Shown: positions 1 through 36,317 of the stretch, one piece after another
Numbering within the stretch: position 1 is the first letter of the stretch
How the letters are laid out: each line of letters begins with the position of its first letter
Source: Bacteroidaceae bacterium
GTDB taxonomy: Bacteria; Bacteroidota; Bacteroidia; Bacteroidales; Bacteroidaceae
Direction of reading: 5' to 3'
DNA length: 36,317 nt
Assembly (NCBI GenBank): GCA_017445925.1
Contig: JAFSRW010000100.1
Span: forward strand, 1 to 36,317
Made by a program: the position numbers and the translations under genes
Notes under the pieces: model-generated
Database searches by the model: none
What the model saw: only the letters and a program-made list of their open reading frames with translations
Told to the model about the DNA's origin: nothing

Positions 1-672
1 GGGCCTGCCGTTTACCTTACTCTTGGAAAGCGTCTGCTTCAAGGCTGCGTGCTGACTGGGTCTAATAGCATCCAACTCATCAAGGTTCACCAGCAGGTTG
101 TTCGTCAGAGCCATTTCCTTGTCGAACCTGTTGCTCAGATTCAGATGATCCAGGTAGTATTGGCGCAAGTGCTGGGGAAGCATTCGTCTGAGGAAGGTTG
201 TCTTCCCACAACCTTGACTGCCAATCAAGGTGGGAACACACTCGTTTCCATGAAGCGTATCCATCTGAAGCCAATGGGCAACAGTAGAACGCATCCAAGT
301 GCTCAGGAAAGCCAGTTGTTCTGTACTTACTCCAGGCAAACGACCAAACAGGTTAGCCACATGGTTCTCTCCATCCCATTTGGGAAGTCCGTTCAGGTAC
401 TCCTCGATGGGATTAAACTCAGGCACTTCCTCGGAACGGATGTAATCCACAATGTCGGTCTTGGGTTTGCCGTCAGCAATATCCAAGCGCTTTGCCCTGA
501 GGATGATGCTGTTCAGCGCAGCTTGGGTCAAAGGCCTGAAATCCGCCTGCTGCCCGCCTTCAGCATTCTTGGTTGTAAACTCAATCTTCCCGTTCAGCAC
601 ATTGCGACGGAAAAGATAATTCTCACTAAGGAACTGCTCAACCTCGAGCATTCCTTCCAGAGGGGCGTTCAT
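1..672 (-). CDS. VapE/VirE-family P-loop protein (partial, C-terminus outside window)
   Basis: The minus-strand frame is open from an ATG at 672 to the window edge (224 codons, no stop). It contains a Walker A motif GSQGCGKTT near residue 160 and a Walker B-like segment LLVNLDELD near residue 204, preceded by the phrase NPIEEYLNGLPKWDGENH. These features are typical of the virulence-associated E (VapE/VirE) family, primase-helicase-like proteins of prophages, satellites and integrative elements. The ATG at 672 was chosen because the frame upstream is closed by a TGA near 763 and has no other ATG; a TTG at about 706 is an alternative start. A promoter with an inverted repeat lies upstream (790-873). 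Alone in a gene-poor stretch, it probably marks the edge of a mobile or decayed element, which is an inference. Confidence 0.85.
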   Translation of the reverse strand, partial: MNAPLEGMLEVEQFLSENYLFRRNVLNGKIEFTTKNAEGGQQADFRPLTQAALNSIILRAKRLDIADGKPKTDIVDYIRSEEVPEFNPIEEYLNGLPKWDGENHVANLFGRLPGVSTEQLAFLSTWMRSTVAHWLQMDTLHGNECVPTLIGSQGCGKTTFLRRMLPQHLRQYYLDHLNLSNRFDKEMALTNNLLVNLDELDAIRPSQHAALKQTLSKSKVNGRP

Positions 673-789
673 AGCCTCTCCATTGATAAGTAGATTTTCT
701 TTCAATGTTGTTAAATTTAAATTAGGTTTGTAATAAAGAAAAGTTATCTCGTGTGCTTCTCACAGACCAATATCTACGAAAAAGCTCGC

Positions 790-873
790 AAATATACTAC
801 GATTTTCTTTATCCTCCAAATATTTCGACCCTAAAAGACACTTTTTTAGTTTCTGGCGTGCGATTTGGAGGAT
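790..873 (-). promoter_or_regulatory. Promoter of the VapE gene with overlapping inverted repeat
   Basis: Read on the minus strand, TATATTTG (797-790) matches the Bacteroidetes -7 box TAnnTTTG, and TTTG (821-818) sits 20 nt upstream as a -33 box. An 11-bp inverted repeat (ATCCTCCAAAT at 812-822, ATTTGGAGGAT at 863-873) has one arm over the -33 box, which is how a repressor site would be placed. The expected transcript start near 783 leaves a leader of about 110 nt. Confidence 0.6.
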
Positions 874-900
874 TTTGTTTTTTCATGGAGTGAGGTGTTT

Positions 901-936
901 GTTACCTGTTAGTTACCTGTTTGTCCAACAGGTAAC
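901..936. repeat. Three copies of GTTACCTGTT, two direct and one inverted
   Basis: GTTACCTGTT occurs at 901-910 and 912-921, and its exact reverse complement AACAGGTAAC at 927-936. The direct copies are offset by 11 bp, about one helical turn, and the last two form a 10-bp palindrome with a 5-bp spacer. This is the layout of a cooperative operator. It lies 30-65 bp beyond the distal arm of the VapE promoter inverted repeat. Confidence 0.6.
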
Positions 937-1000
937 ATCAGTAGCAAGCGACAACCATCGGATCTTAACGTTCAGCAAGTGAGGTGTTGATATAATTTAA

Positions 1001-1027
1001 ACGATAACGTTAACGTTAACGATAACC
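1001..1027. repeat. Hexamer run of the CGTTAA/CGTTAT family
   Basis: The run alternates ACGATA and ACGTTA hexamers and contains a GTTAACGTTAAC core. The same hexamer family is found inside the rnhB reading frame at 7069-7098, so it is a dispersed repeat rather than a local feature. Confidence 0.7.
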
Positions 1028-1277
1028 ATTATCTGAACTGAGAATTTATAATTTACAAAAAAATATCTTTGACAAACCGATAATCGGGTAAAATATCAAA
1101 GAATGTTCTTTAGCATAAGAATTTTTACTGCCACGTTAGGCGGCAAAAAATTTCTAACTAAGCGGCAAGTTTTCTCTAACTGGGCAGAAAAAGGAGAGCA
1201 GAAAAGGTGCCTGGAAAAATATTTACACCATGGGGCGAAGTCAAAAATGCTCCAAAATGCAGGTGTTAATAAAAACA

Positions 1278-1323
1278 ATTGCTACTATTAAGGAAAATTT
1301 TTGCGCCCCTTAATAGTAGCAAT
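1278..1323. repeat. Perfect 16-bp inverted repeat (strong hairpin)
   Basis: ATTGCTACTATTAAGG at 1278-1293 pairs perfectly with its reverse complement at 1308-1323 around a 14-nt loop. No clear T-run follows on either strand, so a simple intrinsic terminator is doubtful. It could be a processing hairpin, a protein-binding palindrome, or an attachment-site core of the element that carries vapE. Confidence 0.6.
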
Positions 1324-1411
1324 ATCAGCCCTTAATGCACAAAGTTAATAATGTTTGCAAGAAACTTGACAAAACATGAGGTCTAACACTTATAGTATAT
1401 ACATTATTATA

Positions 1412-1930
1412 TTATAATGGAATGTATTCGTAAGTGTTGCCCACTATCTGAAGGTAACGTTCAAACTCCGTTCTGCTTATCACCACCGTTCCCCGGCAAT
1501 CGTTGGGATGGAAACTCAAGGTTTCTGCTTCCTGCAATCGGCTGTCAAGGAAGAGGTGAACGTGATGCTCTGCGTCGTTAATGAGTCCAAAAGGAGAGAC
1601 GCTACCAGGTTCCAAACCCAGATAACGCATCATACGTTCAGGCGAAGCAAAAGAGAGCTTCCCCGGTGCATTCTTCCCTTGAGCCGTCAAAGCAGCCTTC
1701 AAGCGATGTTCCAAGTCGTGAATGTCCAAATCATAATCGCAATGAAAGCAAACCAGATAATGCTGATTCCCTTTGTGATTGCGCAGGAAGATGTTCTTAC
1801 AATGAACACTGCCGTCATCCTTCCACCACCTCTTGGCTTCCTCGATTGTCTTACCCTCAGGATGATTATAGTTGGTAAAGGCTATACCATGCTCCCTGAG
1901 ATAATTAAGAACCTTTTCTTCTCTTTCCAT
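1412..1930 (-). CDS. prdX: YbaK/PrdX-type aminoacyl-tRNA deacylase
   Basis: The 172-residue protein has the YbaK/ProX editing-domain pattern: an N-terminal helix (MEREEKVLNYLREHGI), then the segment CKNIFLRNHKGNQHYLV near residues 44-60, and FGLINDAEHHVHLFLD near residues 114-129. Stand-alone members hydrolyse mischarged tRNAs such as Ala-tRNA(Pro) in the cytoplasm. The length fits single-domain PrdX proteins. It starts 11 bp after the stop of the GH123-like gene and probably shares its transcript, though the functions look unrelated. Family assignment is firm; the exact tRNA substrate is inferred from the family. Confidence 0.85.
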   Translation of the reverse strand: MEREEKVLNYLREHGIAFTNYNHPEGKTIEEAKRWWKDDGSVHCKNIFLRNHKGNQHYLVCFHCDYDLDIHDLEHRLKAALTAQGKNAPGKLSFASPERMMRYLGLEPGSVSPFGLINDAEHHVHLFLDSRLQEAETLSFHPNDCRGTVVISRTEFERYLQIVGNTYEYIPL

Positions 1931-1941
1931 CTCCCTATTGT

Positions 1942-3630
1942 TTACTGATTATTCAACCATTCTTTAGCTTTATTTACTAAATCGGCAGCAGGCACATTCT
2001 CATCATATTTGGTCACACGGAAAGATTTCAGAAGTTCTTCCAACTGCTGATTCTGTGCCTCTGTAAAATGGGAACGCAAGAGTTTTATTTTCTCGTAAGC
2101 TTGAACACCTTCCACCAAACGCTCCATGCGGATGCTACTCTCACCAGGATAAACCAGATTGGCATCGCCTGAGGGCCATCTGGGGGTACGACTATCCTGA
2201 CAAGGATTCTTCTGCCAACTATTGAAGGCCCAGCGCAAATAGCCGTCGTAACCACAGGCCAAAGCATGCCATCCCAGATAGGCTGATTCGGCAGGGTCTG
2301 AGAAGGTAAACGTATTGGGACGGTCGGGAACGCAGCAAGTATAAAAGGTTATCTTCTGTCCCTTGGCAGCACGCTGTGCCAATGCCTCTGGTTTCAACAG
2401 GTCATAGCTGAACTCCACGCTCAGGTCGTACATCCTACCTGCAATGTCACCTTCTATATTATAGTTGGCAGCACCCTCTATCCGATAGCCCGGGTCAGCC
2501 TCCTGCACCACCTTCCAGGCAGCCTCCAACTGATCCATAGGACGCTCGTCCATGGCGATACAGGTAATATCGAACCATCCCTTCTGCTTGAGATGATGGG
2601 CAAAGTCGCGCAAGAAGGGCAGAATCAAGTCGCGATAGGCAGCCTCCTTGGGCTTGCACTCCACCAGCTTGGTACTATTGGTGGCACAGTCGTAGTAATC
2701 GAACTTATACTGCCAAGGCACCAGTGTATAGCAGTCAATCTGCTGACGGATGCCACAACTCATCATGAACTCTACCCAGCGGTCGAACACCGTGTAGTCG
2801 TACTTCCAACTGCCATCTATCTGCTTCATCTTGGCAATCATGCTCTCGAAAGGGTCAAAGGTCTGGCTGTTCCAGGGATGCTGAATGATGGAGCATGTTA
2901 TGACCTTTCCGCCAGCCTCGGCATACGAAGTCATAAGGGGACGCATGATGTCGAAGTGCTGCTGGCTCCACAAGGGAACCTGATAGTAACGTGCCACTGC
3001 GTATGGATTCTGCCACAGGTCAAGATGGAAACCCCACTCGCTGGGAGCGGGCAATACATGGTCCAGAACCTGTAGCTGCAAGGGCAGCATCAACTTCTTT
3101 CCGTCAGCCTGCAGGGTGAGCGTTCCCTTGTACAGACCTGCCTTTGCAGTTATGGGGACACGGACGTCGAGCCACAGGGGACGGGTAGTATTTGCTGCTA
3201 CGGACATCACCTCTAACGGAGCCAAACGGTCAGCTAACAGGAAGGAATCCTTCTTATTGTTATGCCAATCGGTCATCACGTAGCGCACAAAGTATTTTCT
3301 TATGTTATCTGTCGAGATTACCTGACTGCCGCACTTCAGGTCACTTACATTGAAGCTGACCTTCTCCAGATTCACATTGGTTGACAAAACAGCCTGAGCA
3401 GATACACGTTCACCCCGCCAAGCCTTAAACCTCAGGGAAGCAGTTCCCTTAGCAGGCTGACTGCGTGAGTAGCGCACATCCGTGCTACCCCACCCCAGCG
3501 TTACACCTTTCTGAGCATTCCAAGTCTGTTGGTCACCTGGCTTCGGATCGGCCCATTCACTATCATCAGGCTGTGCCCAGATTTGCATCATCGGCAATAA
3601 AGCCACAAATAATAACAAAAGTTTTTTCAT
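1942..3630 (-). CDS. Secreted GH123-like glycoside hydrolase (DUF4091 catalytic domain)
   Basis: The 562-residue protein starts with a signal peptide (MKKLLLLFVALLPMMQIWAQ). An N-terminal beta-rich region of about 190 residues is followed by a TIM-barrel-like part with the phrase WGFHLDLWQNPYAVARYY and the acidic motif AMDERPMD, then a C-terminal stretch on the pattern YPGESSIRMERLVEGVQAYE. This is the layout of the GH123/DUF4091 family, whose characterised members are beta-N-acetylgalactosaminidases acting by substrate-assisted catalysis with an Asp-Glu pair; DE in MDERP is the likely pair here. It probably trims host or microbial glycans in the periplasm. No SusC/D pair is nearby, so the substrate cannot be read from context. 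Confidence 0.8.
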   Translation of the reverse strand: MKKLLLLFVALLPMMQIWAQPDDSEWADPKPGDQQTWNAQKGVTLGWGSTDVRYSRSQPAKGTASLRFKAWRGERVSAQAVLSTNVNLEKVSFNVSDLKCGSQVISTDNIRKYFVRYVMTDWHNNKKDSFLLADRLAPLEVMSVAANTTRPLWLDVRVPITAKAGLYKGTLTLQADGKKLMLPLQLQVLDHVLPAPSEWGFHLDLWQNPYAVARYYQVPLWSQQHFDIMRPLMTSYAEAGGKVITCSIIQHPWNSQTFDPFESMIAKMKQIDGSWKYDYTVFDRWVEFMMSCGIRQQIDCYTLVPWQYKFDYYDCATNSTKLVECKPKEAAYRDLILPFLRDFAHHLKQKGWFDITCIAMDERPMDQLEAAWKVVQEADPGYRIEGAANYNIEGDIAGRMYDLSVEFSYDLLKPEALAQRAAKGQKITFYTCCVPDRPNTFTFSDPAESAYLGWHALACGYDGYLRWAFNSWQKNPCQDSRTPRWPSGDANLVYPGESSIRMERLVEGVQAYEKIKLLRSHFTEAQNQQLEELLKSFRVTKYDENVPAADLVNKAKEWLNNQ

Positions 3631-3799
3631 AATACTATTATTTCATTGAACATTGAACATTGAAACTTCGTTTCGAGCCTGCTTCCGCTCGGCAATAATC
3701 AAGCGAGCTTGTTATTGCTCTCGCTTACTCGCAGCCTTGAACATTGAGCATTCACAGCGGCAGCAAATTCTTCATTCTTCACTCTTAATTCTTCACTTA
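3631..3799. repeat. Repeat-packed gap: heptads flanking a hairpin
   Basis: This gap is almost all repeat. ATTGAAC-type heptads lie at 3644-3665 and 3733-3750, and ATTCTTC-type heptads at 3768-3799. Between them a stem (3692-3704 pairing with 3707-3718, one bulged base) forms a tight hairpin within a GC-richer stretch. The same heptad families recur at 5013-5064 and 10733-10841. Confidence 0.75.
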
Positions 3800-4336
3800 T
3801 CAAAAATACCCCTGTTTCTGCAGTTCATCCACCACTTGCTCCAGCTCCCTGTACCAAACCTCGCCAAATCTGCGTACGAGCGGCTCCTTCAGGAACTGGT
3901 AGACACGTATGCCACGTTCTTTCCCTAACGCCACAGCATCCTTGCAGATGTCCCAACGGTGATAGTTAAGACCCGTCAGGCTACCCATTTTCTTCTCGCG
4001 GATAGGATAAAGGTGGCAACTGATGGGACGCTGTGCCAACAGACAACCTTTCTGACCGCGAAAGCAGCAGTCGCAACTGCCTATGATACTGGTCACCAGC
4101 TCGCCTTCAGGGTCGGAATAGGCAACACCCTGCTTGTCTATCACAGCCTGCGCCTGAGCATTCATGTCGGGCCATATCTTGTCCAACTGACCCTCTATAT
4201 ATGCAATCTCATCCAGCGTAACAGGCGCTCCTGCATCCCCTTCCTCGCAGCATCGACCCTGACACTTCCCTATATCGCAACAGAAATATTCCGTAACAAT
4301 ATCTGTATGCACAATCACATCGCCCACCATCAGCAT
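3800..4336 (-). CDS. DUF3109 family cysteine-cluster protein
   Basis: The protein (178 residues from the ATG at 4336) is rich in paired cysteines: CCDIGKCQGRCC near the start, then CDCCFRGQKGCLLAQRPISC and a final DIC motif. This matches DUF3109, a YkgJ-related family thought to bind a metal or an iron-sulfur cluster; its biochemical role is unknown. Longer starts as far as 4441 would lie inside ung, so the ATG at 4336 (or 4330) is preferred because family members begin just ahead of the first cysteine motif. It lies 16 bp downstream of ung and is likely co-transcribed. Confidence 0.85.
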   Translation of the reverse strand: MLMVGDVIVHTDIVTEYFCCDIGKCQGRCCEEGDAGAPVTLDEIAYIEGQLDKIWPDMNAQAQAVIDKQGVAYSDPEGELVTSIIGSCDCCFRGQKGCLLAQRPISCHLYPIREKKMGSLTGLNYHRWDICKDAVALGKERGIRVYQFLKEPLVRRFGEVWYRELEQVVDELQKQGYF

Positions 4337-4352
4337 GGGTGGTAATGCCTTC

Positions 4353-5015
4353 TTACCATTGGATGGGCTGCTGTCCATGCTGCTGCAGGTATTGGTTGCA
4401 CAGGTTAAAGTGATTGTTTCCGAAGAATCCCCTATAAGCACTTAGAGGACTGGGATGAGCCGACCGCAAGATGCAATGTTTGCCAGCATCTATCAGCGCT
4501 GCCTTCTTACCCGCAGGAGCACCCCAAAGCATAAAGACCAATCCCTCACGCTCTCTGCTCAGCGTACTGATAACTGCATCCGTAAACGTTTCCCATCCGT
4601 GTCCGCTATGACTGAAAGCCTGATGCTGACGCACACTCAGACAGGTGTTCAGCAGGAACACGCCCTGTCTTGCCCATCTGGTAAGATTACCACTCTGAGG
4701 CATAGGAGCACCAGTCTCGGCCTCTATCTCCTTAAAGATGTTCACCAAGGAAGGAGGGAACTGCACGCCGTCATTCACGCTGAAGCATAGTCCGTGCGCC
4801 TGACCGGGTTCGTGGTAAGGGTCTTGCCCTAAAATAACCACACGCACCTGATCAAACGGCGTGGTATCAAAAGCATTGAAGATGAGTCGTCCAGGAGGAT
4901 AACAAACGCAGGAGCCATACTCCGAGCGGACAAACTGTGTCAACTGCTCAAAGTATGGCTTCTCGAATTCAGTATTCAAGTGAGCCTTCCAGCTCTCTTC
5001 TATTCTAACATTCAT
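4353..5015 (-). CDS. ung: Uracil-DNA glycosylase (family 1)
   Basis: The protein carries the family-1 active-site motif GQDPYH (catalytic Asp at about residue 65) and the second motif HPSPLSAYRGF near the C-terminus. It removes uracil from DNA as the first step of base excision repair. The start at 5015 gives 220 residues, the usual family length, and begins MNVRIEESWKAHL. An ATG further upstream (5057) would add 14 residues coded entirely by ATTGAAC heptads (MHNVQCSMFNAQCS). That extension is probably not natural, but the repeat keeps the frame open. It is followed by the DUF3109 gene on the same strand. Confidence 0.95.
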   Translation of the reverse strand: MNVRIEESWKAHLNTEFEKPYFEQLTQFVRSEYGSCVCYPPGRLIFNAFDTTPFDQVRVVILGQDPYHEPGQAHGLCFSVNDGVQFPPSLVNIFKEIEAETGAPMPQSGNLTRWARQGVFLLNTCLSVRQHQAFSHSGHGWETFTDAVISTLSREREGLVFMLWGAPAGKKAALIDAGKHCILRSAHPSPLSAYRGFFGNNHFNLCNQYLQQHGQQPIQW

Positions 5016-5104
5016 TGAACATTGAGCATTGAACATTGAACATTGAACATTGTGCATTGAACATTAAGAATTAGCACTCCTCCCTCTCTCGGGGGGAGGT
5101 TGGG
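5013..5104. repeat. ATTGAAC heptad array followed by a palindromic element
   Basis: From 5013 to about 5064 a 7-bp unit (ATTGAAC, with variants ATTGAGC and ATTGTGC) repeats about seven times over the ung start codon. At 5067-5104 comes a GC-rich palindrome with a GGGAGG tail, one monomer of the family also seen inside the sufS, uxaA, kinase and permease genes. It separates ung from gpmI. Confidence 0.85.
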
Positions 5105-5114
5105 AGGGGGGCTA

Positions 5115-6632
5115 TTACTTAATCAGGCACTTACCCGTCATATCGGCAGGTTGCTCCAAGCCCATGATGTGCAGGATGCTGGGAGCCACATCGGCCAATA
5201 CGCCATTCTCCACCTTAGCATCCTTGTTCTCTGTTACATAAATGAAAGGAACAGCGTTCAGAGAGTGAGCCGTATTAGGAGTACCGTCGGCATTCAAAGC
5301 ATTGTCGGCATTTCCGTGGTCGGCAATGATGATGGTCTCGTAACCCACCTTCTTAGCGGTCTCTACCACCTCGTTTACACACTGGTCAACAGCCTTTACA
5401 GCAGCCTCGATAGCCTCGTAAACACCTGTATGGCCTACCATATCGCCATTGGCAAAGTTCACCACGATAAAGTCATACTTGTCTTCCTTAATGGCAGCCA
5501 CCAACTTATCCTTAACCTCGAATGCACTCATCTCGGGCTTCAAATCGTAAGTGGCAACCTTAGGACTGGCAACCAAGATACGCTCCTCACCCTCGTAGGG
5601 TGCCTCGCGACCTCCATTAAAGAAGAAGGTAACATGAGCGTATTTCTCCGTCTCTGCCGTATGCAACTGCTTCAGACCCTTGCTGCTGATATATTCGCCC
5701 AACGTATTGTTTACATTCTCCTTGGGGAAAAGAATATGTACGCCTGTGAAGCTTGCATCGTATGGAGTCATACAATAGTACTGAAGACCAGGGATGGTCT
5801 TCATACCCTGCTCAGGCATATCCTGCTGGGTGAGCACGATGGTAAGTTCCTTGGCACGGTCGTTGCGATAGTTAAAGAAGATAATCACATCGCCTTCCTT
5901 GATGGTACCGTCGATGGTGCTATTGTTGATAGGCTTGATGAACTCATCTGTTACGCCCTCGTCATAGCTTTCCTGCATAGCCTCCACCATATCGGTAGCC
6001 TGCTTGCCCTCGGCACTAATCAGCAAATCGTATGCAATCTTCACACGCTCCCAACGCTTATCACGGTCCATAGCATAGAAACGGCCAATAATACTGGCAA
6101 TAGCTGCATTACCTGCTTCGTTACATTTAGCTGTAACCTGCTCGATAAAGCCCTTACCACTCTTGGGGTCGGTATCACGACCGTCCATAAAGCAATGTAC
6201 AAAGGTATTCTGAACCTTATATTCCTTACCAATCTCAATCAACTTGAACAAATGATCCAGTGAAGAGTGAACACCACCGTTGCTGGTAAGACCCATCAGG
6301 TGAACATTCTTACCGTTCAAGGTAGCATACTCGTATGCACTTACAATCTCAGGGTTCTTCAGGATGCTACCGTCAGCACAGGCACGGTTAATCTTTACCA
6401 AGTCCTGGTAAACAATTCTGCCTGCACCGATATTCAGGTGACCTACCTCAGAGTTACCCATCTGTCCGTCGGGCAAACCAACATTCTCGCCACAAGCCAG
6501 CAACTGGCTGTTGGGATAGTTCTTATGCAAATAATCCATGTAAGGAGTTGGTGTATTAAAGATAACATCACCCTTACCTTTATTACCGATGCCCCAACCA
6601 TCCAGGATCATCAAAAGCGCTTTTTTAGCCAT
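5115..6632 (-). CDS. gpmI: 2,3-bisphosphoglycerate-independent phosphoglycerate mutase
   Basis: The 505-residue enzyme interconverts 3- and 2-phosphoglycerate in glycolysis. The phosphatase-domain metal site is visible at [10 protein letters not shown] (Asp11), with the phosphoserine motif QMGNSEVGH (Ser61) and the late metal ligands NGDMVGHTG and IADHGNADN. Length and motif order match bacterial GpmI (alkaline phosphatase superfamily, manganese dependent). The start at 6632 gives the standard [14 protein letters not shown] opening. It is read from a repeat-borne promoter about 40 bp upstream. Confidence 0.97.
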
Positions 6633-6671
6633 AATATTATCTGTTTTTGTTTGTTATTCCTTTTGCGGCTG

Positions 6672-6785
6672 CAAAGTTACGAATAAGTGAGCGGAATACA
6701 AAATAAAAGCTTTTATTTTTATTCCCGAACGGGAGTAATTTCGAGACGTAGTCTCAAAGTTACGAATAAGTGAGGGAAAAGCAAA
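6672..6785 (-). promoter_or_regulatory. Tandem repeat-borne promoters of gpmI
   Basis: Two copies of a unit of about 83 bp each contain, on the minus strand, TAACTTTG (6679-6672 and 6762-6755) as a -7 box and TTTG (6702-6699 and 6785-6782) as a -33 box, with an exact 19-nt spacer in both. The surrounding sequence (GAATAAGTGAG and following) is shared with the sufB upstream region at 12347-12535. The proximal copy is placed to start transcription near 6665, just ahead of the ATG at 6632; the distal copy abuts the end of rnhB. Confidence 0.8.
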
Positions 6786-6799
6786 AGAAAAACGGAAAT

Positions 6800-7456
6800 T
6801 TATCCGAAATCAAACTCTAACTGCTGCGTATCCCCCAGCAAGTTGAAACTCATTCTGTGGTAAGGCGTCGTGCCAAACTGACGTATCGCATCACGATGAA
6901 CCTTAGCCGGATAGCCTTTGTTCTTATCCCAATGATACTGGGGAAACTCCTCATGAATGCGCAGCATGAAATCGTCCCTGTACGTCTTAGCCAGAATACT
7001 GGCTGCTGCTATCGAGAGGTACTTCCCGTCGCCCTTTACAATGGTAGTTGCCGGCACAACTTTTGGCTCGTTATCGTTATCGTTAACGTTATCGTTAGCC
7101 GTAGGCTCTTGATACGGTTTCCATCGGTTACCATCCACGATGATATACTCAGGCCGAACGGTCAGCTGATCCAAAGCCCTGTGCATAGCCAGAATGCTGG
7201 CATTAAGAATGTTTATTTTATCAATCTCCTTATTATCGACAATTCCCACAGCCCAAGCCAAAGCCTCGCGTTCTATCACCTCCCGCAACTGGTAGCGTTT
7301 CTTCTCGGTAAGCTGTTTAGAATCGTTCAACATCTCGTTCTTAAAGTCGGACGGCAATACCACAGCGGCAGCGAATACAGGACCAGCCAGACAACCTCTG
7401 CCAGCCTCATCGCAACCAGCTTCTATCACACCTTTATTTAGATATTGTTTAAGCAT
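6800..7456 (-). CDS. rnhB: Ribonuclease HII
   Basis: The 218-residue enzyme cleaves RNA in RNA/DNA hybrids and at single ribonucleotides. Active-site residues are visible: the GCDEAGRG motif (Asp16, Glu17), IIVDGN (Asp108) and the conserved KGDGKYLSIAAASILAKTYRD segment. Residues 117-132 (PTANDNVNDNDNEPKV) have no counterpart in typical RNases HII and are coded by a hexamer run at 7069-7098; they sit in the loop before the substrate-binding KGDGKY strand. The frame is intact, so the insertion is probably tolerated. It lies between sufS and gpmI. Confidence 0.95.
   Translation of the reverse strand: MLKQYLNKGVIEAGCDEAGRGCLAGPVFAAAVVLPSDFKNEMLNDSKQLTEKKRYQLREVIEREALAWAVGIVDNKEIDKINILNASILAMHRALDQLTVRPEYIIVDGNRWKPYQEPTANDNVNDNDNEPKVVPATTIVKGDGKYLSIAAASILAKTYRDDFMLRIHEEFPQYHWDKNKGYPAKVHRDAIRQFGTTPYHRMSFNLLGDTQQLEFDFG
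7069..7098. repeat. Hexamer run inside rnhB
   Basis: Five tandem units on the pattern CGTTAT/CGTTAA/CGTTAG. As six is a multiple of three, every copy adds two codons and the run reads as alternating Asn and Asp on the coding strand. The same family is intergenic at 1001-1027. Confidence 0.8.
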
Positions 7457-7461
7457 CTTAT

Positions 7462-7500
7462 TATCCTCCCTCCTTTGGGGAGGGTCGGGGTAGGCTTTTT
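7462..7500. repeat. Palindromic element monomer between sufS and rnhB
   Basis: A CCTCCCTCC/GGGGAGGG palindrome with a GGGGTAGG tail and a T-run fills most of the gap. It belongs to the same family as the in-gene copies. The T-run lies on the plus strand, so it does not look like a terminator for the minus-strand genes. Confidence 0.7.
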
Positions 7501-7501
7501 T

Positions 7502-8767
7502 TTAGAACATTTGTTTAACTCGCTGAATGCCTGCCACCAAGGCGTCCACCTCTTCACGGGTGTTGTATAAGGCAAAACTGGCGCGGCAGGTTCCCTCTAT
7601 GCCCAACCTGCGCATCAAAGGTTCGGCACAATGATGGCCTGTACGGACAGCAATGCCCAATCTATCCAGCAACGTACCCATATCCAGATGGTGGATATAA
7701 CCCACCTGAAAACTGATTACAGCATCGTGAATATTCACGTCTGAAGGGCCATATATCTTCATGCCCTCAATCTCACCCATACGCTGCATGGCATACTGCG
7801 TAAGGTCACGCTCATGTGCCTCGATGGCATCAAGGCCTATATTGCTTACATAATCTAAGGCACGGGCCAAACCTGTGCTGGCCACATAATCGGGTGTTCC
7901 TGCCTCGAACTTAAAAGGCAGTTCATTAAAGGTTGTCCGCTCGAAGCTGACATTCTTTATCATCTCACCGCCACCCATGTACGGAGGTAGTTTCTCTAAC
8001 CATTTATCCTTACCATACAAAACGCCAATACCCGTAGGGCCGTAAATCTTATGACCGCTGAAAGCAAAGAAGTCGCAATCCAACTCCTGCACATCTACCT
8101 TCATGTGAGGTGTACTCTGCGCACCATCTATCAGCACGGGAACTCCATGCTCGTGGGCAATACGGGTGATTTCCTTCACAGGATTGATAGTTCCCAGCAC
8201 ATTGCTTATATGTGTCACACTAACGATACGCGTACGGTCGGAAAAGAGTTTCTTGTATTCGTCAATTCGAAGCTGACCGTCATCTGTAATAGGAATTACA
8301 CGTAGCTTAATGCCTTTACGCTGCTGTTGCAACTGCCAGGAGACGATGTTGCTGTGATGCTCCATCTCACTGACAATCACCTCATCCCCTTCCTTCATGA
8401 AAGCATCGGAGAAACACTGAGCCACCAAATTGATGCTTTCCGTTGTGCCGCGAGTAAAAACTATCTCGCTGGTGCTTCGGGCATTCAGGAACTTCCTTAC
8501 TGTTTCCCGGCTGCCCTCATGCAGTTCCGTGGCCTGCTGTGACAGGAAGTGAACACCCCTGTGTACATTGGCATTCACATTATAATATTCCTCCGTCATG
8601 GCCTCTACCACAACACGAGGCTTCTGCGTAGTAGCCGCATTATCCAAATAGACCAGCGGATACTTCTTATATATAATTTTTCCAAGAATTGGAAAATCTT
8701 CTCTCCAATTCTCCCCTCCATAGAGGGAGGGGACGGGGGTGGGTCCAACTACTTGCATAGCTTGCAT
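7502..8767 (-). CDS. sufS: Cysteine desulfurase of the SUF system
   Basis: This PLP enzyme takes sulfur from cysteine for Fe-S cluster assembly. The PLP lysine is in FAFSGHK (Lys240) and the persulfide cysteine in TGHHCAEPLM (Cys380); the C-terminal TCRASFALYNT pattern is typical of SufS (group II) rather than IscS. The first 20 residues (MQAMQVVGPTPVPSLYGGEN) are unlike family members, which begin close to the equivalent of REDFPIL; they are coded by a palindromic repeat at 8701-8746. The start overlaps the end of sufD by 19 nt. An internal ATG at 8758 is an alternative start. It is the last suf gene of the cluster. Confidence 0.95.
   Translation of the reverse strand: MQAMQVVGPTPVPSLYGGENWREDFPILGKIIYKKYPLVYLDNAATTQKPRVVVEAMTEEYYNVNANVHRGVHFLSQQATELHEGSRETVRKFLNARSTSEIVFTRGTTESINLVAQCFSDAFMKEGDEVIVSEMEHHSNIVSWQLQQQRKGIKLRVIPITDDGQLRIDEYKKLFSDRTRIVSVTHISNVLGTINPVKEITRIAHEHGVPVLIDGAQSTPHMKVDVQELDCDFFAFSGHKIYGPTGIGVLYGKDKWLEKLPPYMGGGEMIKNVSFERTTFNELPFKFEAGTPDYVASTGLARALDYVSNIGLDAIEAHERDLTQYAMQRMGEIEGMKIYGPSDVNIHDAVISFQVGYIHHLDMGTLLDRLGIAVRTGHHCAEPLMRRLGIEGTCRASFALYNTREEVDALVAGIQRVKQMF
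8701..8746. repeat. Palindromic element monomer forming the sufS N-terminus
   Basis: CTCCCCTCC, a short loop, GAGGGAGGGG and a GGGGGTGGG tail. It lies just inside the sufS reading frame and is translated (PTPVPSLYGG). Its hairpin closely matches the copies at 31524-31562 and 32061-32097. Confidence 0.85.
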
Positions 8768-9969
8768 CCTTCACATTTGCTTAGTTCTCCCCTGAGACGT
8801 TTGTCCACCAGATAGTGTAGTCTGTCGCGCAGGGCCTCAAAGGGGATGGTTTCTATTACTTCTGTGATGAAAGCCGACTTCAGCAACAGCCTTGCTTCCT
8901 TCTCAGGAATACCACGCTGACGCATATAGAAGAGGGCTTCATCACTTATCTGACCCACCGTACTGCCATGACTGCACTTTACATCGTCGGCATAGATTTC
9001 CAACATAGGCTGGGTGTACATACGGGCCGAGGAGGTAGCACAGAGATTAGCATTGGTCTCGTTGCTGATGGTTTTCTGAGCGCCTTCACGTACCAGGATT
9101 CTTCCGGCAAAGGCACCTATTGAACTGTCGTCCAGTACATATTTGTACAGTTCATTGCTCTGACAGTTACCCACCTGATGGTCTATCAGCGTATTATTAT
9201 CTACATGCTGGGTCTTATCGGCTATCACACAACCATTCAGGATAACCTCGGAACCTTCGCCTTTCAGACTGACGTCCATGCGGTTACGGGTATGCCCATT
9301 AAAGAGCGTAAAGCTGGTGTGATGTAAATGACTGTCCCTCCCCTGCTGGATGAAAACACTGCTGTAACGGGTGCAGAGCAGATGCGTCTCTTCCACCTCG
9401 TACAGGTTCAGATGGCTGCCGTCGCCGGCAAAGACCTCTATCACCTGATTGGTCAGGAAGCGTGACTGATCCACAGCTTTATCTGTAATAACGATGTCTG
9501 CTTCGGCACATTGTTCCAACACGATGAGAATACGACGGTTCACCATCGTATCCTGCTCGCCCTTCAGGATGTTACTTATCTGAATGGGATGTTCCACCTT
9601 GGTATTGCGGGGGACATAGATGACCAATGCATCCACGCTAAGCATAGTGTTCAGCGCCACCAAAGCATCCTGATTGTCGGCTTGTTTGTTATAATAGGGG
9701 GTAACATCGATGGGCGCCTCGCTGATACGATGGCAGTAAGGCAGCCCCTTTACCTGCAAGGGCGTGAGGGCAATTCCGTAGTTGGGAGCAAAGTCCTCTG
9801 CCACATCGGTATATTTGTAGCGTTCCACCTTCTTTGTGGGGAAACCAAGGGCCGAGAAAGTCCGCAAAGCCTCAGCACGAGGGGCATTCATCACCTCGCA
9901 AGAGCGCTCGCAGATAAGTTTTCCTGCCTGAGCGTAGAAATCAATATATTGTCTTATGTCCTCTGCCAT
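8749..9969 (-). CDS. sufD: Fe-S cluster assembly scaffold component SufD
   Basis: The 406-residue protein is a beta-helix SufB/SufD-family member; the C-terminal part has the family pattern CSHGSTVGQISDEALFYMRQR followed by ARLLLKSAFITEVI. SufD pairs with SufB and SufC in the SufBCD scaffold in the cytoplasm. The gene begins 4 bp after sufC ends and its 3' end overlaps sufS, indicating a single transcript. The last residues (CEGCKLCK) are cysteine rich. Length is normal. Confidence 0.95.
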   Translation of the reverse strand: MAEDIRQYIDFYAQAGKLICERSCEVMNAPRAEALRTFSALGFPTKKVERYKYTDVAEDFAPNYGIALTPLQVKGLPYCHRISEAPIDVTPYYNKQADNQDALVALNTMLSVDALVIYVPRNTKVEHPIQISNILKGEQDTMVNRRILIVLEQCAEADIVITDKAVDQSRFLTNQVIEVFAGDGSHLNLYEVEETHLLCTRYSSVFIQQGRDSHLHHTSFTLFNGHTRNRMDVSLKGEGSEVILNGCVIADKTQHVDNNTLIDHQVGNCQSNELYKYVLDDSSIGAFAGRILVREGAQKTISNETNANLCATSSARMYTQPMLEIYADDVKCSHGSTVGQISDEALFYMRQRGIPEKEARLLLKSAFITEVIETIPFEALRDRLHYLVDKRLRGELSKCEGCKLCK

Positions 9970-9972
9970 AGT

Positions 9973-10725
9973 TTACAGGCCCACCTCTTCTTTTATCCAG
10001 TCGAATCCACGGTTCTCTATCTCCAATGCCAACTCAGGACCGGCCGTCTTGACAATCATGCCACCAATGAGCACATGTATGATGTCGGGCTTTAGGTAAT
10101 CCAGCAAACGCTGGTAATGGGTAATCACCAGAGCGCTGGTCTGTGGGGTACGAAGTTTATTGAACCCCTCGGCAACGATGCGCAAGGCATCCACATCCAA
10201 TCCGCTATCTGTCTCGTCCAGGATGCTGAAGGTTGGCTCCAGCATAGCCATCTGGAATATCTCGTTGCGCTTCTTTTCTCCGCCCGAGAAGCCTTCGTTT
10301 ACGCTTCTGCTGGTCAGTCGACTGTCCAACTCGACAATCTTACGCTTCTCGCGCATCAGCTTCAGGAAGTCACCGGCACTTAAAGGTTCCTCGCCCTTGT
10401 ACTGACGCTTGGCATTCAGTGCTGCACGCATAAAGTTGACCATGCTTACACCGGGAATCTCCACAGGTTGCTGGAACGACAGGAATATACCTTCATGAGC
10501 ACGTTCCTCAGGCGACATCTTCAGCAGATCCTTGCCGTTGAAGATAATCTCACCCTCCGTAACCTCATAGGCAGGATGTCCCACGATTACATTGCTCAGC
10601 GTGCTCTTTCCTGCACCGTTCAGTCCCATTATGGCATGCACCTCACCGTCTTTCACGGTCAGGTTGATACCTTTCAGAATCTCCTTGCCATTTATTGTGG
10701 CATGTAAATTATTTATCTGTAACAT
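9973..10725 (-). CDS. sufC: SUF system ATPase SufC
   Basis: The 250-residue ABC-type ATPase has Walker A GLNGAGKST (34-42), the signature FSGGEKKRNEIFQ and the Walker B/D-loop segment SILDETDSGLD with the Asp-Glu seen in SufC proteins. It drives the SufBCD scaffold and is soluble rather than tied to a transporter. It lies between sufB and sufD; the gap to sufB is filled with repeats (10733-10876). Confidence 0.97.
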   Translation of the reverse strand: MLQINNLHATINGKEILKGINLTVKDGEVHAIMGLNGAGKSTLSNVIVGHPAYEVTEGEIIFNGKDLLKMSPEERAHEGIFLSFQQPVEIPGVSMVNFMRAALNAKRQYKGEEPLSAGDFLKLMREKRKIVELDSRLTSRSVNEGFSGGEKKRNEIFQMAMLEPTFSILDETDSGLDVDALRIVAEGFNKLRTPQTSALVITHYQRLLDYLKPDIIHVLIGGMIVKTAGPELALEIENRGFDWIKEEVGL

Positions 10726-10732
10726 TTTAATT

Positions 10733-10876
10733 CATTGAACATTGAACATTGAGCATAGAACATTGAGCATTGAACATTGAGCATTGAACATTGGTAACTC
10801 TCATTCTTCACTCTTCATTCTTCATTCTTCACTTTTCAATTTAACACTCCCCCTAGGGGGAGATGGAGGGGGCTTT
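10733..10876. repeat. Three repeat families stacked between sufC and sufB
   Basis: The gap consists of an ATTGAAC heptad array (10733-10792), an ATTCTTC heptad array (about 10797-10841) and a palindromic element (CCCCCTAGGGGG with a GGAGGGGG tail, 10845-10876). This puts about 145 bp of repeat inside an otherwise tight operon, in the leader of sufC, where the palindrome could affect message stability. Confidence 0.85.
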
Positions 10877-12326
10877 ACCCTACGCTTCCTTCCAGACTCA
10901 CGCCTAACAGCTTCTGTGCTTCAACGGCGAACTCCATGGGAAGTTTGTTAATAACCTCTTTAGCGTATCCGTTTACTATCAGGCTCACTGCCTCCTCGGT
11001 ATTGATGCCGCGCTGGTTGCAGTAGAAAAGTTGGTCCTCGCTGATCTTGCTGGTAGTAGCCTCATGCTCCACCACCGCGGTATTATTGTGAACATCCATA
11101 TAAGGGAAGGTATGAGCGCCACACTTGCTGCCCAGCAGGAGCGAGTCGCAACTGCTGTAGTTGCGGGCATTGTCGGCGGTCTTGGCCACTTTCACTAAGC
11201 CGCGATAGGCATTCTGACTTTTTCCGGCACTGATTCCCTTGCTGATGATGGTGCTCTTGGTGTTCTTGCCGATATGAATCATCTTGGTGCCCGTATCGGC
11301 CTGCTGATAGTTATTGGTCACAGCCACGCTGTAGAACTCGGCCTGCGAGCCTTCACCGCTCAACACACAGCTGGGGTATTTCCAGGTGATGGCGCTACCC
11401 GTCTCCACCTGTGTCCAGGAGAGCCTGCTGTTCCTGCCTCTCAGATGACCGCGCTTCGTTACCAGATTCAGCACGCCGCCCTTACCCTCGGCATCGCCAG
11501 GATACCAGTTCTGGACAGTACTGTACTTCACCTCGGCATTCTCCTTCACCACAATCTCCACAATGGCGGCATGTAACTGGTTCTCGTCGCGCATCGGAGC
11601 CGTACAGCCTTCTAGATAACTTACATAGGCATCATCGTCGCAAACAATAAGGGTGCGTTCAAACTGACCCGTTCCTCTGGCGTTGATGCGGAAATAGGTA
11701 CTCAACTCCATCGGGCAACGAACACCCTTGGGGATATACACGAAGGAACCATCCGAGAAGACTGCCGAGTTCAGTGCTGCAAAGAAGTTGTCCTTGTACG
11801 GCACCACCGAGCCCAGGTATTCGCGCACCAGTTCGGGGTGTTCCTTCACCGCCTCGCTGATAGAACAGAAGATAATGCCCTTCTCTTTCAGTTTCTCGCG
11901 GAAAGTTGTCTTCACACTCACCGAGTCCATCACAGCATCCACCGCTGTACCGCTCAGTGCCAGACGTTCTTCCAAGGGAATACCCAACTTATCAAAGGTC
12001 TTCATCAGCTCAGGATCTATTTCTCCGGAGTTCCCGGAATTTCCGGAATTTCCGGCCGTGGGATTGGCGTAGTAGCTGATATCCTGATAGTCTATCTCAG
12101 GCATCTTCAGGTGACCCCATGTGGGAGCCTCCAGCGTTTGCCAGTAGCGGAACGCCTTCAGTCGGAACTCCAGCAGCCACTGAGGTTCCCCCTTCTTCTC
12201 GGAGATCAGTCGCACCACATCCTCCGAGAGTCCTTTATCTATCACCTCGGTCTGTACATCGGTAGTGAAGCCGTACTGGTACTTCTTCTCCGCCACCTCG
12301 CGCACAAACACATTCTTTTCTTCCAT
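10875..12326 (-). CDS. sufB: Fe-S cluster assembly scaffold SufB
   Basis: From the ATG at 12326 the protein has 483 residues, the usual SufB length, starting [20 protein letters not shown]. The C-terminal scaffold core is recognisable ([20 protein letters not shown] and [20 protein letters not shown]). SufB accepts sulfur from SufS and builds clusters with SufC and SufD. A longer frame reaching 12461 runs through the promoter repeats and is rejected. Near residues 92-102 is a Gly-Asn-Ser repeat (NSGNSGNSG) coded by a 9-bp tandem repeat. First gene of the suf operon, behind a tandem promoter array. Confidence 0.96.
12022..12056. repeat. Nonamer run inside sufB
   Basis: About three units of GGAATTTCC (period 9) lie in the sufB frame and code for NSG triplets. 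A multiple of three keeps the frame. It falls in the surface linker after the YYANPTAG segment, before the DPELM helix. Confidence 0.8.
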
Positions 12327-12346
12327 TCTCTTTTTATTTGAGGGTG

Positions 12347-12535
12347 CAAAGTTACGATTAAGCGAGAAGAATACAAAATAAATCGAGTTTATTTTTATTC
12401 TCGAGCGCAAGTAAGTTAGAGACAGAGTCTCAAAGTTACGAATAAGTGAGAGATTATCCAAATATATTTGAGATAATCCGAACGAGAGTAAGTTCAGCGA
12501 TAGCCAAAGTTACAAATAAGTGAGCGGAACACAAA
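12347..12535 (-). promoter_or_regulatory. Array of three repeat-borne promoters upstream of sufB
   Basis: Three copies of a promoter unit face sufB. The -7 boxes TAACTTTG read 12354-12347, 12438-12431 and 12512-12505. The -33 TTTG boxes read 12377-12374 (19-nt spacer), 12462-12459 (20 nt) and 12535-12532 (19 nt). Copies are 84 and 74 bp apart. The proximal copy would start about 14 nt before the sufB ATG, a typically short Bacteroidetes leader. The unit is shared with the gpmI promoter region. Confidence 0.8.
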
Positions 12536-12584
12536 AGAATTCATTCTTTTTTCCCGAAATCATTATTGTTTGCAGAAACTTTCG

Positions 12585-12592
12585 TATCTTTG
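12585..12592 (+). promoter_or_regulatory. -7 box ahead of the HEPN/MNT pair
   Basis: TATCTTTG followed by C matches the Bacteroidetes TAnnTTTG box, 30 bp before the HEPN start codon. A TTTG lies only 12 nt upstream (12569-12572), closer than the usual 19, so the -33 element is uncertain. The region is back to back with the sufB promoter array. Confidence 0.55.
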
Positions 12593-12621
12593 CAAACGTA
12601 AACCATATAAACGAAATAATT

Positions 12622-13035
12622 ATGGCAAACAAAGAAAGAGCAGACAAGTGGCTCGACATCGTGGCAGAAGACCTGAGCGTAGCAGAACTGCTGTTCAACA
12701 ACGGACACTGGCTCTACACAGGCTTCATGTGCCATCAGGTCATCGAAAAGGCCTTGAAGGCATACTGGTGCGTATGCCGTGATGACGACCCTCCATACCT
12801 GCACGACCACAAGAAGATAGCCCAGGGTTGTGGCCTCTACACCAAGATGAGCGAGGAACAGTTAATATTCCTTGATTTAATCAAACCAATGAATATCGAA
12901 GCTCGCTATCAAGAAATCAAAAATGAGGTAGCTCGAACTCTCAATCGAGAGAAAACATCTGAAATATTAGATCAAACCAAACAAATTTACTCATGGATAC
13001 TCGAAAAGTTACAGGAAAAGTCATCGACCCGATAG
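12622..13035 (+). CDS. HEPN-domain protein (toxin-like partner)
   Basis: The 137-residue protein opens MANKERADKWLDIVAEDL and shows the four-helix HEPN pattern with GFMCHQVIEKALKAYW and a later NIEARYQEIKNE segment, as in COG2250. HEPN proteins are often RNases or partners of minimal nucleotidyltransferases in toxin-antitoxin-like pairs. No clear RX4-6H RNase motif is visible, so RNase activity is not supported directly. The ATG at 12622 follows the promoter box; a longer frame to 12520 would run through the promoter. It overlaps the next gene by 43 nt. Confidence 0.85.
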   Translation: MANKERADKWLDIVAEDLSVAELLFNNGHWLYTGFMCHQVIEKALKAYWCVCRDDDPPYLHDHKKIAQGCGLYTKMSEEQLIFLDLIKPMNIEARYQEIKNEVARTLNREKTSEILDQTKQIYSWILEKLQEKSSTR

Positions 13036-13367
13036 GCTTCACACCGCTCAGCGTACAGGGCATCCTGCCAAAGGAGTTTGCCCTAGAGTTAGTGCGTCGC
13101 TACAAGGAAGTCATTGCCCCTCGCTTTGACCCAGCGACAAAAGTGATGATGTTTGGCTCCTACGCTAAAGATTGTCCCAACGAATGGAGCGACATTGACG
13201 TTGCTGTTATCGTGCCCAAGATAGAGGAAGGTACATGGTGGAACACATCGTCAAGTCTTTGTCGAGACGTTGACAAAGTGAGCCTTTACATCGAACCCAT
13301 CCTCTTGGAAAGCGGTGAGGACTCTCCTATCTACCGTGAGGTAATGCGGACAGGCGTAGCAGTATAA
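12993..13367 (+). CDS. Minimal nucleotidyltransferase (MNT) partner of the HEPN protein
   Basis: The 124-residue protein has the polymerase-beta fold signature GSYAKDC...SDIDVAVIV (Gly55, Ser56, Asp67, Asp69), with a likely third acidic residue in the IEPILLE strand. In MNT/HEPN systems the nucleotidyltransferase acts as antitoxin, in studied cases by AMPylating the HEPN toxin. The 43-nt overlap with the HEPN gene indicates translational coupling. The start at 12993 is the only ATG before the catalytic strand, so the N-terminal 20 residues are somewhat uncertain. Confidence 0.85.
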   Translation: MDTRKVTGKVIDPIGFTPLSVQGILPKEFALELVRRYKEVIAPRFDPATKVMMFGSYAKDCPNEWSDIDVAVIVPKIEEGTWWNTSSSLCRDVDKVSLYIEPILLESGEDSPIYREVMRTGVAV

Positions 13368-13390
13368 TATTTTATTAAGGTAGAGAAATG

Positions 13391-13438
13391 CAGGGCGGGA
13401 AGCCAAGGCCGAGAATGTCGGCGCGGATTCCCGCCCTG
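13391..13438. terminator. Compound hairpin after the HEPN/MNT pair
   Basis: An 11-bp perfect stem (CAGGGCGGGAA at 13391-13401 with its complement at 13428-13438) encloses a smaller stem (GCCGA/TCGGC, 13408-13422). Only a short T-run follows. It sits between the plus-strand MNT gene and the minus-strand small genes, a fitting place for a terminator. Confidence 0.55.
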
Positions 13439-13460
13439 TTTGGGAACATAGGATTTGGTA

Positions 13461-13622
13461 TCACATATACTCTATAAATCGTTTGCGCAGTTTCAAATAT
13501 CGCTCTAATTGCTTTGGGGTCATTTCTACTTTTCTTCTATCTAGATCCGATGTTGCGACTGATATGAAATTGGTTTCTTGAGTTCCGGCCATTCCATACT
13601 CTTCAAATCTTTTACAACACAT
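13461..13622 (-). CDS. Small basic hypothetical protein (53 aa)
   Basis: ATG at 13622, TGA at 13461-13463. The product starts MCCKRFEEYGMAGTQETNF and ends with a strongly basic amphipathic helix (LERYLKLRKRFIEYM). It overlaps the end of the upstream membrane protein gene by 11 nt, the usual sign of a coupled gene pair. I do not recognise a family. The overlap and clean frame support it as real, but there is no homology evidence here. Confidence 0.45.
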   Translation of the reverse strand: MCCKRFEEYGMAGTQETNFISVATSDLDRRKVEMTPKQLERYLKLRKRFIEYM

Positions 13623-13851
13623 AGTTTTTAGGTAGACCGAAATATTTGATTGCCTCCGTCGCTAAAGCAAAAGACATCAACCAAGCAAATAGGCAAACGA
13701 CCAAAGCAATCACAGCCAATATGATAAAGAATATCCAATCCCAACCAGTAACATGCAAAGCAGCACCTATGACATTCTTTCCATACATATACAAATAGAA
13801 TAGCCCCATAAGCACTAACATGTACTCATCGGTCTTATCCATCTTCTCCAT
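13612..13851 (-). CDS. Small membrane protein (79 aa), unknown
   Basis: From the ATG at 13851 the product starts MEKMDKTDEYMLVLMGLFY. It has a hydrophobic segment near the start and a strong one in the middle (DWIFFIILAVIALVVCLFAW), so probably two membrane helices, ending in KYFGLPKNYVL. A TTG at 13878 would add nine residues. It is coupled to the downstream 53-residue gene. Family not recognised. Confidence 0.5.
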   Translation of the reverse strand: MEKMDKTDEYMLVLMGLFYLYMYGKNVIGAALHVTGWDWIFFIILAVIALVVCLFAWLMSFALATEAIKYFGLPKNYVL

Positions 13852-14021
13852 AATTACCCAATCAACCAATCCTAACAATATAAGTGTCAGAATACTTATC
13901 TACTATGGGAAAATGATTTTCTTTCCGTTAGTCATCTCCTCAGGGAGTTCCTGTAAAATGTATTTTGGCATATTCCTCGTTATTATTGTTGTTATTACGT
14001 TATATCTTTCTTCTTTTCCTT

Positions 14022-14131
14022 AGAACATTTTTATGTTTCTGCGCAGAGAACTTATGTTTTCAAACTGAGAACACATATTTCTGCACTTGAAACTTATGTA
14101 TTACGACCGAAAATATAAACTTTCTAACTGC
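14022..14131. repeat. Degenerate tandem repeat of about 21-24 bp
   Basis: About five loosely matching units built on GAGAACTTATGTTTTC, with spacers such as CTGCGCA and CTGCACTT between them, run through the gene-free stretch 13852-14318. The variation suggests an old array. Apart from a -7 box at its end, nothing else is visible in this stretch. Confidence 0.5.
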
Positions 14132-14252
14132 AAAAATACATTCTTTTCGTCATTCCACAAATTATATCTCATCACTTTTCCAACAAATAGGCATCATCTC
14201 ATAAATTATCTCAAAAAAACTCCCATTTCATAATGATTTGGGATATTTTTCG

Positions 14253-14260
14253 TATATTTG
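14253..14260 (+). promoter_or_regulatory. -7 box of the 52-residue gene
   Basis: TATATTTG followed by CC matches TAnnTTTG and lies about 60 bp ahead of the small gene at 14319. A TTTG is 12 nt upstream (14237-14240), the same short spacing seen at 12569-12592. Confidence 0.45.
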
Positions 14261-14318
14261 CCAAAAAGTTTAACAATCCAAAGGAATAGTACATCAAATA
14301 ACATACCATTTATATATT

Positions 14319-14477
14319 ATGGCACAGCCAAGATTTCACAGACATTTTAAGACATTAGGGTTAAACCTCTATTGGATTATCATCGCATACATTATCCTTA
14401 GATGGTTTGTCCCATGCAGTTCACACCCTACGACAGCCGAGGCCAAGAGTCAGGCTATTTGTATCCCGACTGCCTGA
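14319..14477 (+). CDS. Small hypothetical membrane protein (52 aa)
   Basis: ATG at 14319, TGA at 14475. The product starts MAQPRFHRHFKTLGLNLYW and contains one hydrophobic helix (LYWIIIAYIILRWFV) followed by a polar tail. It has a promoter-like box ahead of it and precedes the UPF0145 gene by 66 bp. No family recognised; it could equally be a remnant. Confidence 0.4.
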   Translation: MAQPRFHRHFKTLGLNLYWIIIAYIILRWFVPCSSHPTTAEAKSQAICIPTA

Positions 14478-14543
14478 AATGCGGTAGTAGTTTATCGTCC
14501 ATAATTACGTCATAAAAAATAAAAACTTTAAACAGAAAATATT

Positions 14544-14864
14544 ATGATTTTATCAACAACCCCACAGATTGAAGGCCATACCATTCGCGAATATAAGGGT
14601 GTGGTTACAGGTGAAACCATTATCGGTGCTAACATTGTTAAGGACTTCTTTGCAGGAATCAGAGATATTGTAGGAGGTCGTGCCGGAAGTTATGAGAAGG
14701 TTCTTATGGAGGCCAAGGACACCTCTATGCAGGAGATGATGCAGCGTGCTCAGGCTATGGGAGCAAATGCCATAGTAGGTATTGATATCGACTATGAAAC
14801 CATCGGCAGCAACAACTCTATGCTTATGGTAGCTACCAGCGGCACTGCCGTAGTAATTTCATGA
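14544..14864 (+). CDS. UPF0145 (YbjQ-like) protein
   Basis: The 106-residue protein matches the YbjQ/UPF0145 family along its whole length: [40 protein letters not shown] and the late [15 protein letters not shown] strand. Family members form small oligomeric beta-rich assemblies of unknown function. Its last four bases overlap the start of the next gene (ATGA), so the two are translationally coupled. Confidence 0.92.
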
Positions 14865-15751
14865 AGTACGTTAAACTGTTTTTCCTGCCCGTGCCTATGT
14901 CGATTCTGGTATTTTTATTGATAATGATGAGTTGTAGCCTGGCTATCCAGGCTCAAGTGTTCCAGAATGTCAGCTTGGAGAAATTGTCCGGCTCGGCACC
15001 TGGTGACTGCCGTATAGCGGGAATCAGTCCGGACGGAAGCTATATCCTGACCACTTCACAGACAAACAAGGGACTCAGGCAAATCAATCTGAAAACCGGA
15101 CAGCCGAAACAACTGACGGACAATCCCGGAGCAGGATTCCAACCACACATTTCACCTGACGGACGAAGCATCGTATGCCGGAATGTAACATTTGACGAAC
15201 GACACATGAGGCAGACTGCTTTGGATTTGCTCGACCTTGAACGAGGGACACAAAGGCAGCTCCGGGCACCAGCACGAGAGGTGCGCGAAGGTGGCGAGGA
15301 AGGCCGGCCCGAAGTATTCATTGAAGACATGCAGCTGATGGTCACCATAGATGGCGTAACGAAGAACCTCTCGCCAAACGGCAACGACGAGGAGACCAGC
15401 TACATTTGGCCCAGCCTCTCGCCCGACGGTAAGCGGATTCTCTACTATGTTTGCGGCGTAGGAGCATACGTTTGCAACCTTGAAGGCAAAGAGGTAAAGT
15501 TCATTGCGCACGACTGCCGTGCACCACAATGGTACGACAACGAAACCATCATAGGGATGAACGACCGCGACGACGGGAAGATGCTCCTGTCAAGTAGCAT
15601 CATGGCCTATACGCTCAACGGCAAAGTTCAGGAACTGACCGACAGCACAAAGAGGCTCATGTATCCACAATGCTGTGCCCGCCAGAACATTATTGTATGT
15701 TCGGCTGCAAGCGGAGAGATATTCATCCTGCGGACGAATATCAAGGATTAG
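14861..15751 (+). CDS. Secreted PD40/TolB-like beta-propeller protein
   Basis: The 296-residue protein has an N-terminal hydrophobic export signal (ending [11 protein letters not shown]) and three recognisable PD40 repeats with the phrases [25 protein letters not shown] and [14 protein letters not shown]. Such propellers occur in periplasmic scaffolds and peptidase partners. The Cys in the signal region could make it a lipoprotein, although the lipobox is imperfect. It is coupled to the UPF0145 gene and lies 19 bp ahead of the amidase. Confidence 0.8.
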
Positions 15752-15770
15752 GGATTAAGAATTTGGGATT
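15749..15770. repeat. GGATTA-type heptad tract
   Basis: A short run of GGGATTA-like heptads fills the 19-bp gap between the propeller gene and the amidase, starting at the stop codon. The same family (CCTAATC in the other orientation) recurs at 22484-22518 and 26257-26288. Confidence 0.65.
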
Positions 15771-17090
15771 ATGAAAAAGACAATTATACTGATGCTGGCA
15801 CTCCTCATGGCAACCAGCATGTCTGCCCAGCTAATAAAGGTTTATCTCAATGCAGGACATGGGAGTTGGGGACCCAATGACCGTCCGATGCCGACAATAC
15901 CATATCCCATGCTTCCGGAAACAGGCCGCCCCGATACCTGTGGCTTTTATGAGAGCAATACAAATCTGTGGAAAACATTGGAATGCGGCACCAGATTGAA
16001 GAGAAACGGGAACTTCAAGGTAAAGTACTCGCGCACTAAGAACGGCCCATACCCTTATAGAGAAGGAGCATCCAACGAATTCAAATACAACCGCTCGCTA
16101 AGTGAAATCTCTGCAGAGGTAGATACGTGGGGAGCCGACATGTTCCTCTCCATACATTCCAACGCAACCAGCGAAGGCGCACTGGTCAACTATCCGCTGT
16201 TCCTGTATCGCGGGACAGATGCCGAGGACTATGTGGAAAACAGCAAGGCAATGTGCCAGAAGATTTGGCCTCGGCTGACCGAAGCAATGCATGCAGACTT
16301 CGAGCCGATGACCCACTATAAATCTTCTACCAACATTCGCGGCGACATCGACTTCTACCACAGCAGTTGGACCAACGACAAGGGCATCACGGGCTATCTG
16401 GGCGTGCTGCACCACATGGCTCCGGGCTTCCTAAGCGAAGGATTCTTCCACACCTATCAGCCTTCACGCCACCGTGCCTTGAACAAGGACTGGTGCCGTC
16501 AGGAAGGCATCCGCTACTACAGAGGCATTATCGATTATTTTGATGTGAACAACGACAGCTTGGGTTGCATCATGGGGCGGTTGTATGTGAGGGGAGAAAG
16601 TAGCAGCAATCTGGAGCTTTATGCAGCAATCTCCGGTTCGCTCGACGAGTATATGCCTGCAAACGGCGTTACCGTGCGGCTGAAGAACACCGACGGGGAG
16701 ATTGTCGGAATCTACGAGACAGACCAGAATTACAATGGTATCTTCGTCTTCTACGATTTGGCTCCAGGCCGATACTACGTGGAGTTGAAAGGCGAGGGCT
16801 TCAGGACACGTCAGGGTAAGGTTCTCCCAATACAAGTCAAGGCAAAGACCACCGCCTACAAAAGTATCTATATGATTCCCGGCACCAGTACGCCCTTCGA
16901 TGATGAAACGGATGGACTCACCCCCCGTCTCGGCGATGAAACTGAAAGCTCACAGTTAAAAGCTCACAGTTATATCTATGACCTCAGCGGACGCAAAATC
17001 AGTGCGGAAGCAAATTCTTCGTTCTTTAATCTTCACTCTCCTATTAAGAGGGGTATCTACATTCAGAACGGAAAGAAGATAGTCAGGTAG
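15771..17090 (+). CDS. Secreted N-acetylmuramoyl-L-alanine amidase with C-terminal sorting tail
   Basis: The 439-residue protein has a signal peptide (ends MSAQ), then an amidase_3 domain with the zinc ligands in LNAGHGSW (His30), FYESN (Glu61) and LSIHSNA (His129) and a later catalytic-type Glu in GFLSEGF. A carboxypeptidase-regulatory-like beta domain follows (about 285-365). It ends with a T9SS-like tail (YIYDLSGRKI ... GIYIQNGKKIVR). It should cleave the peptide stem of peptidoglycan, outside the cell or at the surface. The tail and the linker before it carry repeat tracts (16945-17041). The domain calls are clear; T9SS export is inferred from the tail. Confidence 0.88.
   Translation: MKKTIILMLALLMATSMSAQLIKVYLNAGHGSWGPNDRPMPTIPYPMLPETGRPDTCGFYESNTNLWKTLECGTRLKRNGNFKVKYSRTKNGPYPYREGASNEFKYNRSLSEISAEVDTWGADMFLSIHSNATSEGALVNYPLFLYRGTDAEDYVENSKAMCQKIWPRLTEAMHADFEPMTHYKSSTNIRGDIDFYHSSWTNDKGITGYLGVLHHMAPGFLSEGFFHTYQPSRHRALNKDWCRQEGIRYYRGIIDYFDVNNDSLGCIMGRLYVRGESSSNLELYAAISGSLDEYMPANGVTVRLKNTDGEIVGIYETDQNYNGIFVFYDLAPGRYYVELKGEGFRTRQGKVLPIQVKAKTTAYKSIYMIPGTSTPFDDETDGLTPRLGDETESSQLKAHSYIYDLSGRKISAEANSSFFNLHSPIKRGIYIQNGKKIVR
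16945..17041. repeat. Repeat tracts inside the amidase gene
   Basis: AGCTCACAGTTA occurs twice 14 bp apart (two heptads, 16945-16973), and an ATTCTTC-type heptad tract lies at 17011-17041. Both are in frame and code for the linker and the middle of the sorting tail (NSSFFNLHSPIKR), where related tails are shorter. Confidence 0.7.
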
Positions 17091-17132
17091 TCCAGAAAAA
17101 CTCTGCAGCAAACTTTTTAACTATAAACGATA

Positions 17133-18635
17133 ATGAAGATAATTCTGACAACTATATGTGTGATGCTGGCCGCGGTGAGTATGGCTGCCTATGGTAAAAA
17201 CTCGCTTGTTCCCAGTAAGCCTTCTGCCGTTCCCGACTATTTCTCCACTTGGAACATTCAGGGCTATGTGGTGAACTATGACGGACCTGCTACAGCCCGT
17301 GTGATGACAGAACAATACATGTTTGGCGAAGGGCCTCTGGAGGGTTGGGCAACCTTCTTTCCCGACTTTCGCGAAGATCTTATCTTCCTGATGGATGACT
17401 CGTGGGACCTTCCTGTCAACGAACATCGCAGCGAATTCATGGGAGAAGCAAGGTTGGACACAGAACGCTTCCCCAGTTGCAAGGGTAACTTAAGGAAACT
17501 GGTGCGGATGACGAAGAAAGCCGGTTGGAAAGGTCTTGGCGGATGGATTTGTGCGCAGGAAGCAAGCGCAGCACCAGATGCTTCGGATCCAAAAGCCTAT
17601 TGGATAGCACGTTTAAAGGAAAATCACCGTGCCGGCATGGCATATTGGAAAGTGGATTATGGTCGTCAGGAGAAGAACCAAGCGTGGCGTGAGCAATTGA
17701 CTCAGTTGGGACGGAAGTACGCTCCTGGGATGCCGATTGAGCATGCTTACACCTATCCCGTCATAGAGAAGAGTGATGTATTCCGTACCTATGATGTCGA
17801 GGTCGTTACCGCTGTACCCGTCACCCTCCAACGTGTTACCCGCCTGCTGAAATACAAGACCGAACCGGGCAATTTAGGACTCATCAACTGCGAGGATGAA
17901 CCGTTGATAGCAGTCGGATTAGGATTCGTCATCGGTGTCATGCGTCATCCCATCAATAAACCCTTACCTAATGGACTCTCCGACCATGTTTTCCCTGTGG
18001 CAGGCCGCAATCTGAAAGCCCGACAGGATGAAGTGAACCGTGCATTGAAGTGGCACCGTCTGGCTGCGCCCTTCGCTGTCAACGACGATGCCCATTTCTC
18101 TGAGCAGCTACTCACAGACGTGTGGTGTTTGGGCGAGCGTGAGACGTGGGTGCCAAATCATCATGCAGGTGATACATTGCGAGAATCAGCACATGCCGTC
18201 ATCAGCCGCTGTATGCCGCTGCCTGAGGTACATACAGAAGGAGGCCCTTCGCCATACGTTCTGGCATCGCGTTACCCCAATGGTGCCGTCTGTGTAGCAA
18301 CCGTAGAGCGCCTGTTATTAGAGGAACATACGTGGGCTATTCCACGTGCTGATATAACCCTTCAGATGGACGATGCCAAAGGTCCCGTCGGCATCTTCGG
18401 CCTCTATCGCTCCCTGAAACTATGTTATGAGAAGCCCCTGCCAGCAAATGCACGTATTTGGGCACAAGACCTGATAGGCAAACAACCGGTAGATATAACA
18501 TCCGAGGTAAACATCATTGGTAATACCATCACTCTTCCCGGTTCACTCTTAGAGCGCATTGGCACTCAGGCAAAGCACCCAGGCGATGAATCAGCCCCAG
18601 GATTGGTGGTGGTGGCGGATGAAAGAAAAAGATAA
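17133..18635 (+). CDS. Secreted TIM-barrel hydrolase, likely glycoside hydrolase (clan D-like)
   Basis: The 500-residue protein has a signal peptide (about 1-21) and a predicted (beta/alpha)8 barrel. MDDSWDLP (Asp88, Asp89), GWKGLGGWIC and YWKVDYGRQE (Asp175) resemble the strand motifs of alpha-galactosidase-like clan D enzymes, where the Asp of K-x-D is the nucleophile. A C-terminal beta domain follows from about residue 365. I cannot place it in a numbered family. It stands alone 43 bp after the amidase and 121 bp ahead of the L-galactose-type operon, so it could release that sugar from glycans; this is an inference. Confidence 0.6.
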   Translation: MKIILTTICVMLAAVSMAAYGKNSLVPSKPSAVPDYFSTWNIQGYVVNYDGPATARVMTEQYMFGEGPLEGWATFFPDFREDLIFLMDDSWDLPVNEHRSEFMGEARLDTERFPSCKGNLRKLVRMTKKAGWKGLGGWICAQEASAAPDASDPKAYWIARLKENHRAGMAYWKVDYGRQEKNQAWREQLTQLGRKYAPGMPIEHAYTYPVIEKSDVFRTYDVEVVTAVPVTLQRVTRLLKYKTEPGNLGLINCEDEPLIAVGLGFVIGVMRHPINKPLPNGLSDHVFPVAGRNLKARQDEVNRALKWHRLAAPFAVNDDAHFSEQLLTDVWCLGERETWVPNHHAGDTLRESAHAVISRCMPLPEVHTEGGPSPYVLASRYPNGAVCVATVERLLLEEHTWAIPRADITLQMDDAKGPVGIFGLYRSLKLCYEKPLPANARIWAQDLIGKQPVDITSEVNIIGNTITLPGSLLERIGTQAKHPGDESAPGLVVVADERKR

Positions 18636-18660
18636 TCTATCCACACTTGTGCTGAGGTAC

Positions 18661-18718
18661 TTCCGTACGGAAAATTTTCAAATATATTTTGTTTTTCCAT
18701 CACATATTCGTACCTTTG
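18661..18718 (+). promoter_or_regulatory. Promoter of the sugar operon with palindromic site
   Basis: TTTG (18688-18691), a 19-nt spacer and TACCTTTG (18711-18718) form a canonical Bacteroidetes promoter 38 bp ahead of the aldo/keto reductase. A perfect 12-bp palindrome, TTCCGTACGGAA (18661-18672), lies just upstream and could bind an activator or repressor. No regulator gene is in the locus. Confidence 0.75.
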
Positions 18719-18755
18719 TCATCACAATCAGAAACTAACAACTTTAAACTACCAA

Positions 18756-19703
18756 ATGGAATACCGAAAACTTGGAAAAACAGGCTTGCAGGTTTCTGCG
18801 CTGAGCTTTGGCGCCTCATCGCTGGGCGGGGTCTTTCACACAATAGACGAAGGACGGGCCGTTGAAACAGTCGGCGTAGCCCTCGAAGGGGGTATGAACC
18901 TGATTGATGTGTCGCCCTACTACGGCCATTATAAGGCTGAGACGGTGCTGGGCAAAGCGCTCAGGCAGTTGCCTCGCGATAAATACATCCTCTCTACTAA
19001 GGTGGGACGCTATGGCAAGGACGGCGTGAACACCTGGGACTATAGCGGCAAGCGGGCACAGGAAAGCGTTTATGAAAGCATGGACCGACTGGGCGTGGAG
19101 CACATCGACCTGATACACGTTCACGACATCGAGTTTCAGGCTTCACTCCCCGGTGGTTTGCAGAAGGTCGTGGATGAGACACTGCCGGCACTCGTGGAAC
19201 TAAAGCAGAAGGGCATCGTGAGCCACGTAGGCATCACCGACCTACAAATTCCCAACCTGCGCTGGGTCATCGACCACAGCCCCGAAGGTACCGTAGAGAC
19301 CGTATTGAACTTCTGCCATTATTGCCTGAACGATGATGCGCTGACAGATAATCTGGATTACTTCGAGAGTCACGGCATAGGTCTTATCAACGCCTCGCCG
19401 CTTAGCATGGGACTGCTCAGCATGCGCGGTGTGCCCGACTGGCATCCGGCACCCAAACCCTTGGTTGAGGCTTGCCATCGTGCTGCCGAACATTGTGCTG
19501 CCAAAGGCTATCCCATCGAGAAGCTGGCCATGCAGTTCTCGGTGAGCAATCCCCGTGTTCCCTCTACCCTCTTCTCATCGGCCAACCCCGACAACGTTCG
19601 CCGCAACCTGCAGTACATTGCAGATCCCATAGACTGGCAGTTGGTAAAAGAGGTACAAGAAATCATTGGTGACCAAAAGAGAGTAACGTGGAAAAACTCT
19701 TGA
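18756..19703 (+). CDS. Aldo/keto reductase, probable L-galactose (L-fucose) 1-dehydrogenase
   Basis: The 315-residue protein is an aldo/keto reductase with the catalytic tetrad visible: Asp51 and Tyr56 (IDVSPYYG), Lys82 (STKVG) and His121 (LIHVHD). The opening MEYRKLGKTGLQVSALSFGA is typical of the L-galactose/L-fucose dehydrogenase branch. It would oxidise the free sugar to the lactone using NAD(P). The next gene is a matching lactonase, and the dehydrogenase for the resulting aldonate is downstream. A similar gene set was described for L-galactose use in Bacteroides vulgatus. First gene behind the promoter at 18688-18718. Confidence 0.85.
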   Translation: MEYRKLGKTGLQVSALSFGASSLGGVFHTIDEGRAVETVGVALEGGMNLIDVSPYYGHYKAETVLGKALRQLPRDKYILSTKVGRYGKDGVNTWDYSGKRAQESVYESMDRLGVEHIDLIHVHDIEFQASLPGGLQKVVDETLPALVELKQKGIVSHVGITDLQIPNLRWVIDHSPEGTVETVLNFCHYCLNDDALTDNLDYFESHGIGLINASPLSMGLLSMRGVPDWHPAPKPLVEACHRAAEHCAAKGYPIEKLAMQFSVSNPRVPSTLFSSANPDNVRRNLQYIADPIDWQLVKEVQEIIGDQKRVTWKNS

Positions 19704-19726
19704 TAATTCATAATTCATAATTCACA
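19704..19726. repeat. ATAATTC heptad tract
   Basis: Three tandem ATAATTC-type heptads make up the whole gap between the reductase and lactonase genes, placed where the ribosome would load for the lactonase. Confidence 0.75.
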
Positions 19727-20632
19727 ATGATAATAATTGATGCGCACTCTCACTTGTGGTTGAAGCAGGATACTGTGGTGGATGGGTGCCCCATCCGCAC
19801 GCTCCAGCCGAATGGTAGCCGCTCTGAATTCTTTGGCGAAGAGCGCCAGATGTTGCCCCCCTTCATGATTGACGGAAGGAATACCGCCGAGGTATTTCTC
19901 TCTAATATGGACTACGCCCAGGTGGCTGCTGCCGTTGTGGTGCAGGAAGTCATCGACGGCAACCAGAACGCCTATCTCACCGAGGTGCAGGCCACGTACC
20001 CCGACCGCTTCTTCTGCATGGGTATGGCCTGGACGCTGGAGGAAGCTAAAGCAGTACAGAAGGCCGGCCTGCGCGGCATCGCCTTCCCTGGGCACCGCAT
20101 GAAGGAATCGCTGCACACGCTTATGCCCATCTTTAAGTTTATGGAGGAGGAGGGCATGGTGCTGTCGATGTGCTTAGGCGAAGACCCTCGTCAGATAGCT
20201 GAAATGGCTGAAGTAATCCAGGAATGCCCCAAGTTGAAGGTTGCTATCGGGCACTTCGGAATGGTTACCACACCAGCTTTCGAAAGTCAGGTAAAACTGG
20301 CTTTAGAGGGTCCCAACGTGATGATAGAGAGCGGAGGTATCACATGGCTCTATAATGCCGAGTTCTATCCCTACCGTTCTGCCGTGCGCAGCATTCGTCA
20401 GGCTGCTGACTGGGTGGGTATCGACCGTCTGATGTGGGGCAGCGACTACCCTCGCACCATCACCGCCATCACCTACCGCATGAGCTACGATTTCCTAACC
20501 AAGGTTCCCGTCGCGTCAGCGTCGGGTCTTACCCCCGAAGAGCAGGCGGCCTTCTTAGGCCAGAACGCCCAGCGCTTCTATGGCTTCAAGAACCTGCCGG
20601 ATTTACCTTATATAAAGAATATGAGTGAATAA
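19727..20632 (+). CDS. COG3618-type amidohydrolase, probable L-galactono/L-fuconolactonase
   Basis: The 301-residue protein opens MIIIDAHSHLW, with the metal-binding His-x-His (His7, His9), and has the later motifs AIGHFGM and LMWGSDYPR (Asp ligand). This is the amidohydrolase_2 branch that includes L-fuconolactonases and the L-galactonolactonase of Bacteroides. It would hydrolyse the lactone made by the preceding dehydrogenase to the free acid. It ends 12 bp ahead of fucI. Confidence in the family is high; the sugar specificity rests on gene context. Confidence 0.85.
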   Translation: MIIIDAHSHLWLKQDTVVDGCPIRTLQPNGSRSEFFGEERQMLPPFMIDGRNTAEVFLSNMDYAQVAAAVVVQEVIDGNQNAYLTEVQATYPDRFFCMGMAWTLEEAKAVQKAGLRGIAFPGHRMKESLHTLMPIFKFMEEEGMVLSMCLGEDPRQIAEMAEVIQECPKLKVAIGHFGMVTTPAFESQVKLALEGPNVMIESGGITWLYNAEFYPYRSAVRSIRQAADWVGIDRLMWGSDYPRTITAITYRMSYDFLTKVPVASASGLTPEEQAAFLGQNAQRFYGFKNLPDLPYIKNMSE

Positions 20633-20644
20633 AACTACAATATC

Positions 20645-22462
20645 ATGAAATATCCCAAAATCGGTATTCGTCCGACTATCGATGGTCGCCAGGGTGGCGT
20701 CCGAGAGAGTCTCGAAGAGAAAACAATGGCGCTGGCTAAGGCTGTTGCCGAGTTGATAACCAAGAACCTGCGCAACGGCGACGGTTCGCCCGTGGAGTGT
20801 GTGATTGCAGATACTACCATCGGTCGTGTTGCCGAGAGTGCTGCCTGTGCCGAGAATTTCGAGCGTGAGGGTGTGGGCTCTACCATCACCGTCACATCGT
20901 GCTGGTGCTACGGTTCTGAGACAATGGACATGAATCCGCATTACCCCAAAGCTGTATGGGGCTTCAACGGCACAGAGCGTCCGGGTGCTGTCTATCTGGC
21001 TGCCGTACTTGCCGCACATGCCCAGAAGGGTCTGCCCGCCTTCGGTATCTACGGGCACGATGTGCAGGATATCAACGACAATACCATTCCTTCCGATGTG
21101 GCAGAAAAGATTCTGCGTTTTGCCCGTGCTGCACAGGCTGTGGCTACCATGAAGGGCAAGAGCTACCTGTCGATGGGTAACACCTGTATGGGTATTGCCG
21201 GATCCATCGTGGATGCCGACTTCCTGCAGCATTATCTGGGAATGCGTACTGAATATGTTTCGCTGGTGGAGATTCTGCGCCGTGTCGATTTCAATATCTT
21301 CGACCCCGAGGAGTTTAAGAAGGCGATGGCTTGGGTAGAGAAATACTGCAAGCCGCAGGAAGGACACGACTACAACGAGGACCGTCCTCTCTTCCCCGGC
21401 ACACCCATGACTACCTTCAACGGTAAGGGCAAAGGCAAGAACCGCGAGGAGAAGGATGCCGACTGGGAGTTTACCGTCAAGACTATGATGATTATACGCG
21501 ACCTGATGCACGGCAATCCGCGCCTGCAGAAGATGGGTTACAAAGAAGAGGCCCTCGGTCATAATGCCCTCTTCGGCGGTGTGCAAGGTCAGCGCCAGTG
21601 GACCGATTACAAACCTAACTTCGACTTCCCTGAGTCGATGCTCTGCACCAGTTTCGACTGGAACGGCACCCGCGAGGCTGATGTCTTGGCTACGGAAAAC
21701 GACTTCCTCAACGGTCTGTCGATGCTCTTCGGTCACCTGCTCACCAACCGCGGCGTGATGTTCTCGGATATCCGTACCTACTGGAGCCCCGAAGCTGTGG
21801 AACGTGTGGCAGGTAAGAAACCCGAGGGGCAGGCCGCAGGCGGTTTCATACATCTTATTAATAGCGGTGCCACTACCCTCGATGCTACGGGTGCTATGAC
21901 GGCAGCAGACGGAAGGCCCACGATGAAGGAGCCTTGGAATATCACCGATGCCGATGTGGAAGCATGTCTTAAGGCCACCAGCTGGATGCCTGCCGACCGC
22001 GATTATTTCCGTGGCGGCGGTTACAGTTCGCACTTCGTCACCAAGGGCGGAATGCCCATGACCATGATGCGCGTAAATCGCGTAGCAGGCCTTGGCCCCG
22101 TACTGCAATTAGCTGAAGGATGGACGGTGGAACTCGACCCGAAGACCCACGACATACTAGATAAGCGCACCGACCCCACTTGGCCCACCACATGGTTTGT
22201 TCCTCGCCTCGACCCCTCGAAGGACTGCTTCAAGGATGTCTATAGCGTCATGAACTGCTGGGGAGCCAATCACGGCGCCATTGCTTACGGACATATCGGT
22301 GCCGACCTGATTACCCTCTGCAGCATCCTCCGCATCCCCGTATGTATGCATAATGTAGCAGATGCCGATATCTTCCGTCCCGCCGCATGGAATGCCTTCG
22401 GAATGGACAAGGAAGGTGCCGACTATCGTGCCTGCCAGAATTTCGGACCAATCTATAAGTGA
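20645..22462 (+). CDS. fucI: L-fucose isomerase
   Basis: The 605-residue enzyme aligns by eye with E. coli FucI across its C-terminal half. The catalytic residues are in ATEND (Glu351, E. coli Glu337) and [11 protein letters not shown] (Asp375, E. coli Asp361), with the late histidine in WGANHGA. It converts L-fucose to L-fuculose and, in known enzymes, also acts on related sugars such as D-arabinose. It is unexpected here because no fuculokinase or fuculose-phosphate aldolase follows; the neighbours oxidise rather than isomerise. It may serve L-fucose with genes elsewhere, or isomerise L-galactose. Confidence 0.95.
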
Positions 22463-22483
22463 TGTTCAACGAAAACAGCCTCA

Positions 22484-22518
22484 CCCCTAATCCCTAATCC
22501 CTGATCCCTAATCCAATT
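22484..22518. repeat. CCTAATC heptad tract
   Basis: Four to five tandem CCTAATC units lie in the gap between fucI and fucP; the unit is the complement of the GGATTAG family at 15749 and 26257. Confidence 0.8.
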
Positions 22519-22522
22519 TTCA

Positions 22523-23824
22523 ATGAATAAGTCCACTCTTGTTGAGAAGAAATATCTCTTCACTTTTATCCTCATCACCTCGCTCTTTGCGCTGTGGGGC
22601 TTTGCCAACGATCTGACAAACCCCATGGTAGCAGCCTTCCAGACGGTGATGGAGTTATCTGCCGCCAAAGCCTCTATGGTGCAGTTTGCCTTCTACGGCG
22701 GTTATGCCACCATGGCTGTACCAGCGGCGTTGTTTATTCGTAAACATACGTACAAACACGGTGTGCTGCTGGGATTAGCGCTCTATGCCATTGGTGCCTT
22801 CTTGTTTATCCCTGCGGCCCAGTACCAGCAGTTCTCGTTTTTCTGCGTCTCGCTGTATATCCTGACGTTCGGTCTGGCCTTCCTGGAGACAACGGCCAAT
22901 CCGTTTATTCTCTCACTGGGCGAAAAGGAAACCTCCACACGCCGACTGAATCTGGCACAGGCCTTCAACCCCGTTGGTTCACTTTCGGGAATGGCTGTGG
23001 CTTCGTTTATCGTGTTGCCGCAATTGCTTTCCGATAAGCGCGATGCTGCCGGACAAATAATCTTCGGTTCGCTTTCCGAAGCAGAGAAGGCTGATATCCG
23101 TCTGCACGACCTTGCCGTCATTCGCGACCCCTACGTGGCCATCGGACTGGTCGTTGTGGTGATGCTTATCATCATCGCCCTAACCAAGATGCCGCGCTTG
23201 GCTGGTGAAGGACAAAAGTTGCACCCCAAGCATACACTCAACCGCCTTTGGCACAACACCATCTATCGTGAGGGCGTATTGGCTCAGGTCTTCTATGTGG
23301 CTGCACAGATTATGTGCTGGACGTTCATCATCCAATATGCCGATCGTCTGGGTATCAATAAGGCTACGGCGCAGGTATTTAATATTGTGGCTATGTCGCT
23401 GAACCTCAGCGGTCGCTTCATAGGCACCTTCATCATGCGCTATGTTAATACCCGCCGCCTGCTGATGATCTTCGGCATTTGTGCCTCCATCTGCACCCTC
23501 GGCGCTATCTGCATTGACGGTCGAATGGGCCTCTACTCGTTGGTATGCATCAGCCTCTTCATGTCCATCATGTTCCCTACCATCTATGGTGTAGCGCTGG
23601 AGAATGTCGATGCCGAAGACACCTCTCTCGGTGCCGCCTTCCTGGTGATGGCCATCGTAGGCGGTGCGCTGATGCCCCCGCTGCAGGGCATGATTATCGA
23701 CTTAGGCAGCGTGGCCGGATGGCCTGCCGTAAACGCTTCGTTCTGCCTGCCCCTGATTTGCTTCATCTTCGTAGCCCTTTACGGCTACCGTACACATAAG
23801 GCTTTAATAAAAAATAACATATGA
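22523..23824 (+). CDS. fucP: L-fucose/L-galactose:H+ symporter (FucP-type MFS)
   Basis: The 433-residue protein has about 12 hydrophobic segments and the FucP hallmarks: GFANDLTNP with Asp30 and LAFLETTANPF with Glu122, matching the proton- and sugar-linked Asp46 and Glu135 of E. coli FucP. E. coli FucP carries L-fucose, L-galactose and D-arabinose, so the protein fits either proposed substrate. It sits in the inner membrane. Its stop overlaps the start of the next gene (ATGA), which couples it to the dehydrogenase. Confidence 0.92.
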   Translation: MNKSTLVEKKYLFTFILITSLFALWGFANDLTNPMVAAFQTVMELSAAKASMVQFAFYGGYATMAVPAALFIRKHTYKHGVLLGLALYAIGAFLFIPAAQYQQFSFFCVSLYILTFGLAFLETTANPFILSLGEKETSTRRLNLAQAFNPVGSLSGMAVASFIVLPQLLSDKRDAAGQIIFGSLSEAEKADIRLHDLAVIRDPYVAIGLVVVVMLIIIALTKMPRLAGEGQKLHPKHTLNRLWHNTIYREGVLAQVFYVAAQIMCWTFIIQYADRLGINKATAQVFNIVAMSLNLSGRFIGTFIMRYVNTRRLLMIFGICASICTLGAICIDGRMGLYSLVCISLFMSIMFPTIYGVALENVDAEDTSLGAAFLVMAIVGGALMPPLQGMIIDLGSVAGWPAVNASFCLPLICFIFVALYGYRTHKALIKNNI

Positions 23825-24840
23825 AAGCATTACAGATTTCTGATACTCATCTGCTGGAAGTCATCGAACTTCCTACGCCACAGCCCGCAGCCGGCGAGGT
23901 GCTGCTGCGCATTAATTACGTCGGCTTTTGCGGTTCCGACCTCAACACCTTCCGCGGTCGTAACGCTATGGCCCTGAAGCCCGTTATCCCTGGGCACGAA
24001 ATCAGCGCCATTATTGAAAAGGTAGGCGCCGACGTGCCCGCCAATCTCCAGGCGGGTCAACTGGTTACCGTCGATCCCTACACAGCCTGTGGCAACTGTC
24101 CGAGCTGCCGCCGCCGTCGTTTCAATGCCTGCCAGCACAACGAGACCTTGGGTGTTCAGCGTCATGGCGCCATGCGCGAGTTCATCAGCGTCCCTTGGCA
24201 GAAGGTGATTCCTGCCGAGGGTTTGGCTCCGCAAGATATTGCCCTTATTGAACCCATGAGTGTGGGCTTCCATGCTGTGGACCGCGGTCAGGTGACAGAC
24301 AGCGATACCGTTCTGGTTATCGGTTGCGGTATGATAGGCGTAGGTGCCATTGTACGCGCCAGTCTGCGTGGTGCAACCGTTATTGCTATGGATTTGGACG
24401 ACGAGAAGTTGGCCCTTGCCCGCCAGTTGGGTGCTTCAGCAACCGTCAATAGCGGCAGCGATGATGTTCATGCCCGTCTGCAGGAACTGACCGCTGGTGC
24501 TGGCCCCGATGTGGTCATCGAGGCCGTAGGCGCTGCTCCTACCTATAATATTACTATCAACGAGGTAGCTTTCACAGGTCGTGTTGTCTGCATCGGTTAC
24601 GCACCCGGTGATGTCACCTTGCCCACGCGATTCTTTGTGCAGAAGGAGTTGGATATTCGCGGCTCGCGCAATGCCCTGCCCGATGATTTCCGTGCCGTCA
24701 TCCGCTATCTGCGTCGTGGCACCTGTCCCACCGCCAGCCTTATCTCCGGCATTGTTGCTCCCGAAGCAGCTGCCCAAGCTATGGCCGAATGGGATGCCGC
24801 CCCAGGCAAAGTTTTCAGAATCCTTGTAAAATTCTCATAA
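23821..24840 (+). CDS. lgoD: Zinc-dependent dehydrogenase, probable L-galactonate 5-dehydrogenase
   Basis: The 339-residue medium-chain dehydrogenase has the catalytic zinc ligands Cys37 (GFCGSD) and His59-Glu60 (PGHE), four structural-zinc cysteines (Cys90, 93, 96, 104) and a Rossmann motif (VIGCGMIGVGA). Sequence and size resemble E. coli LgoD, which oxidises L-galactonate to D-tagaturonate, and the next genes use exactly that product. Other polyol or threonine dehydrogenases share the fold, so the symbol rests partly on context. It is translationally coupled to fucP. Confidence 0.8.
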   Translation: MKALQISDTHLLEVIELPTPQPAAGEVLLRINYVGFCGSDLNTFRGRNAMALKPVIPGHEISAIIEKVGADVPANLQAGQLVTVDPYTACGNCPSCRRRRFNACQHNETLGVQRHGAMREFISVPWQKVIPAEGLAPQDIALIEPMSVGFHAVDRGQVTDSDTVLVIGCGMIGVGAIVRASLRGATVIAMDLDDEKLALARQLGASATVNSGSDDVHARLQELTAGAGPDVVIEAVGAAPTYNITINEVAFTGRVVCIGYAPGDVTLPTRFFVQKELDIRGSRNALPDDFRAVIRYLRRGTCPTASLISGIVAPEAAAQAMAEWDAAPGKVFRILVKFS

Positions 24841-24852
24841 AACCAGCAGAAT

Positions 24853-26277
24853 ATGAAAATTATTCAATTTGGGGAAGGAAACTTCCTACGTGCCTTCGTT
24901 GAGTGGATAGCTCAACAAATGAATTACAGCGTAGCCATCGTTAAGCCCCGGCCTGGCAACACTTTGGATGCTTTGCGTGCACAAGGGTGCCGTTACCATG
25001 TAAACCTGCAAGGCTTACTGAACGGAAAGACCATAGATACAATGGAAGAAATCACCTGTGTCACCACAGCCGTAAACCCTTACGAAGACCACGAGGCCTT
25101 CCTTGCGCTGGCAGAAGATGCCGAGGCACGCTTCATTGTGTCCAATACCACCGAGGCCGGTATAACCTTCGACCCTGTCTGCCGGCTGAACGACACACCG
25201 CCCACCTCATACCCTGCCAAACTGACGCAGTTGCTTTACCATCGTTTTCGCACCTTCAACAGCGACCCTGCCAAGGGCTTTATCATCCTGCCCTGCGAAC
25301 TCGTTTTCGGCAATGGTCATCTCTTGGAGCAATGCGTTCATCAATATATTAACCTTTGGGCAACAGAGATAGGCAGTGATTTCGATGACTTTTCCCATTG
25401 GGTACAACAGTCATGCTACTTCTGCACCACCCTTGTGGATCGTATTGTGCCTGGATATCCCAAGAAGAATGCCGAGTCGCTGCAAGCCCGACTGCCTCAG
25501 CATGATCCTCTGCTGGTGCAAGCCGAGCCTTACCACCTTTGGGTCATTGAGGCGGCCAAGAACCTTTCCCTGGAGCAACTGGAGAAGGAGTTCCCTGCTG
25601 ATAAGGCCGGACTGCACGTTGTCCTGACCCATGACGAATCACCTTACCACGAGCGTAAGGTAACCTTGCTGAACGGGCCCCATACCGTTCTCTCGCCTGT
25701 TGCTTTCCTGGCTGGCTTGAATATCGTCCGCGATGCCTGTCAGCACGAGGTTATCGGACCCTTTGTCCGTCGTGTAATGTTCGACGAGTTGCTACCCACC
25801 CTTAACCTTCCCGAGGAAGAACTGCGCCGTTTTGGAAACGATGTTATGGAACGCTTCTGCAATCCCTTCGTCGATCATCAGCTTACCAGTATCATGCTCA
25901 ACAGCTTCCCCAAGTTCCAGACGCGCGACCTGCCCGGCCTCAAGACCTATCTCATGCGCAAGGGCACATTGCCCAAGGGCATCGTCTTGGGCTTGGCTGC
26001 CATCTGCGTTTATTACAAGGGCGGTCAGCGTGCCGACGGCACACCCATCCAGCCCAACGATGATCCACGCATCATGCAATTGCTCACCGACCTGTGGGCT
26101 ACGGGCGATGTACGCAAAGTGGCCGAAGGCGTCTTAGCTGCCAAGGACCTCATCTGGCACGAGCATGGCGACCTCAATACCATCCCGGGTCTCACCGACC
26201 TCCTCACCGAGAGCATCACCCGCATCCTGGAAAAGGGTATGATGGAAACGGTAAAAGGATTAGGGATTAGAGATTAG
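24853..26277 (+). CDS. uxaB: Tagaturonate reductase
   Basis: The 474-residue protein opens MKIIQFGEGNFLRAFVEW and has the family segments VDRIVPGYP, KVTLLNGPHTVLSPVAFLAG and RFCNPFVDHQLTSI. UxaB reduces D-tagaturonate to D-altronate with NADH, linking the upstream dehydrogenase to uxaA. Length is close to E. coli UxaB (483). The final residues (KGLGIRD) and the stop codon are coded by a GGATTAG heptad tract that continues into the gap, so the repeat has replaced the native C-terminal end. Confidence 0.95.
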   Translation: MKIIQFGEGNFLRAFVEWIAQQMNYSVAIVKPRPGNTLDALRAQGCRYHVNLQGLLNGKTIDTMEEITCVTTAVNPYEDHEAFLALAEDAEARFIVSNTTEAGITFDPVCRLNDTPPTSYPAKLTQLLYHRFRTFNSDPAKGFIILPCELVFGNGHLLEQCVHQYINLWATEIGSDFDDFSHWVQQSCYFCTTLVDRIVPGYPKKNAESLQARLPQHDPLLVQAEPYHLWVIEAAKNLSLEQLEKEFPADKAGLHVVLTHDESPYHERKVTLLNGPHTVLSPVAFLAGLNIVRDACQHEVIGPFVRRVMFDELLPTLNLPEEELRRFGNDVMERFCNPFVDHQLTSIMLNSFPKFQTRDLPGLKTYLMRKGTLPKGIVLGLAAICVYYKGGQRADGTPIQPNDDPRIMQLLTDLWATGDVRKVAEGVLAAKDLIWHEHGDLNTIPGLTDLLTESITRILEKGMMETVKGLGIRD

Positions 26278-26425
26278 GGATTAGAGGTTATCGTTCCCGT
26301 TGAAGTTAAGGAAGTTAAGGAAGTTAAAGAAGTTAAAGAAGTTAAAGGACGAATGTTCCCGTTATCGCCTCAGCGAGACTCTAATCTCTAATCTCTTAAA
26401 CTCTCTAAACTGACTCTAAACTTAA
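26257..26425. repeat. Repeat-filled gap between uxaB and uxaA
   Basis: GGATTAG heptads (26257-26288) supply the last codons and stop of uxaB. A run of about five GAAGTTAAG nonamers follows (about 26300-26347), then TCTAATC and CTCTAAA heptads (about 26380-26425) up to the uxaA start. No other feature is visible in the gap. Confidence 0.75.
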
Positions 26426-26430
26426 AACAA

Positions 26431-28005
26431 ATGAAAGATTTTCTCCAAATACACCCCGCTGATACCGTGGCGGTTGCCCTGCAAGAGTTGCCTGGCATCC
26501 CTGCCGGCCATAAGTTTGCCCTCCGCGACATCGCCCAGGGCGAGGATGTCATCAAGTACGGCTACCCCATCGGGCACGCCACTCGTCCCATCCGCAAAGG
26601 CGAGTTGGTAGACCACCACAACATCGCCACCAACCTAAGCGGAACAATAGATTATAAAAGCCTCACCCCTAACCCCTCTCCCGTGGGCGAGGGGAACTTT
26701 ATAGATGAGGGAAACAATTCTCCCCTCCCTCTCGGGGGAGGGGCTGGGGGAGAGGCTTTTTTTCTCGGCTTTGTGCGTCCCGGCGGCCAGGTAGGCATTC
26801 GCAACGACATCTGGGTCATCCCCACCGTTGGCTGCGTAAATCCCATCTGCCGCCAAATAGTTGAACAAGCCAAAGAACAACTCTCAATTCTCAACTCTCA
26901 ACTGACTCTAAACTCTAAACTCTCAACTCTCAACTATTTTCCCCATCCCTACGGTTGCTCTCAGCTGGGCGACGACCACGAGAATACCCGCAAGATCTTG
27001 CGCGATATGGTCCTGCACCCCAATGCAGGCGGCGTGTTGGTTGTTGGCTTAGGTTGCGAGAACAACCAGCCTAAGGAGTTTGAGAAGATGCTGGGCGACT
27101 ACGACCGCCAACGCATCCGCTTCATGGTTTGTCAGGAAGTTGAGGGCGACGAGGTTGAGACCGGCGTACGCATTGTCAAGGAGCTCTATGAGCAGGCACA
27201 GACCTACCAACGCGAGCCCGTACCTATCAGCAAACTACGCGTAGGACTTAAGTGTGGCGGCTCCGACGGATTCTCAGGCATTACCGCCAATCCCCTCTTA
27301 GGAGCCTTCACCGACTGGCTCTGCACAGAGCAAGGCGGCACAGCCATTCTTACCGAAGTGCCCGAGATGTTCGGTGCCGAGACCATCCTCATGCGTCGTA
27401 CCGTATCCGATGAAGTCCTGCAGCAGACCATCAGTCTCATCAATAACTTCAAGGAATATTTCCTCTCTCACGGACAGCCCGTAGGCGAGAACCCCTCGCC
27501 CGGCAATAAAGCCGGTGGTATCTCCACCCTCGAAGAGAAAGCCCTCGGTTGCACCCAAAAAGCCGGCACCGCCCCCGTAGTCGGCGTCCTCGCCTATGGC
27601 GATAGACTACCGCAGGCTCAAGGCGCAGCCCCAATTATCAATTGTCAATTGTCAATTGTCAATTCAGGCTTATTCCTCCTCTCCGCCCCTGGCAACGACC
27701 TTGTGGCAAGCACCGCTTTGGCGGCAGCCGGATGCCAGTTGGTACTCTTCACCACAGGTAGGGGAACACCCTTCTCCACCTTTGTGCCCACGCTAAAGGT
27801 CAGCACCAACAGCGATTTGGCCCGTCGCAAGCCCCAGTGGATAGACTTCGATGCCGGTGTCCTGCTGGATGGCACAACCATGCCCGAACTGCTCCAGCGC
27901 TTCATCGCCTACATCATAAACGTATGCTCCGGCAAGGAACAAACCACCGCCGAGGCCCACGGCAATGCCGAATTCGCCATCTTCAAAAACGGCGTAACAC
28001 TATAA
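26431..28005 (+). CDS. uxaA: Altronate dehydratase with in-frame repeat insertions
   Basis: The 524-residue protein has an N-terminal SAF domain (about 1-75) and a C-terminal dehydratase domain with the family segments YGCSQLGDDHENT, GLKCGGSDGFSGITANP, NPSPGNKAGGISTLEEK and LFTTGRGTPFSTF. It dehydrates D-altronate to 2-keto-3-deoxygluconate. E. coli UxaA has 495 residues. The excess is explained by insertions: a palindromic pair between the domains (26656-26760, about 35 codons), a CTCTCAA heptad tract (26881-26935) and a TCAATTG heptad tract (27633-27665). All are in frame and lie outside the recognisable motifs, so activity may survive. Confidence 0.95.
   Translation: MKDFLQIHPADTVAVALQELPGIPAGHKFALRDIAQGEDVIKYGYPIGHATRPIRKGELVDHHNIATNLSGTIDYKSLTPNPSPVGEGNFIDEGNNSPLPLGGGAGGEAFFLGFVRPGGQVGIRNDIWVIPTVGCVNPICRQIVEQAKEQLSILNSQLTLNSKLSTLNYFPHPYGCSQLGDDHENTRKILRDMVLHPNAGGVLVVGLGCENNQPKEFEKMLGDYDRQRIRFMVCQEVEGDEVETGVRIVKELYEQAQTYQREPVPISKLRVGLKCGGSDGFSGITANPLLGAFTDWLCTEQGGTAILTEVPEMFGAETILMRRTVSDEVLQQTISLINNFKEYFLSHGQPVGENPSPGNKAGGISTLEEKALGCTQKAGTAPVVGVLAYGDRLPQAQGAAPIINCQLSIVNSGLFLLSAPGNDLVASTALAAAGCQLVLFTTGRGTPFSTFVPTLKVSTNSDLARRKPQWIDFDAGVLLDGTTMPELLQRFIAYIINVCSGKEQTTAEAHGNAEFAIFKNGVTL
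26656..26760. repeat. Paired inverted palindromic element (REPIN-like) inside uxaA
   Basis: The 105-bp element has 9-bp perfect outer ends (AAAAGCCTC and GAGGCTTTT). It holds two head-to-head copies of a GC-rich palindromic monomer around a short AT-rich spacer, and reads through in frame. The same two-copy layout is found at 31335-31429 in the kinase gene. Confidence 0.85.
26881..26935. repeat. CTCTCAA heptad tract inside uxaA
   Basis: About seven units of CTCTCAA/CTCTAAA code for SILNSQLTLNSKLSTLN, just before the conserved PHPYGCSQLGDD segment. Confidence 0.8.
27633..27665. repeat. TCAATTG heptad tract inside uxaA
   Basis: Four units of AATTGTCA-like heptads code for APIINCQLSIVNSG, ahead of the conserved FLLSAPGNDL segment. 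The usual enzyme has only a short turn here. Confidence 0.8.
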
Positions 28006-28014
28006 GAGGCAAGA

Positions 28015-28048
28015 ACCTCTTACTAATAAGAAATCATAAAGTGGTAAA
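28015..28048 (+). repeat. 34-bp inverted repeat, left copy
   Basis: This 34-bp sequence (ACCTCTTACTAA ... GTGGTAAA) is found in reverse complement at 29019-29052 with one mismatch. It lies just after the uxaA stop. The two copies bracket the PIN toxin cassette. The first bases also form a small hairpin with the uxaA stop region (28003-28022). Confidence 0.85.
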
Positions 28049-28056
28049 TAAAATAG

Positions 28057-28090
28057 AAAAAAAGGCACCCGATTTGCGGGTGCCTTTTTT
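28057..28090. terminator. Bidirectional intrinsic terminator
   Basis: A 7-bp stem (GGCACCC/GGGTGCC, 28064-28070 and 28078-28084) is flanked by an A-run on the left and a T-run on the right. It can therefore end transcripts of uxaA on the plus strand and of the toxin cassette on the minus strand. It lies inside the bracketed segment. Confidence 0.9.
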
Positions 28091-28180
28091 CTATGAATTA
28101 CTTATGACTTCCCAATGGCCTCCTTTGTCAGGTCCGACACGCTTGATGATGCCGTCCGCTTGTAAAGTGACTCTGGGACA
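28091..28180 (-). pseudogene. C-terminal remnant of an AlbA_2/Schlafen-like ATP-binding protein
   Basis: The minus strand codes for the 29 residues CPRVTLQADG...KRVGPDKGGHWEVI..., then a stop at 28091-28093. The phrase IKRVG-DKGG-WEV is the usual end of AlbA_2-domain ATP-binding proteins (winged-helix tail), but an in-frame stop lies directly upstream and no body of the gene remains. It is best read as debris of a gene lost when the toxin cassette arrived or rearranged. Confidence 0.45.
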
Positions 28181-28212
28181 TTATCTTTCGCTCGCTGTGG
28201 CCATATCTAATA

Positions 28213-28635
28213 TCACTTTTGCTCCATCATTTCCAGAAACTCGTCCAACTCATAGACGGGAATCTCGGAGGCAGAGAAGTCTTTCTTGTTTCGGGTCACA
28301 ATGCAGTCCGCTTCAACCGTTTGGGCAGAACAGTACTGAAGGGCATCCTCGAAGTCGGTAAAGCCGGAAGCGAGGGCGCTTTTCACCACCGACTCATCGA
28401 CGGTGGTGGGTGTACACATCTTGCAGAGCAGGGCAATACTGTCGAAGATGTCCTGAGTGCTCAGCTTGCGACTTTCCATGATGTAACTGGCCGTACCCAG
28501 CGAAAGAGAGGAACAGAACAATTCTATCTGTCCCAAATCACCCATACTGAAGATGCACAACACCTTAGGGAACCAAGGATAGCGTTCGCACAGCAAATCG
28601 ATAACGATGTTAGCATCTACGAATACTCGTTTCAT
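28213..28635 (-). CDS. PIN-domain ribonuclease, VapC-like toxin
   Basis: The 140-residue protein opens MKRVFVDANIVIDLLCER and keeps the PIN acidic residues: Asp7, Asp94 and Asp97 (GFTDFEDALQ) and a late Asp in TRNKKDF. PIN toxins of type II systems cut RNA. The start overlaps the stop of the upstream antitoxin-like gene by 4 bp (ATGA). The pair is the only intact cargo between the 34-bp inverted repeats. The ribonuclease fold is clear; toxicity is inferred from the pairing. Confidence 0.9.
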   Translation of the reverse strand: MKRVFVDANIVIDLLCERYPWFPKVLCIFSMGDLGQIELFCSSLSLGTASYIMESRKLSTQDIFDSIALLCKMCTPTTVDESVVKSALASGFTDFEDALQYCSAQTVEADCIVTRNKKDFSASEIPVYELDEFLEMMEQK

Positions 28636-28907
28636 TTGTACTTCTCTGTTAAGTATTCCTGGCGCAATTTATCAACTTCCTCGTCGGTGGCATACCAAGG
28701 GTTACCGCGCTGGAACTGCAGCACACGCGGCGAAAGGCCTGCTGTGACGGCATCGGCACCCTCGGACTGATGACTACGCACAGTTCGTCTGGCGGGACGG
28801 GTGCGGTGACGCAGCCTCTTCACATAGCGGGATACGCTCTCAAGCATCTCGGCACTCATCTGGTCGAGTTCGGCTGCTATGGATGTTCTTAGTTCTATTG
28901 CTGTCAT
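28632..28907 (-). CDS. Antitoxin-like partner of the PIN protein
   Basis: The 91-residue protein begins MTAIELRTSIAAELDQMS, a helix typical of small antitoxin-type proteins of Bacteroidales, has a basic middle (RYVKRLRHRTRPARRTVRSH) and ends PWYATDEEVDKLRQEYLTEKYK, a plausible toxin-binding tail. It is coupled to the PIN gene by a 4-bp overlap and preceded by a promoter box. I do not assign a DNA-binding fold by name. Confidence 0.75.
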   Translation of the reverse strand: MTAIELRTSIAAELDQMSAEMLESVSRYVKRLRHRTRPARRTVRSHQSEGADAVTAGLSPRVLQFQRGNPWYATDEEVDKLRQEYLTEKYK

Positions 28908-28935
28908 AATAAACCCAATTTACTAATTTACGCTG

Positions 28936-28943
28936 CAAATATA
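28936..28943 (-). promoter_or_regulatory. -7 box of the toxin-antitoxin pair
   Basis: On the minus strand TATATTTG lies about 29 bp ahead of the antitoxin start. A TTTG is 12 nt further upstream, the same short spacing as at 12569-12592 and 14237-14260, so the -33 element is unsure. Confidence 0.5.
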
Positions 28944-29018
28944 AACATTTTCCTCCAAATTTGTTCATGAAAAGCAGAAAATCACCTTATAAATTGTGCA
29001 AAAGAATGTTTTCTTTAC

Positions 29019-29052
29019 TTTACCACTTTATGATTTCTTTTTAGTAAGAGGT
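29019..29052 (-). repeat. 34-bp inverted repeat, right copy
   Basis: Reverse complement of 28015-28048 with one mismatch. It ends 8 bp before the first regulator binding-site candidate (29061), so the segment border touches the control region of the response regulator gene. Confidence 0.85.
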
Positions 29053-29060
29053 GAAAAGAC

Positions 29061-29094
29061 GTGCGATTTAGCACGATAATGTACGATTACGCAC
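29061..29094 (+). promoter_or_regulatory. Pair of 14-bp sites upstream of the response regulator
   Basis: GTGCGATTTAGCAC (29061-29074) and GTACGATTACGCAC (29081-29094) are near-palindromic and start 20 bp apart. The same type of pair with the same spacing occurs at 31893-31926 ahead of the sigma-54 promoter of the permease. They are likely binding sites of the regulator encoded at 29203, implying self-control. Confidence 0.7.
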
Positions 29095-29141
29095 AAAAAG
29101 CGGACGAATACTGGGTTCGGACGCTTTTTCTGAAGTGAAAG

Positions 29142-29174
29142 TTTGGGGGATGTGCTTCTTTTGTCTTATATTTG
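29142..29174 (+). promoter_or_regulatory. Housekeeping-type promoter of the two-component genes
   Basis: TTTG (29142-29145), a 21-nt spacer and TATATTTG (29167-29174) fit the Bacteroidetes pattern and lie 28 bp ahead of the regulator ATG at 29203. No -24/-12 element is seen here. Confidence 0.6.
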
Positions 29175-29202
29175 CTTCCAGAAAAGTGAAAACTGTTTGA
29201 TA

Positions 29203-30570
29203 ATGGAAGAGAAAAAGAAGGGAAAAGTACTTGTCATTGACGATAACGAGGACATCCTCTTTGCGCTGAACCTATTGCTGAAACCATTGGTGGAGGACAT
29301 CCGTGTAACCAAACAGCCCGAGCAGATAGACCGATTCTATGACCTGTTGCATCCCGATGTGGTGTTGCTGGATATGAATTTCACGCGTGATGCCATTAGT
29401 GGTGAGGAGGGTTTCGAGTGGTTGGAGCATATCCTTCACCGCGATGCGCAGGCGGTGGTCATCCTTATGACAGCCTACGCCGATGCTGACAAGGCTGTAC
29501 GTGCCTTGAAGAGTGGCGCCACCGATTTCATCACCAAGCCTTGGGACAATTCCAAACTATTGGCCACACTCTTTGCGGGCATAGAACTGGGTCAGGAGCG
29601 GCACAAGAACCGCGTCCTGGAGCAGCGCATGGAGGTGGCAGCATCACCTTTTGGGGCTACGGCTGCGCCCACGATTATCGGCGAGAGTCCCGCTATGCGG
29701 CATGTACTCGAAACGGTAGCGCAGGTGGCACCGACAGATGCCAATGTGCTGATTCTGGGCGAGAACGGAACGGGAAAGGATGTTATGGCGCGCCAACTGT
29801 GTGCCCTGTCCGGTAGGGCGGCAAAGCCCTTTGTCAGCATCGACCTTGGCAGCGTGCCCGAACAACTCTTCGAGGGCGAGCTGTTCGGCTACGAGAAGGG
29901 TGCGTTCACTGATGCCCGCAAGGCGAAGGCAGGTCGCATGGAAACTGCCAGCGGAGGCACACTCTTCCTTGACGAGATAGGCAACCTTCCCCTACCCTTG
30001 CAGGCAAAACTCTTAGCCGCCCTGGAGCGTCGCGAGATTTCGCGCCTCGGCAGCACGCAGGTTACGCCCATCGATGTGCGACTCATCTGTGCCACGAATG
30101 CCGACATCCATACCGAGGTGGCCGAGGGTCGTTTCCGCGAGGATTTGCTCTACCGAATCAATACCATCGAGATTACCATGCCGCCCTTGCGCGAACGTGG
30201 CGAGGACATCATCTTGCTGGCTGAGCATTTCCTTAAGACTTACGCGCGTAAGTATAATAAGGTAGTGAAGACGCTGAACCGCGATGCACGCCAACGATTG
30301 CTCCGCCATTCATGGCCGGGCAATGTGCGCGAATTGATGCACGCCGTGGAGCGTGCCGTGCTGCTTGCCAAAGGGTCCGACCTCTGTGCGCAGGACTTTC
30401 TGCTGAAGGAGTCGGTACGACGTGCCAACCAGACGTCGACGCTGAATCTGGAACGTTTGGAGCAGGAAGCCATCGAGCGTGCCATGATCATTGCCGGGGG
30501 TAACGTCACGAAGGCTGCGGAACTCCTCGGCATCACGCGATTTGCCCTTTATAGAAAGCTTAACAAATGA
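29203..30570 (+). CDS. NtrC-type sigma-54 response regulator
   Basis: The 455-residue protein has a receiver domain (phospho-Asp57 in LLDMNF, Thr90, Lys112), a sigma-54 AAA+ domain with Walker A GENGTGKD (186-193) and the contact loop GAFTDA (233-238, where most family members have GAFTGA), and a Fis-type helix-turn-helix at the end (GNVTKAAELLGITRFALYRKL). It should activate -24/-12 promoters after phosphorylation by the kinase next door, with which it overlaps by 4 bp. The start at 29203 (MEEKKKGKVLVIDDN) is chosen over a TTG at 29143 that overlaps the promoter. Confidence 0.95.
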   Translation: MEEKKKGKVLVIDDNEDILFALNLLLKPLVEDIRVTKQPEQIDRFYDLLHPDVVLLDMNFTRDAISGEEGFEWLEHILHRDAQAVVILMTAYADADKAVRALKSGATDFITKPWDNSKLLATLFAGIELGQERHKNRVLEQRMEVAASPFGATAAPTIIGESPAMRHVLETVAQVAPTDANVLILGENGTGKDVMARQLCALSGRAAKPFVSIDLGSVPEQLFEGELFGYEKGAFTDARKAKAGRMETASGGTLFLDEIGNLPLPLQAKLLAALERREISRLGSTQVTPIDVRLICATNADIHTEVAEGRFREDLLYRINTIEITMPPLRERGEDIILLAEHFLKTYARKYNKVVKTLNRDARQRLLRHSWPGNVRELMHAVERAVLLAKGSDLCAQDFLLKESVRRANQTSTLNLERLEQEAIERAMIIAGGNVTKAAELLGITRFALYRKLNK

Positions 30571-31760
30571 AAACGTACCTGTTTTATATCATCGGCATCT
30601 TGGGCCTCATTATATGCCTTGCCCTCAGCATCCAAGCTCATCTGCTATGGCCGTCTATCGCGCTGGGTGTGATGCTGATTTGGCTGTTTGTTTCGCTTTA
30701 CGGCCGCATCAGCCGCCTGCGATACGCTTACCATGAAACGGAGAAGGAGAATCAGAAGTTGCATGTGAAGCTTGCAGAGGCAGAGCGACAGTTGCAGTAC
30801 TTGCGACAGTTGACAGAGAATGTGGATACGGCTCTCTTTGTCTGTGACACAGAAGGACGTATCGACTGGATGAACCATGCGGCAGAGAAGACCCTCTCCC
30901 CAACCCTCCCCCTCTATGGGGAGGGAGTACTTCCCGAAAATATTTTGAGGGCCATTGATGAAGGTACTGAGGTGGTGGACGGCTGCGCGCTTTCCACCGT
31001 CCTGCTGCGAATCGACGGGAAGCGACGCTTTGTGGTAGCGCTAAAGGATGTATCTATGCTGATGCAGCGGCAGGAGATGGAGGCCTGGCAGCAACTCATC
31101 CGCGTGCTGACCCACGAAATCATGAACTCCCTCACACCCATCATCTCCATCAGCGAGACATTGGCAGGTTCCTTCCCCCAAGGGGGAGGACAGGAGGGGG
31201 CTGCCGTCATCAACCGTCGTTGTCACTCTCTCCTCGACTTTGTGGAGAGCTACCGACAACTGACGCGCATCAAGACACCCGAGAAAACGACCTTCCCCGT
31301 CTCCGAATTATTTGAACACCTAAAAGCCCTCTTCAGCCTCACCCCCAGCCCCTCTCCGGGGAGAGGGGAGAAAAATACCCCGCAATTAACGTTTTCCCCT
31401 CTCCCCGGAGAGGGGTTAGAGGTGAGGCTGTTGGCCGACCGCGCTCAAATAGAGCAAGTCCTCATCAACCTCATCAAGAACGCATACGAAAGCGGCGCCA
31501 CGCAGGTAGAAATCTCTGCAGAATCTCTCCCCTCCATAGAGGGAGGGGCCGGGAGAGGGTCTGCCATCCGCATCCGCGACAACGGATGTGGTATGCCAGC
31601 CGACGTACTGGAGCACGCTTTTATCCCCTTCTACACCACCAAGACCACTGGTACTGGCATCGGTCTTAGTCTCTGTCGTCAGATTATCCTCAAACATGGC
31701 GGCACCATCCATATCGAAAGCGAGGAGAAAAAGGGTACTACGATAGAAATAAAGATATGA
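30567..31760 (+). CDS. Membrane-bound sensor histidine kinase with four repeat insertions
   Basis: The 397-residue protein has two N-terminal membrane helices (about 4-24 and 28-46), a coiled segment, a PAS-like domain (about 82-165), the H-box LTHEIMNSLTP (His183), N-box LINLIKNAYESG (Asn305), G1 box RDNGCGMP (Asp338) and the lid GTGIGLSL. It phosphorylates the adjacent regulator. Four palindromic repeats are translated in frame: about 110-122 (PAS), 201-213 (after the H-box helix), 257-289 (before the N-box) and 318-332 (between N- and G1-boxes). All catalytic boxes are intact. The last insertion lies within the ATP-binding core, so function should be tested. Confidence 0.93.
   Translation: MKTYLFYIIGILGLIICLALSIQAHLLWPSIALGVMLIWLFVSLYGRISRLRYAYHETEKENQKLHVKLAEAERQLQYLRQLTENVDTALFVCDTEGRIDWMNHAAEKTLSPTLPLYGEGVLPENILRAIDEGTEVVDGCALSTVLLRIDGKRRFVVALKDVSMLMQRQEMEAWQQLIRVLTHEIMNSLTPIISISETLAGSFPQGGGQEGAAVINRRCHSLLDFVESYRQLTRIKTPEKTTFPVSELFEHLKALFSLTPSPSPGRGEKNTPQLTFSPLPGEGLEVRLLADRAQIEQVLINLIKNAYESGATQVEISAESLPSIEGGAGRGSAIRIRDNGCGMPADVLEHAFIPFYTTKTTGTGIGLSLCRQIILKHGGTIHIESEEKKGTTIEIKI
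30891..30929. repeat. Palindromic element in the kinase PAS region
   Basis: CCCTCCCCC/CTATGGGGAGGG monomer, in the opposite orientation to most others. It codes for TLSPTLPLYGEGV. Confidence 0.75.
31173..31202. repeat. Palindromic element after the kinase H-box helix
   Basis: TTCCCCCAAGGGGGAGG with a GGAGGGGG tail, coding for SFPQGGGQEGA. It resembles the copy between sufC and sufB (10845-10876). Confidence 0.75.
31335..31429. repeat. Paired inverted palindromic element (REPIN-like) in the kinase gene
   Basis: The outer ends AGCCTCACC and GGTGAGGCT are inverted. Each half is a CCCCTCTCC/GGAGAGGGG palindrome, and a 25-bp AT-richer spacer separates them. It codes for SLTPSPSPGRGEK and SPLPGEGLEVRL. 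Same architecture as 26656-26760. Confidence 0.9.
31524..31562. repeat. Palindromic element in the kinase ATPase core
   Basis: CTCCCCTCC/GAGGGAGGGG with a GGGAGAGGG tail, coding for SLPSIEGGAGRGS between the N- and G1-boxes. Nearly the same as 32061-32097, which codes for LPSLEGGVGGGS. Confidence 0.85.
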
Positions 31761-31766
31761 TCTTCG

Positions 31767-31803
31767 ATATAAAACTATTTTATCCTGCATATAAAACTAT
31801 TTT
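31767..31803. repeat. 15-bp direct repeat downstream of the kinase
   Basis: ATATAAAACTATTTT occurs at 31767-31781 and 31789-31803, a 22-bp step. It is followed by an AT-rich 8-bp hairpin (about 31799-31817). It may be part of the permease control region or a weak terminator for the kinase. Confidence 0.6.
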
Positions 31804-31892
31804 CAAGCTTTGAAAATAATTTTAAACAAGGGAAAAAGATGTTTTTTCCCGACTTAAAAAGAATAATGCACAACGTATTGATGACTTTTCCT

Positions 31893-31926
31893 GTGCGCTT
31901 TCGCACAATCATGAGCGATAGCGCAC
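31893..31926 (+). promoter_or_regulatory. Pair of 14-bp enhancer-type sites upstream of the sigma-54 promoter
   Basis: GTGCGCTTTCGCAC (31893-31906) and GAGCGATAGCGCAC (31913-31926) match the pair at 29061-29094 in sequence type and in the exact 20-bp step. They end 57 bp ahead of the -24 element, a normal place for NtrC-type activator sites. Confidence 0.75.
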
Positions 31927-31983
31927 GTCGAAGCTAAAACGGAGGTTTTTGTATATCGCTATAAATCAGCGACTTAGCATTTT

Positions 31984-31999
31984 TGGCACGGTATTTGCA
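31984..31999 (+). promoter_or_regulatory. Sigma-54 (-24/-12) promoter
   Basis: TGGCACGGTATTTGCA matches the consensus TGGCACG-N4-TTGCA at every defined position. Transcription would start near 32010, about 18 nt ahead of the permease ATG at 32028. Confidence 0.9.
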
Positions 32000-32027
32000 T
32001 GATAACTTGTAGAAAAAAACTGAAAAA

Positions 32028-34457
32028 ATGAATAACAACAAGAAAATGTCACATTGTTTTCTCCCCTCCTTAGAGGGAGGGGTCGGGGGAGGGTCTCCCT
32101 TCCGTATCATCAGCCGAATGAAGGGCTACACACTCCTTTCCATCCTCGGCCTTATCATCTCCCTTAGCGGCACCGTTATCATCAGCCGTTATTTGTATCA
32201 GGAATGGACTGTGGACCATTGGATGCCGGAACTGGACCGCACCTACGTATGCTGCGTACAATATCAGAACTCCAACGAATGGTTTCCGATAAAGACCTAC
32301 GATCCCAACCACCAAGAGCACTTCGTCTCGCCCGTGCTGAGCCAAAGCGACGTGGAGTGCTGGACGAATGTGCAACTGCGCTCGATGTTTCCCCTCAAAC
32401 CCGAGCAGGGCGAAGTGTTTTACCCCCAAGCCATCAGCGTGGATTCCACGTTCACGCAGGTTTATCCGCTGAAAGCCTTGGAGGGAACCTTAGTACTACG
32501 GGCAAAGGGTCAGTGCATCCTGAGCGAAGAACTTGCCGAACGGCTGTTCCCTGGCGAAAGCGCCGTGGGAAAGACCATCACGGTGGAAGACGACGAGGTG
32601 AATACCGTGATGGGCGTCTTCTGCCAACCTGCCACAAAGTCTACCATCCGCTTCGACATCGCCAACTTCTACGACGAGGACAGATATGAGCAGAACAGTC
32701 GCGGCATCGGTCTCATCCGCTTGCACGAAGGAACCGATATGCAGGCATACAACGAACGGCAGCCCGAACAGCGGTTGACTGTATTTTCCGACCGCCCCGT
32801 CCACTACGGGCTACAGCCTTATACGCAAATGCTGCAAAAATGCTGTGGCAGCTATTGGACAGAACTTGGCTGTTTAATCCCCGTGGCATCTTCCAGCCAT
32901 CTGTGGATGCTCCTTTTTGTGGCTGTGCTGTTACTGTTCGTGGGGTTGTTTAACTTCGTGAACCTCTTTGCCGTGATGCGCTCGCAACGTAGGCATGAGT
33001 TGGAGGTGCGTCGCATCTTCGGCGCCTCACGCTGGAACATCTTCTGTCAGCTCTATGCCGAGACCTTCCTGCTTGCTTTCCTCACCATGATTGGAGTCTG
33101 GACAGTGGTGGAACTGGCTGAGCCCTTGCTTGCTACCTATTATAATATTGAGATTATGGGGCAATGGAGGTTCGACGTAACCTTGACCGCAGGGATTGTC
33201 TTCGGCTTGCCGCTAATAACAGGCAGCCCCTCTCCTGAACCCTCTCGTAAAGGAGGGGGATTCCTCTTCATCCAATTCTTCATCTCTCTCGCTCTGCTGA
33301 ACGTCAGCCTCTACTTCATGCGCCAATTGCACGTAATGATGACCACCGAGCCCGGCTTCAGAACAGAAAGACTGCTCAGCGCTTGCATCTATCCCCCCAG
33401 CAACCGCGGCAGTTTTTCAGAAGAAGAGTGGGAAGCTATGATAGCAAATCTCGCCAAGCAAACCGAGGTGGTGAAGCAGCGCCTGCAGGCGTGCCCCTAT
33501 ATCAAGGGCATTACAATTGATAATGGATTCATCAACGGTAACATGACCATGAACCTCGCCGATGGCAGCAACGTAGACATAATGTATATCGAGGGATTAG
33601 AGGCACAGATGTATGGCCTACAACTGGTAGAGGGTGTACTGCCCGGTGACAGCCTCTCGATGGAAGACTACACCTGCGTGGCCAATGAGTCAGCCATCCG
33701 CGCGCTCGGCATTAAAGACCGCAAGACCGACCTTGTGCAATTTGAAAGGCGCTTCTGGTATGATGGTCGCAAGGACTGCAGCGGCAACCCACCCTTCCGC
33801 ATCATTGGCGTCGTCCGCGACTTCACCCCCGGTCGGCAGTCCGAGCCCGTGCGACCAATATTACTGATGTTTGAGAACTGGATGACGAGGGACGGCGTCT
33901 ACGACGCCCGCCAGATGCAAGGGCGCAACTACCTAATCGATGTAGCAGAAGGTCACGAGGAAGACATCATCCGTGAATTGAAGGCACTGGAGAAGGAACT
34001 CTATGGCACCACAGACCTGAAATATCACTGGATAGAAGACCAGCGCAAGGCACTCTATAAAGATGATCAGCGCATCGCCCGTATCTTCGTGACGTTCTCA
34101 CTTTTGGCGATTGCCGTCACCTGCCTCGGCGTACTGGGTTTGATGATGTTCGATGTACGTAGGCGTTACCGTGAGATTGCCCTCCGTAAGGTCAATGGTG
34201 CCACGTTCCTAGACATAGCCCTGCTGCTCTCGAGCCGCTACCTTATTATATTTGGTACCGCTGCCTTCACTTCGCTGCCCGTCAGCCTACTCGTTATCCA
34301 CCGCATCATGGCCAGCTACACCATCCGCACCAACTTCGCCTGGTGGATTCCCCTCGTAAGCCTCTTCATTGTCTTCCTGCTCTGCGCCCTCACCCTCTGG
34401 CAGCAAGTATGGAAGGCAACAAGAATAAAACCGTATAAAGTATTAAAGGAAAACTAA
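32028..34457 (+). CDS. FtsX/MacB-type ABC permease, first copy
   Basis: The 809-residue protein has the layout of Bacteroidetes double permeases: an N-terminal helix (GYTLLSILGLIISLSGTVII), a MacB-type periplasmic domain, an FtsX triple-helix block (from about 285) with the phrase VRRIFGASRWNIFCQLYAE, a second helix and periplasmic domain, and a final FtsX block (IALRKVNGATFLDIALLL). It likely exports or moves peptides or lipoproteins with an ATPase not in this window. Residues about 8-22 are a translated palindromic repeat absent from the next paralog; another copy lies near residue 400-411. Controlled by the sigma-54 promoter. Confidence 0.9.
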   Translation: MNNNKKMSHCFLPSLEGGVGGGSPFRIISRMKGYTLLSILGLIISLSGTVIISRYLYQEWTVDHWMPELDRTYVCCVQYQNSNEWFPIKTYDPNHQEHFVSPVLSQSDVECWTNVQLRSMFPLKPEQGEVFYPQAISVDSTFTQVYPLKALEGTLVLRAKGQCILSEELAERLFPGESAVGKTITVEDDEVNTVMGVFCQPATKSTIRFDIANFYDEDRYEQNSRGIGLIRLHEGTDMQAYNERQPEQRLTVFSDRPVHYGLQPYTQMLQKCCGSYWTELGCLIPVASSSHLWMLLFVAVLLLFVGLFNFVNLFAVMRSQRRHELEVRRIFGASRWNIFCQLYAETFLLAFLTMIGVWTVVELAEPLLATYYNIEIMGQWRFDVTLTAGIVFGLPLITGSPSPEPSRKGGGFLFIQFFISLALLNVSLYFMRQLHVMMTTEPGFRTERLLSACIYPPSNRGSFSEEEWEAMIANLAKQTEVVKQRLQACPYIKGITIDNGFINGNMTMNLADGSNVDIMYIEGLEAQMYGLQLVEGVLPGDSLSMEDYTCVANESAIRALGIKDRKTDLVQFERRFWYDGRKDCSGNPPFRIIGVVRDFTPGRQSEPVRPILLMFENWMTRDGVYDARQMQGRNYLIDVAEGHEEDIIRELKALEKELYGTTDLKYHWIEDQRKALYKDDQRIARIFVTFSLLAIAVTCLGVLGLMMFDVRRRYREIALRKVNGATFLDIALLLSSRYLIIFGTAAFTSLPVSLLVIHRIMASYTIRTNFAWWIPLVSLFIVFLLCALTLWQQVWKATRIKPYKVLKEN
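32061..32097. repeat. Palindromic element at the N-terminus of the first permease
   Basis: CTCCCCTCC/GAGGGAGGGG with a GGGGGAGGG tail, in frame, coding for LPSLEGGVGGGS. The second permease begins MKQAFRIISRMKG without it. Confidence 0.9.
33225..33260. repeat. Degenerate palindromic element in the first permease
   Basis: CCCCTCTCC and GGAGGGGG arms around CTGAACCCTC, coding for SPSPEPSRKGGG between two membrane segments. The paralog has a different copy at the equivalent point (35671-35717). Confidence 0.75.
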
Positions 34458-34493
34458 AGCCTCACCCCCGACCCCTCTCCGAGGAGAGGGGAG
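34458..34493. repeat. Palindromic element between the two permease genes
   Basis: GCCTCACCCCC tail followed by a CCCCTCTCC/GGAGAGGGG hairpin, starting one base after the stop codon of the first permease. It fills most of the 58-bp gap. Confidence 0.85.
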
Positions 34494-34515
34494 TCAACTT
34501 GTCAACTAAAACAAC

Positions 34516-36317
34516 ATGAAACAAGCATTTCGAATCATCAGCCGCATGAAGGGCTACACCGCCCTCTCCCTGCTGGGTCTCATCATTTCCCTCAGCGGCA
34601 CGGTTATTATCAGCCGCTACCTCTATCAGGAATGGACCGTGGACCATTGGATGCCGGACCACGACAGGACTTACATCTTGTGCCAACGCTATGTCAATGG
34701 CATTTTGGGAGATGAGCCAACGCCTGGTTTGGCTTGGAATCCCAACAAAACAGAGGGCTTCGTGTCGCCTACTTTGGGGCAGAGCGACGTGGAGGCTTTC
34801 TCGGATGTTCATCTGCTGAAGAATGGCTCCTACATCATATTGGATAATGACGAGACCATAACCGCCCCCACTATCAGCGTTGACAGCAGTTTCGTTGATG
34901 TCTTTCCGTTGCAAGCTTTGGAGGGCACGCTGGTGCTGCGTACAGAAGGGCAGGCCATCGTGAGCGACGACTTCGCCCGTCGCCACTTCCCGGGCGAGAG
35001 TGCGGTAGGTAAGACCATGAAGATGGGCGACGAGAACATATTGCATACCATCGTGGGCGTGTTCCGTCGGCCATCGGGCAAGAGCACCGTCCACTTCGAT
35101 GTCGCTAACTATGCACGCAGGGACTGGTGGGTTGGCAATGCCCTTAACTTTACGATGATAAAGCTGGCGAAGGGCGCGAGCATGGAGGCATATAACGAGC
35201 GGCAGCCCAGGAATTCATGGGGAGGCCAGAATCCAGAGTTCCATTTCTTGCTTGTGCCCTATACGGGAAACTTGAGAAGGCTGATTGAGAGTTATGGACA
35301 GGAATTCCGAACCATTCCTTCGCTGAGTCCGTGTAGCAGTCTGCAGTACCTGTGGATGCTATTCGGTGTGGCAGTTCTGCTCTTCCTCGTCGGCTTCTTC
35401 AACTTCCTGAACTTGTATGCTGTGATGCGCAGCCACCGTCAGCACGAGTTGCAGGTGCGTCGCATCTTCGGTGCCTCACGTTGGAACATCTTCTGCCAAC
35501 TCTATGCCGAGACGTTCCTGCTCGCTTTGCTCACGATGATAGGCGTATGGACCGTCGTGGAGCTTATGGAGCCGCTGCTCGCTACCTATTATAATATAGA
35601 GGTCTTGCCGCAAAGGACGTTCGATGTGGGGCTGACTGTAGCGATAGTCTTTGGCTTGCCCTTTATATCCAGCTTCACCCCTCACCCCTCTCCTCGGGGA
35701 GGGGTTGGGGTGAGGCTCGAGGGGCTTGGGGTAGGCTTCCAGTTCTTCATCTCCCTGACCCTCATTACCGTAAGCATCTACATGATGCGTCAGTTGCACC
35801 TGATAATGGAAGGCGACCCAGGCTACAGGACGGAGGGCATCCTCCACATCGTCCCCAAGCCCAGAGAAGACTACAACCGCATCAGGAAGGATGACAACGG
35901 GAATACATACATCGTCGATAACAGCAGCGGAGAAAAGGCTATGGCTGTCTTGAAGAAGTTGAGGGAATGTCCCTACATCCAAAGCGTCATCGAGGACCCC
36001 GACATGATAAGTGCCGGTGAACTGATGGAAATAGAGGGGCAGAAACTGGCGTGCAAGGAAATGTGCCATAATACGATGGAGATGTTCGGACTGGAATTGC
36101 TGGAAGGAAGAGAATTAAACGATACCTTGGACAGCTACTCGTACAATTGTCTGCTCAATGAAACAGCTGTTCGACGCTTGGGACTGAAGGACTGGCGAAG
36201 CGCAAAGGTGCAGCTACCGGAACGATGGTGGACGTCAGCCAATGAGGATTGCTCAGAGAATCCGCCCTACAACGTGGTAGGCATCGTGAAGGACTTCCAT
36301 CCCGGTCGCCTCTCAGA
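34516..36317 (+). CDS. FtsX/MacB-type ABC permease, second copy (partial, C-terminus outside window)
   Basis: The frame is open from ATG 34516 to the window end (600 codons). It is a close paralog of the preceding gene: both share ISRMKGYT, LGLIISLSGTVIISRYLYQE and VRRIFGASRWNIFCQLYAE, while the periplasmic domains differ much more. The domain order is the same; the last FtsX block lies beyond the window. A palindromic repeat is translated near residues 388-403 (FTPHPSPRGGVGVRLEG), at the loop where the first copy also has one. It has no promoter of its own visible in the short gap, so it is probably read from the sigma-54 promoter. Confidence 0.9.
   Translation, partial: MKQAFRIISRMKGYTALSLLGLIISLSGTVIISRYLYQEWTVDHWMPDHDRTYILCQRYVNGILGDEPTPGLAWNPNKTEGFVSPTLGQSDVEAFSDVHLLKNGSYIILDNDETITAPTISVDSSFVDVFPLQALEGTLVLRTEGQAIVSDDFARRHFPGESAVGKTMKMGDENILHTIVGVFRRPSGKSTVHFDVANYARRDWWVGNALNFTMIKLAKGASMEAYNERQPRNSWGGQNPEFHFLLVPYTGNLRRLIESYGQEFRTIPSLSPCSSLQYLWMLFGVAVLLFLVGFFNFLNLYAVMRSHRQHELQVRRIFGASRWNIFCQLYAETFLLALLTMIGVWTVVELMEPLLATYYNIEVLPQRTFDVGLTVAIVFGLPFISSFTPHPSPRGGVGVRLEGLGVGFQFFISLTLITVSIYMMRQLHLIMEGDPGYRTEGILHIVPKPREDYNRIRKDDNGNTYIVDNSSGEKAMAVLKKLRECPYIQSVIEDPDMISAGELMEIEGQKLACKEMCHNTMEMFGLELLEGRELNDTLDSYSYNCLLNETAVRRLGLKDWRSAKVQLPERWWTSANEDCSENPPYNVVGIVKDFHPGRLS
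35671..35717. repeat. Symmetric palindromic element in the second permease
   Basis: Outer arms AGCTTCACCCC and GGGGTGAGGCT enclose CCCCTCTCC/GGGGAGGGG, one compact dyad of 47 bp, translated in frame. Confidence 0.85.

Follow-up and report, generated by a model that had tools for sequence, protein, structure and literature searches.

The 36,317-nt stretch of DNA analysed here (the window) carries uxaA, a sensor histidine kinase gene and two permease genes between 26431 and 36317, and short palindromic monomers lie both within these genes and in intergenic positions (Table 1). Sixteen monomer readings were aligned, two of which (35671 and 35679) are a single palindrome read both ways, leaving 15 sites where the sequence-only reading had counted at least 13 copies. 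A covariance model made from the aligned monomers (R1) was run at E<=0.01 and regained 14 of these 15 sites, as is expected by construction because the model was built from the same copies; the weak copy at 10844-10875 was missed at this threshold. Ten of the 14 recovered sites are in frame within ORFs. The stem pattern, counted on both strands, matches 12 times in the window vs 0 times in 200 first-order Markov sequences, and no Rfam family was found in the window at the gathering score. The two head-to-head doublets that had been likened to REPINs are true inverted pairs, with 39-nt arms that are 90% complementary at 31334-31430 and 40-nt arms that are 83% complementary at 26656-26760.

Table 1. 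Palindrome monomers and their host genes, with positions in the window.
Feature	Position	Strand	Evidence
Monomer, intergenic	5073..5113	-	R1 33.0 bits
Monomer, intergenic, beside ORF 6800-7456	7459..7498	-	R1 31.5 bits
Monomer, sufD-sufS junction	8707..8746	-	R1 40.6 bits; five-species alignment
Weak monomer, intergenic	10844..10875	-	Monomer alignment
Host gene uxaA (name from the sequence-only reading)	26431..28005	+	ORF; ortholog alignment
uxaA doublet, left monomer, in frame, SLTPNPSPVGEGNF	26659..26698	+	R1, inverted pair, frame analysis
uxaA doublet, right monomer, NSPLPLGGGAGGEA	26718..26757	-	R1, inverted pair, frame analysis
Host gene, sensor histidine kinase (named by eye); four insert sites, one a pair	30567..31760	+	ORF
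Histidine kinase monomer, in frame	30890..30929	+	R1 30.1 bits; ortholog alignment
Kinase monomer, degenerate, in frame	31168..31203	-	R1 23.9 bits
Kinase doublet, left monomer, SLTPSPSPGRGEKN	31335..31374	+	R1, inverted pair, frame analysis
Kinase doublet, right monomer, TFSPLPGEGLEVRL	31390..31429	-	R1, inverted pair, frame analysis
Kinase monomer, in frame, ESLPSIEGGAGRGS	31523..31562	-	R1 40.8 bits
Host gene, MacB-like permease 1 (named by eye)	32028..34457	+	ORF
Permease 1 monomer near N-terminus, LPSLEGGVGGGS	32057..32096	-	R1 45.6 bits
Permease 1 monomer, in frame	33225..33264	+	R1 33.2 bits
Monomer between both permease genes	34458..34497	+	R1 43.7 bits
Host gene, permease 2, continues past window end	34516..36317	+	Ortholog alignment; comparison with G075
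Permease 2 collapsed doublet, in frame	35671..35718	.	R1; comparison with G075

Alignment with same-genus orthologs confirms the claim of the sequence-only reading that copies lie in frame inside uxaA, the kinase and the permeases. The copy that it placed inside sufS follows the stop codon of sufD and precedes the conserved SufS start, and is therefore N-terminal or intergenic, while the permease copy at 32061 is in the ORF as claimed, yet within its first 25 codons. Orthologs without insert, which the same reading had proposed as a comparison, do exist, the kinase inserts being absent from relatives G025 and G033. The right monomer of the uxaA doublet (26718-26757) is also present in G075 and has another repeat in its place in G444; heptamer and hexamer repeats are also present in these uxaA linkers. 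At the permease 1 linker (33225), relatives carry differing inserts at the same spot. The permease 2 doublet at 35671 is 39 bp shorter than its counterpart in G075, and the sufD-sufS junction holds a head-to-head doublet in relatives and a single monomer here (five-species alignment). Some doublets are shortened in one species relative to another.

Enrichment of the monomer elsewhere in the genome, on which the sequence-only reading had made its proposal depend, was found with both search methods: the strict stem pattern occurs at 48 places in the whole genome and 0 times in the reversed control, and R1 gives at least 85 matches at E<=0.001 with 150 of 929 candidates scored. Intragenic position and frame phase, also raised there, were counted for 118 copies, 55 of which fall within ORFs of at least 200 codons. 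These are read in frame sense-0 in 27 cases, in anti-2 in 15 and in the remaining four frames together in 13, a bias relative to uniform use of open frames (chi-square p=4e-6). Pfam domains were recognised in 18 of 20 host ORFs scanned, including CarA, GltB, LeuRS, MetRS and QueA. Short GC-rich palindromes are inserted in frame in many protein genes of this rumen-type Bacteroidales bacterium. The idea that the palindrome is designed to keep every reading frame open was rejected, the open-frame count being 4.46 in the copies, 4.46 in shuffled copies and 3.9 in genomic 40-mers; open frames are no commoner than composition predicts. Growth of low-complexity linkers with no mobile element, to which the repeats in the uxaA linkers would lend themselves, is scarcely credible: the sequence is common to unrelated genes and intergenic sites, hairpin and tail covary, doublets are inverted, and the genome-wide counts with their reversed control contradict it.

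BoxC repeats were already recognised in E. coli in the 1990s, and to our knowledge no mechanism has been described by which they spread. When the 118 copies were compared with E. coli TM_ECO motifs (represented by 14 distinct sequences out of 23 listed), 105 outscored the best of 590 shuffled controls. Triplex tail scores, obtained for 115 of the 118, averaged 4.9 vs 2.6 with a shuffled tail (p=1e-41) and 4.4 with a tail swapped from other copies, the latter a small margin (p=8e-4). In E. coli strain HB101, an exact match to the published TM number 9 adjoins ycjD, which is the DUF559 gene of this species. By motif and tail, the monomers belong to the BoxC/PIT/intrastrand triplex family of PMC4666352, a paper which describes the E. 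coli copies as always intergenic, found (in 2015) no transposase or integrase remnants near BoxC copies and reports no in vivo support for triplex formation. R1 also finds the motif in Deinococcus, Synechocystis and Sphingomonas records. The same peptide segments in distant genera had been named as an observation that would speak against insertion; the motif does occur there, which reflects a widespread repeat and not the conservation of protein segments, since close relatives carry different inserts at one linker.

A RAYT-like transposase had been suggested as the mover, and the inverted doublets and singlets are indeed REPIN-like by the description in PMC3116915. The 83.7%-complete genome gave 0 Y1_Tnp matches. 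Among 121 genomes of the genus, Y1_Tnp matches occur in 51, of which 25 are below 1e-8. Strong matches show no correlation with palindrome number, and palindromes are not more numerous in the genomes that have them (p=0.98); the same comparison for any Y1 match gives p=0.03. At eight strong Y1 loci of the genus, 0 of these palindromes were found; all 8 have inverted flanks scoring >=12, but with a different sequence, which in several cases is of the GTAG type. An inverted flank by itself is therefore no hallmark of DUF559. Neither a GTAG nor a CGTC unpaired tag is present in the consensus AGCCCCnCCCCCnACCCC...; Bacteroidetes are listed among the phyla with CGTC repeats in PMC3733652. A few copies in genome G077 happen to read GTAGCC. 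Given the lack of a Y1 match in this genome, the BoxC/triplex match and the different flanks of Y1 genes in relatives, an origin as genuine REPINs mobilised by a Y1 (RAYT) transposase was rejected and is regarded as very improbable.

Association with DUF559 (PF04480) was assessed at the best-scoring 30 of 233 genus matches and at 30 phylum loci chosen likewise (one per genome in both sets), at the best 80 of at least 575 confirmed named loci, where some genomes are represented more than once, and at 16 of 40 plasmid/phage matches picked by choice, two E. coli matches having been added later. At 23 of the 30 best genus loci each flank has a palindrome no further than 250 bp away, and at 22 the two are inverted. 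An inverted-repeat score of >=12 was reached at 28/30 of these best genus loci, 16/30 phylum loci, 9/16 plasmid/phage loci and 55 of 78 named loci from the best 80 (2/80 were too short, and 9 are without distal control), as compared with distal controls at 0/28, 0/27 and 0/69, the last for the named loci, and kinase control loci at 0/17. A clear inverted repeat is absent from 23/78 named, 14/30 phylum and 7/16 plasmid/phage loci. The palindrome-DUF559-palindrome layout recurs in Deinococcus, Synechocystis and Sphingobium records, and inverted palindromes enclose DUF559 in several phyla.

Across the genus genomes, DUF559 copies rise with palindrome number (rho=0.53, p=4e-10; partial correlation for genome size 0.42), both statistics being without phylogeny correction. 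Thirty palindrome-rich genomes include 27 with DUF559 and 4 with strong Y1; 37/121 genus genomes, including the remaining 3 of these 30, give no DUF559 match, and 7/18 palindrome-free genomes do give one. The PF04480 search gave a match in 2/14 control genomes and none in the E. coli control. Because the ycjD region is present in most complete E. coli genomes, this search may undercount the family. At E. coli ycjD, BoxC copies are found downstream only; sapF-fabI was discarded as a clean empty ycjD site, as three ycjD-less strains have other genes there. Titles and abstract openings of the open-licence literature yielded no link of DUF559, YcjD or COG2852 to palindromes.

The DUF559 protein is a PD-(D/E)XK, Vsr-like nuclease by profile match and conserved acidic residues. 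Its profile matches 3hrl (E 2.5e-29) as well as 3r3p, a mobile-intron protein (E 1e-6), and residues D, E, D and H are invariant in 13/13 and 29/29 aligned sequences, alignment A4 holding 29 of 35 (L262 was excluded for a stop codon and five others were left out by choice). A role in defence was considered and dropped, PADLOC matches being weak, the best of them to DpdF and another to a homing-endonuclease model (E 1.8e-5).

At 40 of the best 80 named loci (of at least 575), DUF559 also forms an in-frame part of a longer ORF. In ten such hosts Pfam recovered DUF559 in 10/10 and, in 9 of them, host domains to its left and right; families in the inserts are DUF559 and the overlapping nuclease family PF18741, with no intein family among the Pfam hits at E<=1e-6 in any of the ten. 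DUF559 with both palindromes is carried in frame within MetH, LeuRS and other enzymes. At MetH site 1, 55 genomes comprise 7 filled and 46 empty sites and 2 not assignable; the insert measures 420-471 nt in the 7 filled sites and the linker 15-18 nt in the 13 empty sites read. Genome G485 has site 1 empty and a cassette at site 2, where cassettes are also present in L302 and L306. In G471, a different species from G485, site 2 holds a doublet that retains at its inner end sequence matching the 3' terminus of the nuclease gene in G485, so this doublet is, on that match, a deletion derivative of a cassette, the one such case traced. An old shared insertion with later losses could fit the filled and empty pattern too. 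By eye, no target-site duplication is callable at the MetH joints, empty linkers varying too much to place the joint. A single pair had dS below 1; in it, the nuclease inserted in MetH gave dN 0.044 and dS 0.55, values that show constraint acting on this one MetH-inserted nuclease.

Two other accounts of DUF559 bear on these sites. As a homing endonuclease it would copy only into the same allele and solo palindromes would spread otherwise, in line with the matches to 3r3p and to the PADLOC model and with the occupancy of two MetH linkers, one in 7 genomes and the other in 3 loci; with cassettes in many unrelated genes and intergenic sites, and with cassette number rising with palindrome number, this is improbable. 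Alternatively, DUF559 could be a passenger or a repair nuclease (Vsr-like), the palindromes spreading by replication slippage, template switching or triplex-DNA repair and DUF559 landing between them or being kept to process them. The Vsr-like character of DUF559, the link of Caulobacter VsrA to DNA damage stated in PMC12907096, the instability of E. coli BoxC sites (PMC4666352) and the genomes that have palindromes and no DUF559 match would suit this account. It is nevertheless unlikely, though less so than homing, as inverted flanks recur at DUF559 of many families in several phyla and are missing from distal flanks, and in MetH the gene and both palindromes come or go as one unit.

Taken together, the data probably reflect a cassette copied by its own nuclease, of which BoxC-type doublets and single palindromes are the remnants. 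The monomer consists of a C-rich tail and a hairpin whose purine arm is predicted to pair with the tail, and the full element would be a cassette of ~0.4-0.5 kb made of a palindrome, one DUF559 gene and an inverted palindrome. The nuclease would act on the palindromes or on the target, with the cassette being copied to new sites; DUF559 may accordingly catalyse movement with the palindromes as its substrate. Gene-less copies would remain as head-to-head doublets, which in general would come from cassettes, and later as single palindromes, so that solo palindromes would derive from a mobile element of DUF559 plus two palindromes. Landings in genes would mostly be lost; the survivors would be in-frame copies located in linkers that tolerate them, most of them in the two frames that yield Pro/Gly/Ser-rich loops.

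The broader proposal, which we judge slightly better than evenly balanced, is that a lone PD-(D/E)XK (DUF559) gene between two triplex-forming palindromes constitutes an uncatalogued class of mobile element in Bacteroidota, Cyanobacteria, Deinococcota and Proteobacteria. It would seed non-autonomous BoxC-type repeats and insert in frame without splicing into essential enzymes (MetH, LeuRS), active nuclease domains riding in housekeeping proteins, and E. coli YcjD would be a domesticated or relict member. We know of no catalogue that contains such a class. With DUF559, a family of unknown function, found between BoxC-type repeats in several phyla, the question of spread becomes testable in E. 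coli K-12. If true, the proposal would explain odd peptides such as LTPNPSPxGEG and SPLPxGGGxGGEA in bacterial proteins and provide a natural system turning DNA insertions into protein loops, and inserts of ~140 residues with a nuclease domain would sit inside essential enzymes.

Among known systems, homing endonucleases and inteins (3r3p) likewise place a homologous nuclease in frame in a host enzyme, at sites of which some are filled and others empty; the present inserts differ in having no intein family (E<=1e-6) and palindromes as ends. The palindromic elements of Rickettsia, which the sequence-only reading cited as a case of in-frame palindromes in protein genes, are alike in placement, as are other intragenic REPs, which PMC3733652 records in several species and thus beyond Rickettsia; no Bacteroidales case was found in the open-licence literature searched. 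BoxC/TM_ECO repeats share sequence, a predicted triplex-capable tail, inverted pairs and many copies, whereas about half of the copies examined here are inside ORFs, in contrast to the intergenic copies of E. coli, and a nuclease partner is proposed here. REPIN/RAYT systems resemble the present one in inverted doublets, singlet remnants and an enzyme gene flanked by repeats; the enzyme here is the PD-(D/E)XK protein DUF559 and not a Y1 transposase, the Y1 genes of this genus have palindromes of another sequence, and DUF559 is often multi-copy and itself an insert, while RAYTs are described as single-copy in PMC3116915.

In two relatives, a single ORF encoding DUF559 (PF04480, a PD-(D/E)XK nuclease) was found enclosed by inverted palindromes 443 bp apart. 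This family is present in 84 of the 121 genus genomes, which are mostly incomplete MAGs, with three copies in the source genome, and in 170 of the 296 genomes of the phylum sample. Searches with R1, a covariance model made from the aligned palindromes of the window, placed palindromes within 250 bp on both sides of DUF559 at 23 of the 30 best genus loci, in inverted orientation at 22 of these; four of the remaining loci had a palindrome on one side and three had none. One source-genome copy lies between inverted palindromes, with a gyrB/parE-like end upstream and a coaD-like start downstream (both named by eye). By eye, an in-frame fusion joins DUF559 to the beginning of a guanylate-kinase-like ORF in two species (L189 in G013 and L186 in G071).

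The association was measured with inverted-repeat scores, for which the threshold was 12 or above and best-scoring DUF559 loci were favoured throughout. Such flanks were observed at 28/30 genus loci (distal windows 0/28), 55/78 named loci (distal 0/69), 16/30 phylum-sample loci (distal 0/27) and 9/16 plasmid and phage records, a set with no distal windows; kinase control loci gave 0/17, and loci of the Y1 transposase family 8/8, with palindromes of their own. The best 80 of 575 named DUF559 loci extend from rumen Prevotellaceae/Bacteroidaceae to Flavobacterium, Ignavibacterium and a Nitrotoga-labelled bin, and in records of Synechocystis, Deinococcus and Sphingomonas, R1, built from the window only, recognizes palindromes on either side of DUF559. 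A different palindrome, CCCCCTAAATCCCCCAATTCTGGGGGAC, borders the Pseudanabaena DUF559 gene (L209) in inverted copies (score 61.5): the palindrome type varies with lineage. Synechocystis and Picosynechococcus plasmid DUF559 genes (L199, L200, L206) adjoin DUF1156 or BREX PglX genes.

The window palindromes, aligned in one orientation as 16 monomer readings representing 15 sites, have a hairpin, for example CCCCTCTCC-loop-GGAGAGGGG, preceded by the tail AGCCTCACCCC(NNN) or AGACCCTCCCCC; R1 recovered 14 of the 15 sites, and two clean inverted doublets are present. A strict stem pattern occurs at 48 places in the whole genome and its reversed control at none, and R1 gave at least 85 matches genome-wide, with 150 of 929 candidates scored. 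At E<=0.01, 118 copies were counted in the window plus about 187 kb fetched around matches, and 55 of them fall within stop-to-stop frames of at least 200 codons, intragenic calls being made by ORF length apart from 20 ORFs scanned with Pfam. Domains were detected in 18 of these 20 host ORFs, which include carbamoyl-phosphate synthase small chain, glutamate synthase, leucyl- and methionyl-tRNA synthetases and a queuosine enzyme. The openness of the palindrome frames was not above the expectation from composition. The readings of the intragenic copies are skewed, with 27 of SLTPNPSPVGEG type, 15 of SPLPxGGGxGGEA type and 13 in total for the remaining four frames (p=4e-6 versus uniform use of every copy's own open frames). 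Relative G138, with 245 stem matches, shows that the family is capable of large expansion.

Kinase and permease orthologs of the same genus are alignable through the inserts, having linkers in common with differing insert sequences. The kinase, with 86% and 89% DNA identity to the close relatives G444 and G075 respectively, lacks the inserts in G025 and G033, and in G013 its palindrome insert is expanded to eight tandem SRQPAKVTFSPSPTGEG-type units. The uxaA doublet is common to the source genome and G075, with an unrelated hexamer repeat in its place in G444. In permease 2, G075 carries a full doublet and the source genome one that is 39 bp shorter. The sufD-sufS junction holds doublets in G075, G444 and G138, an expanded array in G454 and a single copy in the source genome; an in-frame SufS ATG lies, by eye, apparently within the palindrome in L355 (G444) and L356 (G075), so that the repeat may provide the SufS start codon. 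Heptamers also occur in frame in uxaA, in linkers occupied by hexamer arrays in relatives, and are a second class of coding repeats, independent of the palindromes.

At 40 of the 80 named loci (best 80 of 575), the reading frame of DUF559 continues for at least 120 codons upstream and at least 60 codons downstream of it. Pfam detected DUF559 in 10/10 hosts tested and host domains on both sides in nine, and the host-DUF559 junctions show, by eye, palindrome-like peptides. In the only pair with dS below 1 (dN 0.044, dS 0.55), the inserted nuclease is under constraint. Its profile matches 3hrl, a solved endonuclease-like structure, and 3r3p, a mobile-intron protein. In other Bacteroidota (L222, L224, L228, L237, L236), DUF559 lies in frame within ORFs that resemble type I restriction R subunits and HsdM (both named by eye).

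Host proteins of inserted DUF559 and coordinates of additional features
Feature	Coordinates	Reading or basis
DUF559 in MetH		Pfam; also TIGR02082
DUF559 in LeuRS		Pfam
DUF559 in MetRS		Pfam
DUF559 in UvrA (two)		Pfam
DUF559 in ABC-F-type ATPase		Pfam
DUF559 in glycoside hydrolase 31		Pfam
DUF559 in epimerase-type protein		Pfam
DUF559 in ValRS-like synthetase		named by eye
DUF559 in IleRS-like synthetase		named by eye; Pfam domain N-side only
uxaA heptamers (AACTCTC)n, (AATTGTC)n	window 26870-26945, 27631-27666, 26262-26430	read SILNSQLTLNSK and INCQLSIVNS
Two small overlapping ORFs	window 12520-13367	HEPN-nucleotidyltransferase pair look, by eye
Protein	window 28213-28635	PIN-domain look, by eye
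Kinase with expanded insert, G013	L076:5922-7655
Partial Y1_Tnp match in ORF of ~400 aa	G138:C11:10606-10770	example

Filled and empty sites were compared in MetH of one genus; with a member matching the F. cucumis protein at 100%, it is treated as Flavobacterium. Among the 55 of its 61 genomes with a MetH match, site 1 was filled in 7, empty in 46 and could not be called in 2. Filled sites (n=7) contain 420-471 nt with AGCCCCCC...GGGGGGCT-type ends, and the 13 empty sites read as DNA contain 15-18 nt. The empty G469 (98% and 92% for the two protein halves) is nearer in MetH identity than the filled G478 (only 83%), thus the distribution of site 1 is patchy. At site 2, a cassette is found in G485, L302 and L306, and short linkers in L361, L369 and others. 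G471 has a doublet without nuclease there. At its inner 3' end (ATTATCGACAAAC..) this doublet matches the end of the G485 gene, and it is what an internal deletion left of a cassette.

The most likely account is that a DUF559 cassette with inverted triplex palindromes at both ends moves or gets copied, the internal loss of its gene leaving a doublet and further loss a singlet; intragenic insertions would be kept if in frame and if the linker is tolerant. We infer that DUF559 would carry out the copying. The main rival is that DUF559 is a passenger or has a repair role. Among genus genomes, its copy number correlates with palindrome count (rho 0.53; 0.42 after genome size, the statistic ignoring phylogeny).

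The sequence-only reading had instead proposed a RAYT-type transposase as a possible mover of the palindromes. Y1_Tnp was not found in the source genome, and across the 121 genus genomes strong Y1 matches showed no association with palindrome number (p=0.98); the set of all Y1 matches has a weak excess in genomes rich in palindromes (p=0.03). GTAG-bearing flanks are expected at RAYTs, and the eight fetched Y1 loci (L081-L088) have inverted palindromes of another sequence, several GTAG-tagged, e.g. GTAGCCAGCC..GGCTGG, with none of the palindromes described above at these loci. RAYT-type REPs therefore seem to coexist with BoxC-type repeats in the genus. ORFs of ~400 aa contain many weak, partial matches to Y1_Tnp (positions ~36-89), possibly another HUH family.

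Concerning family membership, BoxC/PIT/TM motifs have been described from E. coli and from over 260 genomes (PMC4666352). Against 14 sequences from that work, 105 of the 118 copies outscored all shuffled controls. Compared with the parallel complement of the purine arm, the tails match far better than shuffled ones (p=1e-41), and a copy's own tail slightly better than those of other copies (p=8e-4). The E. coli DUF559 protein YcjD was assigned earlier to the PD-(D/E)XK superfamily, according to PMC1189080. For E. coli MG1655, PMC4666352 reports five inverted pairs, and no transposase or integrase remnants near the motifs. The same study places the MG1655 copies always between genes, whereas 55 of the 118 copies counted here lie within ORFs of at least 200 codons.
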